Below are positions 1 to 64,000 of a stretch of 64,000 bases of DNA, piece after piece. The stretch comes from an uncultured Elusimicrobia bacterium. GTDB taxonomy: Bacteria; Elusimicrobiota; Elusimicrobia; Elusimicrobiales; Elusimicrobiaceae. Made by a program: the position numbers and the translations under genes. The notes beneath the pieces were generated by a model. It saw nothing but the letters and a program-made list of their open reading frames with translations, was not told the origin of the DNA and did no database searches. Position 1 is the first letter of the stretch; every line of letters starts with the position of its first letter. Location: NCBI GenBank assembly GCA_947306425.1, contig CAMZGO010000003.1, forward strand, positions 1 through 64,000, read 5' to 3'.

Positions 1-35
1 TACGCGTGGTAATGCGAAGAAAACGCAAAAAGTAA
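1..35 (+). CDS. Possible 3' end of an upstream gene
   Basis: One frame reads through from the window edge to a TAA at 33-35 and gives a basic tail, RVVMRRKRKK. Lysine- and arginine-rich ends are common in real proteins, but ten residues cannot be assigned to a family. The other two frames also stop nearby, so this could be non-coding. Confidence 0.2.
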   Translation, partial: RVVMRRKRKK

Positions 36-72
36 TAAAGATTTTGATACCATAAAGGTATAAGGAACTAAA

Positions 73-1035
73 ATGAAAAAATTAATACTAATATTTGTTG
101 TAATGTTCAGCACCCTTGCGGTGCGGGCTGATATTCATGATAATGCAGGAACTTCTGCAAGTGCCTTTTTGAAACTCGGTACAGGTGCGCCGGAAGCGCA
201 GGCATTGGGTAATGCCTTTACGGCTTTGTCGCACGGAACGCAGGCATTGTTTTGGAACCCTGCCGGTGCAGCAACGGCAACCACCAGGGAATTTCAGGTT
301 TCGCATATGCAATGGTTTGAGGGTGTCGGCGACAGCGCTATTGCCTATATTCAGCCGCTTGGTAAAACAAATTTGGGTTTTACTTTGCGTTATTTGCGTT
401 TGAGTAATTTGGACTGCCGTAATGATTGGGGCGGTACCTGTGATATTACAGGACAAGTTGTACAAGATTTTGTCGGAACCGTTAGTTTGGCAAGGAACTT
501 TTTTGGTTTCTTAGATTTAGGTGCAACAGCAAAGTATATAAATGAAACAAATGACGGTGTTAGGCATATTAATCCGGCTTTTGATGTCGGCGGACGTATT
601 AGAATAGGCAGAAATGATACCGTTATCTTGGGTATTATGGGGCAAAATTTGGGAGATAAAAAGGAAGTTCCTACTGCCTTACGCGGCGGGGCTGTTCTTA
701 ACACAAAGTATTTTTCCTTGGCGGGCGAGCTTGTTAAGTATGTTGATGATAAGGCCCGCTACGGTGTCGGCCTTGTGATACATATTCCGGAGGAGTTAGT
801 AGAAGTTGCCACTTTTGATATACGCGTCGGTTACTATAACCGTGAAAATACAGGTTATGCCGAGGAAGGAGATTTGGCTGAAAAAATCGGCCTTGAAGAT
901 ACTTCCAAAATTACTTTAGGATTTGGTTTTTACAGCAGTGAAGTTATGGGTTACGGGTTGGGTATTGATTATGCAATGCTGCCGTCCGGTGCTTTGGGTA
1001 CAGCCCATCAAATAGCAGTAAGAATTCAGTTTTAG
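73..1035 (+). CDS. PorV/PorQ-type outer-membrane beta-barrel protein
   Basis: A 320-residue protein with a signal peptide (residues 1-19, ending VRA) followed by a repeated beta-strand pattern of alternating hydrophobic residues and glycine-rich turns to the C-terminus, which ends in a barrel-like IAVRIQF. The region around residues 35-65, with GNAFTAL and LFWNPAG, is the hallmark of the PorV/PorQ (UPF0164) family. These proteins sit in the outer membrane and in Bacteroidetes help the type IX secretion system. It lies 18 bp before the first pilin-like gene and probably opens the Tad operon, where it could help anchor or export pilus components. That role is inferred. An AAGGA Shine-Dalgarno precedes the ATG. 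Confidence 0.75.
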   Translation: MKKLILIFVVMFSTLAVRADIHDNAGTSASAFLKLGTGAPEAQALGNAFTALSHGTQALFWNPAGAATATTREFQVSHMQWFEGVGDSAIAYIQPLGKTNLGFTLRYLRLSNLDCRNDWGGTCDITGQVVQDFVGTVSLARNFFGFLDLGATAKYINETNDGVRHINPAFDVGGRIRIGRNDTVILGIMGQNLGDKKEVPTALRGGAVLNTKYFSLAGELVKYVDDKARYGVGLVIHIPEELVEVATFDIRVGYYNRENTGYAEEGDLAEKIGLEDTSKITLGFGFYSSEVMGYGLGIDYAMLPSGALGTAHQIAVRIQF

Positions 1036-1053
1036 TTCTTTGAAATTGGTATT

Positions 1054-1224
1054 ATGAATGTTAAGATTAAAAATAAAAAAGGACAGGCAACAGTAGAGTA
1101 TATTTTGACTACTGCAGCGCTTTTTGTGGCCTTTGTACTTTTTTATCAACTTTACAGCCATATAATACCGAGGCAATTTGAGAACGGGGCAAAAGTAATT
1201 TTGTCTGTGTATGAGCTTAATTAG
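1054..1224 (+). CDS. Small class III signal-peptide (Flp/TadE-like) pilin protein
   Basis: A 56-residue reading frame. It begins with a short basic stretch ending in KKGQ, followed by ATVEY and about 20 hydrophobic residues. This is the class III prepilin signal layout: cleavage is expected after the glycine or basic stretch, with glutamate at +5 or +6 of the mature protein. The remainder is a short amphipathic tail. It is therefore a candidate minor pilin of the Tad machine, processed by a TadV/CpaA-type peptidase that is not in this window. It sits between the barrel protein and the main Flp-like pilin and reads in the same direction. Confidence 0.65.
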   Translation: MNVKIKNKKGQATVEYILTTAALFVAFVLFYQLYSHIIPRQFENGAKVILSVYELN

Positions 1225-1257
1225 GTAGTAAAAATTTATAATAAAATCGGAGGAATT

Positions 1258-1467
1258 ATGAAATACATCGCAAAAATGCACTTGGCTTTTAACAAAGCCG
1301 TTGAGAACATCAAGAATAAAAAAGGGCAAAATACCATTGAGTATTTGTTTATGCTTGGTATTATTGTCGTTGTAGTTGGTTTAGTCGGTGCTGCTATTAA
1401 GGCTTTTATGCCTGAATTGTTTGACCAAATCAAAGCCAAAATCACCGGCCAAGCAGCAAATTTATAG
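1258..1467 (+). CDS. Flp-type major pilin candidate
   Basis: A 69-residue protein. A basic leader of about 23 residues ends in KKGQNTIEYLF, followed by a hydrophobic helix of about 22 residues (VVVVGLVGAA) and a short hydrophilic tail. This is the size and layout of Flp pilins: a class III signal, with the Glu-Tyr pair needed for processing and methylation in Flp pilins. A GGAGG Shine-Dalgarno at 1250-1254 gives the strongest translation signal of the pilin-like genes here, which fits the main structural subunit. It lies immediately upstream of a TadE-like gene and the cpaB-cpaC-cpaF-tadB-tadC block. The N-terminal leader is longer than in most Flp proteins. Confidence 0.75.
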   Translation: MKYIAKMHLAFNKAVENIKNKKGQNTIEYLFMLGIIVVVVGLVGAAIKAFMPELFDQIKAKITGQAANL

Positions 1468-1476
1468 TTCTTTGAA

Positions 1477-1950
1477 ATGTACAGAAATAAGGGTGGGCAA
1501 ACAGTAATAGAACTTATTGTAGTATTACCGGTTTTTATGATGATAATCTTTGTCTTATTGGAACTTGGTAATATTGCCTATCATACATTGCTTGCCCACC
1601 ATATTTCTTATGAGCTTGCGCGGGTAGGGTCAATGGTCGGTGTCAAAAAGGCAAGCGGCCAGGCTGATCCGACAAGAATGCAAAATAAAATGCGTACGGC
1701 ACTGTCACAGATGATAGGCAGTTCGGACCCGGGTAAAAAGGTGCGGTTTTCCTCAAAAGTAGTACGTACCGGAAATGACCCGCAAGTTAGGTTTCATCAT
1801 AATGAGGATTTAGTAGTAAACATTGTTTACAGGGTAGATTTGGCTTACCCTTTAACAAGTTATATTTTTGCAAGTGAGCCAAAGCGGCTTGGAATTTTAT
1901 GGCTAAAGGCAAATGCCCGTATGCCGATAGAAAAGCCGTTGTTAAACTGA
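1477..1950 (+). CDS. TadE-like minor pilin
   Basis: A 157-residue protein with NKGGQTVIELIVVLPVFMMI near the N-terminus: a glycine-glutamine processing site, a glutamate at the +5 region and a long hydrophobic helix, as in TadE pseudopilins. The rest (about residues 35-157) is a soluble domain with a helical ARVGSMVG stretch and beta-rich sequence, typical of the periplasmic part of TadE. It probably initiates or caps the Tad pilus in the envelope. The ATG follows the upstream stop by only 9 nt. The 14-nt sequence bridging that stop codon is identical to the one after the barrel-protein gene (see findings). Confidence 0.7.
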   Translation: MYRNKGGQTVIELIVVLPVFMMIIFVLLELGNIAYHTLLAHHISYELARVGSMVGVKKASGQADPTRMQNKMRTALSQMIGSSDPGKKVRFSSKVVRTGNDPQVRFHHNEDLVVNIVYRVDLAYPLTSYIFASEPKRLGILWLKANARMPIEKPLLN

Positions 1951-1985
1951 TTTGATTTATATTAAGGTAGTTTTTAAGGAGAGTT

Positions 1986-2744
1986 ATGAATAAGAAAAAT
2001 GCTTTATTACCGTTGGCTTTCGCGTTGGTTGCTGCGGTAATTTATTTCTTAATTTTAAATATGGCACAAAGTTCTTTGCAAAAGGCAAGTTCTTCCGTGA
2101 CAGTGGCTGTAGCCAATGTGGATATTCCTGAGGGCAAAGTAATGCAGAGGAATTTTATTAAGGCAAAGGAAATACCGTCTGCATATGTTCAGAGGAATGC
2201 TTTTATACTCTCCAAGGGGGATAATATCGCGGATATTGAAAATTTAGTTACCCGTGTATCTATTTCTAAAGAAGACCAAATAACTAAATCATCACTTGCT
2301 TCTTTAAGCCCTGATGCCGGTATCAGCTTAAAGGTAACGCCGAATTACCGTGCTTTTATCTTGGAAGTGAATAACAGCGTTTCAAGTTTGGTGAAACCCG
2401 GTGATAAAGTTGATATCTTGCTTACTTTTGAGGCCTCATTAAAAGGCGGTGCTAAAGAGAATATGGCTGCTACTATTTTGCAAAATATTTTGGTTTTAGG
2501 TGTAGGTTCAAATTTGGGACAAGGTTTGGATGCTGCCGGCAAGGCTGCAAATTCCGAGAAAGAGGCAAATGCTGCAGCATTTTCCGACCGTTCCGTATTA
2601 AGTTTGGCTTTAACCCCGTTAGAAGCGCAATATTTGGCATTAGCCAAAGAGGAAGGGGAAATAACTATAGTTGTTCGCTCAAGCGGGGACAGCAAGATGT
2701 ACCCGATGGCGGTTTCAAGTTTTTCAAAATTATTTAGTTACTAA
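1986..2744 (+). CDS. cpaB: Flp pilus assembly protein CpaB/RcpC
   Basis: A 252-residue protein with one N-terminal membrane segment (about residues 7-27) and then an SAF-type domain starting VAVANVDIPEGKVMQ (about residues 40-55). This is the usual CpaB/RcpC arrangement. The second half (SLVKPGDKVDILLTF, then LSLALTPLEAQYLALA) matches the CpaB periplasmic domain that works with the secretin. It lies between the pilin genes and the secretin gene, the usual position in Tad operons. The start follows an AAGGAG Shine-Dalgarno at 1977-1982. Confidence 0.85.
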   Translation: MNKKNALLPLAFALVAAVIYFLILNMAQSSLQKASSSVTVAVANVDIPEGKVMQRNFIKAKEIPSAYVQRNAFILSKGDNIADIENLVTRVSISKEDQITKSSLASLSPDAGISLKVTPNYRAFILEVNNSVSSLVKPGDKVDILLTFEASLKGGAKENMAATILQNILVLGVGSNLGQGLDAAGKAANSEKEANAAAFSDRSVLSLALTPLEAQYLALAKEEGEITIVVRSSGDSKMYPMAVSSFSKLFSY

Positions 2745-2754
2745 AGGATAGGTT

Positions 2755-3495
2755 ATGAATAATAAAAGAATCTTAAGATTACTGATTTTGCCTTTGGCGC
2801 TTGCCGTGTTAACGCAGAGTGCCAATGCCAGAAAAACGGACTTAGTGGCCGTAAGCGCGGATATTGTGGAAATAAGCGGTTCAATTTCTACTTCAAAAGG
2901 GTTTTCGTGGAACCAGCTTTTGGACTTTCATGAAAGTACTATACCCGGAATTTTTTCTATAGGGGAATTTGAGCGTAAATCCCTTTTAAGTACGCGCTTA
3001 AAATTAATGGAAACAGAGGGTAAGGCGCAAATTCTGTCTAACCCTAAAGTTATGGCAAGAACAAATACAAGTGCAAGTTTCTCTGCCGGGGGCCAGATTC
3101 CTTTCCCTACGGTACAAAATAATTCTGCCGGTGTTGAATTTAGGTCTTACGGCGTTAAACTTGATGTTTTGCCAACAATTATACCGGAACGAAATAAAAT
3201 TATTGTCGTGCAACTTGAACTTGAATTGTCTAATCCAGATTATTCAAACCCTATTGTTTTAAACGGTACTTCTGTACCTTCTTTAACAGAAAGGAAATTA
3301 AGAACGGAAGTGGAATTAAATAGCGGCGAAACATTAGTTATAGGCGGTTTAAAAAGCAGCAGCCGTAGTATTGCAGAAGACAGAGTGCCAATCCTTGGCA
3401 GTATTCCTTTGCTTGGTATGTTCTTTAGGACAAAAAACGTTGAAGAAGAGCAACGTTCCTTATTCCTCTTTATAACTGTGGAGATTGTGGAATAG
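2755..3495 (+). CDS. cpaC: Short Tad secretin (CpaC/RcpA-like)
   Basis: A 246-residue protein with a signal peptide (residues 1-25, ending ANA) and a secretin core: QILSNPKVMARTN (about residues 85-97), the FSAGGQIPFP lip motif, the VLPTI strand, and the C-terminal GETLVIGGL, DRVPILGSIPLLGMFF and LFLFITVEIVE block. These are the conserved secretin pore features, so this should form the outer-membrane channel of the Tad pilus. CpaC proteins are normally about 400-550 residues, with N0/N1/BON domains before the secretin domain. Here those are almost absent. It either docks through CpaB or another partner, or is a specialised short form. It stops two bases before the next start codon. Confidence 0.8.
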   Translation: MNNKRILRLLILPLALAVLTQSANARKTDLVAVSADIVEISGSISTSKGFSWNQLLDFHESTIPGIFSIGEFERKSLLSTRLKLMETEGKAQILSNPKVMARTNTSASFSAGGQIPFPTVQNNSAGVEFRSYGVKLDVLPTIIPERNKIIVVQLELELSNPDYSNPIVLNGTSVPSLTERKLRTEVELNSGETLVIGGLKSSSRSIAEDRVPILGSIPLLGMFFRTKNVEEEQRSLFLFITVEIVE

Positions 3496-3496
3496 T

Positions 3497-5692
3497 ATGG
3501 AAGAAAATCAAACTCCTGCTTTTGGCGGTGAACCCCGCGTAATTGCTTTTACGGGCCCAAAGGAAGGTGTGGGTAAGACGACTTTGGTCTTAAATCTTGC
3601 TATTGCTTGGGCAGAAATGCAAAAAAGGCCTGTTATTATAGTTCCTTTAGACCCTTTAGCCAGGCAAGAACACGGTTTTTACTTGGGTATTAAAAAACCG
3701 GTAACTGTTGCGGATTTATCCAAAGCACTTGGCTTAGATAATGTTGCAATAGAATCAGCAGCAGCGCTTATCAGGGGTAAAATTTCAATGACACAAGTTG
3801 GTGTCGGTGTTTTACCTATAGGTTCAACCAGACAAGAGGTATCTTTAGTTTCTCCTAAAGTTTTGTTACCTATTTTAGCCCGTTTGCAACAGCATTTTGA
3901 TATATTTTTAGATATTGACTCAAGTTTTCCTATGGAGTCCTTTGGTTTTGATATTGCAGACAAGGTCTTTTGGGTTACTAATTGCACCCGTTCACATTTA
4001 AATACAACGGTTAGTATGTTTACTGATTTTAAGGAAATGCACTTCCCGGTAGACCGCTTGGAGATTATTTGTAATCAGTATAATCTGCCGGGGGCAATTC
4101 CTCATGACGAAGTAAATAAGTTCTTCATTCGTCTTGGTAGAGAGCCGCTTGTTTATTTAACTTGGGAGGAGAGCGTTTTTGAATCCTCAAACAAACGTGA
4201 AATTGAGATTTTGGTAAATCGTGATTCAATTTGGGTACAGGAAGGCCTGCATCCGATTTTGAAGGAAATAGAAGAAACAAAACCAATAGATAAAACTTGG
4301 ACTACCACTATTTCAAATGAAGATTTTAAAGCCGGTTCAAAAGAGGTTTGGGAAGCTTTAAGTGTAGTAAACACCGGCCGTGCGCCCAGCCATACTGATA
4401 AAGGTGAAGAATTATCGTATTGGGACAATTTAAAACAACAGGTACATCAAGACGTTATTAAGACATTAGAAGTAGAGCGTATTGTTATCAGTGAAGAAGG
4501 TTCCCAAAATGAACAAACAAGGAAACGTGTATCTGTAATTATTGATGATGTTTTAAGAAAAAAGGCCAATGTACAATTATCAAGGGACCAGAAACTCCGT
4601 TTTATAACAGAATTGTTAGATGAAATTTTGGGCCTTGGTCCTTTGGAAGCTTTGATGAGAGATGCTACCGTAACGGAAATTATGGTCAACGCTTATGATA
4701 AAATTTTTATTGAACAAAAAGGTAAATTGACTTTAACGCGCTATAAATTCAGAAATAATGACCAAGTTGTGCAGGTTATTAAAAGGATTGTGGCCCCGCT
4801 TGGCAGGCGTATTGACGAGTCTGTACCTTTGGTGGACGCTCGTTTAAAAGACGGTTCCCGTGTAAATGCAATTATTGCGCCGCTTGCGGTTTCCGGGCCT
4901 TCTTTAACAATTAGGCGCTTTTCCCAAAAACCATTTGGACCTGAGGATTATTATCGCTTTGGTACAATAAACAGGGAATGTATGTTCTTTTTGGAAAATT
5001 GTGTTAAACTTCGTAAAAATATTATTATCAGCGGTGGTACCGGTACCGGTAAAACAACATTTTTAAATGCTTTATCAAGTTATATTCCCGGTGATGAACG
5101 TATTGTAACCGTAGAAGATACCGCAGAATTAAGATTGCAACAGGAACACTGGGTTTCTTTGGAAAGCCGTCCGCCTAACGTGGAAGGCAAAGGCGCCATT
5201 ACTATTAAGGACTTGGTTATTAACTGTTTGCGTATGAGGCCTGATAGAATTGTGGTCGGTGAGTGTCGTGGTGCAGAAGCATTAGATATGTTACAGGCAA
5301 TGAACACCGGTCACGAGGGTTCTTTGGCTACAATTCACGCAAATACCCCTAGGGATGGTTTAACGCGTTTGGAAGCTATGTGTATGATGGCAAGTGCGGA
5401 ACTTCCTATATGGGCTATAAGGGAGATGATATCTTCGGCAGTCAACTTGATAGTACAACTTTCCAGATTCTCAGATGGTTCCAGAAAGGTAACTTATATT
5501 ACCGAGGTTTGCGGTCAAAAAGACGGCATTATTCAAACCAGAGATTTGTTCAGATATAATCAAACCGGTGTTAATAAGGAAGGAAAGGTGGAAGGACAAT
5601 TCGCTGCTACCGGCGAAAAGCCCACTTTCTTCGCACAGTTTAAAGCAAAAGGTCTTAATGTACCTGAAAGTACTTTTAATAAGGCGGAATAA
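3497..5692 (+). CDS. CpaE-CpaF fusion: ParA/MinD-like domain joined to Tad secretion ATPase
   Basis: A 731-residue protein from the ATG at 3497; a TTG at 3485 would extend it by four residues inside the upstream gene. Residues about 15-260 form a MinD/ParA-type P-loop domain (deviant Walker A KEGVGKTT near residue 20) as in CpaE/TadZ, which places the machine at a cell pole. A linker of about 80 residues leads to a CpaF/TadA ATPase: the N-terminal RIDESVPLVDARLKDGSRVN region, Walker A SGGTGTGKTT near residue 512, and the Asp and His boxes at MRPDRIVVGECRG and ATIHANTP. These two functions are usually separate adjacent genes. Fusion ties localisation to the motor. The stop overlaps the tadB start by one base. 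Confidence 0.88.
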   Translation: MEENQTPAFGGEPRVIAFTGPKEGVGKTTLVLNLAIAWAEMQKRPVIIVPLDPLARQEHGFYLGIKKPVTVADLSKALGLDNVAIESAAALIRGKISMTQVGVGVLPIGSTRQEVSLVSPKVLLPILARLQQHFDIFLDIDSSFPMESFGFDIADKVFWVTNCTRSHLNTTVSMFTDFKEMHFPVDRLEIICNQYNLPGAIPHDEVNKFFIRLGREPLVYLTWEESVFESSNKREIEILVNRDSIWVQEGLHPILKEIEETKPIDKTWTTTISNEDFKAGSKEVWEALSVVNTGRAPSHTDKGEELSYWDNLKQQVHQDVIKTLEVERIVISEEGSQNEQTRKRVSVIIDDVLRKKANVQLSRDQKLRFITELLDEILGLGPLEALMRDATVTEIMVNAYDKIFIEQKGKLTLTRYKFRNNDQVVQVIKRIVAPLGRRIDESVPLVDARLKDGSRVNAIIAPLAVSGPSLTIRRFSQKPFGPEDYYRFGTINRECMFFLENCVKLRKNIIISGGTGTGKTTFLNALSSYIPGDERIVTVEDTAELRLQQEHWVSLESRPPNVEGKGAITIKDLVINCLRMRPDRIVVGECRGAEALDMLQAMNTGHEGSLATIHANTPRDGLTRLEAMCMMASAELPIWAIREMISSAVNLIVQLSRFSDGSRKVTYITEVCGQKDGIIQTRDLFRYNQTGVNKEGKVEGQFAATGEKPTFFAQFKAKGLNVPESTFNKAE

Positions 5693-7284
5693 TGAAATAT
5701 TTAAACGGTAAATTTTTACTCTTCGTTTTAACCCTTGTTTTAGGGCAGGAATTGTGCTTTGCCCAGCAAGTGTTGACCGAAAGGCAAACTAATGTATTAA
5801 AATGTGCCGAAGAGAAAATTTATGCAGTATATAATTTCTTTAATGTTGAAAAGCCTTTGGAACAACGTGCATTTAATCCTTCACAATGCGGTAAAAGCCA
5901 ACAACCTATACAGGTTCCTGCCTGGCTTGCCAAAGAACTTCCCGGAATGTCTAAAAATATAACTTGGCAGCAAAGTTCATCCGACGGTACACAATATTAC
6001 AGCGAAGCCCAAATGTGGCAAAAGGCCTTTAATATGATTCACGAGTTCTTATCTTTAGCTAAGGGCATAAATGAAGGTACGGCTTATACCTCCCAGGAAA
6101 TTATGGAAATGTTTGGTATGCTCCGTACGCGTTTTTTGATTAATTTGGATATTATTGCTTCAACCCCTGCTTTCTATGACAGTATGGACGGCCGCGGACG
6201 CCAAATTATAGGGACACTTGAACTGATTAGTGATGAAATGGTAAGTGTCGGTGAATCTTTTGTTGTTTCCCCGAAACAATGGAGAAATAAATTTAGAAAA
6301 TCTGTTATGGGTGTGGCGATATTATCAAATTCCATATACTCCACCATAATGATGAAACAAGGTTTGGCAGTGGCACCCGTTCGTTTTGAAAAACCGAAAA
6401 ATCAAATCGCTTTAATAGTTCTTACAATGTTTGGTACTCTGCTTGTTTTTGCTGCCTCGTTGTTGATTATGAAAAACCAAAATGATGCAATAAGTAATGC
6501 CATAGACAGATATCTACAAAAGACGGCTGTTTGGGTAGACGATTATAACAGGCAGTTCATCAAAATAAATATTAAGTATATGGTTGTAGGTACTGTTGCG
6601 GTATTTACTTTGATTGGTATTTTATTTGCAGTTGCTTTGGGCGGTTTTATGGGCTTTATAGTTTTAGCGCTATTTTTTGCTATAGGGCTTCAGTCCGGTT
6701 TAAAGATGCCTGGTGCTATGCTTAATACATTAAAAAAGCGCAGAGGGGAAAAAATAAATCAGCAATTAATGGATGCATTGATTTTGTTGTCTAACTCTTT
6801 AAAATCCGGTATGGATATTGTTCAGGGTTTTGAAATGGTTTCAAAAGATTTAAGGCCGCCTATTTCTGAAGAATTTGCTTTGGTAATTAAAAACTATAGT
6901 TTGGGTACTCCGTTTGAAAAATCCCTTGAAATGATGGAAGAAAGGGTTGAGTCGCGTTTATTATCATACATGGTAAAGGCCATAGTCTTACAAAGGCAGG
7001 TAGGCGGTAATTTAACAAAAATTTTTGAGCGTATCGTAGAAAATATTCGTGAGGAAAGTAAACTTGAGGAAAAATTGCAAGCCATGACTGCCCAGCAAAG
7101 AATACAGGCGATAGTCGTGGGTATAATGCCATGGATAATGGTTGGCGTTATGTTTGTTTTCCAGCCTGATACGATGATAAAATTTTATACTACTACTGTT
7201 GGTATAGTGGTATTGCTGTTTTGTATATTCTGGATATTTCTTGGTATTAAAGCAGTTAATAAGTTGGGGGAAATCAAGGTATGA
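5692..7284 (+). CDS. tadB: TadB-like inner-membrane platform protein with periplasmic N-terminal extension
   Basis: A 530-residue protein. The C-terminal half has the type II secretion F (T2SSF) domain: membrane segments near residues 300-345, then MDALILLSNSLKSGMDIVQGFEMVS and VLQRQVGGNLTKIFERI, and two final membrane helices. This is the TadB platform that engages the CpaF motor. Unlike ordinary TadB (about 300-330 residues), it starts with a signal peptide and about 210 extra residues with three cysteines, predicted periplasmic, before a membrane helix near residues 240-260. The extension is of unknown function and could contact the short secretin. The gene overlaps cpaE-F by one base and tadC by four. 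Confidence 0.82.
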   Translation: MKYLNGKFLLFVLTLVLGQELCFAQQVLTERQTNVLKCAEEKIYAVYNFFNVEKPLEQRAFNPSQCGKSQQPIQVPAWLAKELPGMSKNITWQQSSSDGTQYYSEAQMWQKAFNMIHEFLSLAKGINEGTAYTSQEIMEMFGMLRTRFLINLDIIASTPAFYDSMDGRGRQIIGTLELISDEMVSVGESFVVSPKQWRNKFRKSVMGVAILSNSIYSTIMMKQGLAVAPVRFEKPKNQIALIVLTMFGTLLVFAASLLIMKNQNDAISNAIDRYLQKTAVWVDDYNRQFIKINIKYMVVGTVAVFTLIGILFAVALGGFMGFIVLALFFAIGLQSGLKMPGAMLNTLKKRRGEKINQQLMDALILLSNSLKSGMDIVQGFEMVSKDLRPPISEEFALVIKNYSLGTPFEKSLEMMEERVESRLLSYMVKAIVLQRQVGGNLTKIFERIVENIREESKLEEKLQAMTAQQRIQAIVVGIMPWIMVGVMFVFQPDTMIKFYTTTVGIVVLLFCIFWIFLGIKAVNKLGEIKV

Positions 7285-8171
7285 GCCTAGGGATGATAAA
7301 TTTAATATTGATGTTGATATCTATTGGCGGTGCGGTGTGTTTGTTCCTTGCTTTCATTATGTTTTTAACACCTCCCCAGGCAAAACTTGATATCGCTGAT
7401 TTAGAGGCAAAACAGGTAAAGTCTGCGTCATCTTTCGCGCGTCTTAAACCCGATGAAAATTTGCTTGACAGGGTTGCTTTTTACGTTCTCAATTTCTTTC
7501 ATTTACAAGCCCCTCTTGAAAATATTTGTTTGCTTCTCGGCAGTCCTGAAAAACCACAGCCGGTTGATATTTTATATTATAAAATCTATGCGGCTATAGG
7601 GTTGCCTATAGGGTTGTTTATTTTATTTGGCAGCTGGCTTGTTATTTTATTTATTCCCGTTGGTTTTTATTTACCGGACCTTTACTATAAAGCAGAAATA
7701 GAGAAACGTCAGCAGGATATGTTACAAAATTTCGCTACTACGGTGGACTTGATGGCTTTGATTATAGAATCAGGGCTTGATTATATGACTGCCTTTGAGC
7801 GTATAGTAAAAATAGCAAAAGAAAAAACTTTGCTTGAAGCAGAAATTGAAAAGACTTTAAATGAAACAAAACTCGGCTATTCAAGGCGCGAGGCCTTGGA
7901 AAGATTAGCGGCAAGAACGGGTGTTCAGGATATAAGGTCTTTTGTGGGGTTGATAGTTCAGTCCGATGAACTTGGTACTAGTTTGGTCCAATTACTTCGT
8001 AATTTTTCTATGGACTTAAGATTCAGGCGTTTAAATAAGGCCGAAAAATTGGCAGCACAGGCATCAACAAAAATGTTAATACCATTATTCATTTTTATAT
8101 TCCCGGTGGTGTTCATTATGATGCTTTCGCCGATGGTTGCAGATTTTATGCGCGGCGGTATGCCGTTTTAG
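7281..8171 (+). CDS. tadC: TadC-like inner-membrane platform protein
   Basis: A 296-residue protein with the usual TadC layout: an N-terminal membrane helix, a cytosolic stretch, paired membrane helices near residues 100-135, a T2SSF domain (VDLMALIIESGLDYMTAFERI; LGTSLVQLLRNFS) and two C-terminal helices ending in PMVADFM. With TadB it forms the inner-membrane base of the Tad pilus. The start ATG overlaps the tadB stop (ATGA), so the two are translationally coupled, which fits their 1:1 role. Length is normal for the family. Confidence 0.85.
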   Translation: MSLGMINLILMLISIGGAVCLFLAFIMFLTPPQAKLDIADLEAKQVKSASSFARLKPDENLLDRVAFYVLNFFHLQAPLENICLLLGSPEKPQPVDILYYKIYAAIGLPIGLFILFGSWLVILFIPVGFYLPDLYYKAEIEKRQQDMLQNFATTVDLMALIIESGLDYMTAFERIVKIAKEKTLLEAEIEKTLNETKLGYSRREALERLAARTGVQDIRSFVGLIVQSDELGTSLVQLLRNFSMDLRFRRLNKAEKLAAQASTKMLIPLFIFIFPVVFIMMLSPMVADFMRGGMPF

Positions 8172-8180
8172 GAGTTTAAA

Positions 8181-9614
8181 ATGAAAAAGACAGTTTATAC
8201 TTTTATTGCTTTAGTATGTTGTGCATCTTTTGCTTATGCGGCTGCTGCTGACAGGCCTTTAAGAGAAACCGGTAAAGAAGCTGGGTTAATGCTTGATTTA
8301 CAAAAAGTATCTCTGGGGACGCTTGCTAACGTAGAACAAAGAAGGCAGTATATGTCCACAGTGCAACTTGAAAAACAAAGAATTCAGAATTTTACCTTAA
8401 ACATGGTATACGATAATGCCTACACGATATATAAGCAAGGGGATTATCAACGTGCGGCAGAATTGTCAGATGTTATTTTAAGTATAGATCCTAGTATGAA
8501 AAAAGCGCAAACGCTGTCAAATACTGCAACGAAAATGGCGACATACGGAACGATTTCTGAAAAAGAAATCTTGGATATGAAATATAACGAAGCAATAAAT
8601 TTATATAAGCAAGGCCGTTTAGTAGAAGCCCAAAGCAAATTTGAAGAAATATTGGTTTTAGATTCTAATCAGGAAGACGCAAAGAATTGGATTAAGCGTA
8701 TTGATGATGAATTTACAAAAATACATACCCGCCGTGGTTATTATGCTTATAAGCAAGGTGATTATCAAGAAGCTTTAAATCAGTGGTATAATGTTTTAAT
8801 GATTAAAAAAGATGACCCGGCTTTAAATTTAAAAATTGCCGAGGTGGAGAATTTAATCAAAAAAGAAGATAGCCAAAAATCACTTGAGAAGGCTTTTGAT
8901 TATTATTCTAAAGGACGTTTAGTCGACGCCTATAAAGAATTTAACAGGGCCCAAGAAATACAACCCGGTGAGCAACAAACCCAGAAATTCATTGTTCAAC
9001 TTAAGGAAGAAATTGCAAATAATTATTATAATGCCGGGAATAAGGCATATAATGAGAAAAAATATAATACTGCAATCGCAAATTGGCAAGAAGCACAAAA
9101 GTGGGGGTATAGCAAGCAGGATATTTTGCTATTGGTTAAAAATGCACAAAGGGCTAAAAATAAACCGGTAACTAAACCTAAGGATAAAACAACACCTGTA
9201 GTAGTAGAAAATAACAAAACTGAGACAGAAGAAATTCCGGCTGTTTTGCCTGTTGTTCGTACAGCCGATACACCTAAAGGAGAACCTGATAATAAGGTAA
9301 AAGCGGAGACCCCCGCTGCTCCTGTTGCACCGATATCAAAAGAAGATACCTCTGAGAAGCTTCCTCCAATTACCACAGAAGTTGAAGGGGATGAATTCCC
9401 TACGCAAACCATTGTGGAAAAAGCACCTACCAGAGTTTCGGAAGCAGCACGTCAAGAGTCAATTAAGCGTTATCGTTATGGTCTAGCAGCGTTTAGTGAA
9501 GGCAATTACGAAAAGGCGAAAGAAGAATGGCAAGCAGCACTTAATTTGAATCCGGAGAACTCAGATGCTGCTTTAGGTTTAAAAAGAGTTGAGGAAAAAT
9601 ACAGTAACAGGTAA
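8181..9614 (+). CDS. Secreted TPR protein of the Tad locus (TadD-like position)
   Basis: A 477-residue protein with a signal peptide (residues 1-21, ending AYA) and repeated TPR units. The pattern YNEAINLYKQGRLVEAQSKF recurs with variation from about residue 80 to 310. A low-complexity linker rich in Lys, Pro, Thr and Glu (about 330-410) leads to one last TPR near the C-terminus. Tad loci often carry a TPR lipoprotein (TadD) that helps secretin assembly. There is no lipobox cysteine here, so the protein is probably periplasmic and soluble. It is nine bases from tadC and clearly in the same operon. Confidence 0.75.
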   Translation: MKKTVYTFIALVCCASFAYAAAADRPLRETGKEAGLMLDLQKVSLGTLANVEQRRQYMSTVQLEKQRIQNFTLNMVYDNAYTIYKQGDYQRAAELSDVILSIDPSMKKAQTLSNTATKMATYGTISEKEILDMKYNEAINLYKQGRLVEAQSKFEEILVLDSNQEDAKNWIKRIDDEFTKIHTRRGYYAYKQGDYQEALNQWYNVLMIKKDDPALNLKIAEVENLIKKEDSQKSLEKAFDYYSKGRLVDAYKEFNRAQEIQPGEQQTQKFIVQLKEEIANNYYNAGNKAYNEKKYNTAIANWQEAQKWGYSKQDILLLVKNAQRAKNKPVTKPKDKTTPVVVENNKTETEEIPAVLPVVRTADTPKGEPDNKVKAETPAAPVAPISKEDTSEKLPPITTEVEGDEFPTQTIVEKAPTRVSEAARQESIKRYRYGLAAFSEGNYEKAKEEWQAALNLNPENSDAALGLKRVEEKYSNR

Positions 9615-9616
9615 TT

Positions 9617-10726
9617 ATGATTAAAAGAATTAGTACAAGATGGTTTATTTGGTTTACTATAGTCGCTATATATGCGGTTATAGTTGGAGGTTTGTTGTAT
9701 TTTAATTTGTTTAAGAGGGTTTTTGATCTTAATTTACAAAATCAGATTATTGATACAGTTCGTCAAAATGCAAGTACTTTGATTGAAGGGTTGGTATCAA
9801 AAAATTATTTGACTGTACCTGAAAATGAAATTATATCCTCTTGGCCCCGTCAGGATAATAGAATAAGCAATGTAGTTTATTTTAATGGTACCGGTACTGT
9901 CAGATGGCACAAAAATCTTGAACTTTTAGATATGCCGATTGCAGATTATCAAAGGGGCGGTTATTTGGAAACAAATGCCATAGAAGAAGCCGCAAGGACC
10001 GGCAATCCAAGTGTTAAAATAAAGAAAGAAGGCAATTATTATGAAATTGCAATACCTTTAAAGGCTAAAGGAAATAAAATTGCCGGTATAATCAGCGTAG
10101 ATGTTTCAAGAAAGCAAGTTAAAGAAGAAATAAAAAAGGCCTTAACTATGTATTTGGCCGGTTCTGTAGTAATTTTTATTTTAATGGGTTTTGTTCTGTA
10201 TATATTCGTGATACGAAGCGTGACAAATCCACTCCTTCAGCTTGCAGAAGGTATAGAAAATATTTCAACCAAGAGTTTTGTATTAAACTTTTCTTCCAGA
10301 GGCGATGAAATAGGGTTGCTTGCCAAAGCGGTTGAAGGCTTTTTGGGTAAAGTTAAAAAGGAGCTTGAAGAACAAGAAGCAGTAGAGCAAAGCCGCTTTC
10401 ATTATGAACAGGAATGGTGGTCTTCCGTACTTGCAATTACTATTGCAAAAGGAACAAGGGCAATAGTCGTAGATGAAAATAACAATATTATGCATGCCAA
10501 TTTTGAACTAAAAATAGAAAAGGAAGGCCCTATCCATCTTTTAGATATTTTCGGTGGAACACAAAAGGATATTGTCAATATTGTCGGGCAAGCGATGGAT
10601 AATCCCGGCAAAATATTTAAAACGGTTACAAAAAGCGGTAATCGTATTTTTACCATTAAGGCCTTGCAGTTGGCCTCTAAAGGTGGTATAATAAGAACGA
10701 TGATAATTTTGGAACCGAAGAAATAA
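9617..10726 (+). CDS. HAMP-domain membrane sensor without kinase domain
   Basis: A 369-residue protein with two membrane segments (about residues 10-30 and 175-198), a periplasmic domain of about 140 residues between them resembling single-cache sensors, and a HAMP domain after the second segment (RSVTNPLLQLAEGIENIS). A short coiled coil follows, then a C-terminal PAS-like region (VVDENNNIMHANFEL). No HisKA, HATPase, GGDEF or methyl-accepting signature is visible, so it may signal to the separate kinase downstream or to the pilus machine directly. It begins two bases after the TPR gene. The PAS-like call is by pattern only. Confidence 0.65.
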   Translation: MIKRISTRWFIWFTIVAIYAVIVGGLLYFNLFKRVFDLNLQNQIIDTVRQNASTLIEGLVSKNYLTVPENEIISSWPRQDNRISNVVYFNGTGTVRWHKNLELLDMPIADYQRGGYLETNAIEEAARTGNPSVKIKKEGNYYEIAIPLKAKGNKIAGIISVDVSRKQVKEEIKKALTMYLAGSVVIFILMGFVLYIFVIRSVTNPLLQLAEGIENISTKSFVLNFSSRGDEIGLLAKAVEGFLGKVKKELEEQEAVEQSRFHYEQEWWSSVLAITIAKGTRAIVVDENNNIMHANFELKIEKEGPIHLLDIFGGTQKDIVNIVGQAMDNPGKIFKTVTKSGNRIFTIKALQLASKGGIIRTMIILEPKK

Positions 10727-10740
10727 TTTAAGGAGATTAT

Positions 10741-11061
10741 ATGAAAATAGAAATAAAAAATATTAGTTTAAGGTCAATAATACTTTCAGCATTCCCGTTG
10801 TTGATATTTGCCTTATGCTTGGTAAATTATATCTTACAGGTGGCAAGTTTTCCTGGTTTAAGTTTAGTTGAAAGCATTTTGCAAATTATTTTATCAACTT
10901 TGATTGATACAATGGTTTACTTGATTATTATCGTCATAGCAGCTTTTGTATACAATTTGTTCTGTTCTTTCGGCATAAAAGGGCTTACTTTTACACTTGA
11001 AGAGCCTGCTGTCAAAGAAGAGATAAAAGAAGAAATAAAAAAAGAAGAAACAAAAATATAA
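10741..11061 (+). CDS. Small two-helix membrane protein with charged tail
   Basis: A 106-residue protein with two strong hydrophobic segments (about residues 12-33 and 48-75) and a tail alternating glutamate and lysine (EEIKEEIKKEE). The second helix ending with AAFVYNLFCSFGIKGL resembles the small DUF3566-type membrane proteins, whose role is not established. The Tad-locus context suggests an accessory membrane factor. A strong AAGGAG Shine-Dalgarno precedes the start. I do not recognise a specific function. Confidence 0.6.
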   Translation: MKIEIKNISLRSIILSAFPLLIFALCLVNYILQVASFPGLSLVESILQIILSTLIDTMVYLIIIVIAAFVYNLFCSFGIKGLTFTLEEPAVKEEIKEEIKKEETKI

Positions 11062-11074
11062 AGGAGTAACATAC

Positions 11075-12013
11075 ATGAAGAAGTTCCTTACTGTTGTCAT
11101 GGTTTTGACTTTTGCTACCTGTGCTTTCGCTGCAAAAGCCGCAAAATCCACAAAAACCGATACTATTAAAGAAGTACCCGTAATAGTTATTGTTATGGAT
11201 GAGGATGCCACCGGCGGTGTTGATAAAAATTTAAATACCGCTTTGGAACAAATACTTGGTAAAACTATCAAAGTTACAGAAGTTAACCGTTCAGCTGCTT
11301 TACAGGACCCTAAATATCAGGGGCTTAATTTGGACTTTATGCCTTTATATTTAGTTGAAAATAATGCTTTAGTACAAGAAAAATTTGATAGATACGTAAA
11401 GGCTGGGCAAATAAAAGAACATAATGGTCATCTTGTTTTTGAGCATCAAACAAGGAACGGCGTTTATGCAAATAAGGAATTGAGACCGATGGAGCTTGAT
11501 TTGTTTGTTATGTCCCAATGCCCTTTTGGAGTTAGGGCTGAAAATCAAATTATTGACCTTATGAAACTTGAAAAATTGCCCAAAGACTTAAAAATAAATG
11601 TTCGTTATATTGTCAGTCCCGGAAGGAACGGCGAACAGTTCAACAGTTTGCACGGTTCGGCGGAATGGGAAGAAAATGTAAGACAAGTCATAATCCGCGA
11701 AAAATATCCCAAAAAATTTTGGAAATATCTTGAAATAAGAAATAAAGATTACAGAAGTTCTTTGTGGGACCGCGCTGCCGAAGAGGCCGGTATTAACCCT
11801 AGGATTTTTAATAAATATTGGAAATTCGGTCTTGAAAAATTAAAAGAAGATATGGCAATTACCGAGGCTTATAATATATCTGCTTCTCCATCTGTTATTT
11901 GGCAGGGCAGGACAGTAACCGATATGGGTTCTTTAGGTAATATTCCCGGTCTTGAGGGGTTCAAGCAAAATTACGGTGGCACTGCCCAGGCAGCACCGCA
12001 AGGCCAATGTTAA
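11075..12013 (+). CDS. Secreted thioredoxin-fold (DsbA/GILT-like) protein with single active-site cysteine
   Basis: A 312-residue protein with a signal peptide (residues 1-19, ending AFA). The C-terminal half carries LDLFVMSQCPFG (about residue 145), the beta-alpha active-site turn of thioredoxin-fold proteins, a long helical insert and the cis-proline-like ISASPSVIWQG. The usual CxxC is reduced to CPFG, so only one active-site cysteine remains; the other mature cysteine is the last residue. It therefore cannot be a standard dithiol oxidase. Candidate roles are glutaredoxin-like mixed-disulfide chemistry or a chaperone for pilus proteins. It is the last gene before a clear terminator, so it closes the first Tad transcription unit. 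Confidence 0.65.
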   Translation: MKKFLTVVMVLTFATCAFAAKAAKSTKTDTIKEVPVIVIVMDEDATGGVDKNLNTALEQILGKTIKVTEVNRSAALQDPKYQGLNLDFMPLYLVENNALVQEKFDRYVKAGQIKEHNGHLVFEHQTRNGVYANKELRPMELDLFVMSQCPFGVRAENQIIDLMKLEKLPKDLKINVRYIVSPGRNGEQFNSLHGSAEWEENVRQVIIREKYPKKFWKYLEIRNKDYRSSLWDRAAEEAGINPRIFNKYWKFGLEKLKEDMAITEAYNISASPSVIWQGRTVTDMGSLGNIPGLEGFKQNYGGTAQAAPQGQC

Positions 12014-12031
12014 AGAAATTTTAACTTATTT

Positions 12032-12064
12032 AAATTGGGGCATATTTTTATGCCCCAATTTTTA
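12032..12064 (+). terminator. Rho-independent terminator after the first Tad unit
   Basis: A perfect 13-bp stem (arms 12032-12044 and 12049-12061, core GGGGCAT/ATGCCCC) has a four-base loop and is followed by T residues. It sits 19 bp after the thioredoxin-fold gene and before the histidine kinase gene, so it ends the operon that starts near position 73. Confidence 0.85.
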
Positions 12065-12112
12065 TAGATTTCATAAAAAGAAATACCGATTTTATTCTAA
12101 AAAGCGTAGAAT

Positions 12113-13936
12113 ATGAAAAAAGGGCAGTTAAAGAGATTAATTTTCTTTTCTTGTATTTTGGTAGCATTGTTACCTTTGTTTCTTGCTTTCTTTTTTACAT
12201 ATCATTATGAAAGTGCTCTTTTAAAATCAGAAAAATTGGGGGTATTGAAAACTTTAAATCTTACCACAGGTAAGGAGATTGATTCATTTTTCCAAAACAG
12301 TACTCTCCTCCTTAATAATTTTTTAAATATACATACATTACATAATAGGCATGAAATAAGTCCTAAGAATGAATATATATCAAGTTTTATAGAAGAAAGT
12401 GCGGAGTTTGCCTCCCTTGCTTTTTTTGATTCTAATGCACACGAATATGCTTATTTCGGCCCAAAACCAAAATTTAAATATAAACATGAAATAGAAAGCA
12501 CATTAAAAACAGGTGCTTTAACAGTAGGTAATTTAGGGGTAGTAAAGGGTAAAGGCCTAAGTGTTTCAATAGCTTTTAAAAATAGTTTTTTAGATAAAAC
12601 TAACTTTGTGGCTTCACAAATTCCTTTAAGTAATCTAAATAATTATTTGTTAGCGGGGCAGGGCGATAACGATGTTCTTATCTTTACTAAAAAAGGTCTT
12701 TTGATATATTCTTCAAAAGACGGGGTTAATGAGGGAACTTTTGCTGGATATAGAAAGGAAATGGAGATATTGGCCCCGAAAGCTGAGGAAGGGGCCTTGA
12801 TTTCCGTTGAAATGGACGGGCAGCTTGGTGTTCTTTCAGTAAATAATTTAAGCGGCTGGCTAATTTATACATATTTTCCTTTGAACAAGGTGGAAGGAAA
12901 TTTATTTGATATTTATTCCAAATTTTCCAAAGAAATTATTTCAATTGTGGTTATAACTTTAATTTTTGCTTTGCTTATAAGTTTTTATATATCAAGCATT
13001 ATGGTGGAGCCTTTGAACGTCATGGCCAATGCTTTTAACAAAATGGAAGAAGGGAAAGCTGATGAAGTTCAAGATTTACCTTTCCCGAACAATGAAATAG
13101 GTGCTTTATCTTTAGCTTTTGCCAAGATGATTGACTCCCTTAAAATACGTTTTGAAGAACTTGAACAGGAGCGTGAGGATTTGGCCGGCCTTAACCAGTC
13201 ATTACAAATTCGTGTCGGTAGCCGTACTAAGGAATTAAGAACAGCGTTAAATGAATTGATTAAAAAAGAGCGTCTTGCTGCTATAGGGCAGATGGCGTCC
13301 GTAGTAAGCCACGAGATTAAAAATCCTCTTGCCGTTATAAAAAATGCAGTTTATTTGCTTAAAGCGCGGCTAGGTAATAATATAGATGTAAAAATGTCTA
13401 AAAATTTTAAAGTTATTGAGGAAGAAATAAACCAGGCAAACGGCATTATTGAAGAAATTTTGGGTTATGCCAGAACCAGAGAACAAATACTTACAACAAT
13501 TGATTTAAGTTTGTATGCAAGGGAAATTTTATCTTCCTATCCTATACCTAAAAATGTGCAGTTGACAACTTATTTTTATACTGATGATTTGCCTGTAACA
13601 ATAGATAGTGAGGAAATGAAACAAGCGCTTAGAAATGTTATAGCTAATGCCATAGAAGTGATGCAAAAAGGGGGTATGCTTGTCGTAAAAACAAAACTTT
13701 TGAAAGACGGGCGTGCTTCTTTAAGCATTACAGACAGCGGCCCCGGTATACCTGCCAGCTTGCAAGAAAAGATTTTTACACCGTTTTTTACTACAAAAGC
13801 ACGCGGTACCGGTCTTGGGCTTGCAGTAGTTAAGAAAGTATGTGTTAGGAATAAAGTTGACTTTAAATTAAAAAGCGAGGAAGGCAAAGGAACGAAAATA
13901 ACTTTTATTTTCAGTATTGCCAATGCCAATAAATAG
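12113..13936 (+). CDS. Membrane-bound sensor histidine kinase
   Basis: A 607-residue kinase with a membrane helix at about residues 9-30, a large periplasmic sensor (about 31-280, dCache-like), a second helix (about 283-305), a HAMP domain, a coiled coil, and a HisKA domain with the phosphorylated histidine in VSHEIKNPLA (near residue 400). The HATPase boxes are NVIANAIEVM (N), DSGPGIP (G1), FFTTKARGTGLGLAVV (F/G2). It autophosphorylates in response to an envelope signal. It overlaps or abuts the receiver-kinase gene, and a NarL-type regulator follows, so the three probably form a relay. Position inside the Tad locus suggests control of pilus genes. Confidence 0.85.
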   Translation: MKKGQLKRLIFFSCILVALLPLFLAFFFTYHYESALLKSEKLGVLKTLNLTTGKEIDSFFQNSTLLLNNFLNIHTLHNRHEISPKNEYISSFIEESAEFASLAFFDSNAHEYAYFGPKPKFKYKHEIESTLKTGALTVGNLGVVKGKGLSVSIAFKNSFLDKTNFVASQIPLSNLNNYLLAGQGDNDVLIFTKKGLLIYSSKDGVNEGTFAGYRKEMEILAPKAEEGALISVEMDGQLGVLSVNNLSGWLIYTYFPLNKVEGNLFDIYSKFSKEIISIVVITLIFALLISFYISSIMVEPLNVMANAFNKMEEGKADEVQDLPFPNNEIGALSLAFAKMIDSLKIRFEELEQEREDLAGLNQSLQIRVGSRTKELRTALNELIKKERLAAIGQMASVVSHEIKNPLAVIKNAVYLLKARLGNNIDVKMSKNFKVIEEEINQANGIIEEILGYARTREQILTTIDLSLYAREILSSYPIPKNVQLTTYFYTDDLPVTIDSEEMKQALRNVIANAIEVMQKGGMLVVKTKLLKDGRASLSITDSGPGIPASLQEKIFTPFFTTKARGTGLGLAVVKKVCVRNKVDFKLKSEEGKGTKITFIFSIANANK

Positions 13937-13937
13937 T

Positions 13938-15065
13938 ATGACAATAGATAATCAAAAAGCAAAAATTTTAGTGGTTGATGATGACGAGAATTTAAGGGAG
14001 ACATTATCCGAACTTTTGGAATTGGAGGGTTATGATGTCTATCAGGCCGAGGGTGCCAAAGAATGTATGGACCTTGTCAAAAACGATATGTTTAATGTAA
14101 TTTTGATGGACTATAACTTGGGTGACGGAACAGGCCTTGACCTTATAAATGAAATTCGTCGTTTTAACGAAAGAACCCAAATTATAATGATAACTGCGCA
14201 CGCATCCTTAAACGCTGCCGTTAAGGCTATACAGGAAAGCGTTTACGATTTTTTGATGAAACCCGTGGATTTTGATTATTTAAAAAGAACAATCAAAATG
14301 GCACTTGAGAAATTTTATTTGGAACAAAGCAACCGCGCTTTGCTTGCCGAACTTAAAAAGACAAACGCAGATTTAAGTAATTTAAATGCTATGAAAAGCA
14401 AATTCTTTTCAATTGTTTCACATGATTTATCAAATTCTTTAATGGCATTGAATATGAGTTTCCAGATGTTACAGCGTACCATAAAACAGCCCGATGCGGA
14501 CCAAACAAAAAAAATGGGCTATATGGAACAAAGTTTGGGGCAAATTTTTGTGTTAGTAAAAGACCTTGTGGATTGGGCTGCTATTGAGAAAGGCAAACTT
14601 CGTTTAGAGAAACAGGAATTTGAATTAACCTCAATGTTAAAAAGTGCCTTTGAGGTTTTTAAAGAAAAAGCAAAATTAAAAAATATTTTTATGAAATTTG
14701 AAAGTGAAGGGGATTTCTTTGTATTTGGCGACCCAAAAAGAATAAGGCAAGTTATATCAAATATCGTGGAAAACGGCATAAGACATACGAAGGAAGAAGG
14801 CATAATTTCAATTTCGGTAGTGAAAAATGATGATAAAAATGCTAAAGTAATAGTTAAGGATACCGGTGACGGCATAGAGCCTGAGCAAACTAAAGAACTC
14901 TTCAAAAGTTTTTATCAAAGTGCAACGGGCGGCGGGCGTTTGGGCCTTGGCTTATCAATAGCACAGGACATCGTCCAAAATCACGGCGGTAAAATTTGGG
15001 CAGAAAGTGAAGGTAAGGGCTTGGGCTCATCCTTTTGTTTCACTTTACCGCTTATAGATAAATAG
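13938..15065 (+). CDS. Receiver-histidine kinase hybrid (cytosolic)
   Basis: A 375-residue protein from the ATG at 13938, one base after the kinase stop; an in-frame ATG at 13917 would overlap the kinase. Residues 8-125 are a receiver domain with the acidic pair VVDDDEN, phospho-acceptor Asp in LMDYNLGDG and the conserved Lys in FLMKPVDF. A coiled coil then leads to HisKA (FFSIVSHDLSNSLMAL) and HATPase (NIVENGIRHT, DTGDGIEP, LGLGLSIAQDI). It lacks membrane segments. It probably takes phosphate from the membrane kinase and passes the signal to the next protein, but the partner order is inferred. Confidence 0.82.
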   Translation: MTIDNQKAKILVVDDDENLRETLSELLELEGYDVYQAEGAKECMDLVKNDMFNVILMDYNLGDGTGLDLINEIRRFNERTQIIMITAHASLNAAVKAIQESVYDFLMKPVDFDYLKRTIKMALEKFYLEQSNRALLAELKKTNADLSNLNAMKSKFFSIVSHDLSNSLMALNMSFQMLQRTIKQPDADQTKKMGYMEQSLGQIFVLVKDLVDWAAIEKGKLRLEKQEFELTSMLKSAFEVFKEKAKLKNIFMKFESEGDFFVFGDPKRIRQVISNIVENGIRHTKEEGIISISVVKNDDKNAKVIVKDTGDGIEPEQTKELFKSFYQSATGGGRLGLGLSIAQDIVQNHGGKIWAESEGKGLGSSFCFTLPLIDK

Positions 15066-15073
15066 GAGATACT

Positions 15074-15739
15074 ATGGCAACTAAAAAGAAAATCGTAAAA
15101 GTTCTAATCGCTGATGACCAAACATTATTTAGGGAAGGCATCAAAGATGTTTTAACCGGCGAGAAGTGGATTTCTGTCGTTGGTGAGGCAGCAGACGGAG
15201 AGGAAGCGGTGGCCCTTGCCAAAAAGTTAAAACCGGATGTTGTTTTAATGGATATTAAATTACCAAAAATGGACGGTATTACCGCAACCCGCAATATTAA
15301 AAAAGCAGAACCGGGCATAAATATTTTGATGCTTTCTAGTTTTGAAGATGAGGCCCATGTTATGGATGCCGTTCAAGCCGGTGCAAACGGTTATTTATCA
15401 AAAATGTTACCGGCGGCAGAACTTGTGAACTCAATTCGTACTTTTACAACCGAGGGTTTAATGATACCTCAACAGATGATGAGTAAACTTCTTCAAGGTC
15501 TTCGTAAAATGGGGGAACCAAATGCCCCGACACAAGCTATGCTTACCAAAACGGAAGTTAAAGTCCTTGATATGTTAGGCGCAGGCCTCAGCAATAAAGA
15601 ACTTGCTATGGAACTTAATTGTAGTGTTAAGACAATTAAAAACCATTTAAACAGTTCTTTTCATAAATTGGGTGTAACGAGCAGAACGGAAGCAGTTGTA
15701 AAGGCAATAAAACTTGGCATAATATCATCAGAAAAATGA
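15074..15739 (+). CDS. NarL/LuxR-family response regulator
   Basis: A 221-residue protein: receiver domain (residues 10-125, ADDQTLFREG, phospho-acceptor Asp in VVLMDIKLP, FLS-type switch region) and a C-terminal LuxR-type HTH (about 155-215, LTKTEVKVLDML and NHLNSSFHKLGV). It is the only DNA-binding output of the local signalling set and so the likely regulator of Tad genes. Its stop codon overlaps the start of the next small pilin-like gene (ATGA), so regulator and pilin genes are co-translated. Confidence 0.87.
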   Translation: MATKKKIVKVLIADDQTLFREGIKDVLTGEKWISVVGEAADGEEAVALAKKLKPDVVLMDIKLPKMDGITATRNIKKAEPGINILMLSSFEDEAHVMDAVQAGANGYLSKMLPAAELVNSIRTFTTEGLMIPQQMMSKLLQGLRKMGEPNAPTQAMLTKTEVKVLDMLGAGLSNKELAMELNCSVKTIKNHLNSSFHKLGVTSRTEAVVKAIKLGIISSEK

Positions 15740-15903
15740 TAAAAAAAGTATTTAAAATAATAGCAAATAAAAAGGGACAGCAGACGGCAGAATTTTTGCT
15801 TATGCTAGGTTCCATAGTTGCTTTTATTTTGGCTTTTACTATTAGTTTTCATAAGGAATTGGCAGGCGGTTTTTTTACAATAATAGGTAATGTTTTAAGT
15901 TAG
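15736..15903 (+). CDS. Small class III signal-peptide pilin-like protein
   Basis: A 55-residue reading frame that overlaps the response-regulator stop by four bases. The N-terminus ends in KKGQQTAEFLLMLG, the same KKGQ-x3-E processing signature as the pilin at 1258, and is followed by one long hydrophobic helix and a short tail. It is a second Flp/TadE-like minor pilin. Together with the two genes that follow it forms a minor-pilin cassette at the end of the locus. Confidence 0.65.
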   Translation: MIKKVFKIIANKKGQQTAEFLLMLGSIVAFILAFTISFHKELAGGFFTIIGNVLS

Positions 15904-15904
15904 T

Positions 15905-17026
15905 ATGAAAAGGTATTTTAACTACTTAAAAAACCAAAAAGCGCAAATAGTACTTCCGGCAATTTTATTGATACCGACGATTTTGCTGGTCATTTATTTA
16001 TTGTTTGAAACGGCAAAGCTTTCACGTTTTAAAATTCGCAGTCAGTTTGCTTTGGATAGTGCGGCTTTTATTGAACTTACTTCTTATTCTAATTTTTTAA
16101 ATGCAGTTGCTTATGTTAACGGTGCATTTCCTTTTAGGGTATTTCGTGAAAATATGATGTATCCTGTCCCCAAAGAGGAAGAGGATGATTATGAAGGCCC
16201 TCCGGAAATTACCTATTATGATTTATTTTATCAGGCAGGTGCTTTCCCTGCCATGGCTAAACAAGATAGTAACCCTAGGGATGATGCCGGCCGTTGGGAA
16301 TTAAAGTACGTAGAAACCGATAAACAAGAAGATGTGGAAAAGGGTGAAGGCCGCCCTAAAAGTTGGAATACCGATTCGCCGCAAGTCAACGATTGGAAAT
16401 ACGGCATAAATAAACAAGAATGGGTCAAACACTACAAATATGTTTATAATTCGGATGAAGATGAGGACGATAAAGAAAACGGTATCTTTTCCCCTTTGAC
16501 CTTATATATTGCTGTCTATAAAATGTTTGAAAATATTTATGAAAACCAAAAAAAAGTATATGAGCGTTTGACGGCAGGCGGGGAATTTTTTAGGAAAAGT
16601 TATTATTATAACAGTTCTTCTTGTAAATTAAGCCAATGCGGGAAAGAGGGTGTTCGGGCCCTGCAACCCTATAAGTTGGGTTTGGAATCAGTTACTATGA
16701 AAGATATGAATTGGTTTTGGCGTAATTCTAATGACACAGATCCCGGCGCTTTATTACTTACCCATACAAATCCGAAACACGCAAAATTTATGCCTTTATA
16801 TCAATTTTCTTATTTAGATAAACCGACAAAAAGTAAAATTAAAAAAATGTATACCGGTATTGATATAAGAGAACCTATTATTCCACCGGACAATTACTTT
16901 AGGGTAAATCTCAAAAAATATGCAAAGAAACTGCATGTTCGCGCTGCGTTACAATGTACTAATGAAAGCAATAATTGTGTGTGGCCCTATCCCACGCCGA
17001 AATATCAAGTGAGGTTGTTTCCATAA
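15905..17026 (+). CDS. Tad-locus pseudopilin-like protein with large periplasmic domain (TadG-like)
   Basis: A 373-residue protein with a short basic leader, then QKAQIVLPAILLIPTILLVI and a membrane helix (about residues 12-38), as in TadE/TadG-type proteins with a degenerate processing site. The next part (SQFALDSAAFIELTSYSNFLNAVAYVNGA) resembles the start of the TadG/Flp-like soluble domain. The rest is a hydrophilic periplasmic domain rich in Tyr, Asp and Lys, with four cysteines. It starts one base after the small pilin gene and overlaps the next gene by one base (TAATG). The tip-protein role is inferred from position and layout. Confidence 0.6.
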   Translation: MKRYFNYLKNQKAQIVLPAILLIPTILLVIYLLFETAKLSRFKIRSQFALDSAAFIELTSYSNFLNAVAYVNGAFPFRVFRENMMYPVPKEEEDDYEGPPEITYYDLFYQAGAFPAMAKQDSNPRDDAGRWELKYVETDKQEDVEKGEGRPKSWNTDSPQVNDWKYGINKQEWVKHYKYVYNSDEDEDDKENGIFSPLTLYIAVYKMFENIYENQKKVYERLTAGGEFFRKSYYYNSSSCKLSQCGKEGVRALQPYKLGLESVTMKDMNWFWRNSNDTDPGALLLTHTNPKHAKFMPLYQFSYLDKPTKSKIKKMYTGIDIREPIIPPDNYFRVNLKKYAKKLHVRAALQCTNESNNCVWPYPTPKYQVRLFP

Positions 17027-17586
17027 TGTTTACATTTTCTTTTTTACGTTCACGGCGCGGGCAAGCCACTACGGAAGTGGTGCTGCTATTCCCTATCTTT
17101 TTTATTTTGGCACTCTTTATTATTAAAATTTACGGTCTTTTAATTGTATTACAGAAAGCGGAAATAGCATCCGCTTATGCTGCACGCCGTTGGCAGCTTG
17201 AAAGCCATAGGGCCGTTAAATATACGCAGGGATGGGATAAGAACTTTTTAATACCCGACATTAAAAAGAAAGTGCAAGAATATATCGGTTTTACAAATCC
17301 GGCTACGCGCAAATTTTTATCCTTGCGTAAAGTTGATTTGGAAATTAAAAGATACGAAGTCTGGAATTCCGTTACGGTAACTGTTGCGACATATCCTCCG
17401 CGTATACCTTTTTTGTGCAGATATGATAAGCGTGAAATTTGCAAGCGCCCTTACGGCGCGGCTTGTATGCGCGGTTATAATTTTATCTGCGAAACAGGCG
17501 GGATAATACAAGTAGTCAAACAAGTCCCTAACCGTGACAGGCCTATTGGCTTCGTTTTACCGAATTCCGCAAAATCATTGAAATAA
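17026..17586 (+). CDS. TadE-like minor pilin
   Basis: A 186-residue protein with a basic leader ending RSRRGQATTEVVLLFPIFF: glycine-glutamine, then glutamate near +5 and a hydrophobic helix, as in TadE. The soluble part begins AEIASAYAARRW and contains four to five cysteines in the last third (LCRYDKREICKRPYGAACMRG), which suggests disulfides in the periplasm. The ATG at 17026 overlaps the previous stop. It is the last gene of the Tad locus; what follows is a promoter region for an unrelated operon. Confidence 0.65.
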   Translation: MFTFSFLRSRRGQATTEVVLLFPIFFILALFIIKIYGLLIVLQKAEIASAYAARRWQLESHRAVKYTQGWDKNFLIPDIKKKVQEYIGFTNPATRKFLSLRKVDLEIKRYEVWNSVTVTVATYPPRIPFLCRYDKREICKRPYGAACMRGYNFICETGGIIQVVKQVPNRDRPIGFVLPNSAKSLK

Positions 17587-17627
17587 AAGACTATCTTTTT
17601 TGTTCTGTATTATATGCAGTAATAAAT

Positions 17628-17682
17628 TTGACAAACATTGTAAAAAATCCTACAATTACAATACGGCATACAGTGTGCTGTA
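17628..17682 (+). promoter_or_regulatory. Sigma-70 promoter and palindromic operator for the TetR operon
   Basis: TTGACA at 17628-17633, a 17-bp spacer and TACAAT at 17651-17656 form a near-consensus promoter. Just downstream, TACAG-TGTG-CTGTA (17669-17682) is a palindrome over the expected transcription start, the right place for autorepression by the TetR-family protein encoded next. Confidence 0.75.
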
Positions 17683-17703
17683 ACATCATAAAAGAGGGAT
17701 ATT

Positions 17704-18300
17704 ATGCCTTATTCAAGCGGCGTAAAATTGCAAGATGAAATTTCTGTCAAAATCATAGATACAGTTACAAAAATGGTCTATGAGGGGGGCGCTTCTGATA
17801 TAAATGTCAGGGCGGTTTTGAAAAAATTAAAAATTACAAACAGGGTGTTTTATAACCGCTTTAAAAATATTGACGAGGTTTTATTGTGCGTATCACAAAA
17901 TCTTGTACATAAAATGCGCGAATGTATTTTGCGCCCTTATAATAAGAAAGAAAATTATCATAAATATTTGCTTAGTCTTGCTATGGACGTCTTAATTAAA
18001 ACTTATGAAATTAAGAAAGATTTCAGCGATTATATGTTTAATAATGATATCATCAACGAGAGTAATAAACTTTGGTGGATTGACCATATGATACCACCCC
18101 TTGAATATGGTATTAAAAATGGTTTTTTGAAGCCGATGAATGTTAAAGAAATGTCTTATGCAATTTGGTGCTTTTGCCGCGGTTTTAACGTGGACGCCAT
18201 AAAAAGCCGCCTTGAACTTGATGAAGCATTAAAAACATTCCAAACCGCATTTACCTTTTTAATTGAAGGTATGACTTTAAATAAGGATAAAAGAAAATGA
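17704..18300 (+). CDS. TetR/AcrR-family transcriptional regulator
   Basis: A 198-residue protein with an N-terminal TetR HTH (about residues 10-60; VRAVLKKLKITNRVFYNRFKNIDEVL, the segment with the recognition helix and the conserved Phe-Tyr) and a helical ligand-binding C-terminal domain. It is the first gene of a two-gene operon and overlaps the thioesterase start by four bases. The palindrome over its own promoter suggests autorepression relieved by a small ligand, perhaps an acyl-CoA given its partner. That link is inferred. Confidence 0.82.
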   Translation: MPYSSGVKLQDEISVKIIDTVTKMVYEGGASDINVRAVLKKLKITNRVFYNRFKNIDEVLLCVSQNLVHKMRECILRPYNKKENYHKYLLSLAMDVLIKTYEIKKDFSDYMFNNDIINESNKLWWIDHMIPPLEYGIKNGFLKPMNVKEMSYAIWCFCRGFNVDAIKSRLELDEALKTFQTAFTFLIEGMTLNKDKRK

Positions 18301-18710
18301 TTATTTCCTATAAACGCAAAGCGCATTATCACGAAACGGATAAAATGGCTGTAGTGCACCACTCAAACTATTTTAGGTGGATGGAAGAGGCGCGTGTGTA
18401 TTTTCTTGACAAAATAAATTTACCTTTTACTGCGATGGAAACAGCAAATATTTTCAGTCCTGTTGTAAGTTTTACTTGTAATTATCACTTTCCTGTTTGG
18501 TTTGATGATGAATTTGAAATCAAAATTAAAGCCGTAAAATACACCGGCGTTCGTGTTAATTTTGAGTATGAAATTTTTAATTTAACCAAGAATAAACTTT
18601 CCGCAACTGCCGTAAGTGAGCATTGTTTTACTTCTAAAGAAGGAAGGCCTTTGTCGGTTAAGCGTGCAAATCCAGAAATGCATGCTTTGCTAGAAAATTG
18701 TCTAAAATAA
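18297..18710 (+). CDS. YbgC/FadM-type hotdog acyl-CoA thioesterase
   Basis: A 137-residue protein of the 4-hydroxybenzoyl-CoA thioesterase family. The active-site motif YHETDKMAVVHHSNYFRWMEEAR lies at about residues 10-32; the Asp in ETDKMA and the His-x-Asn-Tyr are the usual catalytic and structural residues. Length and single-domain hotdog fold are normal. It should hydrolyse acyl-CoA esters in the cytosol. Co-translation with the TetR gene suggests regulation by its substrate. Confidence 0.82.
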   Translation: MIISYKRKAHYHETDKMAVVHHSNYFRWMEEARVYFLDKINLPFTAMETANIFSPVVSFTCNYHFPVWFDDEFEIKIKAVKYTGVRVNFEYEIFNLTKNKLSATAVSEHCFTSKEGRPLSVKRANPEMHALLENCLK

Positions 18711-18732
18711 ATTTTGTTGGGGTTCACAACCT

Positions 18733-18990
18733 TTGAGATTTTTTAAGAGCCGCCCTCCTTATTTTCGCCACCCATTTTTTACGGTCTTTATCTATGTAAA
18801 AAATGGGCGGGAGAAAGCCGAGCAAATTTTATTTGCGAGGCAAGAGGGGGGTACCTTATTAGTAAACTTCAGAGACGTAAAATGTATTAATGGGCAACCC
18901 CCACCCCTAACCCCTCCGCCCTTTCTTATTTTTGCTAAGGCAAAAATAAAACGGCAAAGGGGGAGGAAAATAAAAGAGCAACAATTTTAA
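18733..18990. repeat. Composite palindromic, repeat-like intergenic block
   Basis: This non-coding block between the thioesterase and pilin genes contains three separate hairpins: arms 18771-18782/18796-18807, 18822-18827/18831-18836, and a 10-bp perfect stem 18926-18935/18940-18949 flanked by complementary CCGCCCTTT and AAAGGGGGAGG stretches. Its base composition (C- and G-runs such as CCCCCACCCCTAACCCC) differs sharply from the AT-rich surroundings. It looks like a dispersed repeat or small non-autonomous element; whether copies exist elsewhere cannot be seen here. The rest of the gap to 19075 is plain AT-rich sequence. Confidence 0.5.
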
Positions 18991-19075
18991 GGAAAAGATA
19001 CTTAATCAGCAACATTTTTGACCATTAGACCAAATTTCCTTATAAATCTTTAAATTTACGAAGATAAAAAAGCTA

Positions 19076-19102
19076 TTGACATTTTTTTTTTTTTTCTACA
19101 AT
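19076..19102 (+). promoter_or_regulatory. Pilin promoter with T14 tract as spacer
   Basis: TTGACA (19076-19081), then fourteen T residues and one C, then TACAAT (19097-19102). The 15-bp spacer is two short of optimal and consists almost entirely of a homopolymer. The same layout precedes the pilin gene at 24840. Promoter spacer length could change by strand slippage. Confidence 0.7.
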
Positions 19103-19135
19103 TTTAATATAGATTAATTTTTTATGAGGTAACTT

Positions 19136-19657
19136 ATGTTAAAAAATTGTAGGAAAAATTATAAAGGTTTTACCTTGATAGAACTTTTAGTAGTTGTTTT
19201 AATTATCGGCATACTTGCGGCGATTGCACTACCGCAGTATAGGAAAGTAATATTAAAAACCCGTTTTGCAAAAATCAGGCAAAGTTTACAAGATATACTT
19301 AAAGCCGAACAGCGTTATTATCTAATAAATGATGCTTATACTACTAATCGTGATAATTTAGATATAGAGTATCCTAGAAGCAAAATAAGATTTCCAAATA
19401 CAAAGTATCTAATAGAGGTATCAGATGATATTCAGTGCGGTCTTGAAGGATTGTCATATGACTTATATTGTTCTACTACACATTCAATATCATTAATGTA
19501 TTTGTTACCATATGGAACTTTTCTTTGTTGTAATTATCAATTAGATAATTATGAAATTGATAATTTATGTAAACAATTTGTCCAAAAAGAAAATAAAAAT
19601 GTGGATTTTAGCACTCCTTTACGTCGCTGTTATTCTGGAAAAGGACACGATATATAA
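19136..19657 (+). CDS. Type IV pilin (PilA/PilE-like)
   Basis: A 173-residue prepilin with a short basic leader, the processing site KGFTLIELLVVVLIIGILAAIALPQY (cleavage after Gly, Glu at +5) and a helical N-terminal stalk. The variable C-terminal domain has YYLINDAYTTNRDNLDI, which the second pilin here shares, and several cysteines for a disulfide-bounded loop (CGLEG...C; CC; C...C). It is a single gene without pilus assembly genes nearby, so it depends on machinery encoded elsewhere. It converges with uvrD with one base between stops. The two pilins here look like paralogues with conserved stalks and divergent heads. Confidence 0.87.
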   Translation: MLKNCRKNYKGFTLIELLVVVLIIGILAAIALPQYRKVILKTRFAKIRQSLQDILKAEQRYYLINDAYTTNRDNLDIEYPRSKIRFPNTKYLIEVSDDIQCGLEGLSYDLYCSTTHSISLMYLLPYGTFLCCNYQLDNYEIDNLCKQFVQKENKNVDFSTPLRRCYSGKGHDI

Positions 19658-19658
19658 T

Positions 19659-22013
19659 TTATTGCCTAACAATTTCAAGCGGGGCATATTTTTGCATAAA
19701 AACGCGCTTTGTGCCATTGTTGAAAATGACAGTAATTTTTGATGCCTCGCCGCTGCCGGTAATTAAAACAACTTTTCCAAGCCCGAAAACACCGTGTTTT
19801 ATAACTGTGCCGATACGCACACCGCTGCTTACATTTCTGACAGGTGCATTTGTCGCGGTTGTTTGTGGATTGCTAAAACTCGGTTCAGGCGCGCTAAAAG
19901 TTGGGGTATCATCAAAATCGTCGTAGTCAAAACCCGTTCCGGTTGTTTTGTATTTTGAAGAATTATTATAACTTGTATTGCCGGAAAAGCGGTCGTATTT
20001 GCCGCGGTAACTGCCATTAGTTCTTGCCCTAAAACCAAGTTCCTGCTTTTCTTGCGGTTGGTAATCTTCTTGTTCCAAAAGTTCGCTGTCATATAAAAAG
20101 CGGGAAGCAAAATTTTCATAAGTTTTACCGAAAATGCGGCGCGTTGCGGCATAGGTCATAAATAAATTCTTTTTTGCGCGCGTCATGGCGACATAACACA
20201 GGCGGCGTTCTTCTTCAAGTTCATCTTCATCTTTAGAGGAGAGGGGGAATAAACCCTCTTCTAATCCTGTAACAAATACCGTTGGGAATTCTAACCCTTT
20301 TGCTAAATGCACCGTCATTAAAGTTACTGCGCCGCCGTTTTGCGTTTCACCTTCATCTTCGGCGGAAGTGATTAAAGAAATTTCCTGCAAATATCCGCTT
20401 AAAGTCGGGGCGGTTTCGTCTTTAATACATCTTTCTTCATATTCTTTAACCGCGTTTACAAGTTCGTTTAAGTTGCCGATTCTTTGGGCGGCTTCAGGGT
20501 CCTTTTCAAGTTCATCTTCAATGCTTTTTTGATAACCGGAAAGTTCTAAAAGTTTAGTTATAGTTTCAGACGGCACAAGCATTTCTTTTTCCAAAGTTAG
20601 GGACTCTATTAAATTAATAAATTCTTTGATTCCGCGCTGTGCGGTTTTTTGCTTTATTTCTTCAATAAAATTTTGTTGTTTTAAAGCACTCCATAAAGAT
20701 ATATTATTTTTTTGAGCATGTGCTAAAAGTGCGGCAATTGTTGTGTTGCCGATACTTCGGCGCGGTGTGTTAATTACGCGGAGCAAACTTACGCTGTCGC
20801 TTGGGTTTACCAAAAGTTTTGCATAGGCCAAAATGTCTTTAATTTCCTTTCTGTCATAGAATTTTACTGCACCGATTAAGCGGTACGGTATTTGATACCG
20901 TCTGAAAGTGTCTTCAAAATTTCTTGATTGTGCATTTGTGCGGTAAAAAACTGCAATATCATTTAAATTCGCGCCGTCATCTTCCACCATCATTTGCACT
21001 TGATTTGCTACAAATCGCGCCTCTTCACCTTCCGAAACAAGTTCGCGAACTGTTATCGGCTCGCCTCCTTGTTTTGAAGTGTGCAAACTCTTTTCTTTCC
21101 TGTTGTGATTTTTCTTGATAAGTTTATTTGACGCGTCCAAAATAACTTGTGTGGAGCGGTAATTTTCCTCAAGCGTAATAACTTTTGCATCTTTAAAATC
21201 GCGTTCAAAATTCAAAATGTTTTTAATGTTTGCACCGCGCCAGGAATATATTGACTGGTCCGGATCGCCGACGACGCACAAATTGCGGTGTTTTTGCGCA
21301 AGCACCGAAGTTAAAATATATTGTGTTTTATTTGTGTCCTGATACTCATCAACTAAAATATATTTGAAAAATTGCTGGTAATATTCGCGTACGGCCTGAT
21401 TGTTTTTCAGCAGCAGTACCGTCTTAAAAAGTAAATCCCCAAAGTCAAGGGCAAAACTTGCGTCAAGTTTTGCTTGATAGCGGCGGTAAACCTCGGCTAC
21501 TTGCATCTTTTTTTCATTGTTTGAGGCAACGGCCTGCGCCAAAAAATCTTCTACGGAAAGCATTTCATCTTTCGCGCGCGAGATTATTGAAACATAATAG
21601 TTTACTTCCTTTTTGGCTTCCTTTACGCCCATTTCCTCAAGGCATAAAGTGATAACTTTTTTTTGCTCTGTCTCGTCGTAGATAACGAAGTCGCGCACAA
21701 GTTTTGCGGCTTCAGCGTTTTGCCTTAAAATACGGAGTGCAAAAGAGTGGAAAGTGTATATCCAAATTTGCCCCGCAACGCCGCCTACGAGCATATTTAA
21801 ACGCTCGCGCATTTCCTTTGCTGCTTTATTGGTAAATGTTACTGCTAAAATTCTAAACGGTGGAACACCGTCTTGTATAAGTTTTGCTATTTTGCAAGTT
21901 AAAGTTTTGGTTTTACCTGTTCCGGCACCTGCAATAATAAGGCAAGGGCCGCCGTTGTAATTTACCGCTTCAAGTTGCGCCGGGTTTAAAGTTTGTAAAA
22001 AATCTTGGTTCAT
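19659..22013 (-). CDS. uvrD: UvrD/PcrA-type superfamily 1 DNA helicase
   Basis: A 784-residue helicase with all SF1A motifs: Walker A GAGTGKTKTL near residue 32, Walker B VDEYQDTN, motif III GDPDQSIYSWRGA, motif IV EENYRST, motif V MTVHLAKGLEFPTVF and motif VI VAMTRAKKNL. The C-terminal region (RIGTVIKHGVFGLGKVV) is the Tudor-like RNA-polymerase-binding domain typical of PcrA/UvrD. It acts in nucleotide excision repair, mismatch repair and clearing stalled polymerase. It is the last gene of the ychF-rlmD-uvrD run and overlaps rlmD by four bases. Confidence 0.93.
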   Translation of the reverse strand: MNQDFLQTLNPAQLEAVNYNGGPCLIIAGAGTGKTKTLTCKIAKLIQDGVPPFRILAVTFTNKAAKEMRERLNMLVGGVAGQIWIYTFHSFALRILRQNAEAAKLVRDFVIYDETEQKKVITLCLEEMGVKEAKKEVNYYVSIISRAKDEMLSVEDFLAQAVASNNEKKMQVAEVYRRYQAKLDASFALDFGDLLFKTVLLLKNNQAVREYYQQFFKYILVDEYQDTNKTQYILTSVLAQKHRNLCVVGDPDQSIYSWRGANIKNILNFERDFKDAKVITLEENYRSTQVILDASNKLIKKNHNRKEKSLHTSKQGGEPITVRELVSEGEEARFVANQVQMMVEDDGANLNDIAVFYRTNAQSRNFEDTFRRYQIPYRLIGAVKFYDRKEIKDILAYAKLLVNPSDSVSLLRVINTPRRSIGNTTIAALLAHAQKNNISLWSALKQQNFIEEIKQKTAQRGIKEFINLIESLTLEKEMLVPSETITKLLELSGYQKSIEDELEKDPEAAQRIGNLNELVNAVKEYEERCIKDETAPTLSGYLQEISLITSAEDEGETQNGGAVTLMTVHLAKGLEFPTVFVTGLEEGLFPLSSKDEDELEEERRLCYVAMTRAKKNLFMTYAATRRIFGKTYENFASRFLYDSELLEQEDYQPQEKQELGFRARTNGSYRGKYDRFSGNTSYNNSSKYKTTGTGFDYDDFDDTPTFSAPEPSFSNPQTTATNAPVRNVSSGVRIGTVIKHGVFGLGKVVLITGSGEASKITVIFNNGTKRVFMQKYAPLEIVRQ

Positions 22014-23227
22014 TTTAAAACTAACTCCACAAAAGTTTCAATATGTTTTGTGTTGGGGAAAAAGTCAAAACATTCCGCATTTTTAACGGTGTAATTTTTT
22101 GTTAATACTTCTAAATTTTCCGCTAAAGTTTTTGGGTTACAGGAAATATATAAAATATTTTTTACGCCGCAATTTGCCAATTTTTCGCACGCTTTTGGGT
22201 GTACGCCTGCACGCGCAGGATCCAAAATAATAAGGGAATTATTTGCCTGAATATTATTTTCAGTTAAAAAATCTTCCGTTGTTTGGCAGTAAAATTCCAC
22301 ATTATTTATGTTGTTTAAATTGGCATTTTTTTTGCCGTTTTCCACCGCTTCGGGTACGCACTCCACGCAAAAAGATTTTTCCACAAGGTCCGCATTAGTT
22401 AAGGAAAAACTACCCGCGCCGCCATAAAAATCATATAAAATTTTTGGTTTAATTTCGGCAACTTTGTTGCGTACTTTTTGGTACATTAAATTTGCGGTTT
22501 TTGTATTTGTTTGAAAAAACGATTGCGGAGAAATTTCAAAAACAATTTCCTTGCCACCGTCTAGTATTAGTGCTTCCTGTATGGTATCTGCGCCGGTTAA
22601 AATTTTTAAATCTTTAATGCCGCTTGCGTCGCTCATACCGTCGTTAATGGCAGTTAAAACACTAAAGCCGGGGTAAATTTGTTGGCAAATTTCAGTTAGG
22701 CCGTTTGTATCAAAAGGTGCGGTAGAAATAAAAACAAGCATGCCGCCCTTTTTGTTAAAACTTTGGCGCATCATTAAAGTTCGCAAAGTTCCGGTATGTT
22801 TACGTTGGTCGTAAAAACTTAAATTTTTTGCTTTTGCCCAAAGTAAAATTTTGTAAACAAACCAAGGTAAATTTTCATTAAAAATAAGGCAATCGGTTAA
22901 GTTTACCGCCCTGTCCCAACGCCCCATTTGGCGGAAACCCAAAACATCCTCAAATTCAAGCGGAACGGTTTTATCGCGTTTGATTTTTTTATTTTGCGGC
23001 TCTTTGTGTATCGGCTGGTGTGTGAAACTTAACTCAATTTTATTTCGGTAAAATTTATTTTGCGCAGTAGGTGTAACTTTAATTTCGCCATTAAAATACG
23101 GCTCAAGCAAAGTGCTGACGGCGGAAACTTTTTGTTTAAGTTGTTCCGCGTACGGCACTTTGATTAAAGCACAACCGCCGCACAAAGCGGCATTTTTACA
23201 CGTTAAATTTGAAGACACAAACATCAC
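22010..23227 (-). CDS. TrmA/RlmD-family 23S rRNA (uracil-5-)-methyltransferase
   Basis: A 405-residue enzyme with an N-terminal iron-sulphur motif (C-x5-C-x2-C, CKNAALCGGC) and a SAM-binding domain (YDFYGGAGSFSL near residue 262). The catalytic block is LILDPARAGV and the nucleophile-containing SCNPKTLAENL near the C-terminus. It methylates C5 of a uridine in 23S rRNA; RlmD versus RlmC cannot be settled by eye. The N-terminal TRAM domain found in many RlmD proteins is missing, so the iron-sulphur motif lies at the very start. It overlaps ychF by 32 bases. Confidence 0.85.
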   Translation of the reverse strand: MMFVSSNLTCKNAALCGGCALIKVPYAEQLKQKVSAVSTLLEPYFNGEIKVTPTAQNKFYRNKIELSFTHQPIHKEPQNKKIKRDKTVPLEFEDVLGFRQMGRWDRAVNLTDCLIFNENLPWFVYKILLWAKAKNLSFYDQRKHTGTLRTLMMRQSFNKKGGMLVFISTAPFDTNGLTEICQQIYPGFSVLTAINDGMSDASGIKDLKILTGADTIQEALILDGGKEIVFEISPQSFFQTNTKTANLMYQKVRNKVAEIKPKILYDFYGGAGSFSLTNADLVEKSFCVECVPEAVENGKKNANLNNINNVEFYCQTTEDFLTENNIQANNSLIILDPARAGVHPKACEKLANCGVKNILYISCNPKTLAENLEVLTKNYTVKNAECFDFFPNTKHIETFVELVLK

Positions 23228-24269
23228 CGTCTTTGATAATATAATCGCGCCCTTCTTGGCGTATTAAGCCCTTTTCTTTTAAAGTCTTTTCGGACTTATA
23301 TTCCAAAATATCTTTTACGTCGTACACTTCCGCGCAAATAAAACCGCGTTCAATATCAGAGTGTATTTTACCTGCTGCTTTCGGTGCCGGGCAGCCGACG
23401 GGGATTAACCAAGAGCGCACTTCAACTTCCGGGCCTGCAGTAAAAAATGTGCACATATTTAATAAGGCCATACCGGCGCGGACAATCTTTTCAAGCCCCG
23501 TATAATCACTGCCGAGGTCTTGCAAAAACATTTGTTTTTCGTCATCTGGAAGTTCGGCAATTTCCGCTTCAAGTTTAACGCAAAGTTCCACAAAACCCGC
23601 GCCGCAACTTTTTGCATAATCGGCAACTTTTTGGGCATTTTCTTTATTTGGTGTTTCGGAATTATTACCCACAAATAAGACGGGTTTTAAGGTTAAAAGT
23701 TGCAAATCGGTTTTTTCTTCTTCGTCTAAATTTAAGGCGCTTGCCGGTTTGCCGTCCGCTAAACATTTTTGAAGTTTTTTAAGTACTTCAAGTTTTGCTT
23801 TTGCGGCTTTGTCGCCTGATTTGGCGGCGCTTTCTTGTTTAGGGAGCATTTTTTCCACGCTTTCCAAGTCGGCAAGCATAAGTTCTGTTTGAATGATGTC
23901 AATATCGCGTAATGGGTCAATACTGCCGGCAACATGGGTAATATTTTCATTTTCAAACAAGCGCACAACATGGATTATGGCATCAACTTCACGGATATTT
24001 GCCAAAAATTTATTTCCAAGGCCTTCGCCTTTGCTTGCGCCTTTGACGATACCCGCAATATCAACAAAGCGGATAAACGCGGCAGTTTTCTTTGGCGGTT
24101 TAAAAATGTCAAAGAGTGCATCAAGCCTTTTATCGGGGATAGGTACAACACCGACATTTGGCTCAATCGTCGTAAAAGGGTAATTTGACGCCTGTGCGCC
24201 TGCTTGTGTTAATGCGTTAAAAAGTGAAGATTTGCCGACATTTGGCAACCCGACAATTCCTATATCCAT
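23196..24269 (-). CDS. ychF: Obg-like GTPase/ATPase YchF
   Basis: A 357-residue protein with the YchF-specific P-loop GLPNVGKSSLFNAL, the switch region NYPFTTIEPNVGVV, FVDIAGIVKGASKGEGLGNKFL (G3) and a C-terminal TGS domain (about residues 275-357). The G4 motif is the altered form that makes YchF prefer ATP over GTP (NNSE in place of NKxD). It is a conserved ribosome-associated stress ATPase. It heads the housekeeping operon on the minus strand, downstream of a pilin gene. Confidence 0.95.
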   Translation of the reverse strand: MDIGIVGLPNVGKSSLFNALTQAGAQASNYPFTTIEPNVGVVPIPDKRLDALFDIFKPPKKTAAFIRFVDIAGIVKGASKGEGLGNKFLANIREVDAIIHVVRLFENENITHVAGSIDPLRDIDIIQTELMLADLESVEKMLPKQESAAKSGDKAAKAKLEVLKKLQKCLADGKPASALNLDEEEKTDLQLLTLKPVLFVGNNSETPNKENAQKVADYAKSCGAGFVELCVKLEAEIAELPDDEKQMFLQDLGSDYTGLEKIVRAGMALLNMCTFFTAGPEVEVRSWLIPVGCPAPKAAGKIHSDIERGFICAEVYDVKDILEYKSEKTLKEKGLIRQEGRDYIIKDGDVCVFKFNV

Positions 24270-24336
24270 ATTTGAAAATTCCTTAAATATAATGTAGAAC
24301 TACTTATATATATTTTACTAAATTTGTAAATGTGGA

Positions 24337-24840
24337 TTATAGATTTTGAGGTATACCTTCATAGTAGCGTCTGTCTCCGCCATCATATGTATGAGTTGTA
24401 TTTAAAAATTTTTTACAAAGTTCATCATTATTGTAGTTGTTTAAATCATAATTTGTACAACGGTATGTACCACTGAAGAAATGAAGTAAAGACATATTTA
24501 TTTTGTTATTTCTGCAATATATATTTCTTGGTGCACCCTCTAAACCACAATGCATATCCTTGGTTATTTGTATTAGATATTTTCTTGATTCTGATTCTGC
24601 TTGGGGAAAATTTATATCTAAATTATCTCTGTTATCTGTATAAGTCCCGTTAACTATATAGTAACGTTTTTGCGCATCTATCATACTTTTTAAAGTGCTT
24701 ACAATTTCTGAAAATTGTGTTTTTGTAATTATCTTTTTATATTGCGCTAAGGAAACTGACGCTAAAATACCGATAATCAAAACTACTACCAAAAGTTCAA
24801 TAAGTGTGAAACCTCGCCCACCATTTTTTATTTTACACAT
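24337..24840 (-). CDS. Type IV pilin (PilA/PilE-like), second copy
   Basis: A 167-residue prepilin with the leader ending GGRGFTLIELLVVVLIIGILASVSLAQY: cleavage after Gly, Glu at +5. The stalk and the YYIVNGTYTDNRDNLDI segment closely match the pilin at 19136, as does CGLEG with a pattern of cysteines in the head. The remainder is different, so the two are paralogues with variable surface domains. It sits just upstream of ychF in the same direction, with 67 bp between, and has its own poly-T promoter. Confidence 0.87.
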   Translation of the reverse strand: MCKIKNGGRGFTLIELLVVVLIIGILASVSLAQYKKIITKTQFSEIVSTLKSMIDAQKRYYIVNGTYTDNRDNLDINFPQAESESRKYLIQITKDMHCGLEGAPRNIYCRNNKINMSLLHFFSGTYRCTNYDLNNYNNDELCKKFLNTTHTYDGGDRRYYEGIPQNL

Positions 24841-24891
24841 AAAAACTCCTAAAATGATCTATACAGCATTTTTATTTTAGCTATATACTAT

Positions 24892-24927
24892 ATTGTAGAA
24901 AAAAAAAAAAAAAAAAAGCTTGTCAAG
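24892..24927 (-). promoter_or_regulatory. Pilin promoter with T20 tract as spacer
   Basis: On the minus strand, TTGACA (24927-24922) is followed by AGC, twenty T residues and a C, then TACAAT (24897-24892). The spacer is 24 bp, seven longer than optimal, so the promoter should be weak or off at this tract length. The hexamers are identical to those of the pilin promoter at 19076. Confidence 0.7.
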
Positions 24928-25064
24928 AGGTATTTAAATGTAACGACGAGAAAATAAAATCAAAAAGCACTTAAAAATGCAAGCGCGTTCTAGCTGTTTG
25001 TATGTGGTATGCGAAACGTTAACATATAAAAACAGACTTACTTTTATAATGCTAAAATATATGT

Positions 25065-26297
25065 ATGCAAAAGTTGAAGTTAATGTTTCGCGCCTTTAAG
25101 TATAGGAATTTCCGTTTATTTTTCCCGGGGCTTGCTGTTTCGCAAATCGGGATTTGGATACAAAATATCACTATCGCTTGGCTTGTGTATGACATAACAA
25201 AGTCGCCTTTTGCTATGGGCACAATTATGTGTTTTACCGCCGCTCCGCTTTTTATAATTACGCCTTTTGCCGGCGTAATCGTTGATAAATTTAACCGTCA
25301 AAAATTACTTTTGATAGTGCAAATTTTATTTGCTTTACAAGCACTCTTAATAACACTTTTTACTGTTACAAGTAATATTAAAATTTGGTCTATCGTCGTA
25401 TGCGGGCTTTTTTTGAACAGTATTGCTGCCCTTGATAATCCGTTAAGACAATCAACTTTCGTATTGCTTGTTGATGATATAAGAGATTTACCAAATGCAA
25501 TTTCCTTAAACTCCGCTTGCTTTAATTTGGCACGCTTTATTGGGCCCGCTATCGGAGGTATATTGATTGCTTATACAAATATCACAATTTGTTTTTTTAT
25601 AAATTTTTTACTGATACTGCCCAATATTTATTTAGTTTCAAAGATGCAAATTACCGATGAAAAACCCGAAGAAGTCAAAAATGACAGTATGTTCCATAGT
25701 TTAAAAACCGGGTTTTCTTACGTAATTAAACATCATCAAATTTCACTGCTTCAACTTTATTTCGCGATTTTTTGTTTACTTATGCTTGCTTATCCTATGC
25801 TTATGCCTGTTTATGTAAGTAAAGTGCTTAAAGGTAATGCTGATACTTTGGGTTTTGTTCTTGGTGCTGTAGGGGTTGGCTCTTTGCTTGCTTCTTTAAT
25901 GCTTGCAACAAAAACAAGTGTTAATTGGATGCGGCGTATTTTATTCGGGGGTTGCTTTACAATTTGCCTTGCTTATATTTTGATGGGCAGTTTCAGCAGT
26001 ATTACTTTGACTTTGATTTTAATGTTTTTTGCCGGGCTTGGGATGTCAAGTTTTACTTCTACTGAAAATATGCTTTTACAGTCGGTTATTGCGAACTCAA
26101 AACGCGGGCGTGTGATGAGTATTAACAGTTTGTGTTATGCCGGAACAAATTCTTTCAGCAGTTTTTTTGCCGGTTCTTTGGCCGGCGTGATTGGTATTTC
26201 ACATACCTTTTTGATTTTGGGTGCTTTAATGCTTATAATTGCTTGTGTAATAAGTTACAAACTTTCCAAATACGATTATCATATAAAAGTCAGATAA
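25065..26297 (+). CDS. MFS transporter (EntS/MFS_3-type)
   Basis: A 410-residue protein with about twelve membrane helices. The N-terminus (FRAFKYRNFRLFFPGLAVSQIGIWIQ) and the loop GVIVDKFNRQKLL after helix 2 match the MFS_3 subfamily that includes the enterobactin exporter EntS. It probably exports a small molecule in exchange for protons; the substrate cannot be read from sequence. No Shine-Dalgarno is visible close to the ATG. It is a single gene, divergent from the second pilin gene. Confidence 0.8.
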   Translation: MQKLKLMFRAFKYRNFRLFFPGLAVSQIGIWIQNITIAWLVYDITKSPFAMGTIMCFTAAPLFIITPFAGVIVDKFNRQKLLLIVQILFALQALLITLFTVTSNIKIWSIVVCGLFLNSIAALDNPLRQSTFVLLVDDIRDLPNAISLNSACFNLARFIGPAIGGILIAYTNITICFFINFLLILPNIYLVSKMQITDEKPEEVKNDSMFHSLKTGFSYVIKHHQISLLQLYFAIFCLLMLAYPMLMPVYVSKVLKGNADTLGFVLGAVGVGSLLASLMLATKTSVNWMRRILFGGCFTICLAYILMGSFSSITLTLILMFFAGLGMSSFTSTENMLLQSVIANSKRGRVMSINSLCYAGTNSFSSFFAGSLAGVIGISHTFLILGALMLIIACVISYKLSKYDYHIKVR

Positions 26298-26335
26298 ATT
26301 TTATTTTTGTTTACTGAGAAATAGTCAATAAAAAA

Positions 26336-26409
26336 CGTCTCGTACGGGATTTGAACCCGTGATCTCCGCCTTGAGAGGGCGGCGTCCTGGACCACTAGAC
26401 GAACGAGAC
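26336..26409 (-). tRNA. tRNA-Glu (anticodon CTC)
   Basis: The minus strand folds as a full cloverleaf: acceptor GTCTCGT/ACGAGAC, T arm CGGGTTCAAATCCCG, anticodon stem CCGCC/GGCGG with loop CTCTCAA, which gives anticodon CTC for GAG codons. G is at the discriminator position, as expected for tRNA-Glu. CCA is not encoded. It sits at the left border of the accessory region, and tRNA genes are usual integration targets. Confidence 0.93.
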
Positions 26410-26719
26410 ATTTATTAAAATTTTTTTGCTTTTTTACGACGGTGATTTGTTTTTATCTTTCTTTTAGTTCTTGTTTTGTTTAAGTAGCCAAAATACGGCA
26501 ACTGCCCAAAAAATGACCACTTTTTCAAAAGACCATAAAATTTGACTTCTTAAAATGCCAAAAAACTAAAAGTAAAATTTAGCAAAAAACTACACAAAAA
26601 ACAAAGAACAAAACCAAAATACAAGCATAAACCCTAATTTCAGCTTGATGAATAAGACTTTCAATATATATTTTACCAAATATTAAGTAATGCTGCTATA
26701 AGATTGATTTTTATATCTG
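26410..26719. other. AT-rich gap between tRNA-Glu and the AbiE genes
   Basis: This stretch holds no reading frame I can support, no hairpin with a T run and no copy of the tRNA 3' end. It is the boundary between housekeeping sequence and the accessory region. Confidence 0.5.
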
Positions 26720-27580
26720 TTAAATATCTCTTACTATAGGTATTAACTTGTATTTCAAAGTTTTTACTATTACAGATAAATCTGCCGGAATATTTGTTAT
26801 TTTATGATTGTTCAGAAATGATTGCCATGTCGCTTGTTTATTAACATCCCTATAAAATAAACTTGTAAAGGCAAGCGGACTTAAAGTTAAAGGCGTTTTA
26901 CGGTGCTCAAAAGTTGCTTTAATAGATTTCTTCAAAACTTCATTATTAAATTTTTGTTCTGTTAAAATCATATATAAATCATAAAAATCTTTCATTCTAC
27001 TATTACTAAGAGAAAGTTTTGTAATTGCTTCAAATTTTTCGGCAATTATAGTTTCTAAACAATATGCTCGTAATTTAGGTGAAGGTTCATCCAATATGGT
27101 AGGAAAATTTATTTCCCTAGGTTCAGGAATCATTCTATCACTAAATCCTAAATCAATACTCATAGGAGTTCTACTTGAACCCATAACAGCTATAAATTTT
27201 ACCCGAATTCCTTTATAATCTCCATCTTTATCAATTTCTTGTGTTGTTATAGAAGAAGTATCAAAAATAATACCATCTTCAATAGGTATAGAACATATTT
27301 CTTTAAATACTTTTTTCAAATTATCTTCACTATTACTGACACTTTGAACCAAGAAATCAATATCCATTGTCGGTCTTATTTTAGGTAAATCTATTGTAAT
27401 AAGCAAAAGTCCGCCTTTTAAAATAAAATTATTCTTAAATTCAGATTGCGAAATACGGAACAAAAATCTTTCTTGTAAATAACGTCTGTGTAATTCATTA
27501 AAATCTTGGTTCTCAGTTCTGGCAATATACAATAATTTACGCTGTTTAGATGCTGCAATATTTTTAATAGGTCTGCTCAT
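26720..27580 (-). CDS. abiEii: AbiEii/AbiGii-family nucleotidyltransferase toxin
   Basis: A 286-residue protein from the ATG at 27580, which overlaps the antitoxin stop (ATGA); an upstream in-frame ATG at 27598 adds six residues. It has the nucleotidyltransferase fold of AbiEii: FILKGGLLL (about residues 53-61) followed by TMDIDFLVQS, the Gly-Gly and Asp-x-Asp pair for metal and nucleotide, then SIDLGFSDRM and a C-terminal helical domain with EKFEAITKLSLSNSRMKDFYDLYMI. The toxin arrests cells upon phage infection and is neutralised by AbiEi. Gene order (antitoxin first) and translational coupling are as usual for type IV toxin-antitoxin AbiE. Confidence 0.87.
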   Translation of the reverse strand: MSRPIKNIAASKQRKLLYIARTENQDFNELHRRYLQERFLFRISQSEFKNNFILKGGLLLITIDLPKIRPTMDIDFLVQSVSNSEDNLKKVFKEICSIPIEDGIIFDTSSITTQEIDKDGDYKGIRVKFIAVMGSSRTPMSIDLGFSDRMIPEPREINFPTILDEPSPKLRAYCLETIIAEKFEAITKLSLSNSRMKDFYDLYMILTEQKFNNEVLKKSIKATFEHRKTPLTLSPLAFTSLFYRDVNKQATWQSFLNNHKITNIPADLSVIVKTLKYKLIPIVRDI

Positions 27581-28146
27581 AGCATTACCCCCAGCCATTC
27601 AGAAAGCAATTTCACACTCACATGGTTTTTCTTTGCTACCTTAAAAAGTTTATCAATATTTTTATCCGGATGTTTCAAATATGTTTTAAGAGCTTCACGA
27701 ACAATATCTACCCCAATATCTTTTCGTCTTTTAATGCAATCACACAATGTTTTTTCAATATCATAAATACGAAAAGAATAACGGCCTTGTTTCTGTGTAA
27801 TGATATGTTTTTTGAATTTATTTATGTCTGCATTCTTAATTTTGACATTTGGATATATTATAACAGGTTTTTTATAACCGTTAGGAATATCAACTTCAAC
27901 ATATTTAGGGATAAATGTTGTTAGATCATAAAAACTAAGTGCAGAAATTCGTGCAATTACGCAATATGGCATAGCTTGGGCTGCATCAATAAAGTTTTGA
28001 TTATTGAGGAACATATCAGCTTTACGATACAGACCATATTTAAGTTTAATTAGTTTGCCATTTTGGCAATAAGAAACTATATCTCTATCATTTAGTCCAA
28101 TTTGATACAGTTTTTCAGTTGTATTATATCCCTTTATTACTTTCAT
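27577..28146 (-). CDS. abiEi: AbiEi-type antitoxin/regulator
   Basis: A 189-residue protein with an N-terminal winged HTH (YNTTEKLYQIGLNDRDIVSYCQNGKLIKLKYGLYRK, residues 7-42; the fold seen in AbiEi_4) and a C-terminal AbiEi domain (CVIARISALSFYDLTTFIP; YDIEKTLCDCIKRRKDIG; REALKTYLKH). It neutralises AbiEii and should repress its own promoter. A consensus-like promoter lies 45 bp upstream and a perfect 26-bp palindrome lies behind it. Confidence 0.87.
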   Translation of the reverse strand: MKVIKGYNTTEKLYQIGLNDRDIVSYCQNGKLIKLKYGLYRKADMFLNNQNFIDAAQAMPYCVIARISALSFYDLTTFIPKYVEVDIPNGYKKPVIIYPNVKIKNADINKFKKHIITQKQGRYSFRIYDIEKTLCDCIKRRKDIGVDIVREALKTYLKHPDKNIDKLFKVAKKNHVSVKLLSEWLGVML

Positions 28147-28190
28147 ATAGTTATAATGTTTACATCTGTAATTTGTTGAATTCTACTATA

Positions 28191-28219
28191 AGTATAACAA
28201 AAATATAGGTTAATTTCAA
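28191..28219 (-). promoter_or_regulatory. Promoter of the AbiE operon
   Basis: On the minus strand TTGAAA (28219-28214), 17 bp, then TATACT (28196-28191), about 45 bp before the abiEi start. Spacing is optimal. Confidence 0.7.
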
Positions 28220-28249
28220 CAGTTTTCATATAGAAATGTTATCTTTTAT

Positions 28250-28275
28250 ACTGGTATTATATATATAATACCAGT
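28250..28275. promoter_or_regulatory. Perfect 26-bp palindrome, candidate AbiEi operator
   Basis: The arms ACTGGTATTATAT and its complement meet without a spacer. The palindrome lies about 30 bp upstream of the abiEi -35 and 105 bp after the integrase stop. AbiEi proteins are known to bind inverted repeats at their own promoter. There is no T run on either side, so a terminator for the integrase is less likely. Confidence 0.55.
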
Positions 28276-28379
28276 AATATCCATTAATTGTTCATTGTAA
28301 TGTGTTTTCAAACGTTTGTTCACATTAAAATAAAAAACAATTTGCATAAATCATTCTATAAAGGTTATATAACTCTTAT

Positions 28380-29363
28380 TTAATGAAATATTGAAGAAAT
28401 TACTTGCGTTTCCTTTTTTATATGCTCTGGTGCTAAATGGGAATATCGTAGGGTTAAATTCATACTGGAATGCCCTAAAAGTTCTTTTAAGACCACTAAA
28501 TCCCCATTATTCATTACAAATTGACTAGCCATCGTATGCCGTAAATCATGCCACCGAAAATTTGTAATATTTAAGCTATTTAGCAATTTGTTAAACCTTT
28601 TCCTAAGACACTCAATTTTAATATCAAAAACTTTACCCTTCTTTTTAGGTAAATTTTGGAAAGTTTCTATAAGTTCGGGTATCATTGGTATTTGCCTTGA
28701 TTTGCCTGATTTTGAATCCCTAATATAAATAATGCCGTTTACTAGGTCAATATCATTCCAAGTTAAGTTCAAGATTTCACCACGCCGCATACCCGTCATT
28801 AAAGCACATTTCAGAATTGGTTTGATATTAGACGGGGCATTTTTCAATAACATTTTGATTTGTTCTTTGGTTAGAAAGGTCATTCTAGCAGGGTTTTCGC
28901 GTTTTCTGGCAACTTTATTACAAGGGTTGATTCCATTAAACATATCCCAAGCAATTGCCCTATTAAAAATAGCCCGCATAACAGAAAAATTTCTATTTGC
29001 TGTTGAAGGTGTTGTCTTTTGAACTTTTCTGTTATAAAAAGTTTGTATATCAAAAGTTTTTATATCATTAAGGCGTTTATTCCCAAATATTTTGATAAGT
29101 TCATTTATAATATACTTTGTTTTGGCAGCACCTTTTGTCGTACAACAATGTAAAGACCAATATTTTTCTGCTGCCTCCTTAAAAGTAGTGTTTTGTTTTA
29201 CTCTATCGGGAAAGTATATTCCTTCGGATATTTTCGTTTGAATTTTGTTTAAAACTTCTTTTGCGAAAGTTTTACTGCCTCTAATAATCTTTCTATGCCT
29301 GTCTCCTTCACCATCTCTATAATCAATAAGGTAAGTATCTTTGCCGATAGGTTTAACACCCAT
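28380..29363 (-). CDS. int: Tyrosine recombinase (phage-type integrase)
   Basis: A 327-residue integrase with an AP2-like/SAM-like N-terminal DNA-binding part (about residues 1-150) and a catalytic domain with all residues: Arg in MTGMRRGEILNL, Lys in DSKSGKSRQIP, His-x-x-Arg in WHDLRHTMAS, His in LLGHSS and the nucleophile Tyr in TLRYSHLAPEH. It should catalyse site-specific integration and excision of the surrounding element. An excisionase-like gene and a Rep-like gene lie upstream in the same direction. tRNA-Glu lies about 2 kb downstream, though no second att copy is visible. Confidence 0.92.
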   Translation of the reverse strand: MGVKPIGKDTYLIDYRDGEGDRHRKIIRGSKTFAKEVLNKIQTKISEGIYFPDRVKQNTTFKEAAEKYWSLHCCTTKGAAKTKYIINELIKIFGNKRLNDIKTFDIQTFYNRKVQKTTPSTANRNFSVMRAIFNRAIAWDMFNGINPCNKVARKRENPARMTFLTKEQIKMLLKNAPSNIKPILKCALMTGMRRGEILNLTWNDIDLVNGIIYIRDSKSGKSRQIPMIPELIETFQNLPKKKGKVFDIKIECLRKRFNKLLNSLNITNFRWHDLRHTMASQFVMNNGDLVVLKELLGHSSMNLTLRYSHLAPEHIKKETQVISSIFH

Positions 29364-29381
29364 AATTTTCTCCTTGGATCA

Positions 29382-29413
29382 TCATGATAGCATTCCCTAA
29401 AAGGGTTTTCAAG
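29382..29413. repeat. 32-bp bipartite repeat, copy A
   Basis: TCATGATAGCA, 12 variable bases, then GTTTTCAAG. The same two blocks with the same 12-base gap recur at 31076-31107 in the same orientation. This copy sits between the integrase start and the excisionase stop. The pattern fits binding sites for integrase or Rep. Confidence 0.6.
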
Positions 29414-29437
29414 CTTTGTTTAGTTTTTATTGTTATT

Positions 29438-29692
29438 TTATGCATGTGCTTCTCCTTTAAGTTCATTTATCCACTTATCAATTTCTACTAAGTCAAACCG
29501 TAAAGATTTACCGCGTTTTACTATACAATTTGAGGGTATTTTTCCTTTACATTTTAGGGTATATATAGTACTAACGGTTGTACCCATATATGTAGCCAAT
29601 TCCTCTACGGTTAATAAGCGTTTTTCTATTTGTTTTGTATTATCTAACATTTTTTCTTTTTCTTCTTGTCTTTTTACAGAATTAAGTTGCAT
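29438..29692 (-). CDS. Excisionase-like helix-turn-helix protein (HTH_17/AlpA-type)
   Basis: An 84-residue protein with the compact MerR-like HTH found in excisionases: LLTVEELATYMGTTVSTIYTLKCKGKIP, then KRGKSLRFDLVEIDKWI. It would bend att DNA and direct the integrase toward excision, or regulate the element. It sits between the Rep-like and integrase genes on the same strand, the usual order in small integrative elements. Confidence 0.8.
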   Translation of the reverse strand: MQLNSVKRQEEKEKMLDNTKQIEKRLLTVEELATYMGTTVSTIYTLKCKGKIPSNCIVKRGKSLRFDLVEIDKWINELKGEAHA

Positions 29693-29710
29693 TTTTTATT
29701 CTCCTTTAAT

Positions 29711-30871
29711 TTATATGTTTTTGATAGATATGTACCCTAAGTCCGGAAAATCATTGCCAAAATCTATATTATGGGGATTTTCTGCATAAGATCCTTTGCA
29801 CTTAATGGTTTTATCTGCTGTTTTTAAATAATCTAAAGTTATAGGAAAGTTAGTTTCAATGGCGTTTGTAATCAATGCTTTGAACTCTTCCAATGGTTTT
29901 ACAGGGGTTAGGTCTATTTCTCTTAGTTCTTTGAGTTTTCTATTCACAGTATTCCTATCACTGAATTGAAGTAATTGATTCTTGATTCCAGGTTTTTTAG
30001 CCATAAAAGCAATACCTATCAAAGAAGTGATTTTTTCGCATCCTTTTTTACCATTCTTTTTACAATATGTGGTGACTTTTTCTTTGATAGTTTCATATTC
30101 ATCTGATGTTATAAAAATATCTTTGAAATACTCATTCACCCTGTTCCAAAGTATGGTTTTTGCGATAATAGGGTTAAAAGCGTTTTCCATAGTATTAGCC
30201 AAGGATATTTTCTGTGTTTTAAATTCAGCGTCTATTTCTTTTTTAGTTCTCATTTGATATTCCACATTGATAAGCGTAAAAGCAGCATTTTTCATAAATT
30301 TCAATGTTTCTTTGTCTAAATACTTGAGTTCCTCAGATTCTTTACTTTTGTCATAAATTATCAGTTTCCTGTGTTTTAGAGTATTATTAACACTTACACC
30401 GTCATTTGGGTATAAACTGATAATATTCGTGAAATGTCCTTGTTTTGCGGAACTTTGCATATAAAACGCTAAGTCAATGTTGTTGGGCCACAGAACAAGT
30501 TTATTTACATCAAGTACATTTAGGGGCTGTTTCTTGAGAATTTCCTTAGTTGTATAGATCCCCATGTATTCTAAATCAGCAATCAGGACATCAAACATGT
30601 ATTCTATTTCATCGGCTTGTAGTTCCTGTAAATTATGATTAAAAAGAATCTTGGAAGGGCAGGCATGCCAATTTACTTCTACAATACAGCCATTAGATGC
30701 TCTAACTTCTACTGTGGGCATATAATTGCTTGTATAGTACCTAAACTTCGCTTTTCCTTCTTTTTCAGCATAATTAAGATATTCATGCTGTATTTCTCTT
30801 TTTTCTTTAGGGATAATTGTAAAATCCCCATCTATTGAAAATAATCTAGATCCGACTTTATCATTGGCCAT
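29711..30871 (-). CDS. Replication-initiation-like protein of a phage or plasmid
   Basis: A 386-residue protein that resembles the phage/plasmid replication proteins of the gene II/X type. Visible parts are the N-terminal VEVRASNGCIVEVNWHACPSKILF, NIDLAFYMQSS, HRKLIIYDKSKESEELKYL and INVEYQMRTKKEID. These fit a HUH-like nicking protein with catalytic acidic and tyrosine residues, but I cannot place the active site with certainty. It suggests the element can replicate as a rolling circle after excision. A large inverted repeat about 42 bp upstream could be its origin or operator. Confidence 0.55.
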   Translation of the reverse strand: MANDKVGSRLFSIDGDFTIIPKEKREIQHEYLNYAEKEGKAKFRYYTSNYMPTVEVRASNGCIVEVNWHACPSKILFNHNLQELQADEIEYMFDVLIADLEYMGIYTTKEILKKQPLNVLDVNKLVLWPNNIDLAFYMQSSAKQGHFTNIISLYPNDGVSVNNTLKHRKLIIYDKSKESEELKYLDKETLKFMKNAAFTLINVEYQMRTKKEIDAEFKTQKISLANTMENAFNPIIAKTILWNRVNEYFKDIFITSDEYETIKEKVTTYCKKNGKKGCEKITSLIGIAFMAKKPGIKNQLLQFSDRNTVNRKLKELREIDLTPVKPLEEFKALITNAIETNFPITLDYLKTADKTIKCKGSYAENPHNIDFGNDFPDLGYISIKNI

Positions 30872-30912
30872 TTATATATTCTCCTATATGTAATTTGAGT
30901 ATAGAAGAAAGC

Positions 30913-30968
30913 ACCTATATTAGAGTATCATAGTTAGTCATATTTCATCTATACTCTTCAATATAGGT
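30913..30968. repeat. Interrupted inverted repeat upstream of the Rep-like gene
   Basis: Arms ACCTATATT-AGAGTAT (30913-30928) and the complementary ATACTCT-TC-AATATAGGT (30951-30968) match over 16 positions with one two-base bulge and a 22-bp loop. It lies just before the rep start, which suits a rolling-circle origin or autoregulatory site. Confidence 0.5.
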
Positions 30969-31075
30969 ATAAATGTAAACCATTATCTCGGGCTCTTTTT
31001 CTTAAGTTACTGTTGGAAGCGTTGTTTTATGTAAAATGTATATATTAAATGAAAACATATAATAGCCCTGGGTAA

Positions 31076-31107
31076 TCATGATAGCAAATATTAAGTGCGT
31101 TTTCAAG
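31076..31107. repeat. 32-bp bipartite repeat, copy B
   Basis: TCATGATAGCA, 12 variable bases, GTTTTCAAG, with the same spacing and direction as the copy at 29382. The two copies bracket the excisionase-like and Rep-like genes 1.69 kb apart. Confidence 0.6.
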
Positions 31108-31405
31108 ACCTATTTAAGATATCGATTAAAGCCCCAAAACGCCCCAAGGAAAGCAGTTGAACATCACTAAGGCACAAACCGTAGATATCACATCAAAAAA
31201 ACATATTTTTAGCATTACAAAAAGTGATTTAGGGTAAAAAAATTTTGGCAGGAAATTATAGGAACTTTTAGTTCTCCTTTCACTATATACTCCTTTATGT
31301 AAAATCAGAGATATAAAATATGGGATTTCGTTTTGTATTCTGTAAATATGTATGAAATGGCCTAATTTCCTTTATTTGGCTATTAGTCATTATCTTCTGT
31401 AAATA

Positions 31406-31555
31406 CTATCTTTTCTTAGATAAAAGATGTCCTATAAATAAACTTAATAAACCTACAATAATAGTACCCAAGCACCCCGCTTTTGTTTCTTCACTTGTGG
31501 TAGTTGCCGCAGCAAATTCTTCAAATTCATCTTCGTCCATATATATGTTTTTCAT
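31406..31555 (-). CDS. Small 49-residue membrane protein
   Basis: A 49-residue reading frame with an acidic N-terminus (MDEDEFEEFAAA), a Gly/Cys-start hydrophobic helix (CLGTIIVGLLSLFIGHLL) and a lysine-rich end. An AGAGGA Shine-Dalgarno is seven bases upstream of the ATG. It lies 14 bp downstream of the coiled-coil membrane protein and in the same direction, so the two may work together. No known family is recognised; its size and single helix recall toxin- or holin-like peptides, but this is speculation. Confidence 0.6.
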   Translation of the reverse strand: MKNIYMDEDEFEEFAAATTTSEETKAGCLGTIIVGLLSLFIGHLLSKKR

Positions 31556-31569
31556 AGTTAATCCTCTGC

Positions 31570-32280
31570 TTAATCATTAGTTTTTGTACCCCTTACCAGT
31601 TTATTCTCTAATTTGGCAATAGTGGTATCTTGATTTAATACTTTCGTTTCTAACTTCTGTACTTGCTTATCTAATTTCTCGCTCTTTGATTTCATTTCCT
31701 GATACATTTTCTTATATTTGGCAACGTCGTAGTATGCTTTTTCTAATTCTTTCATACCGTTCTCATTATTCTGTTTTAACGTGAGCATTTGCCTGCCCAT
31801 TTCTTCTACTACTTGACTGTGTGCATTTAATTCCTTTGCTAATAATTTTTTTGTATTTCTATCTTCTTCATCTTGTTGCGCATAACTAAACCTTGATATT
31901 ATACCGCCGATACCTAATAAAACTAATATTGTTAAAATAAATGATGACATAATTAAACCTCCAAAACCCACTTTGGGTTGTATTAACTCTATTGTATGAT
32001 CCCACGAGTTCCACGTACTTGCAACAAGGTTATCTCCACCCGTTGCGTACCATAGTGTTAAATGGCAGAATATCCACATAGGGATAAACCAACAAGCAAA
32101 CATTATGGTATTTGTAGTACCTTGATCACTATGATTTGGTCTTGGCTTCAAATCTACAAGCCACCTACGAGTTATATATAGTGAAGCCAATTCGTCTAAT
32201 TCTTCCGGTGTGTACTTGTAATTCTTGTCTGGCAATTTATATACAAGTGCATAACGGTTATCTTCTTGTTCTTCTTGCAT
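31570..32280 (-). CDS. Membrane protein with long C-terminal coiled coil
   Basis: A 236-residue protein with an acidic N-terminal cytosolic part, two membrane helices (about residues 58-80 and 105-130) and a long charged coiled coil (about 150-232; repeated Lys-Leu-Glu heptads such as LDKQVQKLETKVLNQDTTIAKLENKL). It has no recognisable enzymatic domain. Similar two-helix plus coiled-coil proteins act as membrane sensors or scaffolds. It sits downstream of the zinc-ribbon/CFI-box gene, separated by a hairpin. Confidence 0.65.
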   Translation of the reverse strand: MQEEQEDNRYALVYKLPDKNYKYTPEELDELASLYITRRWLVDLKPRPNHSDQGTTNTIMFACWFIPMWIFCHLTLWYATGGDNLVASTWNSWDHTIELIQPKVGFGGLIMSSFILTILVLLGIGGIISRFSYAQQDEEDRNTKKLLAKELNAHSQVVEEMGRQMLTLKQNNENGMKELEKAYYDVAKYKKMYQEMKSKSEKLDKQVQKLETKVLNQDTTIAKLENKLVRGTKTND

Positions 32281-32316
32281 AATTACCTCTTTTATTACTG
32301 TTTCTTGATTATGTTG

Positions 32317-32348
32317 CCTTAAAGACCTAAATGAATAGGTCTTTAAGG
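32317..32348. terminator. Strong hairpin between two minus-strand genes
   Basis: A perfect 13-bp stem (CCTTAAAGACCTA and its complement, 32317-32329/32336-32348) with a six-base loop lies 10 bp after the CFI-box gene stop. There is no T tract on the minus strand, so it may attenuate or protect the mRNA end instead of fully terminating. Confidence 0.55.
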
Positions 32349-32358
32349 GGTAGTATTT

Positions 32359-33369
32359 TTAGTCATTATAAGGTTGGTCTGAAAACCCTTTATCTTTTAG
32401 GAAAGAAACGAATTTATCTAAAATATTTTTCCAAAAAGATGTAAAAATTTTGTTTTTACCGAATTTTTTTACTAATGCCGGGCTTGTTGTATAATAAAAC
32501 TTAACAAAACCCTGACCGACGGTATTTCTCAGTAAACAAAAATCTCTAAATCTCCTTAAAACCCATACTTCCGGGCAATCATAAGAAGAATATACGGCAG
32601 TTGCTATATAACACCCGCCTTTTTTGGGTTGTATTTGATTTAAGAAATTCTGATAAAAATCTTCTATATTACCATTTGTTATATCTTCTTTTATTCTTTC
32701 AATATTTCTTTCGATTTCTTCTTCCGTATTACCTATCGGCCTTTTTGAAAGGAAGAGATTAATTTCCCATTTCAAATTATAGGTATCAATAAAAGGAATA
32801 ACATAAGCGGAAAATTCATTTTTCAGTTGTTCTACCACCGATATATTGGTATTTCTTTCATTAATGTTTTCTTGTGCCAAATCTGTTCCGGAAATAGTAT
32901 CTATTACACCGTTTATAAGCGCTTGTGAAATAGCACCTTTTTTGTTCCCTTCAATTCTTGCCTGGAAATTTTCGTATACGGATAAGATACTACTTACTAT
33001 ATCACAGCGCAATAAAAAAGCATCACTTTTCTTGCTTAAAATATTATTGAAACAATATATCGCTTCTTTGAATCTGGTATTTGCTACCGTGCCGGATAAT
33101 AATGTCGCTTTACCTTTAATGAGCCATGCTTCGTAATCGTTAGTATTTCTTTCAATTAACTTGTTTGCATAGCGTATTGCTTCATCGTAATTATCGGCAA
33201 TTAAAGCAGACTGTGCCATTTCCAAATAATTATTGCCGGTATTATCTAATACGAAATTGCTGCCTTGATTTTGCTGGGTATCTGTTTTTATTGGGCAACC
33301 GCAGTTTGGGCAAACATTTGCCAAACTGGAAATTTCTTTTCCGCACTCTTTACATTTAATTAATGCCAT
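32359..33369 (-). CDS. Zinc-ribbon/TPR protein with CFI-box C-terminal domain
   Basis: A 336-residue protein with three parts. An N-terminal zinc ribbon (CKECGKEI, CPNCGCP; residues 6-27) is followed by TPR-like helices (about 45-110) and, near the end, CYIATAVYSSYDCPEVWVLRRFRDFCLLRNTVGQGF (about 250-290), the conserved CFI-box C-terminal domain that often tags multidomain stress or phage-related proteins. The function of the CFI-box is unknown. The gene has an island regulon promoter (33424-33457), which groups it with the sigma factor and AAA+ ATPase. A second small palindrome, GTGATA-T-TATCAC, lies in its leader at 33402-33414. Confidence 0.7.
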   Translation of the reverse strand: MALIKCKECGKEISSLANVCPNCGCPIKTDTQQNQGSNFVLDNTGNNYLEMAQSALIADNYDEAIRYANKLIERNTNDYEAWLIKGKATLLSGTVANTRFKEAIYCFNNILSKKSDAFLLRCDIVSSILSVYENFQARIEGNKKGAISQALINGVIDTISGTDLAQENINERNTNISVVEQLKNEFSAYVIPFIDTYNLKWEINLFLSKRPIGNTEEEIERNIERIKEDITNGNIEDFYQNFLNQIQPKKGGCYIATAVYSSYDCPEVWVLRRFRDFCLLRNTVGQGFVKFYYTTSPALVKKFGKNKIFTSFWKNILDKFVSFLKDKGFSDQPYND

Positions 33370-33423
33370 ATTATTTTCTCCTGTTATTTATAATTTACCG
33401 TGTGATATTATCACCGCGCTAAA

Positions 33424-33457
33424 ATTTTAACATAAGTTAATGACAATCTTATGTCAT
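33424..33457 (-). promoter_or_regulatory. Island regulon promoter, site 1 (zinc-ribbon/CFI-box gene)
   Basis: On the minus strand TGACATAAGATTGTCA (dyad GACA-N6-TGTC), 11 nt (TTAACTTATGT) and TAAAAT at 33429-33424. No TTGACA-like -35 lies 17 bp from the -10. The leader to the ATG is about 54 nt. Confidence 0.75.
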
Positions 33458-33561
33458 TTTATTTTAGTTAAGAGGCCCCTAATGAACCAAACTCGTTTGT
33501 TTTTATCTTTTAGATTCAGTCCATTAGGGGGGAGGTAATTATGTAATTATGGTAAAGCGAC

Positions 33562-35415
33562 CTAAATAATCGGGTATTTAGTAACGGTTTGATATAAGTA
33601 TAAAAATTCATTTTCCGCTGCCCTATCATTAAATTTTCTGCAACAATCAATGAATTTATTTCTTGCCCTATTCATAATTTGTCTGTCGTACCAAGTAAAA
33701 TACGATTGTTTCAAACTTTTTCTAAAATATAATAATGCTGTTTCATAATTTCCGATATCATATAAAAATTCTGCTTTTTGCCATAAATAAAAATAGGAAG
33801 ACAAATTGTTTCCATATATCATTTGATTTAATGTTTGTAAAGCAAGAGAATAGTATTTTTTGAAATTACTTACATCCTTTTGTTGTTTATAAATTATGCA
33901 CAAATTTTTCAAAATACCTGTGTCAAAGTAAGTGTTACCGCTTAGAGCACGTTTCAGACATATTATTGCTTCGTTGTTTTTATTAAATTTTTTGAATATT
34001 TGACCGGCAAAAAGGCATCTGCGCTTTTCCTTTATTTTGGGATTTTTTAATATGGATTTAGCATATTTTAATTTATAATTATTTATTTTATCAGTAAAAT
34101 TTTTAATAATAGTATCATCTATAATAGGTTTAAGGTAGTGGCAGTAGCATTCAAAGTCTTGATCTTTTAATGTTATGTATATGTCGTCAATTATCTCTAT
34201 TTTTTTATATTCTTTTAACAGATACTCTAAACATTTATTAAAATTTTCTTTTGCTTTTTCAATGTTTTGGTGCATATAATAACATAAAGCCATTGCAAAA
34301 TAATTTTCATAAGTGGGATATTGTTTGACCGCTTGATTACACCAATTATAAAGTTTAGTTTTACTGTTTGGAGAGCGGTATAATTGTGACATATTATATA
34401 TTTTTATCATCCAAGTAGAAATGTTTGAATCCACTGAATCTATTAAATTTTTATAAAGCAATTTACAATATTTTACGGCTTCTGTTTTATTATCTAAGTA
34501 CATATGAATATTTTTGCTTTCTTCCATATATCTGCTTAAATGTGTTTTGGTTAAATAATCATAATAAGTAATTTTAGAATTTAATTCATCAAGCGATATT
34601 TTGTTATATGCGGTAAAATATTTTTTGACTTCTTCCAAATTATGCAGCCCTAAATTCGCGTAATACATATAATATATATTTCGTTTATTTACGACGTTGA
34701 TTAAACGTTTTTTTATTAATTCCGGTATTTCACTATATCTTCCTAAACGGTATAATATATCCATTTTTTTATATTCTTCCGAAATTGGTAAATTTGCAAA
34801 TATTTTTATACACAAATATCTATCCATTTCATCTAATGCTTTTTTGTCTTGCCCTAATTGCAGATAGCATAATACTTTTTCCCGGCTTATTTCTTCATTT
34901 TCAGATGGTTCTTGCATTATTTTTAATGCTTCTTGATATTTCTTTAATTTGATATAGTTTTTTATAATAAACAATTTAATATCGGTGTCTTGTTTGTTAA
35001 AGGAAAATGCCCTTTTATATAAGTTTAGTGCCGCCTGATAATCATTTTCTTTATATAATTTATTGGCAAGAGCGGCATATAAAGCGGAGATACTTTTGTT
35101 TTTGTCGGCCAATTCTGACTTTTGCCCGAGTTTATTGGTGTTTATATAGTTTAATATTTCGGTAAGGAAGGAATTATCTATGGCATTTGTAGCGGTTATT
35201 TTACGCAAATTAAAATCTTCCATAAAAGCCCAAGTGCTATTATTATTTCTTATAAGCGGAAGCCCTGCTCTTTCAAGAGCGGCGATATCCCTTTGAATTG
35301 TCCTAAGCGAACAATTTTCTTCTTTTGCGACATTTTCCAAACGAATAGTACCCTGGTCCAGAGTTAAAATTATTTTTAACAGGCGTACTAAACGCTTTTC
35401 CTTATCATTTTTCAT
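33562..35415 (-). CDS. Winged-HTH regulator with TPR sensor domain (paralogue of the WYL regulator)
   Basis: A 617-residue protein. Residues 1-80 are a DeoR/HTH_11-type winged HTH followed by AFMEDFNLRK. This segment is clearly related to the N-terminus of the WYL regulator at 55092: SLRTIQRDI matches SLRSVQRYI, and AFxExFNLxK is shared. From residue 100 on, helical TPR-like repeats (LANKLYKENDYQAALNLYKRAFSFN and many more) replace the WYL domain. It should bind DNA and sense a protein or peptide partner through its TPRs. It lies between the sigma factor and the CFI-box gene, both of which carry the regulon promoter. No site of that kind precedes this gene. Confidence 0.72.
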   Translation of the reverse strand: MKNDKEKRLVRLLKIILTLDQGTIRLENVAKEENCSLRTIQRDIAALERAGLPLIRNNNSTWAFMEDFNLRKITATNAIDNSFLTEILNYINTNKLGQKSELADKNKSISALYAALANKLYKENDYQAALNLYKRAFSFNKQDTDIKLFIIKNYIKLKKYQEALKIMQEPSENEEISREKVLCYLQLGQDKKALDEMDRYLCIKIFANLPISEEYKKMDILYRLGRYSEIPELIKKRLINVVNKRNIYYMYYANLGLHNLEEVKKYFTAYNKISLDELNSKITYYDYLTKTHLSRYMEESKNIHMYLDNKTEAVKYCKLLYKNLIDSVDSNISTWMIKIYNMSQLYRSPNSKTKLYNWCNQAVKQYPTYENYFAMALCYYMHQNIEKAKENFNKCLEYLLKEYKKIEIIDDIYITLKDQDFECYCHYLKPIIDDTIIKNFTDKINNYKLKYAKSILKNPKIKEKRRCLFAGQIFKKFNKNNEAIICLKRALSGNTYFDTGILKNLCIIYKQQKDVSNFKKYYSLALQTLNQMIYGNNLSSYFYLWQKAEFLYDIGNYETALLYFRKSLKQSYFTWYDRQIMNRARNKFIDCCRKFNDRAAENEFLYLYQTVTKYPII

Positions 35416-35507
35416 AATATCTCCTTTCCCATAATGTGTTCTTTTTCTTATGGTACATAATAATTTTTATTTGCTCAAATTTAGCTTAAAGTTTAGTATA
35501 TAATTGG

Positions 35508-36686
35508 CTATTTATCAAATTCTGTGTCTTCTAAAAAATCTTTTAAGTCTTTCGCTCGGCTTGGATGACGCAAACGTCTAATAGCTTTGGCTTCAATTTG
35601 TCTGATACGTTCACGCGTAACGTTAAACATTTTGCCCACCTCTTCAAGCGTACGCGGGTAGCTGCAGTCAAGACCGAAGCGGTATTTAATAACTTTTGCT
35701 TCTCGTTCGGAAAGTTTGGAAAGAACTTCTGTTACATCTTCTTTTCTAATAATTTCTTCTGTAATTTTATCGGGATCTTTTGTGTCTTTATCTTCAATAA
35801 AATTACCAATATTTTCTTCATATTGAACAGAATCTTTAATATTTTCTTCATCTTCAACTGAATCTTCCAGTGAAATCGGTGTTAATAGAGATATAGAATT
35901 TTGCGTTTGTATAATTGTTAAAATTTTTTTTACCTTTGTGACAGAAATACGCATTGTCTTTGCATAGTCATCAACCGTTGGTTCGCGCCCTTGTTCCTGG
36001 CGGATTTTATTTCCAACTTTATTAAATAGTGAAATTATTTTCTTTATATGCTCTGGAATATGAATCAATTCTGGATTGTTATGAAATGCTATTTCCAAAT
36101 TCTTCCATATCCATAATTGAGCATAATTAATAAAATTAGAATACGAGGTATAATCAAAATGTTTTATCGCTTCCATTAATCCGATATTCCCTTCTTGGAT
36201 TAGGTCTAATAATTCCTCTTCTGAACAATACTTACTATATCTCTCCATTACTTCATTTACTACTAAATAAGAATAGGATCTGAATATTTTGTCAATCTTT
36301 AATAATATTTCTTCTTCTATTTTAGTTATATTATTGTGTAAGTCATTAAAATTATCTAAATTGATAGGCAAGAGATTTATTATTTCCTTATATTTAGGAT
36401 CTGAATTATTTTTATATTCTGACAATGTTTGTTCTATTTTTTTAATATTTTCAATAGTATTTATTAATTGTCTTGCTTCTAATGGTTCTGCCCTCTCATA
36501 CTCTTGTCTTGATATGATATTTGTATCACATAGATTTTTTGTTTTTAATTGTTTCCAAAGTTCATCGGGATTATGGAAATGGAAATTTTCAATTAACACT
36601 TTTAATTCTTGCTTTTTTGCATTAATTGCGATAAATAGATTTTTTTCTTCTTCTCTTGATAATTTAGTGCCTTTGTTCTTATCCAT
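35508..36686 (-). CDS. Accessory RpoD-like sigma factor
   Basis: A 392-residue sigma-70-family protein. It lacks region 1.1 and has an unusual N-terminal insert. Region 2 contains LLDLIQEGNIGLMEAIKHFDY and an altered 2.3-2.4 part (WIWKNLEIAFHNNPELIHIPEHI), where RpoD has the WIRQAITRAI-type motif. Region 3 (GREPTVDDYAKTMRIS) is followed by an acidic linker and a nearly housekeeping region 4 (TLEEVGKMFNVTRERIRQIEAKAIRRL). It therefore binds core polymerase and should still contact -35-bound proteins or DNA, but may read the -10 differently. It has its own regulon promoter (36708-36741), which suggests a feed-forward or auto-amplifying loop. Confidence 0.85.
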   Translation of the reverse strand: MDKNKGTKLSREEEKNLFIAINAKKQELKVLIENFHFHNPDELWKQLKTKNLCDTNIISRQEYERAEPLEARQLINTIENIKKIEQTLSEYKNNSDPKYKEIINLLPINLDNFNDLHNNITKIEEEILLKIDKIFRSYSYLVVNEVMERYSKYCSEEELLDLIQEGNIGLMEAIKHFDYTSYSNFINYAQLWIWKNLEIAFHNNPELIHIPEHIKKIISLFNKVGNKIRQEQGREPTVDDYAKTMRISVTKVKKILTIIQTQNSISLLTPISLEDSVEDEENIKDSVQYEENIGNFIEDKDTKDPDKITEEIIRKEDVTEVLSKLSEREAKVIKYRFGLDCSYPRTLEEVGKMFNVTRERIRQIEAKAIRRLRHPSRAKDLKDFLEDTEFDK

Positions 36687-36707
36687 AATATATCTCCTTT
36701 TTTAATA

Positions 36708-36741
36708 ATTATAACTATTCTCAATGACAATGTTATGTCAT
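36708..36741 (-). promoter_or_regulatory. Island regulon promoter, site 2 (sigma factor gene)
   Basis: Minus strand TGACATAACATTGTCA (36740-36725), 11 nt (TTGAGAATAGT), TATAAT at 36713-36708. The full 18-bp palindrome ATGACA-N6-TGTCAT is at 36724-36741. Leader about 20 nt with AAGGAG. Confidence 0.8.
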
Positions 36742-36748
36742 TTTAGTT

Positions 36749-39700
36749 TTAATTGATATACATTTTGAGAATTATGTCATCTAAATATTTTTGTTTTTGA
36801 GACAAATTGTTTTCAATAATTGGATCTTTAGTGTTTGTGTTTTGTTGTTTTATTTTTAATTCATAAGAATAATCGAAAATATCCTCCAATATTTTACTTT
36901 GTTCGTCATTCGGAATTAATATCGGCAATTGTCTAAAATCATTTATTTGCAAATTTACAGTATTATTAATAAATTCCTTTAATACATCATATATAAATCG
37001 TGAGTTTAATAATGAAATAAGATATTTAGTAGAAATTGCATCGTATTTATTATAAAAACTCATACTAGCGACATCATTAACTGACTTGCTTTTGACTCTG
37101 CATTTAATATACTTACTTTCCTCATTTTTAGGTAATAGTACATTATTCCAACAAAATCCCTCTTTAAAATAAAACTGTGGATTTCTTACCACTGGCATTC
37201 CCTTTCCTTTTTTCCCAGAGTTAGTCTTTAAAAAATGGACGTTTTCTTTAGACCAAGAGATAGCATACGGTGTATCTAGATACCAGCGATTTCCATCTTG
37301 ATCACCTTTATCATAAGGAACATAATGCTTTTTAGATTTATCTATACCGTTTTCCTTTTCATCTTGAGAAAGCATATCGACATCTGCTATCTCACTATCT
37401 TCAATAATTCTATATAAAAATCCTTGACCAAAAATATCTCTACCATATTTTTCTTTTAAATTGTCAAATAAATGAGCAATTTCTGATTCATTTAGAGTAT
37501 CTAAATATGCATAAATATCTAGATTATCTAATTCAGTAATTTTATATTTTTTTATTGCTGCCTTTAATTTTATAGGTCTATTCTTGATTATATTATTTAC
37601 TCGTTTAGTTGATTTTCTAACAGCAATATATTTCCCATTATTTGCTGTTGCTAAACCTTGTCCACCTTCAGTAATACAGCCTAAGAAAGTGACATCTCCT
37701 GGTTTGAGATTCTTACGATATTCTTCCAAATCGTGTTTGTTTTTTTCTATGGCAGATGCAGTTTTAATTTTATCCCACCATTGCGAATACAGTTCTTTGA
37801 TTCTGTCGTTAAATTTATTATAAAATTTCATATTAATATCACTAGGATAAAAAAAGACATTGTTATTTGCTTTTCTATAAACAGATATTTTAATTTCTTT
37901 CTTTATAGGATTGAAAAAATTTGCCACAGCATCTTTAAATATAAAACTATAATCAGACTCGTCATTCACTTTCTTGATAATTGAAATTATAGGCGACACA
38001 ACTACTCCTTTAAATACATTATCTGTTTTTATAAGTTCTATTATCTTGTTTTTTTGCGACAACTGTCTAATGTTTAATTTAGATTGAAGCGTTAAGAAAG
38101 TATCAGAAGTTATATATACTAATGTACAATTCCTTTTTAATAATTCCATTCCCCTTATAAAGAAATAATTATATAAATCGTCGGATCTGTCATAGATTGA
38201 TATATATTTCTTCTTATCTTCTTTACTTACCCCCTTATTGGAAACATATGGAGGATTACCGATTACAATATCAAAACCATCTTGTACGCAAAACATCCAG
38301 AAAGAATCAAACCAGCCAGTACTACTGTTTTCAAAAGGTTTCCAAGTTGATAGCATATCTATCATATCATTATTAGTATTTTTACTCTCTTGTTTTTTGA
38401 ACCGTGGATCTTCAATCAGTAGATTTTGTTTCCCTTGTGATAATCTTTTGTTAAATAATTTTAGTTGAATATTAGAGAATTCGTTTTGTAAGTCTTTTTT
38501 ATCTTTTCCATAAGAATTAAAATATTTTTCTCTTATTTCTTTTAACTTTTTTATTAAATCTTCATTATTAAAAAATCCATCTTCTTGTTTAGGTAGGGGG
38601 ATTAAACTATTGGCACAAACAAATGTAAATTCCAAATTAGGTAATGGCTTAATATGATCTTCTTCCTCATCTATTATCAAAGTTAAGAAAAAACGCAAAC
38701 GGCATATCTCAATGGCTATGGTTTGGATATCTATACCATAAATGCAATTTTTAATTAACTGCGATTTATGTTCATAATTAATCTTTCTTAATGTCAAATT
38801 TTTGATTTCATAATTTTTTTTGTTATATATTTCTCCTTTAGAATCTATTAAATTTAATATAGCCATTATTTTTTGTAATATTCCCATAGGGAAAGCACCT
38901 GAACCAACCGCGGGGTCCAATGCTTTTATAGCAAATAAGGCCTCATAAATTTGTTCTTTTTCTTCAGGAGTTTCTAACTTGTGTTCAAGTTCAAATAATG
39001 AATCAATTTTTTTATGGTCTATATCTGTTTTTGTATAAAGATATTGCTTCAAACTTTGTGTGACCATATAATCCACTATTTCACGTGGAGTATAAAAAGA
39101 ACCTGTTTGATTTCGTAATGACTCTTCTGTTTCTGGGTTTACCGCTGCCAATAAATTTTCAAAAATACGGCCTAACATCTCCGGGTCTATTGATAATTCT
39201 ATATCTGTAGAAGTATTTTCGTCAATAGTAAAGTTATAAAGTTCAAACACTTTAAATAAACTTTCAAACCAAGAATTTTCTATTTTTAAACTTTTGTAAT
39301 ATTCTGATTGTTCTAAGTCATTCAATTTATAGCAATCATCAGTATCAGGGTTAAACAAACCACCGTTTAAAAATGGAATATCTTTATAATAACCTTTCTG
39401 ACATTTTTCTCTTCTTTGATCTACAGGTTTATTAAGTGTTTCAAAGAATAATGGCTCTAAAATGTCATGATAATAATTACCGTCGCACTCAGATACTGCT
39501 TCAGAAGATAAAAGCCCTTCAGAAATAAGTTGGGATCCATCTTGGCGGTGTTTCTTTTTTAGGAACCAGCAAAAAACCAAACGCCCTATTAAACGAACAG
39601 CAAAATTTTGTAATCTTTTAAATCCTTCATCGGTATCGTTTACGCCTTTAGGATGTTTAATGTTTTCAATTAGTTCGTTGAAATGTTTGGATATTTCGCC

Positions 39701-40177
39701 ATAAAATGCATCATTAACAACTTCAATAGAAAAACGTTTTAATAATTCTTCCCTTGTATGAACTTTTCCCGTTAATTGTTTATTTGCGGTATGTATTTTT
39801 GCGTTTTCACCTACTAAAAAAGAAAATCTGCGCGGATTGCTACATTCTTGCTGTACCCAATCGTAAGTAATTAGGGAAATGCGATATTGGGTGGGATTTT
39901 GAGGAATAAACAAAAACAATGCTTGCCCAGTATATCCATCCCCTTTAATGATTTTTAAGGCCTCTTTGGTGAGCCCCACCCTTGCATCCTTGCTGGAATG
40001 GTAAATTTCGTATATGGGAAGCTGTAATTGTTCACATTTGCCTAATTTAACAACTTTTTGAATTAAATCATTTTGATATATTATTGTTCTTTCATCTACC
40101 CTATAATCAGGTAAAAAATTATTTCGCAACCCTAAAATAACCCTATTTCTTTCATACTTTTGCTCTAAATAAGTCAT
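36749..40177 (-). CDS. Eco57I-type (type IIG-like) adenine methyltransferase/specificity protein
   Basis: A 1142-residue protein. An N-terminal helical region of about 350 residues is followed by an N6-adenine methyltransferase core: SAM-binding motif ALDPAVGSGAFPMGIL near residue 422 and catalytic NPPYVSN near residue 640. The C-terminal third (from about 830) holds the target recognition part, with FCWNNVLLPK and KYLISLLNSRFI, as in Eco57I/TaqI-like enzymes. It starts inside the end of the upstream helicase gene (four-base overlap), so the two are one operon. No PD-(D/E)XK motif is obvious in its N-terminus, so cleavage may come from the partner's PLD domain. Confidence 0.83.
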   Translation of the reverse strand: MTYLEQKYERNRVILGLRNNFLPDYRVDERTIIYQNDLIQKVVKLGKCEQLQLPIYEIYHSSKDARVGLTKEALKIIKGDGYTGQALFLFIPQNPTQYRISLITYDWVQQECSNPRRFSFLVGENAKIHTANKQLTGKVHTREELLKRFSIEVVNDAFYGEISKHFNELIENIKHPKGVNDTDEGFKRLQNFAVRLIGRLVFCWFLKKKHRQDGSQLISEGLLSSEAVSECDGNYYHDILEPLFFETLNKPVDQRREKCQKGYYKDIPFLNGGLFNPDTDDCYKLNDLEQSEYYKSLKIENSWFESLFKVFELYNFTIDENTSTDIELSIDPEMLGRIFENLLAAVNPETEESLRNQTGSFYTPREIVDYMVTQSLKQYLYTKTDIDHKKIDSLFELEHKLETPEEKEQIYEALFAIKALDPAVGSGAFPMGILQKIMAILNLIDSKGEIYNKKNYEIKNLTLRKINYEHKSQLIKNCIYGIDIQTIAIEICRLRFFLTLIIDEEEDHIKPLPNLEFTFVCANSLIPLPKQEDGFFNNEDLIKKLKEIREKYFNSYGKDKKDLQNEFSNIQLKLFNKRLSQGKQNLLIEDPRFKKQESKNTNNDMIDMLSTWKPFENSSTGWFDSFWMFCVQDGFDIVIGNPPYVSNKGVSKEDKKKYISIYDRSDDLYNYFFIRGMELLKRNCTLVYITSDTFLTLQSKLNIRQLSQKNKIIELIKTDNVFKGVVVSPIISIIKKVNDESDYSFIFKDAVANFFNPIKKEIKISVYRKANNNVFFYPSDINMKFYNKFNDRIKELYSQWWDKIKTASAIEKNKHDLEEYRKNLKPGDVTFLGCITEGGQGLATANNGKYIAVRKSTKRVNNIIKNRPIKLKAAIKKYKITELDNLDIYAYLDTLNESEIAHLFDNLKEKYGRDIFGQGFLYRIIEDSEIADVDMLSQDEKENGIDKSKKHYVPYDKGDQDGNRWYLDTPYAISWSKENVHFLKTNSGKKGKGMPVVRNPQFYFKEGFCWNNVLLPKNEESKYIKCRVKSKSVNDVASMSFYNKYDAISTKYLISLLNSRFIYDVLKEFINNTVNLQINDFRQLPILIPNDEQSKILEDIFDYSYELKIKQQNTNTKDPIIENNLSQKQKYLDDIILKMYIN

Positions 40178-43100
40178 AATAATTCTCCTTTGATATCATC
40201 TCCTATAAATTCTTCTGATAATACGATGTCTTTGACTTCGGATTTCTCTTTGTTATACTGCTCCATTAATTCTTCTAAATAATAATTAGGAATCTTTTTT
40301 TGTAATTCTGCAAAAATGTCATCTAAATTATCATTATTTTGTACTCTTTCGCCCGCTTTACCTATCTGTTTAAGTTTCGCTTTATTGGAAGAAAATGCAT
40401 GTTCTTGAACTAGTTGGCGTAATTTGCTTAAATAATCTTTATTTTGACTATTAGTGTAATTGCTTTGTCTTATTTTTGTTTCTATTTGGCTTAAAGCTTT
40501 CATTGCCTGCTTGGTAGTGTTATCGTTGTGCAAAGCGGAAGAATATTCTCTCATTTTCTCTTTAATTTTTTCATAGCAATCAAAGAAATTTGCAGATAAT
40601 TCCCTATTATCATCTTCCTTATCAGCCCTAAACAAGTTTATAGCTTCTTCATAGGTAAGATTTTTCACTTCTTTAGTATCTGTATCGCAGAAACTAAATA
40701 TAGCTACATCTCCTTTTTTGCTGAATACTAAAGCCCCTTTATGGTCCTTATCTTTTTGTTGTCTTGCTATATGTATTTTAGAAGGCAAATTTTTGGCTTC
40801 TTCATATTCCACAGGGAAATCTTTTTTTATATTTTCAAGTTCTATTTGATATTTAGTATCCCAGTTCGCTATTTCTTCAATATTAATACTGTCTAAAGAT
40901 TTACGAAGTTCGTCTTTTTCGGTTAAATATTTAGTATCTTCACCGAAAATCCAGTTAATCATTCTCATTTTGATATCAGAAATATTTCTTACGTTTGTTT
41001 CTCCTTCCCCGAAGGAAGAAGGAAAATAATTATAAATATAAAGGTTATCAAACATCTTCCTATTAACACGATTGATACGCCCAACTCTTTGAATAACTCT
41101 TGTTGGGTTATATGGGATATCATAGTTAAAAATAGTTCCTGCTTTGTTTAAATTAACACCTTCACTTAATGCGTCAGTAGTAAATAATAGGTTACGATTA
41201 TCATTTTCATTAGTTTCTTTACAACTTGCATCAAATTGTATTCTAATTTCTTTCCTTTTGGTATAACTTTCTTTTGAAGTATAAAATATAGGTTTAATTA
41301 TTTCAGTTTCATGGAAATTCTTTGCTAAATATTCTATTGTATCGGCAAATTCTGAAAATACTATAATTTTTCTGTTTTTATCTTCCTCTAATTGCTTTTT
41401 GATAGCTTTTATCAAGCCGTTGAGTTTAGGGTCATTTTCAGGACTAAAAGATTTCCAATCTTTTTGAATTTCTTCTAAAATTGCAATATCACTGTTCATT
41501 TCTTCCTTGAAAGAATCTCTTATGTAATCTTTATGTATGAAATATATCCCTTTTTCAGCATATTTATTTTCTTCTGCTTTTGATAATTTGCTAACAGATA
41601 AAGTGTCACTTTCACTAATATCAGATAATTGAAATATCTGCAACTCATGCTCTGCTTCTAATAATTCTTCCGGTTCCCAGTTCAAAATAGTGGTCAAATC
41701 TAATTTTTTTGAGATTACCGCCCTTCCTGTATTGTTATATATCTGTAAAATATTTCTGTAAGCATTTAAAATATTTTCTAGCGTTTTTTGAAATGAAGCT
41801 ATTGAACTCTCAAAACGGCGGACCAATAATCTCCTTAAAAAATCAGCATTGTTTTCGTTATCACTTTTGATACCTATATATTTTTCCAATGCTTTTTTTA
41901 TCTCAGGGTTATCCTTAACATACGAAGTAATTTTATAACGGGCTGCTTTAAATGGGGCATCTTCGCCTTTTTTGTAAATTTTATTTAACGTGTTTACATA
42001 TTTTTCGGAAATATTCTCTAAATCATAAGTACAATCTTTAGGGTCATTAACTTCAGGAAATCGTATATTTTGCTTTTTTAAGTCCGAACTATACTTAGGA
42101 ATAGCCGTTAAATCTTTGCGATTCCTTCTTACAACAACTTCATTTATTATATAACTCACTTTTTTGGCTATATCTTTTATTTCCTCTTGTTTTTCTGTTA
42201 TTTTTCTTCTTAACCAAAGTTTTAATTCTTCAATATTAGATGATGGAATCGTATCTTCATCTACTTTTTTTAAAGTTTGGTTATCTTTTTGATTTAATTT
42301 TTGGTTGCTTTCCAATTTTTTCAATATATTTCTGCAATCTTTTAACGTGTTATATGTTTTTTTATATTTTCCGTTTAATTCTCTCTCTGCTTCTGCTAAA
42401 TTATTAACAGTTTTTACTGTGGAGAACTCCGGCGTTTGGAATAAATTAACTAAATTAAAAATATCCTCTATATGATTGTTAAATGGAGTAGCAGTAAGAA
42501 TTATGGTTTTTTCACCTTTGCAAATAGTTTCCACATCATCATAGTTGCTAGTTTCATCATTTTTAAATATATGTCCTTCGTCTATTATTACCAAATATTT
42601 CCTTCTTTCATTTTTCCATTGTTGGGCAATTTTTATAGCGTCTTCCAATTTACCTCTGCTAATTACTTCTCCCTTTTCTCTTAAGGATAAAGAATATTCA
42701 CGCCATTGGGGAATTAAGTGTGGGGGAACTATGAGCAATACCGGAAGATGCATATTAGCAGCAATGGTCGTCGCTATTATTGATTTGCCAAGGCCCACGA
42801 CATCTGCAATTATAACGCCATTATGTTCTTCTAAACTTCTTATGCCCTTTGCAATTGCGTCTATTTGATATTGTAAGTTGGCATAATCAGAATCTATGTG
42901 GCTTGGCAGAATTAAACCGTTATGTACTCTAGCATCTCCGAAATACTCTATTAAAACTCTAATATATAAAACAAAAGGGGAACATGTTTTATTGAACCAA
43001 ACTTTTTTAACAAATCTTTCCTCAAAATCATTAATATTATCTTTATTTACTAATTCTGTAGATTCTTTCCATAAATTAATAAAAATTTTTCTGCCTTCTT

Positions 43101-43656
43101 CAAACATATGGTTATTGGTATTTTGTACATTTATTTCAAAATTGTTCTCTAAACCGTTAGCAGATAAATTGCTAGAACCTATTATACAAGTGCCAAGCAA
43201 ACTGCCTCCCGCTTGAGTTTGTTTAGAATGTTCCAAAATATACATTTTAGCATGACAAGGTTTTGAAGTTTGTCTGATTTCTAATGTTCCATTTTTAATT
43301 TTTTTATAAAACAATTCAAATGCTTCTTTACTTTCTCGGTTATCGTAATAAGAGGTTTCACCAATTGTTTTTACCAATGTTTCATAAAAAGAAGATTTCC
43401 TTTTTTCGTCATCCCATTTCTCTATTTCTTCATTTTTTATTGGTGTATATGATTTGATTAATCTGCTTTCTGCATCCAAACCAACTAAAATTTTTAATTC
43501 TTGTGTTTCTGTAATATTCTTATATATTTTTTGGAAACCTGAAAAATAAAAATAACCTACTAAAAAATATAATTTATCGCATATGGGTAAAAAATTATTT
43601 ATTGTAGTAGATAGAGAGTCCTCACTATTATTTGTAATAAAATGTTCGTATTTCAT
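40174..43656 (-). CDS. PLD-nuclease/SNF2-like helicase of a restriction-type system
   Basis: A 1160-residue protein. Residues about 1-200 form a phospholipase-D-like nuclease domain with the HxK motif in HAKMYILEHS and GSSNLSANGLENNFE. Next is a superfamily 2 helicase: Walker A ADVVGLGKSIIATT near residue 285, DEGHIFKN (motif II, DEGH), LTATPFNN (motif III), and the C-terminal lobe with TDALSEGVNLNKAG and QRVGRINRVNR. It probably translocates on DNA and cuts non-self DNA marked by the absence of methylation by its operon partner. The domain set is shared with several phage-defence systems (PLD plus SNF2 plus Eco57I methylase), but I cannot assign it to a named one. Confidence 0.82.
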   Translation of the reverse strand: MKYEHFITNNSEDSLSTTINNFLPICDKLYFLVGYFYFSGFQKIYKNITETQELKILVGLDAESRLIKSYTPIKNEEIEKWDDEKRKSSFYETLVKTIGETSYYDNRESKEAFELFYKKIKNGTLEIRQTSKPCHAKMYILEHSKQTQAGGSLLGTCIIGSSNLSANGLENNFEINVQNTNNHMFEEGRKIFINLWKESTELVNKDNINDFEERFVKKVWFNKTCSPFVLYIRVLIEYFGDARVHNGLILPSHIDSDYANLQYQIDAIAKGIRSLEEHNGVIIADVVGLGKSIIATTIAANMHLPVLLIVPPHLIPQWREYSLSLREKGEVISRGKLEDAIKIAQQWKNERRKYLVIIDEGHIFKNDETSNYDDVETICKGEKTIILTATPFNNHIEDIFNLVNLFQTPEFSTVKTVNNLAEAERELNGKYKKTYNTLKDCRNILKKLESNQKLNQKDNQTLKKVDEDTIPSSNIEELKLWLRRKITEKQEEIKDIAKKVSYIINEVVVRRNRKDLTAIPKYSSDLKKQNIRFPEVNDPKDCTYDLENISEKYVNTLNKIYKKGEDAPFKAARYKITSYVKDNPEIKKALEKYIGIKSDNENNADFLRRLLVRRFESSIASFQKTLENILNAYRNILQIYNNTGRAVISKKLDLTTILNWEPEELLEAEHELQIFQLSDISESDTLSVSKLSKAEENKYAEKGIYFIHKDYIRDSFKEEMNSDIAILEEIQKDWKSFSPENDPKLNGLIKAIKKQLEEDKNRKIIVFSEFADTIEYLAKNFHETEIIKPIFYTSKESYTKRKEIRIQFDASCKETNENDNRNLLFTTDALSEGVNLNKAGTIFNYDIPYNPTRVIQRVGRINRVNRKMFDNLYIYNYFPSSFGEGETNVRNISDIKMRMINWIFGEDTKYLTEKDELRKSLDSINIEEIANWDTKYQIELENIKKDFPVEYEEAKNLPSKIHIARQQKDKDHKGALVFSKKGDVAIFSFCDTDTKEVKNLTYEEAINLFRADKEDDNRELSANFFDCYEKIKEKMREYSSALHNDNTTKQAMKALSQIETKIRQSNYTNSQNKDYLSKLRQLVQEHAFSSNKAKLKQIGKAGERVQNNDNLDDIFAELQKKIPNYYLEELMEQYNKEKSEVKDIVLSEEFIGDDIKGELL

Positions 43657-43990
43657 TTTTATATCCTTGTCTGTTTGTGGAAATAAAAAACGACTGCTTG
43701 CCAGTTATTCCACTCGCAGGTATAACCAACAGCAGTCGTAGTTGCACAAATTCTTATATTAGAAAATTTTCCTAAACAAAAATATGTGAACATTTGGCAA
43801 GAAATACTTCGGGAGCTACCCAAACATATTTCCTGCCTTAACAACCGCTTTTGGATGCGAGTGGAAATTGGGTTTCCCCAAAAACCATCCTATTCTTCTA
43901 TAGGATTCCAAAAACAGATTAAATTAAATTTCCCACTTAAAATGGGTTTACTACTTTCTCCTTAAATTCAACAACTTTATTTTATTATAT
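43657..43990 (-). ncRNA. Structured leader RNA (or independent small RNA) upstream of the helicase gene
   Basis: About 330 nt between the promoter and the helicase start, read on the minus strand, contain several hairpins. One has arms at 43827-43837/43796-43806 (11 bp including one G-U pair, which favours the minus strand as template sense). Another is at 43900-43906/43887-43893. The terminator-like stem 43731-43739/43690-43698 has nine perfect base pairs and six U residues after it. The terminator's loop (43709-43718) is perfectly complementary to 43856-43865, so a pseudoknot or an antiterminator can form. The 61-codon frame inside has no good start and follows no codon bias. This looks like a riboswitch-type attenuator or a stand-alone RNA of a defence locus; I recognise no known class. 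Confidence 0.6.
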
Positions 43991-44018
43991 CAAATCTATA
44001 ATAAAATTTTATAATTTG

Positions 44019-44048
44019 TTGCAAAATGTGGAAATAATTTGCTATAAT
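44019..44048 (+). promoter_or_regulatory. Promoter of the SAM-riboswitch operon; -35 shared with divergent promoter
   Basis: TTGCAA at 44019-44024, 18 bp, TATAAT at 44043-44048. TTGCAA is its own reverse complement. On the minus strand the same hexamer is followed after 18 bp by TATAGA (44000-43995), which could start the helicase leader RNA. Confidence 0.65.
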
Positions 44049-44055
44049 ATCCAGA

Positions 44056-44180
44056 CCATAGAGAGTGTACGAGGGACAAGCCCAATGACTACACAGCAAC
44101 CTATCTGAAAACAGAAAAGGTGCTAATGCTTGAAAGATGGGTAAGCAACATTTTATGCCCGTCTAAACGATGGGTTTTTT
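44056..44180 (+). ncRNA. SAM-I (S-box) riboswitch with terminator
   Basis: The conserved S-box core is present: GAGAGTGTACGAGGGACAAG, GCCCAATGACTACAC, GCAACC, GGTGCTAATGC and GAAAGATGGG (aptamer about 44056-44141). P2 pairs GTGTA with TACAC. The expression platform is a terminator with stem CCCGTC/GATGGG-type pairing (44158-44163/44169-44174) and six T residues. The 3' strand of P1, GATGGG at 44136-44141, is identical to the terminator's 3' arm and can pair with CCCGTC. SAM binding sequesters it in P1 and lets the terminator form, so genes are off when SAM is high. Confidence 0.9.
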
Positions 44181-44224
44181 CATTTTATACTCCTGTGGAA
44201 ATTAAAAAACATAGGAGTATAATT

Positions 44225-45124
44225 ATGATAGAAAATGAATATCAGTACATCAAAATAAATCATCCGGAACTCCAGCAACAACTTCAACATATCTTGGAAC
44301 ATCCCGGCGATCCGCTGTATAACAGTTTAATTATTCGCGGCGATATTTTTGCTGCTTCTTGCGCTTTCAAAAATTTGGAGCAAGCACTAAAAGCAAAATA
44401 TCCGGAAAAAGAAATTTTGTACCATGATAAAAATTCTTTTTCTCATTTCATAGAAAAATCTGAGCAATTATATTTAGATAATTTTTGTAAAATTCACCCA
44501 AATTTGATTTGTTTTATCATTGAGAATTTAACAATCAGAAATTTTACTAAAAAAGGGCAGGATAAAATAGCATTGTTTCTAAAAAATCTAACAAAACAAA
44601 ATGTGCAAGTCCTAATTTCTACACAAGTTTTTGTGGAAAGATACGGCAGAAATTCCTTAGATATTACGCCTGAAATATATAGTTTGTTCCGCTCCGGCAG
44701 GGAAACTTATTTGAAATACGGTGTTGCATATTTTAATAAACCCTTAAAGGGCTTTATAACATTAGCAGAAGATAAAAAGCGTTGCGAATTAACCAAACGC
44801 AGGGAAAACAGGCATCATTTCGGCGACTTATATTTGGGCATATTAGCCGAAGAAAAACCGTCTGTTTACAATGAAAATATGAAAGTCAGCATAGGTTTTT
44901 ACCCGTATGCCAGCGGCTCATTACACGCTTACAAATTCCCCAAAGTAATTTGCCCGACTTGCGGCAAAGCAACGATGATACCTTATAATTGTGTCGGCTC
45001 ACTATTTTCAGGCGGTTTTTTTATTAAATTTGCTTGCCTTAACTGCAAAGAATTAGCGGTAACAAATCGTCTGATAGAATATCGCAACATCATTAAAAGT
45101 ATTTTATGTATGGAGAAATATTGA
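44225..45124 (+). CDS. DnaA-like degenerate AAA+ protein with C-terminal zinc ribbon
   Basis: A 299-residue protein from the ATG at 44225, which has a GGAG Shine-Dalgarno; a longer frame from 44120 runs through the riboswitch terminator and is not used. Residues 20-170 resemble the DnaA AAA+ core (PLYNSLIIRGD, then ALKAKYPEKEILYHDKNSF, then IENLTIRNFTKKGQDKIALFLKNL, then VQVLISTQVFVERYG), but the Walker A lysine motif is replaced by GDIFAASCA, so ATP binding is doubtful. The C-terminal end has CPTCGK and CLNCKE, a zinc ribbon. A control role through protein or DNA contact is more likely than replication. It lies under a SAM riboswitch with the next gene. Confidence 0.6.
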   Translation: MIENEYQYIKINHPELQQQLQHILEHPGDPLYNSLIIRGDIFAASCAFKNLEQALKAKYPEKEILYHDKNSFSHFIEKSEQLYLDNFCKIHPNLICFIIENLTIRNFTKKGQDKIALFLKNLTKQNVQVLISTQVFVERYGRNSLDITPEIYSLFRSGRETYLKYGVAYFNKPLKGFITLAEDKKRCELTKRRENRHHFGDLYLGILAEEKPSVYNENMKVSIGFYPYASGSLHAYKFPKVICPTCGKATMIPYNCVGSLFSGGFFIKFACLNCKELAVTNRLIEYRNIIKSILCMEKY

Positions 45125-45125
45125 T

Positions 45126-45848
45126 ATGAATAAATTTCAAAATATAGTAGCGTGGATACCTCATACGGGCTTATTCTTGCCTAATATTGATAATAGTTCT
45201 AAATGGGATAAACTTAGGCAAGATGCATTGATTTTGGCGGACTATAAAGTTGATGTTTTATATCACTTTTTACCGAATAAAATAAAGAGCGATTACTCCC
45301 GTTTTGTTATTGATTTGGAGCGTTATTTAGACAATAGTAAAGAGCCGATGTCTGCCAAAGGTATGGACTATTTATATAATCGTTTAATTGACGGAACGCC
45401 GTTTGACAGGTCAATTTTCGGCGATAGTGCTTATTATACCCAATATTACAAACATAAGCACGCCGAGTTAAAGGAAAGCATAGAAAATATCGGCAACGGT
45501 TGTTTTTTGCTTGATTTGCACAGTTTTAACTCTATGCCGATTGCTTGCGATTTAGACAAAAGACCTAACCGCCCAGATATCTGTTTGGGCTTTAACGAAG
45601 ATGATACAAAACCGTCGGAAGAATTATTACAAAAAATCAAAGAGTATTTGAAGCAAAATGGCTTAGAAGTTGCGTTTAACACACCTTTTTGCGGCTCTAT
45701 GACTTCTGATACAAAAGTGAAATATAAGTCGTTGATGATAGAAATAAACAAGCATTGCTATCTCACAAACAACAAGTTAAATGCGGACGTTTACAAACTG
45801 TCGCACATACTTTACAAGGTTTGTTTATTGATGGAGAACCAAAATTAA
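45126..45848 (+). CDS. N-formylglutamate amidohydrolase-family protein
   Basis: A 240-residue protein with the FGase fold: WIPHTGLFLP (metal His) near the N-terminus, SRFVIDLERY, LLDLHSFNSMP (metal His), DICLGFN and YKSLMIEINKHCYL (catalytic or metal Glu). These match the zinc-dependent amidohydrolases that include HutG. No histidine-degradation genes are near, and the operon is controlled by SAM. A more fitting substrate would be an N-formyl amino acid linked to methionine, for example N-formylmethionine, giving methionine back to SAM synthesis. That is inference. Confidence 0.75.
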   Translation: MNKFQNIVAWIPHTGLFLPNIDNSSKWDKLRQDALILADYKVDVLYHFLPNKIKSDYSRFVIDLERYLDNSKEPMSAKGMDYLYNRLIDGTPFDRSIFGDSAYYTQYYKHKHAELKESIENIGNGCFLLDLHSFNSMPIACDLDKRPNRPDICLGFNEDDTKPSEELLQKIKEYLKQNGLEVAFNTPFCGSMTSDTKVKYKSLMIEINKHCYLTNNKLNADVYKLSHILYKVCLLMENQN

Positions 45849-45855
45849 AAATGGC

Positions 45856-45889
45856 GCGACAATATGTTGTCATATTGGTTTTGTAAAAT
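45856..45889 (+). promoter_or_regulatory. Island regulon promoter, site 3 (DUF2130 gene)
   Basis: GCGACAATATGTTGTCA (45856-45872), 11 nt (TATTGGTTTTG), TAAAAT at 45884-45889. Dyad GACA-N6-TGTC identical to site 6 over the 17 bases. Confidence 0.8.
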
Positions 45890-45945
45890 ATTAATATTAA
45901 AAATTTGAAGTGTTAAACATTAAAATTAAAATAAGGAGAATTATT

Positions 45946-47079
45946 ATGGCAGAAATTAAATGTCCTAATTGCGGTACAAAAATTGCGATTGATGAATCTA
46001 ACTATGCAAAGATTGTCAGTCAAATTAGAAATGAAGAATTTTCTAATGAAATTAAAGAAGTGGAAAAGCGTCTAATTGCAAATAAAAATAAGGAAATAGA
46101 GATATTGCAAGAAAAAGCAAAAGCGGAAAAGGAGCAAACTATTTTGCAATATAAACAAGAAATTGTTAGCATACGCGCTAATCAAGATAAAAAAATAAAT
46201 GAACTGCAAAATGCAATTAATTTAAAAAATCAGGAATTGCAAATTAATGAGCAATCACTCAAAAATAAATACGAAACTGAAATTAAAAATAAAGATGAAA
46301 TAATTGCTTATTATAAGGACTTAAAAGCCAAACTTTCCACTAAAATGTTGGGTGAGAATTTGGAACAGCATTGTCAAAATGAATTTAACAAATTGCGTGC
46401 TACTGCTTTCAAAGATGCATATTTTGAAAAAGATAATGATGATTCCTCCGGCAGTAAAGGCGATTTCATTTTCAGACAAAAAACTCCGGAAGGGGCAGAA
46501 GTTATTTCCATTATGTTTGAAATGAAAAACCAATCAGACACCACCGCAACTAAACGAAAGAACGAAGATTTTTTAGAGAAGTTAGATAAAGATAGAAAAA
46601 ATAAAAATTGCGAGTATGCGGTTTTAGTATCTTTGCTTGAAGAAGACAGCGATTTATACAATATGGGAATTGTGGATATGTCTTATAAATATCATAAAAT
46701 GTATGTAATAAGACCACAGTTTTTTATACCGATAATTACTTTGCTTAGAGATGCTGCCTTAAAAAATGCAGAAGATAAAAACCAATTATTAGCATATCAA
46801 AAGCAAAATATTGATATTACAAACTTTGAAAATAAATTGCTTGACTTCAAAGGTCAATTTGAAAAGAAATATCAACTTGCCGGCAGCAAATTTAAGGACG
46901 CAATAGACGAAATAGATAAGACTATTGAGCGCTTACAAAAAGTTAAGACTAATTTGCTTGCTTCCGAAAATAATTTCCGTCTGGCTAATGATAAATTGCA
47001 AGATTTAACTATCAAGAAATTAACTTACGGAAACCCGACGATTAAGCAAAAATTTGCGGAATTGAAAGAAGAAAAATAA
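45946..47079 (+). CDS. DUF2130 protein (zinc ribbon, coiled coil, nuclease-like domain)
   Basis: A 377-residue protein from the ATG at 45946 with a GGAG Shine-Dalgarno. An N-terminal ribbon (CPNCGTKI) is followed by a long coiled coil (about residues 25-140) and the DUF2130 core: [22 protein letters not shown] and [20 protein letters not shown]. The spaced Asp and Glu-x-Lys (GDF...FEMK) suggest the restriction-endonuclease-like fold that DUF2130 shares with RmuC-type proteins. It would act on DNA in repair or defence. Its promoter is a clear regulon site. It ends before a hairpin at 47091. Confidence 0.78.
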
Positions 47080-47090
47080 TACAAAATATT

Positions 47091-47128
47091 TCTCTATATG
47101 GTGCTTAGTTATCAGCATCATATAGAGA
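47091..47128 (+). terminator. Hairpin between DUF2130 gene and TPR operon
   Basis: A 14-bp stem (47091-47104/47115-47128) with one G-U pair and a 10-base loop lies 11 bp after the DUF2130 stop. No T run follows. It probably terminates or stabilises the upstream mRNA. Confidence 0.55.
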
Positions 47129-47161
47129 ATAATTATATCGCAAAAAATAAATGGGGAAAAT

Positions 47162-47749
47162 ATGAAAAACGGTAAAGATACAAAACAAACAAAAATTATT
47201 TTTAATGCTTTATACAGCCCGGAAGATGAGATTAAACGCTATACAAAGTTCATTACGGAACATCCAAATACAAAGGAACTTTATGAAGGCAGGGCTTTTG
47301 CTTATATAACAAATCAAGAATACGAAAAAGCACTTGCGGATTATTCAAAAGCACTTGAGTTAGACCCTAAAAATACTTATTATCTGTTTTGTTGTGCAGA
47401 TTGTTTCGGAAAGTTAGGTAAGTGGGATGATGCCCTTAAAGAATACAAAAAAATACTTAAAATAGACGATAAAGACGCAGCATGTTATTTAAATATGGCT
47501 GATATATTTTTTCAAAAGCATAGCAATAAAAGTGCGGAAAAATACTATACAAAAGCCATAGAGTTCGGTAAAAATGACAGTATGTATTATTATCGCAGAG
47601 CTTATTTTTATTACAGCACAGGTAAAACCGATAAAGCCCTTGCTGATTGCGATAACGGTTTAGAAATCAACCCTAAAGACAATTGCATTTTATCTCTTAA
47701 AGACCAAATATTTAAAGAATTGAAACGAAAAAAGAAGGAGTTGTTATGA
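47162..47749 (+). CDS. TPR protein
   Basis: A 195-residue protein of about four TPR units: YEGRAFAYITNQEYEKALADYSKALELDPKN (33-63), a second and third starting near 67 and 101, and YRRAYFYYSTGKTDKALADCDNGLEINPKDN. It has no signal peptide and is probably a cytosolic scaffold. It starts a five-gene operon with very short spacings and overlaps the next gene by four bases. No regulon site or sigma-70 promoter is obvious in the 33 bp between the hairpin and its start, so it may be transcribed by read-through. Confidence 0.75.
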   Translation: MKNGKDTKQTKIIFNALYSPEDEIKRYTKFITEHPNTKELYEGRAFAYITNQEYEKALADYSKALELDPKNTYYLFCCADCFGKLGKWDDALKEYKKILKIDDKDAACYLNMADIFFQKHSNKSAEKYYTKAIEFGKNDSMYYYRRAYFYYSTGKTDKALADCDNGLEINPKDNCILSLKDQIFKELKRKKKELL

Positions 47750-48033
47750 TATTTGAAAATATACACAAAGTATGGAAAAAGTTTGAAAAATTACACGACG
47801 CATACGGAAGTATTAGCGGATATGTGGAAAAAGGTATAGATTGGGATAAAGTCGTTTATCTCCGTCATCTCGGGCATGAAGAATATGTAAAAGTTACGCA
47901 AGACAAAGGTGTCTTTCGTTTTATGTTAAACGGTAAAGAAGTGGTGGAAAATAGCAAAGAGCAGTTAGCATATAATTGCGATTTATATGATAAATACGGT
48001 AAATTATTAAATATTGCAATTCTAGGGTTTTAA
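47746..48033 (+). CDS. Small uncharacterised protein of the DnaB-like operon
   Basis: A 95-residue protein without a signal peptide or membrane segment. Aromatic and charged residues alternate (KVWKKFEKLH; YLRHLGHEEYVKV; GVFRFMLNGKEVVENS), which suggests a small alpha/beta fold. The start overlaps the TPR stop, so both are co-translated. No family is recognised. Confidence 0.6.
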   Translation: MIFENIHKVWKKFEKLHDAYGSISGYVEKGIDWDKVVYLRHLGHEEYVKVTQDKGVFRFMLNGKEVVENSKEQLAYNCDLYDKYGKLLNIAILGF

Positions 48034-48048
48034 TTAAGGAGTAATAAA

Positions 48049-49098
48049 ATGAACAATAATACAAATATTTTAACATACTTTACTGATTTAGATGCCGCAA
48101 CAGGCGGTTTTAAGAGAGGTGATTTAATACTTTTGGCCTCTCGCCCAGCGCAAGGAAAAAGTGCCTTGGCTTTGGATATTGTTTACAATGTCGCGGTTAT
48201 GCAGAAGTTACCTGTGGCTTTATTTTCTCTTGAAACAGGCGGAAAAGTTATTTATGAAAGGATGGCCTGCGCTCGTTCATCAATAGAAAGATTTAGGATT
48301 TCCGAAGATATGCTTACAAAAAAGCAATGGAAAGCATTAACATTAAAAATCGGAGAGTTAATAAAAGCCCCTTTATTTATTTGTGATAAACCTAATTTAG
48401 AAGTAAAAGATATAAAAAATAATATTGAGGAACTTATAAAACAAGGCAAAAAACCCGAACTTGTGGTGATTGATTACTTTGACCTTATAAAGCAAGAAAA
48501 TAAGCAAGACGCTGCTGCAAATATGCGTGCTTTGAAAGAACTTGCCGTAAAATTAAATATTCCCGTTTTGGTATGTTCGCAGATGTACAGGAAAAAAGAA
48601 GGCGAGCCAAACCGCCCCGAGCTTTCACAATTAAGATATCCGCAGTTTGCAGAGATAGCAGACCTTATTATGTTGCTTCATAGGGAATATTATTATACGC
48701 AGGATGAAAGCCAGAAAAATTCTGCTGAAATACTCATAAAAACCCCTGTTCAAAAAGAAATAGAACTTAAATGGTACTCTGAGTATTGCTCTTTTAGCGA
48801 TATGGAAAAACCGGGAAGAGCAATAGATGAAAAAGAGATTGAAAAAATACTGAAAAAACATTGGCATCCCGCTAAACATTCAGACCGTTCAAAGTATAAT
48901 TTAGAGATTTTGGAAGAAGTGAAAAAGTTTTTGGAAAAACAACCCGATATGCGTTTTATACAAGCATTGTGGGTATTAAATATCGTTGACAAAGAAGACA
49001 GGTTTTACGAAGAACCGGAAATTACGCTTGCAAAGGTTAAGAAATCAAAAAAAATAAGAGGTGAGTGCTATGTTTGCAAAAATAAAAAAAGCAAATGA
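48049..49098 (+). CDS. Orphan DnaB-like RecA-type ATPase
   Basis: A 349-residue protein with the C-terminal ATPase core of replicative helicases: GFKRGDLILLASRPAQGKSALALDI (Walker A, residues about 20-44), FSLETGG, ELVVIDYFDLIK (Walker B), and VLVCSQMYRKKEG with the arginine-rich loop. The DnaB N-terminal primase-binding domain is absent. The last 70 residues carry PDMRFIQALWVLNI, a small C-terminal domain seen in hypothetical proteins. It is therefore not the chromosomal helicase. It may be a dedicated ATPase of the surrounding operon, perhaps a defence or replication-interference component. It overlaps the next gene. Confidence 0.78.
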   Translation: MNNNTNILTYFTDLDAATGGFKRGDLILLASRPAQGKSALALDIVYNVAVMQKLPVALFSLETGGKVIYERMACARSSIERFRISEDMLTKKQWKALTLKIGELIKAPLFICDKPNLEVKDIKNNIEELIKQGKKPELVVIDYFDLIKQENKQDAAANMRALKELAVKLNIPVLVCSQMYRKKEGEPNRPELSQLRYPQFAEIADLIMLLHREYYYTQDESQKNSAEILIKTPVQKEIELKWYSEYCSFSDMEKPGRAIDEKEIEKILKKHWHPAKHSDRSKYNLEILEEVKKFLEKQPDMRFIQALWVLNIVDKEDRFYEEPEITLAKVKKSKKIRGECYVCKNKKSK

Positions 49099-49696
49099 AA
49101 TAAAACAAACGGCTGTTTTGTATGATAATTTAGTTGATGCGGGTAAACTGAAAGAAGATGAATATAAACAGTTTTTGAGAAGTACCAAATCAAAATATTG
49201 GGATAAAACAGAACGTGCGAAATGGAAGTTTATCAAATCGCAAAATGCTGATTTTTGGGATAAACTCAATACTTATGCTTATAGCCCTATTGATTTGGCA
49301 AACCAAATTTATGAGCGTACAATGGATAATCTGCCTATGGCGAGTGCAACTTATTTACTGACAGGTATTCCTGTCACTAAAGGAACTGTGGTCTGTGCAG
49401 GTAGTGATATTGCAGGAAGAGAAATTATAGCAAACTTCAATAACAAGATAAAAACTTGTTATACTTTAACCGCATCCGATATTTTGGCATTTATAGTTGA
49501 ACATGCAAAATATAAACAAGAACCTTTGGCAATGATAGGTATTTGGAAGGAAGAACATAGACCAGATATGAAAAGGTGGGTAATGGCAATCTGCCATGAT
49601 GTTGGACATGGTTGGGCAGACCAATATTTTACATCTTATTATGATGCTACTTATAATGAAATAATAAAGTCCGAAACAGAAGAAGATGGAGAGTAA
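49070..49696 (+). CDS. Uncharacterised protein of the DnaB-like operon
   Basis: A 208-residue protein from the ATG at 49070, which has a GAGGTG Shine-Dalgarno; a GTG at 49061 is possible. It overlaps the DnaB-like gene by 29 bases. The N-terminus is lysine-rich and helical; the centre has a hydrophobic PMASATYLLTGIPVTKGTVVCAGSDIAGR segment and the C-terminus WVMAICHDVGHGWADQYF with His, Cys and Asp that could bind metal. I do not recognise the family. Confidence 0.6.
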   Translation: MFAKIKKANEIKQTAVLYDNLVDAGKLKEDEYKQFLRSTKSKYWDKTERAKWKFIKSQNADFWDKLNTYAYSPIDLANQIYERTMDNLPMASATYLLTGIPVTKGTVVCAGSDIAGREIIANFNNKIKTCYTLTASDILAFIVEHAKYKQEPLAMIGIWKEEHRPDMKRWVMAICHDVGHGWADQYFTSYYDATYNEIIKSETEEDGE

Positions 49697-49698
49697 TA

Positions 49699-49896
49699 AT
49701 GAAAAAATTGATTATAGTTTTTTGTTTACTTTTGTGTGCTATGCTTGGTTATGCGGCAGCCAAATTGGAAGTTAAAGTGATACAAGTAAAAAGCATTACA
49801 AACTATGCTATGAGCAATATAACCCGTTATGATCTTGGCGATACGGAGTGTTTTGTTGAAAGCCAAAGCCATAATTTGTTTTGCTTTAGGAAGTAA
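49699..49896 (+). CDS. Small secreted protein
   Basis: A 65-residue protein with a clear signal peptide (LIIVFCLLLCAMLGYAAA) and a mature part of about 45 residues with two cysteines (CFVESQSHNLFCF), which could form a disulfide. It begins two bases after the previous gene and ends the operon. No family is recognised; a small periplasmic factor in an otherwise cytosolic operon is odd. Confidence 0.6.
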   Translation: MKKLIIVFCLLLCAMLGYAAAKLEVKVIQVKSITNYAMSNITRYDLGDTECFVESQSHNLFCFRK

Positions 49897-50052
49897 TTAT
49901 AAATCTGTTTCATCTAATTTTTCTTTGATATATTTGGCAATCACGCGCCTTTTGGCTTTTTGTCGGGCGCGTTTAACTTTCGTTCTAGCACTTGTTTTAG
50001 ACGTACTATAACGCCATTCATCTTGTTTTGTGTGTGTTAATTTGTCTTTCAT
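49897..50052 (-). CDS. Small basic protein (51 residues)
   Basis: A 51-residue frame, strongly basic (TSARTKVKRARQKAKRR), 11 bp downstream of the 229-residue protein gene at 50064 and in the same direction. A weak AAGGT Shine-Dalgarno precedes it. A nucleic-acid-binding or antitoxin-like partner is possible. Its stop lies directly beside the stop of the convergent secreted-protein gene. No family recognised. Confidence 0.55.
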   Translation of the reverse strand: MKDKLTHTKQDEWRYSTSKTSARTKVKRARQKAKRRVIAKYIKEKLDETDL

Positions 50053-50063
50053 AAATTACCTTT

Positions 50064-50753
50064 TTATATATCAATATCGCACTTGATGTTAAAATTATAA
50101 TTACGGCAATAAATAAAATCCGTTAAAGCGAAGTTGCTATGCTCAAAAAGATTATGGAAAGGGTAAACAAGATGTAAATTTTTTGTTAAATTATCATCCA
50201 AACCCTCATTCCAATTTTGCGGAGTTTTGTCAAGATAAATTGCCTCATTTAATGACGGTGTAGTGGTAGTTCCGTCAATTTTGTGGAAACTTATTTTTGC
50301 TACGCTATAATTATAACCCGGGTTGTTATCTTCGTCGGTTAATGCTTCCCAAAGTTCTTGGCGCATATTATCTTGTACAGGATGTTTTTTGGGGTAGCAG
50401 CCGTCAAAATAATATACCCCTTCCACAGTAAAATCATTATTGTTGTTATGCGGTAAAAGCAGTTTATAGGTGCTTTCCGCTTTATCATATAATTTACGTA
50501 TGTTTTTTGTTAAATTCTCATTAAAAACAACAATAACTGGCAATAATTCTTTTTGATAGTTTAACACAAAATCATTTATTAATTTTTTGCGCGCCCTTAG
50601 CAAACTTTCGGCATTTATATTATTGTTATGCTTTTTCATTTCACGCATTTTCATTGTCCAAATAATTTCGTCTTCAATTATGCGTATTGTCTTTGATGTT
50701 AAAAATTCGGTTAAAATTGAATTAAAATTTTCATTTTGTTCTATATTTGACAT
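50064..50753 (-). CDS. Uncharacterised protein under an island regulon promoter
   Basis: A 229-residue protein of unknown function. The N-terminal half is helical and charged; the C-terminal half has GVYYFDGCYPKKHPVQDNM, YNYSVAKISFHKIDG and HLVYPFHNLFEHSNFALTDFIYCRNYNFNI, suggesting a beta-rich domain. The final FALTDFIYCRNYNFNI resembles the ends of some immunity or TA-like proteins, but I make no assignment. It has regulon site 4 and is divergent from the ankyrin gene. Confidence 0.6.
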   Translation of the reverse strand: MSNIEQNENFNSILTEFLTSKTIRIIEDEIIWTMKMREMKKHNNNINAESLLRARKKLINDFVLNYQKELLPVIVVFNENLTKNIRKLYDKAESTYKLLLPHNNNNDFTVEGVYYFDGCYPKKHPVQDNMRQELWEALTDEDNNPGYNYSVAKISFHKIDGTTTTPSLNEAIYLDKTPQNWNEGLDDNLTKNLHLVYPFHNLFEHSNFALTDFIYCRNYNFNIKCDIDI

Positions 50754-50785
50754 ATTTTTACCCTGTTAAAATCGTTTATATAAAT

Positions 50786-50819
50786 ATTTTATAAATATAA
50801 TATGCCAACATTATGTCGC
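50786..50819 (-). promoter_or_regulatory. Island regulon promoter, site 4
   Basis: Minus strand GCGACATAATGTTGGCA (50819-50803), 11 nt (TATTATATTTA), TAAAAT at 50791-50786. Divergent from site 5, which begins 18 bp to the right. Confidence 0.78.
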
Positions 50820-50836
50820 AGAAAAGTAATTTTAAT

Positions 50837-50870
50837 AAGACACAGTGCTGTCGCAATAGTTTTATATAAT
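50837..50870 (+). promoter_or_regulatory. Island regulon promoter, site 5 (ankyrin gene)
   Basis: GACACAGTGCTGTCG within 50837-50853, 11 nt (CAATAGTTTTA), TATAAT at 50865-50870. Dyad GACA-N6-TGTC; the TTGTCA position reads CTGTCG. Confidence 0.75.
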
Positions 50871-50904
50871 ATACATAACAATAAGTTCATAAAAGGATAT
50901 AAAT

Positions 50905-51678
50905 ATGACATTAATAGATTTAATATTAGAAGAAAGAAAAATTCTTTCTAATAATATTTTGCCGGAATCCGAAAAATTGGAAAATCGGCAAAAGATAGTT
51001 GATAAAATTAAACTGCTTATTAAAGCAGGTGCAGAGGTAAATGCTAAAGATGAACATTTTGGATACACAGCCCTTATGTTGTCCTATACCGCAGAAACCA
51101 CCCAATTGCTTATTGACGGAGGTGCAAATGTAAATGCGCGAGATAAAAATGGTGAAACTGCTCTAATGTGGGCGAGTGCGCAAGGGGCAACAGATAGAGT
51201 CAAATTGCTTATCAATGCCGGGGCTGATATAAATGCTATGGATGATGTTTTTGGTAATACTTCACTTATGAGAGCAAGAACACCGGAAGTGGCGCAAATC
51301 CTTATTGACGCCGGTACAGATGTAAATTTGTTTGCCAAATATGGTTGGACGGCTTTGGAACAAAGTGTAGGGTTTGGGCAGTATGAAAAAATCAAGATAT
51401 TACTTGCGGCTGGTGCGAATATTAACGCAAAGAATACATTGGACGGAAAAACAGCATTAATGGAAGCAAGCGGAGTAGGACGGGCAGAAATTGTCAAATT
51501 GCTTATCAATGCAGGTGCAAATGTAAATGACAAAGATAAAGAAGGCCGTAATGCAATTTGGTATGCTCAAAATCATGCAGATAAGAGAGTATGTCATTTT
51601 GGTATTCAACCGGCTAAAGAAGAGGAATATAGCAAAATCATTGAACTTTTAAAAAAATCAGGTGCGCAGGAAAAATAA
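50905..51678 (+). CDS. Ankyrin-repeat protein
   Basis: A 257-residue protein with about six ankyrin repeats. The unit LLINAGADINAMDDVFGNTSLM and variants (LLIDGGANVNARDKNGETALM; LLAAGANINAKNTLDGKTALM) fill residues 30-230. No signal peptide. It is a protein-binding module; in defence islands, ankyrin proteins often act as sensors or inhibitors. It has regulon site 5 and is a single gene. Confidence 0.85.
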   Translation: MTLIDLILEERKILSNNILPESEKLENRQKIVDKIKLLIKAGAEVNAKDEHFGYTALMLSYTAETTQLLIDGGANVNARDKNGETALMWASAQGATDRVKLLINAGADINAMDDVFGNTSLMRARTPEVAQILIDAGTDVNLFAKYGWTALEQSVGFGQYEKIKILLAAGANINAKNTLDGKTALMEASGVGRAEIVKLLINAGANVNDKDKEGRNAIWYAQNHADKRVCHFGIQPAKEEEYSKIIELLKKSGAQEK

Positions 51679-51745
51679 TTTTAGAAAAACACTATACTAT
51701 CGGAAGTATTATAATAAAGTATAATAAAAAATATAGAGGAAATTT

Positions 51746-53206
51746 ATGTTTTCGAAATCGCAATATATTAAGTTTATAAATTGCCCAAAGCAATTTTGGT
51801 TGTATAAAAATAAATATAACGAACAAACCGCACCGTCTGATTTTCAGCAACACCTTTTTGACCAAGGTAAAGAAGTCGGGGCCTATGCTTATAAGTATTT
51901 TCCGCAAGGCATTTTGGTGGAAAACGGTTGGCAAAACCCTAAAGCGGCTCTTGCTAAAACACAGGAATTGCTACCCAAAAAAAATTATATTTATGAGGCG
52001 GCTTTTGAATACAATAATTTGATAGTTTTTGTTGATATTTTGGAAAAAAACAAAGACGGCTCTTATAATATCATTGAAGTAAAAAGCAGTACTAAAGTTG
52101 AAAATAACCATTATGATGACCTTTCCGTCCAAAATTATGTTTTGAGTAGTTGCGGCCTTAAAATAAATTCTTGTTATTTAATGCACTTAAATTCTGATTA
52201 TGAGAAGACGACGGAAGAAATTGACATAAAAAAACTCTTTATTTTAGAAAATTTAACGCACAAATTAAAACCATCTGCCGAGATAGAAGAAAACTTAAAA
52301 CAAATGACGGTTTTGGCAAAAGCACCCGAGCCGAAACAGGTATTAAGGGGTAAAACTAAATGCGACCAATGTCCGTTTCAAAATTATTGTTGGGCAGATT
52401 TACCTAAATTATCTATTTTTAATATTCCGCGTATCGGTCTAAAAGGCGAACAGTTGCAGGAAGAAGGTATCTTGGATGTAAAGCAAGTTCCACCTGACTA
52501 TTTCGGCAATTTAACGCAAAATAAGTGGGTTGAGGTGTTTAAAACCGGAAAACCTTATGTAAACAGTAAGGCAATTGCCGCTTGGCTTAAGAACTTAAAA
52601 TATCCGCTTTATTATTTTGATTTTGAGACGATAAACTTTGCTATACCCCACTTCAAGAACAGTAGACCTTATTCGCATATTACTTTTCAATTTTCTTTAC
52701 ATATACAGAATGAGCCGCACGGACCTTTGGAACATAAAGAGTTTTTATTTGAAGGCAAAGACGACCCACGCTATGCCTGTGTTGAAGCGATGAAGAAATT
52801 TATAGGCCCAGAAGGTTCTATAATTGCGCAGTATGATACTTTTGAAAAGACAAGAATAAAAGAATTGGCAGACTTACCTATTCTCTCGAAGGACAGAGAT
52901 TTTTTGCTTTCTTTGCTTGATAGATTTGAAGATACCTGTGATGTGTTTTCCAAATATTATTTCCACCCCGATTTTATGGGTAGTGCCTCTATTAAAAAGG
53001 TTTTGCCTGTTGTTTGCCCGAGCATGACATATGAAGGTATGCCCGTTGCTCACGGCGGAGATGCCATGAATGCTTTTATGCTTTTATATTTTGACAAACT
53101 TCCACAAGAAGAAGCCAAGAAGTTACGCACGGACCTACTGGCCTACTGCTGCCAAGATACTTTGGCTATGGTTAAATTAATTGACTTTTTATATACGTGC
53201 GTGTAG
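51746..53206 (+). CDS. Cas4-like nuclease fused to DnaQ-like exonuclease (DUF2779 type)
   Basis: A 486-residue protein. Residues 1-215 form a RecB/Cas4-type PD-(D/E)XK nuclease: SKSQYIKFINCPKQFWLYK, the Asp in FVDILEKNKDG, EVKSS, and an iron-sulphur cluster with CPKQF and CDQCPFQNYCW. Residues 285-486 are a DnaQ-like domain with DFETINF, QYDTFEKTRIKEL and YCCQDTLAMV (DED residues), the DUF2779 region. Both nuclease centres look intact. It would degrade or trim DNA ends. No regulon site precedes it; a simple promoter is not evident. It stands alone between the ankyrin gene and an uncharacterised gene. Confidence 0.82.
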   Translation: MFSKSQYIKFINCPKQFWLYKNKYNEQTAPSDFQQHLFDQGKEVGAYAYKYFPQGILVENGWQNPKAALAKTQELLPKKNYIYEAAFEYNNLIVFVDILEKNKDGSYNIIEVKSSTKVENNHYDDLSVQNYVLSSCGLKINSCYLMHLNSDYEKTTEEIDIKKLFILENLTHKLKPSAEIEENLKQMTVLAKAPEPKQVLRGKTKCDQCPFQNYCWADLPKLSIFNIPRIGLKGEQLQEEGILDVKQVPPDYFGNLTQNKWVEVFKTGKPYVNSKAIAAWLKNLKYPLYYFDFETINFAIPHFKNSRPYSHITFQFSLHIQNEPHGPLEHKEFLFEGKDDPRYACVEAMKKFIGPEGSIIAQYDTFEKTRIKELADLPILSKDRDFLLSLLDRFEDTCDVFSKYYFHPDFMGSASIKKVLPVVCPSMTYEGMPVAHGGDAMNAFMLLYFDKLPQEEAKKLRTDLLAYCCQDTLAMVKLIDFLYTCV

Positions 53207-53238
53207 TTTTAAGGTATAGTATATAAAAAGAGAATTTT

Positions 53239-54027
53239 ATGAGAAATGTAAAAAAGTTTGTTAGATTAGTTAATAAGGTTTTAAGGTTACGACTTAATGG
53301 TAAGGCAGATGGAGATATAGGGTTTCTAGATAAATTATTTAAAAAATATAAAGAAGAAGACAAATATGAGATAAGAATTAAATATTTAAAAAGAATGTAT
53401 TCAGTAGCTAGAACTTTAAATTCTGACTTAGACAATAAAGATTGGGAACAATTATTTAATAAGACAAATTTAAAGAATTATAATGTATATAAAAAGAAAA
53501 AAATAAATGGTAAAGATATAACGAAATTAATGGATTTTTTAAAGACACCCAAAATAGGAAATAAAGAAATAGGAAGCAGAGGAAATCGGGCAGTAAGCGC
53601 TTTATCTAAGTATGGCTATTATCAGACAAGAGCAAATTTTCCTATTTATGATACCTATGCGGAAAAATATATAAAACTCTTATTTGAGAAATTGTACTCT
53701 AAAAATAAAAAAGAATTAAGCAAACAATCAAGAGGGAAAGATAAATATTGGTGTCACTTTTTTAGGTATGCTATGATACTTAAATATTTGAATAATGCAA
53801 AAATACAAAAATTTAAGATAAGAAAAAATACAAAAATTCCATTGATAAAAGGAATAGATTCTTTTGTGTGGATGTATGGTGTAATGAAAAGCGCAATGAA
53901 AAAAGATAAGATAGAAATAAATAATAAAGAGCCCTTATGCTATAGTGAAACATGCGGAGATGTATCTGAATTTTTTGATTGGTATGAAGATGCAAAGGAA
54001 TTTTTAGGAGACAAAGACAAAAAATAA
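53239..54027 (+). CDS. Uncharacterised lysine-rich protein
   Basis: A 262-residue protein, strongly basic (Lys-rich throughout), with no signal or membrane segment. The part around residues 110-145, GNRAVSALSKYGYYQTRANFPIYDTYAEKYI, resembles HhH-type proteins in which Ser-Lys-aromatic and Phe-Pro-Ile-Tyr-Asp motifs recur. That is a pattern impression only. Base composition is more AT-rich than in the flanking genes, which suggests separate transfer. It converges with the PD-(D/E)XK gene. Confidence 0.6.
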   Translation: MRNVKKFVRLVNKVLRLRLNGKADGDIGFLDKLFKKYKEEDKYEIRIKYLKRMYSVARTLNSDLDNKDWEQLFNKTNLKNYNVYKKKKINGKDITKLMDFLKTPKIGNKEIGSRGNRAVSALSKYGYYQTRANFPIYDTYAEKYIKLLFEKLYSKNKKELSKQSRGKDKYWCHFFRYAMILKYLNNAKIQKFKIRKNTKIPLIKGIDSFVWMYGVMKSAMKKDKIEINNKEPLCYSETCGDVSEFFDWYEDAKEFLGDKDKK

Positions 54028-54052
54028 ATTTAATTACATCAGTTTTAAAAGT

Positions 54053-55090
54053 TTATATCTTTTTTCTCTTCTTTACAAAAAAGTTTAGTAGTTTTATTAA
54101 ATCTTTTTTACTTTCTATTTTGACATATCTGTATTTAAAAATACCTTCTTTAGTTTTATATCGGCATATTTCTTTCTTTCCCGCAAAATTATAATCATCG
54201 GGCTTATGCTCTTGAGCAAATTGCTTTGTTTCTTTGTCACTAATACTACTTGGCCCTTCAATAAAATATTTAAACTGCTTATTTTGTATTTGTATCCCTT
54301 CTAATCTATTTTTTTTAGATTTAAACTTAAAAGAAATAAGAGGTCCGGCTTTTCCGAAATCTACTTCTAGCGTATTAGCATCATTTTTTATTTTCTTAAA
54401 AGCGCCATCTTTGAAAAAACTATTTAAAAAACTATTATTAGCATATTTTATTAACGAATAAGTTTTATCTTCACGCATTTTGTTAATAATATCTTCACTT
54501 GGTTTATCTTGCCAATATCCCAATAATTGATAATCTCTTTTTAATTTTGATATGATTTTTGAAATACTAAACATTATCTCAATAAACTTGTTAATTATTA
54601 TTTTTGTTTTATTATTAAAATTTGCTTTATTAACATAGTTGTTTATATTCTTACAAACATCATTATATGTCAAATATTGTATTTTGTTCTTGTCATTAGA
54701 TTTATTATTTTTTGTTTTTATAGGGGTAATAAGATACTTTTCTATCTTTATTTTTTTATTCTTATATTCTTTTTTCTTAATCAAGTTGTCGGCATATTTT
54801 TTTACTTGCATATCACTTGGTAATGATTTTGTTTTATTTTCTATAATAAGTATTTTATTCCCTAAGTCTAATAATAAATCTGTGTGAGATTTCTCTCTTG
54901 AAGCAAATACTTTTTGTTTATCAATTTTCTGAGGACATTGTTTGCCTAATATAACAGAAATATTTCCTGTCGTTTGTATTAGATATGCCCAAAAATTTGA
55001 TATAGCATTTTCCGTATTTGAACGGCACAAATGCCATAAAGGATTATCTAATAATTTTCTATATTCTTCATATTCCAATATGTTTTTCAT
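54053..55090 (-). CDS. PD-(D/E)XK nuclease superfamily protein
   Basis: A 345-residue protein with an N-terminal helix containing NAISNFWAYLIQT and a PD-(D/E)XK core: REKSHTDLLLDLGNKILIIENKTKSLPSDMQVKKYAD, where Asp, Glu-x-Lys and Gln of the fold are visible (about residues 70-105). The rest is Lys- and Asn-rich with no second domain recognised. It starts one base after the WYL gene stop, so it is the third gene of that operon and is controlled together with the regulator. Confidence 0.78.
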   Translation of the reverse strand: MKNILEYEEYRKLLDNPLWHLCRSNTENAISNFWAYLIQTTGNISVILGKQCPQKIDKQKVFASREKSHTDLLLDLGNKILIIENKTKSLPSDMQVKKYADNLIKKKEYKNKKIKIEKYLITPIKTKNNKSNDKNKIQYLTYNDVCKNINNYVNKANFNNKTKIIINKFIEIMFSISKIISKLKRDYQLLGYWQDKPSEDIINKMREDKTYSLIKYANNSFLNSFFKDGAFKKIKNDANTLEVDFGKAGPLISFKFKSKKNRLEGIQIQNKQFKYFIEGPSSISDKETKQFAQEHKPDDYNFAGKKEICRYKTKEGIFKYRYVKIESKKDLIKLLNFFVKKRKKI

Positions 55091-55091
55091 A

Positions 55092-56009
55092 TTAAATCTC
55101 CTTTAAATACCCTTGTATAGTCTTTTTTACGGCGACTTGAATTTCCTTTGGGCTGATAACCTTAATGTGCGGAAGCCAGTGGAAAATTATCATTAAAATT
55201 TCTTCGGGTTTGCTGATTTTGCAGGTTATAGTCAGTTCCCCGTTCTTGGCTTCTTTAATAATTTTTTGCTCGGGGAAATATGACCTTTGTTTAAAATAAT
55301 GCGCTACTTGTGCGGCAATTTTTAAGGTAACTAAAGTATTGCGCTCATCTTCAAAAAAGATGTTTATGCTGCGGTTCATCAGTTCGGTAAATTTGGCTGA
55401 ATTGATTTTAAAAGTCTTTTTCTGAATTTCTGCTTTTAACATTCTGTCAAGGCGGAATTTAAAAATATAATCGTTTTTGCCAAGGCAAACGAGATACCAA
55501 AAACCTTCGTACCACGCAATTTTTATAGGGATAACAAGGTGTTCTTTAACTTTTTGCCCCGTCTGGCTTTTATAAGTTACCAAAAGATACTTTTTCTTGC
55601 GTATTGCTAAGCGTAAAGTTTGCGTAAGCGGTGTGTCTTCAAAATTTAAACCTTTTGCAATTTTAAGGAAAAACGGGTTTTCTTGGTTCGGTGCGGTTAT
55701 GCGGCGGCGGAGATTTTTAAAAGTTGTTGCGATATTTCCGCCCAAAGTATTTGCGATATCAGATAAAAACACAAGCACACCTGCCTCTTCAGTATCAAGT
55801 TGCAATTTGGACAAATTAAACCCTTCCGTAAAAGCATAGACACCGGGACGTACATCATAAATAGGGAAATCAGCATCATCAATAGTTTGGATATATCTTT
55901 GCACGCTCCTTAATGAAACGCCCATTTCATCTGCCATAGTTTTTAAGCAGACCTCACCTTTATCCAATTGATTTAAAACATACAAAAGCCGTGTAATTTT
56001 ATTTTCCAT
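55092..56009 (-). CDS. WYL-domain winged-HTH transcription regulator (PafB/PafC-like)
   Basis: A 305-residue protein: winged HTH (residues 5-60; EMGVSLRSVQRYIQTIDDADFPI), the linker AFTEGFNLSKLQLDTEEA, then WYL domain (about 140-205: YKSQTGQKVKEHLVIPIKIAWYEGFWYLVCLG, KFRLDRM) and a C-terminal WCX-like region. This is the single-chain plan of PafB, PafC and BrxR-type regulators, whose WYL domain senses nucleic acid. It overlaps the upstream gene by 11 bases and lies in the same operon as a nuclease. Regulon site 6 lies in the intergenic region just upstream of this operon, so it is the leading candidate for the regulon's activator. Confidence 0.87.
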   Translation of the reverse strand: MENKITRLLYVLNQLDKGEVCLKTMADEMGVSLRSVQRYIQTIDDADFPIYDVRPGVYAFTEGFNLSKLQLDTEEAGVLVFLSDIANTLGGNIATTFKNLRRRITAPNQENPFFLKIAKGLNFEDTPLTQTLRLAIRKKKYLLVTYKSQTGQKVKEHLVIPIKIAWYEGFWYLVCLGKNDYIFKFRLDRMLKAEIQKKTFKINSAKFTELMNRSINIFFEDERNTLVTLKIAAQVAHYFKQRSYFPEQKIIKEAKNGELTITCKISKPEEILMIIFHWLPHIKVISPKEIQVAVKKTIQGYLKEI

Positions 56010-56727
56010 TATTTTTCTCTCCGAATTTCTTTTTTATTTCTTCTTTTCTGTTTTTTGTATAAAAGTTATGTTCAATATCTTTTAGATAACTATATTCTCC
56101 GCCATCTTCTTCTCCCAAATTTAAACTATTTAAGTAATATTCTTCTTTTTCTTGTTCTTCCTTTTTATTATAATGCTTCCCTATAATTCTAGGTTGATGA
56201 TATATATTTTCGGTGTTTATATCTTTGGTTTGTTTATCTACCTGGACTTTTTCTTTAATTTCTTCTTCTAAACTTAAAATTCTATTTTCTAAAATGTCAT
56301 AATAAAATTTTTCTTGAATTTTATTCGGGCCCGTAAACAATTTTCCGTTAATGTAGGCGCTACGTAAGAGAATGGATAAATAAAAATCTTCTTTATTTGA
56401 TAAACAAATATCAACGCCACCATCCCGATGGTTTATTTGACCATTCTTTTGGTATCTATGGAAATAAAGTTTACCGAATCTATTTTTCTGTAATTTGTCT
56501 TTATATATCATTCCGTCATTAAAATTTTTGCTTTCATTGTCATAATATATTTCAGTTTCTATAGGAATAATTTCCATATTATCAATTTCTAAAATGCATT
56601 CTGTTAGAAATAAATCATTAATTTTTTGAAGTTGTTTGAGTATTTCTTCTCTATCATTTTGTTTCAACAATTGATTAATTTTTCCTTCAAATTTCTTTTT
56701 TATTTCTTCTTTTATTATTGCCGACAT
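55999..56727 (-). CDS. Uncharacterised protein with conserved YFH...GVD...LLR pattern
   Basis: A 242-residue protein that begins the WYL operon. The middle part has PIETEIYYDNESKNFNDGM, FGKLYFHRYQ, HRDGGVDICLSN and YLSILLRSAYING (about residues 50-140), a pattern I have seen in hypothetical proteins with a DNA-glycosylase-like note, but I cannot assign a fold. The C-terminal part is charged and disordered-looking. Its start has AAGGAG. It is followed directly by the WYL gene. Operon context suggests a nucleic-acid-related role. Confidence 0.6.
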   Translation of the reverse strand: MSAIIKEEIKKKFEGKINQLLKQNDREEILKQLQKINDLFLTECILEIDNMEIIPIETEIYYDNESKNFNDGMIYKDKLQKNRFGKLYFHRYQKNGQINHRDGGVDICLSNKEDFYLSILLRSAYINGKLFTGPNKIQEKFYYDILENRILSLEEEIKEKVQVDKQTKDINTENIYHQPRIIGKHYNKKEEQEKEEYYLNSLNLGEEDGGEYSYLKDIEHNFYTKNRKEEIKKKFGEKNNGK

Positions 56728-56777
56728 AAATTCTCCTTTATCAAATTATACAATATCTTTTATCAAATTTTTAATTT

Positions 56778-56811
56778 GCGACAATATGTTGTCATTTGCA
56801 TTTGCTACAAT
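56778..56811 (+). promoter_or_regulatory. Island regulon promoter, site 6 (winged-helix/deiminase operon)
   Basis: GCGACAATATGTTGTCA (56778-56794), 11 nt (TTTGCATTTGC), TACAAT at 56806-56811. The ATG at 56818 is where transcription should start, so the mRNA is probably leaderless. The dyad also lies about 27 bp upstream of a TATAAT (56750-56745, minus) for the WYL operon. Confidence 0.8.
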
Positions 56812-56817
56812 ATTTGT

Positions 56818-57276
56818 ATGGAAAATCAAGAAATGGCTTTTATTATGCAGTTCAGTTTGTTTAAGCATTTTGACACGGTTTTAGACGCTGTGGAAAGTAT
56901 CGGTCTAGTGGCTTTATCCCAGCCAAAAGTACAAAAAGCATTAAAAGAATTAGATACTTTTTTGCCTACTTTATCAAATGAGGCCAAATTGATATTCAGT
57001 TATTATTATGTGTATCAAATTTCAAAACCCGTAAAAATTGCCGAGATAGAGCAAACATTAAATATACCGAATTTCTATCTCAAAAATTCAAGTGCTTGGC
57101 AGGAACTTGTAAATTTAGGGTTGCTTAAACAAATTAACGGTTATGAATATATTCTGCCGCAAAAAGTGATTGATGCGGTGGCAATTATTGATATGGAGTA
57201 TTATTGGCCTAACGATAAAACAATAATTCCGGCAGAACATAAAAAAGAAGTATTTTGGAGATTGTGCCATGAGTGA
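56818..57276 (+). CDS. Winged-helix-like protein, leaderless start
   Basis: A 152-residue protein; the frame continues upstream as far as 56626 but passes through the promoter, so the ATG at 56818 is taken. The part NEAKLIFSYYYVYQISKPVKIAEIEQTLNIPNFYLKNSSAWQELVNLGLLKQING (about 52-106) has the pattern of a winged helix. It may be a DNA-binding or protein-interaction partner. It overlaps the deiminase-like gene by eight bases. No family recognised. Confidence 0.65.
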   Translation: MENQEMAFIMQFSLFKHFDTVLDAVESIGLVALSQPKVQKALKELDTFLPTLSNEAKLIFSYYYVYQISKPVKIAEIEQTLNIPNFYLKNSSAWQELVNLGLLKQINGYEYILPQKVIDAVAIIDMEYYWPNDKTIIPAEHKKEVFWRLCHE

Positions 57277-58111
57277 GATTGTTTTTATAGCAAAATCTAC
57301 CGGCTGGGCAGAGCAAATTTACCCCGGTTACCGTCAGTTTTTTAATGAATTTTACCCGAAATTAAAGGAATATCACGAGATAGAAACTTTGGATCTTCCC
57401 GATATTTGGGTGCGTGATTTTTTACCGGTACAAAATCAAAAAACAGGGCAGTTACACCAGATGTTTTTTGATCCGCGTTATGCAAATTATACGCCGCAAT
57501 TTACTGCGCTTATACGCCACACAGTGCATAATTACTTTCCGCAAGCAAAACCTTGTGATTTGCGTATAGACGGCGGTAATATGGTATTAAACCCCAAACG
57601 CAATATAGTTTTTTGCTTTGAAAAACAAACTATTTTCCGCAAATCAAAACCCGAAGAAAAACAAAAAGCGGAACAAGAATTAAAAACCACACTCGGTATT
57701 GATAAGGTTGTATGGGTTCCGCGTGAAATCGGTGATAAAATTTGCCATATAGACGGTTATATTCAGTTTTTAGGGGATATTTTGTGCCTTAGTAATCAAT
57801 TCGGCATGTTTTCTTGGCGCATATCAGATAAAAAATTTAAAGCAATAAAACCGTTCATTGACGATAAAAATATACTTGATTTGCCTTATCAAATTGATGA
57901 AAACGATTATTTATCGGCAAGCGGCATATATGTAAATTTTTTGGAAACAGCAAATGCAGTATTTCTGCCGCAATATAATATTTTTCGCGATGAAGAAGTA
58001 TTTGATGCAATCAAACGTTATACCGAAAAGCCTGTCGTAAAAGTGGACTGCTCCAAAATTGCCGAATACGGCGGCGCGGTACATTGTCTGACACGGGAAT
58101 ATTTTAAGTAA
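57269..58111 (+). CDS. Agmatine deiminase / peptidyl-arginine deiminase-like enzyme
   Basis: A 280-residue member of the PF04371 guanidine-modifying family: DIWVRDF (about residues 45-51), DGGNMVLN, KICHIDGYIQFL (catalytic His) and the catalytic Cys in GGAVHCLTREY at the C-terminus. These match the residues of agmatine deiminase, but the protein is shorter (280 versus about 340-370). It would hydrolyse agmatine, arginine or a guanidine group on a small molecule to citrulline-type product plus ammonia. Co-expression with a winged-helix protein under a regulon promoter is unusual for polyamine metabolism and suggests a role in defence or signalling. Confidence 0.8.
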   Translation: MSEIVFIAKSTGWAEQIYPGYRQFFNEFYPKLKEYHEIETLDLPDIWVRDFLPVQNQKTGQLHQMFFDPRYANYTPQFTALIRHTVHNYFPQAKPCDLRIDGGNMVLNPKRNIVFCFEKQTIFRKSKPEEKQKAEQELKTTLGIDKVVWVPREIGDKICHIDGYIQFLGDILCLSNQFGMFSWRISDKKFKAIKPFIDDKNILDLPYQIDENDYLSASGIYVNFLETANAVFLPQYNIFRDEEVFDAIKRYTEKPVVKVDCSKIAEYGGAVHCLTREYFK

Positions 58112-58143
58112 CAAAAAGTATTTCAAAAAAACTTTTTAAAATT

Positions 58144-58177
58144 GCGACATTATGTTGGCGCAAACAATTTGTATCAT
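58144..58177 (+). promoter_or_regulatory. Island regulon promoter, site 7 (AAA+ ATPase gene)
   Basis: GCGACATTATGTTGGCG (58144-58160), 11 nt (CAAACAATTTG), TATCAT at 58172-58177. Same 11-nt gap as the other sites. Confidence 0.78.
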
Positions 58178-58211
58178 ATTAGTATAAATTAAGGAAATGA
58201 GAGGTAAAATT

Positions 58212-60152
58212 ATGAATAACCAAGATTATAAAGCCATGTATTATATTAACAAAATGGTGGAAAATGATGAGGTAAATGACTATGACCTTACCAATTGGTG
58301 CAGGAAGGCAAAATTCATCATACACAAAGACAAAGATGAAGATAAAAAGGGTATTTGCCAAGTCATAAAAACAAAGATTAAAGAACTTGCAAATAAATAT
58401 GATAAAACTCAAAAGACAATGGAAGAAAAAAATATTGATACTTTAGCAAAAATATTTAAATTGTCTGAGATAGAAAAAGAGATTTTATCAGTATTATATT
58501 TGCCGCATAATAACCGTTTGTTTAAAGATTTCAAGGGGCAAATTCAGCATTATTCTTCAGGCATAGCCGTACGGGTTTTAGGTGCTATGCTTGATAAATT
58601 TATTATTAAATACGTAGGGCGCAGTTCCATGCTTGCTAAACTCGGTTTTATTAACCCTGAATCGTGTGATATAAGATTAACTTTGTATTTCGTTGATTTA
58701 ATAAGTAATAAACAAAAAACCGAAAAAGATTTTATTAATACTTTGCTCGGTAAAAATTTAACGACGGAACTGACGGCAAAAGATTTTAAATATATTCCTG
58801 AGTTGGATTTTGCCTTAAAAATAATGAAATCATCCGCTAAAAACGGTATAAATATTTTACTTTACGGTAACCCCGGAACAGGTAAAACCGAATTTGCCAA
58901 AATGCTTGTAAAGGAAGCAAATAAAAACCTATATACCATTGGTGAAAACAGCGAAGGGGAAAGTGAGAACAATTACCGCGTTCAAGCCCTATACAGAAAT
59001 TTAAAAGTAGCAAGCAAAAATAAAAAGGCGTGTTTGCTTTTTGACGAAGCGGAAGATATGTTTTCAAGCAGATGCACTAAAATAAATAAGGTGGAAATTA
59101 ACCGCCTTTTAGAAGAAAACAAAAGCCCAATAATTTGGTGTACCAATAATATAATGGCGATGGACCGTGCTTTTGTCAGGCGTTTTACTTTGGCAATACA
59201 TTTCCAAACACCGCCTTTGGAAGTCAGGCAAAGTATTTGGAATAAATATTTGCAAGACAGTAAAATAATCACGCAAACGCAAGATATTAAAGCATTAGCG
59301 GAAGATTATAATGTCCCGCCCTCAATAATTGCAGGTGCGGTTAGAGCAACAAAAATGGTTAAAGGTAATATTGAGACGGTAAAACAACATATAAATATAA
59401 TGAATCAAGCCCTAAATAACGGACACAAGCAAATAGTTGAGCATAAAAAAGATATTGTTTTTTGTGCCGATTTGGTTAACAGTGATTTGGATCTAGAGCA
59501 GTTAAAAAACCGTCTGATAAAACTAGGCAAATTAAACTTTTCTTTATGCTTATACGGGGCAAGCGGTACGGGTAAATCTTTTTATGCCAGATATTTAGCG
59601 GAAACACTTAAAATTAAATATTGCCCAAAAAGAGCATCAGATTTAATAAGCCCTTATGTCGGCGGAACGGAGCATAATATAGCCACCGCTTTTGAAGAAG
59701 CGAGGGAAGAAAATTATATGCTTATTTTTGACGAGGCGGATTCCTTCTTGCAAAACCGCTCAAAAGCACATTATGCTTGGGAGAAAACTGCCGTCAACGA
59801 AATGCTTACTTGGATGGAAAACCACCCTTACCCGTTTATTTGCACAACTAATTTAATGAACGATATTGATCCTGCAAGTTTAAGACGTTTTACCTTTAAA
59901 GTTAAGTATGATTTTTTGACTCTGGCACAAGTTAAAATTGCTTTTGATTTCTTCTTCGGGCTTAAAGTTGAGGAGGGGGAAATCAGCCACCTAAACAAAT
60001 TAACCCCGGCGGATTTTACCGTCATTAAAAGCAAAGCGGAAATACTAGGTCTTAATAATCAGCCCGAGCGTTTAATAAAAATGTTAAGCGAGGAACAAAA
60101 TCTAAAAGCCCCTGTAGCTACCTCAAGTATCGGGTTTTGTATGAATAAATGA
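58212..60152 (+). CDS. Tandem AAA+ ATPase
   Basis: A 646-residue protein from the ATG at 58212 with GAGAGG upstream; an in-frame ATG at 58197 is possible. The N-terminal 200 residues are helical with a possible winged-helix region. Two AAA+ domains follow: Walker A LLYGNPGTGKTEFAKM near residue 217 with Walker B LLFDEAED, arginine-finger region VRRFTLAIHF; and Walker A LYGASGTGKSFYARY near residue 448 with LIFDEADSF and LRRFTFKVKY. Both look active. It resembles SpoVK/CbbX-type ATPases. Role in the island is unknown; with the TPR protein downstream it could remodel target proteins. Its stop codon overlaps site 8. Confidence 0.83.
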   Translation: MNNQDYKAMYYINKMVENDEVNDYDLTNWCRKAKFIIHKDKDEDKKGICQVIKTKIKELANKYDKTQKTMEEKNIDTLAKIFKLSEIEKEILSVLYLPHNNRLFKDFKGQIQHYSSGIAVRVLGAMLDKFIIKYVGRSSMLAKLGFINPESCDIRLTLYFVDLISNKQKTEKDFINTLLGKNLTTELTAKDFKYIPELDFALKIMKSSAKNGINILLYGNPGTGKTEFAKMLVKEANKNLYTIGENSEGESENNYRVQALYRNLKVASKNKKACLLFDEAEDMFSSRCTKINKVEINRLLEENKSPIIWCTNNIMAMDRAFVRRFTLAIHFQTPPLEVRQSIWNKYLQDSKIITQTQDIKALAEDYNVPPSIIAGAVRATKMVKGNIETVKQHINIMNQALNNGHKQIVEHKKDIVFCADLVNSDLDLEQLKNRLIKLGKLNFSLCLYGASGTGKSFYARYLAETLKIKYCPKRASDLISPYVGGTEHNIATAFEEAREENYMLIFDEADSFLQNRSKAHYAWEKTAVNEMLTWMENHPYPFICTTNLMNDIDPASLRRFTFKVKYDFLTLAQVKIAFDFFFGLKVEEGEISHLNKLTPADFTVIKSKAEILGLNNQPERLIKMLSEEQNLKAPVATSSIGFCMNK

Positions 60153-60182
60153 CATAGTGTTGGCGCTGATATTTTTTATAAT
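60149..60182 (+). promoter_or_regulatory. Island regulon promoter, site 8 (TPR gene)
   Basis: ATGACATAGTGTTGGCG (60149-60165), 11 nt (CTGATATTTTT), TATAAT at 60177-60182. The dyad covers the stop codon of the AAA+ gene, yet keeps the 11-nt gap, so it was kept for function. Confidence 0.8.
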
Positions 60183-60208
60183 ATTTTACTTTTAAAATAG
60201 GAGAGTAT

Positions 60209-61345
60209 ATGAAAACAGAACAAGAAATATTAAACTTAATTGCAAATGAATATTACGATAAGGCACAGGAAGAATTAAAAAAACTGATTGCCGCAAATCC
60301 AAATAAAAATGAATTGTATAATCTTTATGCTTATTGCGAAAAGTGTATAGCAGATATTTGCGAAAATGAGGACTTTTATAACGACGAACCTGCACCCCAA
60401 AAACCTAAAACCAAAACGGAAATTTGTATGGAAATAAAGGAAAAAGCAGGCAGTTTTGCCGATAAAGGCGACTATAAAAAAGCATTGGATATTTTTGAAA
60501 TTATAGAGGACGCTATACCTTTAAACACGACAGGAATTGATTGGCCGAGTTTCCGCCAACCGCGTGCTCAAGTTTTGGAAGATATTGCCAAGTGCCATTT
60601 CCTTTTAGGTAATATGGAAGATGCCAGAAATAAGTTTTTGCAAAGTATTGATATAGAGTTATCTGTTCGTGATAAAAATTCTTATCACCGCATTCCGTTT
60701 TTGTTGAAAAAGAAAGATTATAAAGAGATTTTTCGTTTATTTGATTTTGCCTTGATTAAGGAAAATTCTATGGACAAAACCGATATTTATTATGAACGGT
60801 ATAAACTCCATAAAAAACTTGGGAATACCAAAAATCTGAAATATTATTTGCAACAGGCATTAACTGCTGCGGAAACAGTTTTGGCTATAAAGCCGCTGGA
60901 CTATAATTTGTATAAAAAATATGCAGATTTGCTGACGGAAAAGGGGGACTATCCGCAAGCACTTTTTGAAAATGCAAAAGCCATAGCCCTGTGGCCTGAA
61001 TTTTACGGCTTTCATTTACAAAGGGCGGAAATTTATGCTTGTATGGGGCAAAAAGAAAAAGCCCTTGAAGTATTAAATTCGCTTGAAAAGGGGTATTGGC
61101 ACAGAATAAACCAATACCATTTATCCGAAAAGGGCAAAGTGTATGAACTTATGGGTGATTTGAAAAACGCAGAGGAGTATTATTTGCAGGAAAATTCTTC
61201 CCCTATGCTTCGCTATAATGTTTTGTATGATTTTTATCAAAGGCAAGACCGCAAAGAAGATATAGAAAAATTACGCCAAGAGCAACGCAAAGAGCCGCAT
61301 TTTCAAGACCGCGTAAGCGAGCGCGAATTAACCGCATTAATTTAA
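60209..61345 (+). CDS. TPR protein under regulon control
   Basis: A 378-residue protein of TPR-like helical repeats (KAGSFADKGDYKKALDIFEIIEDAIP; CHFLLGNMEDARNKFLQ; YADLLTEKGDYPQALFENAKAIALWPE; AEIYACMGQKEKALEVLNSLE). No signal peptide. It has its own regulon promoter and a GGAGAG Shine-Dalgarno. It is followed nine bases later by a small membrane protein. It could be the sensing or adaptor partner of the tandem AAA+ ATPase. Confidence 0.78.
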   Translation: MKTEQEILNLIANEYYDKAQEELKKLIAANPNKNELYNLYAYCEKCIADICENEDFYNDEPAPQKPKTKTEICMEIKEKAGSFADKGDYKKALDIFEIIEDAIPLNTTGIDWPSFRQPRAQVLEDIAKCHFLLGNMEDARNKFLQSIDIELSVRDKNSYHRIPFLLKKKDYKEIFRLFDFALIKENSMDKTDIYYERYKLHKKLGNTKNLKYYLQQALTAAETVLAIKPLDYNLYKKYADLLTEKGDYPQALFENAKAIALWPEFYGFHLQRAEIYACMGQKEKALEVLNSLEKGYWHRINQYHLSEKGKVYELMGDLKNAEEYYLQENSSPMLRYNVLYDFYQRQDRKEDIEKLRQEQRKEPHFQDRVSERELTALI

Positions 61346-61354
61346 GGAGGAATT

Positions 61355-61546
61355 ATGGGATATATATTGGGAATTACGATTATTTTTTTGACTATTTTGA
61401 TAGCACAAAAACTTTTACCAGCCAAATGGCAAATACAATTAAATAGGGTGTATATAATTTTATTTACTATGTTTGCTTTTAATTTACTTTTACATCCTTA
61501 CCGTATTGAACGGATTTGGCAGGATATGTTATATTTACTAAATTAG
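61355..61546 (+). CDS. Small two-helix membrane protein
   Basis: A 63-residue protein with two hydrophobic segments (ILGITIIFLTILIAQ; VYIILFTMFAFNLLLH) and a GGAGG Shine-Dalgarno that partly overlaps the upstream stop. It is co-transcribed with the TPR gene. Two-helix peptides of this size are often membrane effectors or anchors; no family recognised. Confidence 0.6.
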   Translation: MGYILGITIIFLTILIAQKLLPAKWQIQLNRVYIILFTMFAFNLLLHPYRIERIWQDMLYLLN

Positions 61547-61575
61547 CAAGTTAAAAATATGATTTAATTAAGAAA

Positions 61576-62385
61576 TTAAATATTGTTGAAGGCAGAACAA
61601 ATTTTATCTGCCATAAAATCCCTTTCTTGATTTGTACATCCCCAATAGTCAGGACGGGTTGCTATTACTATTTTTACATTTTTTACATTTTCATCAGAAT
61701 ACAAACTTTTGCCACGCACATAATCGCCAGGAATATTTTTTATATTTAAAAAACCGTTCATTTTTTGAATATCATTATAATCTTTGATAAACGGTTCAAT
61801 ACCCTCTCCGTTCCACCATGTTTTATGTTCTTCATTTTTAGTATGTTGTTCTGTTATAAATAATATGTGTGTTGGGTTAAAAAATGCAAACTCTGCTTTA
61901 AGTATTTTTTTAACAATTTCCAATTGAATTAGACGCTGGTCTTCATTCGGGTTAGGCATTTTGGGGCTATTTTCTTTTTGAGGAACAATTTTATATAAAT
62001 TAGTCCAAGCGATATAATTGGCAAACATATCTGTTCTAGTATCAATTTCTTTTCCTGTTAATTTGTGCCATACTAAATAAGAAGTAGACCAAAAAGCATC
62101 ACTCATACGCTCTTTCATATTGTCGCCAATATATTCATTTTTCATTTTTTCAAGAGCATCTTGGGAAAATGTTTCCGCATTCTTTGTATTTAATTGCCCC
62201 CATCCATTTGTGGATTTACCGATAATCAATAATTTTTTTACTTGTGTTTTATAATTTTTACCTCGCATTCCGGTAAAATGGCAAGATTTTTCTTTGTCTT
62301 TAAACCAGTCCGTTAATTGACTATTATCAAAGACATTATAAAGTTCTTTATAATATTTCTTTATTTCTTCTTCTAATTCAGTCAT
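61576..62385 (-). CDS. Uncharacterised protein, possibly uracil-DNA-glycosylase-like fold
   Basis: A 269-residue protein. KKLLIIGKSTNGWGQ (about residues 50-64) at the end of a beta strand and IVIATRPDYWGCTNQERDF near the C-terminus recall the strand-loop motifs of the uracil-DNA-glycosylase superfamily, but no catalytic Asp/His set can be confirmed. WWNGEGIEPFIKDY and several Trp residues are notable. It follows the PD-(D/E)XK gene with 30 bp between and in the same direction, so they form an operon. Confidence 0.55.
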   Translation of the reverse strand: MTELEEEIKKYYKELYNVFDNSQLTDWFKDKEKSCHFTGMRGKNYKTQVKKLLIIGKSTNGWGQLNTKNAETFSQDALEKMKNEYIGDNMKERMSDAFWSTSYLVWHKLTGKEIDTRTDMFANYIAWTNLYKIVPQKENSPKMPNPNEDQRLIQLEIVKKILKAEFAFFNPTHILFITEQHTKNEEHKTWWNGEGIEPFIKDYNDIQKMNGFLNIKNIPGDYVRGKSLYSDENVKNVKIVIATRPDYWGCTNQERDFMADKICSAFNNI

Positions 62386-62415
62386 AGTTTATCCTTTTTA
62401 TATTTGATTAAAAAT

Positions 62416-63699
62416 TTATAACTTTATACCGTTGGATTTTAATTTTTCAGCGACGGTAAACAAATCGGTAATTTTTGTTTTATAATAATTGATTATTTCA
62501 TCGGCATTATCAAATAGGGAAAGTATTATTTTAAAATCCCAAAATCGATAGGGTTCCTCTGTTTTATATATTAAAGGCCACCAAGGAGTTTGCAAATCTT
62601 GTCTAAAATATTCATTATGTTGTTTTATAAATTCTGAAATTGTATCGTTATCGGCTTTTATATCTTCTTCACTTTTAAAACCTAGTCCGTAAATTCCGCC
62701 CAATTCATAATTAAAACGCAAAATAATTTTCTTCCATGCCGGTACATTAATGTCAAACTCAGAAATTATACCATCCCTGGTTCTTGTTGTAAGTTTTATT
62801 TCTGTGGAGTATTGTTTTTGTATAAAATCGGATAATGGGTTTAACAGTTTATCTGTCAAAACTTTATTTCTAGCCATTATTAAGCTATTACTTATATCTT
62901 GTGCACTTAGTAAATTTTCTTTGTTTTGAATTAAAAGTTCACTTATTTGTTGTGTCATTTTTGGGCACCTCCCTTGTCCTGTTAAATCGCTGATTAGGTG
63001 TATATATTGTTGAACAGCAATATTTAAAAATAGATTTTCTTTATTTCCTGCAGTATATTTTTGGCATTCCATTAACCATTCTAAAATATGAGTATGATAA
63101 GAAATGCAAATATATTGTTCTTCTTGTAAATTGTTTGTGCTTTGTAAAGTGGGTGGTTTCCCATCTAAAGTAAGGTAAATAATTGTTGCTTTAGGATATT
63201 TTTTGTGATAACGTGATAATTGTTTTGGTTGGTCAGCAGCATAAATCTTATTTTCAATAATAATTTGTCTATTACCCTTTTCAATTAGAATATCAATACG
63301 GCCGCCTTCTTCATAATTTTCTATAATATGTCCGATAGATTTTTCTGTATAAATTTTTATAGGTCCGGTATAAAAAAGGGAAAAATCAGTTTGTTTATTA
63401 CTTACTTCATTTATTTTTTCTAAAAAGCGTTGTAAAAAAATATTTTCTTGTGTAATCTCATCTTTATATGCTAATAAAACAGACAAGAAATGAGAATGTA
63501 ATAATTCTTGTTCATAAAGGTTTTTACCGATTGCGTAAAATATATTCCAGTTACCACCATTTTGCCTTATTTCTTCTTCATATTTGCGGCGAATATTTGC
63601 AGTTTGCAGCAAAAGTTGTTGAATTTGCTTTGTGTTTTGCATATTAATTTTATATTTGTCTTTTTGAAATTTCTTTATTGCGTTAATTAAATTATACAT
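62416..63699 (-). CDS. PD-(D/E)XK nuclease superfamily protein (PDDEXK_4-like)
   Basis: A 427-residue protein with an N-terminal helical domain (LHSHFLSVLLAYKDEITQENIFLQRFLEK) and the nuclease core YEEGGRIDILIEKGNRQIIIENKIYAADQPKQLSRY (about residues 130-165), showing Asp, Glu-x-Lys and the Gln of the fold. The C-terminal half has WWPLIYKTEEPYRFWDF. It resembles the PDDEXK_4 group found next to defence genes. It probably cuts DNA together with the gene at 61576. A sigma-70 promoter is not obvious. Confidence 0.78.
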   Translation of the reverse strand: MYNLINAIKKFQKDKYKINMQNTKQIQQLLLQTANIRRKYEEEIRQNGGNWNIFYAIGKNLYEQELLHSHFLSVLLAYKDEITQENIFLQRFLEKINEVSNKQTDFSLFYTGPIKIYTEKSIGHIIENYEEGGRIDILIEKGNRQIIIENKIYAADQPKQLSRYHKKYPKATIIYLTLDGKPPTLQSTNNLQEEQYICISYHTHILEWLMECQKYTAGNKENLFLNIAVQQYIHLISDLTGQGRCPKMTQQISELLIQNKENLLSAQDISNSLIMARNKVLTDKLLNPLSDFIQKQYSTEIKLTTRTRDGIISEFDINVPAWKKIILRFNYELGGIYGLGFKSEEDIKADNDTISEFIKQHNEYFRQDLQTPWWPLIYKTEEPYRFWDFKIILSLFDNADEIINYYKTKITDLFTVAEKLKSNGIKL

Positions 63700-63760
63700 T
63701 AAATTACAAATTAATCTATGTTATTATCAAATGAAGATAATTTTTATAAAAACTTAATCA

Positions 63761-64000
63761 TTAAACCCTATTTTTTAACACATCCTTTATTTGTTCAATG
63801 ATTTGCTTGGCGTGTTTTTGGTCAAGCCCGGTTTGTTTGGCAAGGTCAAGCATATCATCTTCATTCGGTAAACCTTTGCCTAAAACAGTCGTCGTGTGTT
63901 GACCGTTAAAACCCTCGCAAGGAACTAAGTCATAAGCAGGGGAAACTTGCCACTTGCCCTCATCATAAATAAAGGAAAAGTTCTTTGCGTGGTCGTCTTT
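63761..64000 (-). CDS. hipA: HipA-family kinase toxin, C-terminal part (partial)
   Basis: The last 79 residues of a gene that continues beyond the window. It starts at DDHAKNFSFIYDEGKWQVSPAYDLVPC, the conserved HipA block (Asp-Asp-His-x-Lys-Asn-Phe with the metal-binding Asp in PAYDL), and ends in a helix with QIKDVLKNRV. HipA is a Ser/Thr kinase that phosphorylates a tRNA synthetase and is held by HipB; the antitoxin should lie upstream, outside the window. Confidence 0.85.
   Translation of the reverse strand, partial: KDDHAKNFSFIYDEGKWQVSPAYDLVPCEGFNGQHTTTVLGKGLPNEDDMLDLAKQTGLDQKHAKQIIEQIKDVLKNRV

What the first reader, a model, noticed from the sequence alone, without database searches (positions are those of the whole stretch)
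55092..56009. WYL regulator as a PafB/PafC-like activator in its own regulon's intergenic region
The protein has winged HTH plus WYL in single-chain form. Its operon (56727-54053) is divergent from site 6, and the dyad lies about 27 bp upstream of the operon's TATAAT, a typical self-regulatory layout. Operon partners are a PD-(D/E)XK nuclease and a possible nucleic-acid protein. WYL domains are known to bind single-stranded or damaged DNA products.
Basis: inference. Interest (0 to 1): 0.78.

Follow-up and report, generated by a model that had tools for sequence, protein, structure and literature searches.

The report
DriD-like damage activator with island regulon
A rumen Elusimicrobiaceae bacterium that lacks the classical LexA damage repressor carries a WYL-domain regulator whose palindromic sites sit at one exact distance from eight promoters in a single gene island, and in relatives the same promoter design stands before recA, other repair genes and anti-phage genes, which suggests a separate damage or infection switch.

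Summary
Window 55092-56009(-) encodes a single-chain HTH-WYL-WCX protein. The eight dyads are real: dyad + exactly 11 bp + TANNNT occurs 8 times in the whole 1.44-Mb genome, all at 33.4-60.2 kb of this window. Every dyad sits where the -35 should be, and no -35 hexamer is present. In 57 dyads (this window and relatives) picked without looking at the -10, a -10 stands at +11 on 71 sides (mean 3.4 at other spacings). Sites track WYL genes across the phylum (p=3e-32 outside the home family). This geometry (full dyad on -35, fixed distance to -10, core CGAC..GTCG, divergent neighbour as target) matches the Caulobacter activator DriD rather than PafBC; DriD is also the closest solved relative by profile and fold. 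The dyad beside wyl is correctly spaced for the divergent operon, not for the wyl operon, so self-regulation is unsupported here. In the sister family the same promoters drive recA, radC, rmuC, sbcD and a UvrD-type helicase, the recA cases in genomes where no LexA was found; in the home family they drive AAA+, nuclease and restriction-type genes. Best reading: a DriD-like, probably ssDNA-responsive activator of a damage/defence regulon. Binding, signal and expression are untested.

The parts
55092..56009 (-). WYL activator (HTH_11-WYL-WCX, 305 aa)
   Evidence: Pfam. Nearest PDB relatives are DriD. R34/R38 in the recognition helix, Y172 (WYL Tyr) and R186 are invariant in A1; R189 is present here.
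55999..56727 (-). first gene of the wyl operon, no known family; same-genus homologues in the same neighbourhood
54053..55090 (-). third gene of the wyl operon, PD-(D/E)XK-like by motif only
56745..56750 (-). TATAAT of the wyl operon, 28 bp from the dyad (not the 11-bp geometry)
   Evidence: arrangement kept in L082, L084, L086
56779..56794 (+). Site 6 dyad CGACAATATGTTGTCA, -10 TACAAT 56806-56811 toward 56818
56818..57276 (+). 152-aa protein, ATG 6 nt after the -10 (leaderless if +1 is 7 nt after the -10), helical model possibly with a winged helix
   Evidence: fold search without a significant match
57269..58111 (+). agmatine/peptidyl-arginine deiminase-like protein (PF04371), second gene of the site 6 operon
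33441..33456 (-). Site 1 dyad TGACATAAGATTGTCA, -10 TAAAAT 33424-33429, drives 32359-33369
32359..33369 (-). zinc-ribbon/TPR protein (site 1)
36725..36740 (-). Site 2 dyad TGACATAACATTGTCA, -10 TATAAT 36708-36713, drives sigma factor + HTH-TPR
35508..36686 (-). sigma-70 family factor, 49% identical to another sigma factor of the genome over 343 aa
33562..35415 (-). HTH-TPR protein, HTH 34% identical to that of the WYL protein
45857..45872 (+). Site 3 dyad CGACAATATGTTGTCA, -10 TAAAAT 45884-45889, drives 45910
45910..47079 (+). DUF2130 protein (site 3); relatives L093, L099, L145 also sit behind a site
50803..50818 (-). Site 4 dyad CGACATAATGTTGGCA, -10 TAAAAT 50786-50791, drives 50064-50753 (unknown)
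50838..50853 (+). Site 5 dyad AGACACAGTGCTGTCG, -10 TATAAT 50865-50870, drives 50905
50905..51678 (+). ankyrin-repeat protein (site 5)
58145..58160 (+). Site 7 dyad CGACATTATGTTGGCG, -10 TATCAT 58172-58177, drives 58197
58197..60152 (+). protein with two AAA+ domains, the commonest regulon member (12 genomes)
60150..60165 (+). Site 8 dyad TGACATAGTGTTGGCG, -10 TATAAT 60177-60182, drives 60209
60209..61345 (+). TPR protein (site 8)

Best explanation
The 55092-56009 protein is a DriD-like homodimeric WYL activator. Each HTH reads one YGACA half-site of a 16-bp dyad that takes the place of the -35 element. Once a ligand (most likely ssDNA from damage or infection) occupies the WYL domain, the dimer holds RNA polymerase on promoters that have a -10 but no -35; the fixed 11-bp distance sets the contact. 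In this genome it switches on eight transcription units of one island: a sigma factor with an HTH-TPR protein, a two-domain AAA+ ATPase, a deiminase-like operon, DUF2130, TPR and ankyrin proteins, a zinc-ribbon protein and one unknown. Shown: the protein family, the sites, their fixed geometry, their confinement to the island, the absence of a -35, conservation, and phylogenetic linkage to WYL genes. Inferred: binding, activation (rather than repression), and the ssDNA signal.
For: 8 of 8 genome-wide module hits lie in the island. Spacing of 11 bp: 71 sides against a mean of 3.4 elsewhere, 55 of 57 dyads. Best -35 match 2.0/6, not above random positions (2.55/6). Sites track WYL genes: 32/46 vs 5/33 genomes in the family (p=1.4e-6); 40/40 vs 3/6 in the sister family and 11/15 vs 10/155 outside the order. 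The dyad often lies directly beside wyl, and 16 dyads have a -10 at +11 on both sides, as a symmetric dimer site should. Nearest solved relatives are DriD by profile (E about 1e-8) and by fold (E=2e-14). DriD's published promoters have the same plan: site over the -35, constant distance to the -10, core CGAC-N7-GTCG with a TGGCG variant. R186/R189 match the RxxR pair needed for ssDNA binding in PafBC and SiwR. Regulon in the sister family: recA, radC, rmuC, sbcD, UvrD-type helicase.
Against: No binding or expression data. Profile similarity to DriD lies in WYL-WCX, not the HTH (3.6 bits). The AlphaFold model is mediocre (pLDDT 66). Half-site spacing is N8 rather than DriD's N7. In the sister family only 3 of 21 wyl genes tested have a full dyad beside them, and three genomes there have sites but no detected WYL. 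In this genome recA is not in the regulon, so the link to DNA damage here rests on relatives. Some home-family genomes with WYL homologues of another clade have no strict sites.
Confidence: 0.78

Rival explanations
1. BrxR/CapW-like repressor: the WYL dimer sits on the -35 region of defence-island promoters and blocks RNA polymerase until a nucleic-acid ligand releases it.
For: BrxR and CapW are WYL regulators of defence loci; BrxR binds inverted repeats and represses; both appear in the fold search. The genes lie in a defence-rich island.
Against: A repressor needs no exact spacing to the -10 and would sit on promoters with a usable -35; here spacing is fixed at 11 bp and no -35 is present. 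Fold and profile rank DriD first.
Confidence: 0.12
2. The dyads are read mainly by the island's HTH-TPR protein (33562-35415) or are the -35 of the island's sigma factor (35508-36686), not by the WYL protein.
For: The HTH-TPR protein has a similar recognition helix (SLRTIQRDI vs relatives' SLRTLQRDM), and both genes are themselves behind site 2.
Against: Relatives G244 and G095 keep several of the same sites without homologues of either gene in the 20-kb stretches examined. The sites follow WYL genes through the phylum. Many dyads have a -10 on both sides, which a sigma -35 would not explain.
Confidence: 0.07
3. LexA boxes of a classical SOS response.
For: recA, radC and recombination genes lie behind such sites in the sister family.
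Against: No LexA DNA-binding domain is found in this 99%-complete genome, nor, in the order-wide search, in the five genomes with recA behind a site. Strict 11-bp spacing is not a repressor trait.
Confidence: 0.03

Closest known systems
DriD of Caulobacter crescentus (WYL activator, SOS-independent damage response)
   Same: One HTH-WYL-WCX chain. Palindromic site with core CGAC..GTCG over the -35 at a constant distance from weak -10s. The site beside the regulator gene serves the divergent operon. Closest solved structures.
   Different: Half-site gap N8 instead of N7 and 11 bp instead of 10 bp to the -10 (my reading of the printed oligos). Different phylum. Regulon here is confined to one island with a sigma factor, AAA+ and deiminase-like genes.
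PafBC of mycobacteria
   Same: WYL activator for promoters without a -35, damage regulon; the RxxR ssDNA-binding pair is present.
   Different: PafBC is a heterodimer using a -26 motif and sigma adaptation; here a symmetric dyad at -35 and one chain.
SiwR of M. smegmatis
   Same: Homodimeric WYL activator, palindrome beside its own gene, Arg pair four apart in the HTH (R38/R42) like R34/R38 here.
   Different: SiwR's 19-bp palindrome spans the -35 to -10 region of one operon; no multi-promoter regulon in the passages read.
BrxR / CapW defence regulators
   Same: WYL-fold dimers linked to phage-defence loci, inverted-repeat sites.
   Different: BrxR is a local repressor; here fixed-distance sites suggest activation of many units.

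Membership tests
WYL transcription factors (HTH-WYL-WCX) | N-terminal HTH, WYL and WCX domains in one chain | tested here: met
   Pfam WYL and WCX over cut-off, HTH_11 24.6 against 25 bits
DriD-type activators | closest sequence/fold relative is DriD | tested here: met
   Profile search E about 1e-8 (WYL-WCX part), Foldseek rank 1 E=2.3e-14
DriD-type activators | palindromic site over the -35 at constant distance from the -10 | tested here: met
   vs description in PMC12340889
DriD-type activators | consensus CGAC-N7-GTCG | tested here: not met
   Same half-sites but gap N8, so filed as DriD-like, not as DriD
DriD-type activators | three-helix bundle between HTH and WYL | tested here: inconclusive
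   Helices 73-86 and 93-105 predicted, at low confidence
DriD-type activators | ssDNA binding in WYL activates | not testable with these tools
   Only residue presence checked: Y172, R186, R189
PafBC | heterodimer or fused pair of two HTH-WYL-WCX units | tested here: not met
   Single 305-aa chain; the only other genome match is an HTH-TPR protein without WYL
PafBC | -26 promoter motif | tested here: not met
   Dyad centred about 19 bp upstream of the -10, i.e. on -35
BrxR/CapW repressors | repression of the neighbouring defence operon | not testable with these tools
   Geometry argues against it
LexA/SOS | LexA present | tested here: not met
   PF01726: no match in own genome, controls ring

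The most novel reading that the evidence does not exclude
In Elusimicrobiota a WYL activator, not LexA, is a main damage switch: the order Elusimicrobiales uses one stereotyped promoter (dyad-11 bp-(-10), no -35) for recA and repair genes, and in LexA-less rumen Elusimicrobiaceae the same switch has been handed over to a gene island with its own sigma factor and, in relatives, to scattered anti-phage genes, so that ssDNA from damage or phage infection turns on defence.
Probability: 0.4. Interest if true: 0.85.

Novelty: new variant of a known kind. Interest (0 to 1): 0.7.

Why it matters
It predicts a complete activator-based damage/defence regulon in a barely studied phylum from sequence alone, extends the DriD promoter plan far beyond Caulobacter, and gives a promoter signature that flags unknown defence or repair genes (the AAA+/deiminase-like/152-aa set) for testing. 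It also offers a natural case of a damage switch in LexA-less genomes.

Tried and rejected
A loose 16-bp dyad pattern with 3 mismatches is not above chance (86 vs 85); only the dyad plus fixed -10 discriminates. The viral-contig scan found no relative of the WYL protein, so a phage origin is not supported. The fold search of the 152-aa protein gave nothing significant. LexA was considered and rejected. No paper on an Elusimicrobia WYL regulator was recognisable among the literature hits. The DriD crystal-structure paper PMC10853764 is not held. Clade-C relatives (L039-L041) have GGACA-N6-TGTCC beside wyl at a different -10 spacing (6 bp); not pursued.

Full report
Observation. The ORF at 55092-56009(-) is a 305-aa HTH_11-WYL-WCX protein, in a minus-strand run with 55999-56727 and 54053-55090. 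Eight dyads lie in intergenic DNA of the window (site 8 overlaps the stop codon of the gene before it by three bases). Oriented by their -10, all read YGACAW-N4-TTGKCR or close to it (the site at 50838 begins with A and has CTGTCG) and are followed after exactly 11 bp by TANNNT. Searching the whole 1.44-Mb genome for NGACA-N6-TGKCN-N11-TANNNT gives eight hits, all in this island (33.4-60.2 kb); the reversed pattern gives four. In the 64-kb window the core GACA-N6-TGKC occurs at these eight places and nowhere else.

Which side is regulated. At site 6 the -10 at +11 belongs to the divergent 56818-58111 operon. The wyl operon's TATAAT is 28 bp away, an arrangement kept in three same-genus relatives. 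In more distant relatives (42-47% identity) wyl itself often has the 11-bp geometry, sometimes from the same dyad as the divergent gene. The -10 of site 6 is followed after 6 nt by ATG in the seven relatives aligned as well, even where the gene behind it differs (L086), which points to a leaderless transcript and supports the promoter call.

Chance and geometry. In the window and 20 stretches from relatives, 57 dyads were picked without reference to the -10. TANNNT starts at +11 on 71 sides, against a mean of 3.4 at every other spacing; 55 of the 57 have at least one side and 16 have both. The position table of 87 sites (these were selected with the -10, so those columns are fixed) gives CGACAaNaTGtTGTCGC with a T-rich stretch before TATACT. 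The -35 hexamer is no better than at random positions in the island (2.0 vs 2.55 of 6). The dyad is centred about 19 bp upstream of the -10, i.e. on the -35 position.

Who binds. Sites follow WYL genes: 32/46 WYL-positive vs 5/33 WYL-negative genomes in the family (p=1.4e-6). Using the stricter pattern in 295 phylum genomes against the WYL search: 40/40 vs 3/6 in the sister family (p=0.001), 11/15 vs 10/155 outside the order (p=6e-9), all non-home-family genomes together p=3e-32. Shared ancestry inflates these numbers, but the pattern recurs in separate lineages. The HTH-TPR protein and the sigma factor of the island are not found in the 20-kb stretches of G244 and G095, which keep several sites. 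LexA is absent.

Closest known. A profile of 12 sequences finds DriD first (E about 1e-8), then PafBC. Foldseek with a mediocre model also ranks DriD first. DriD sites (CGAC-N7-GTCG) overlap the -35, lie a constant distance from the -10, and the site beside driD serves the divergent operon (PMC12340889). From the printed oligos I read 10 bp between site and -10, with TGGCG variants in didA and bapE, as in sites 4, 7 and 8 here. PafBC instead uses a -26 motif and a heterodimer. So it works like DriD; because the half-site gap differs (N8), I call it DriD-like.

Signal. R186 and R189 (FRLDRM) match the RxxR pair needed for ssDNA binding in PafBC and SiwR, and the WYL tyrosine is Y172. R34 and R38 in the recognition helix match the spacing of SiwR R38/R42. 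ssDNA as the signal is inferred; many home-family relatives have K in place of R189.

Regulon. In this genome: zinc-ribbon/TPR protein; sigma-70 factor plus HTH-TPR; DUF2130; an unknown; ankyrin; 152-aa protein plus deiminase-like enzyme; two-domain AAA+; TPR. In relatives the AAA+ (12 genomes), wyl (9 loci), the 152-aa protein (8 loci) and the deiminase-like gene recur directly behind sites. Sites elsewhere in home-family genomes stand before HsdM, a C5 methyltransferase, GmrSD, a McrB-like AAA_5 protein, an SRA-domain protein, PDC-S26 and AbiEii proteins, RlaP and PNKP-type nucleic-acid repair enzymes, but also CsgG/FlgO-like and ferritin-like proteins. In the sister family they stand before recA (five genomes), radC (three), rmuC (three), sbcD, a UvrD-type helicase with nuclease domain (two) and an ERCC4 nuclease (one member of each family confirmed by Pfam, the repeats assigned from sequence similarity by eye). 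The five recA cases are genomes without a LexA match. I did not measure a background rate of defence or repair genes, so enrichment is a qualitative statement.

Limits. No binding or expression data exist; activation is inferred from geometry. In the sister family only three of 21 wyl genes tested have a full dyad next to them (background 0.6% of windows). Several genomes are incomplete MAGs, so absences are soft. Some WYL-positive genomes of another clade have no strict sites. The nearest named records are rumen Elusimicrobiaceae MAGs, from which the habitat of this genome is inferred.

Verdict.

Noticed in passing
window 33562-35415: HTH-TPR protein whose HTH resembles that of the WYL protein (SLRTIQRDI) but carries TPRs instead of a WYL sensor; it may compete for the same sites.
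   Followed up: partly
window 35508-36686: Island-borne sigma-70 factor, 49% identical to another sigma of the genome, itself behind site 2: a possible cascade.
   Followed up: partly
order-wide: LexA is missing in this genome and its closest same-genus relatives but present in most other Elusimicrobiaceae searched.
   Followed up: partly
L135, L148, L142, L163, L167, L176, window 56818: ATG 6 nt after the -10: recurrent apparently leaderless starts at these activator promoters.
   Followed up: no
L039, L040, L041: WYL homologues with K at the position of R34 lie 40-41 bp from a GGACA-N6-TGTCC dyad with a -10 only 6 bp away: site and recognition helix may have changed together.
   Followed up: no
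window 26720-29363: AbiEii-type toxin gene with an upstream partner, and a phage-type integrase at the left edge of the low-GC island.
   Followed up: no
window 36749-43656: Eco57I-type methyltransferase and PLD/SNF2 helicase pair resembling DISARM-type or type IIG defence genes; not behind a dyad.
   Followed up: no
window 62416-63699: PDC-S26 candidate defence PDDEXK_4 protein without a site here, while its relative in L110 (2961-4202) has one.
   Followed up: partly
L112, L117, L121, L124, L137: A small secreted CsgG/FlgO-like protein (about 173-188 aa) recurs behind the dyad promoter in several genomes; function unclear.
   Followed up: no
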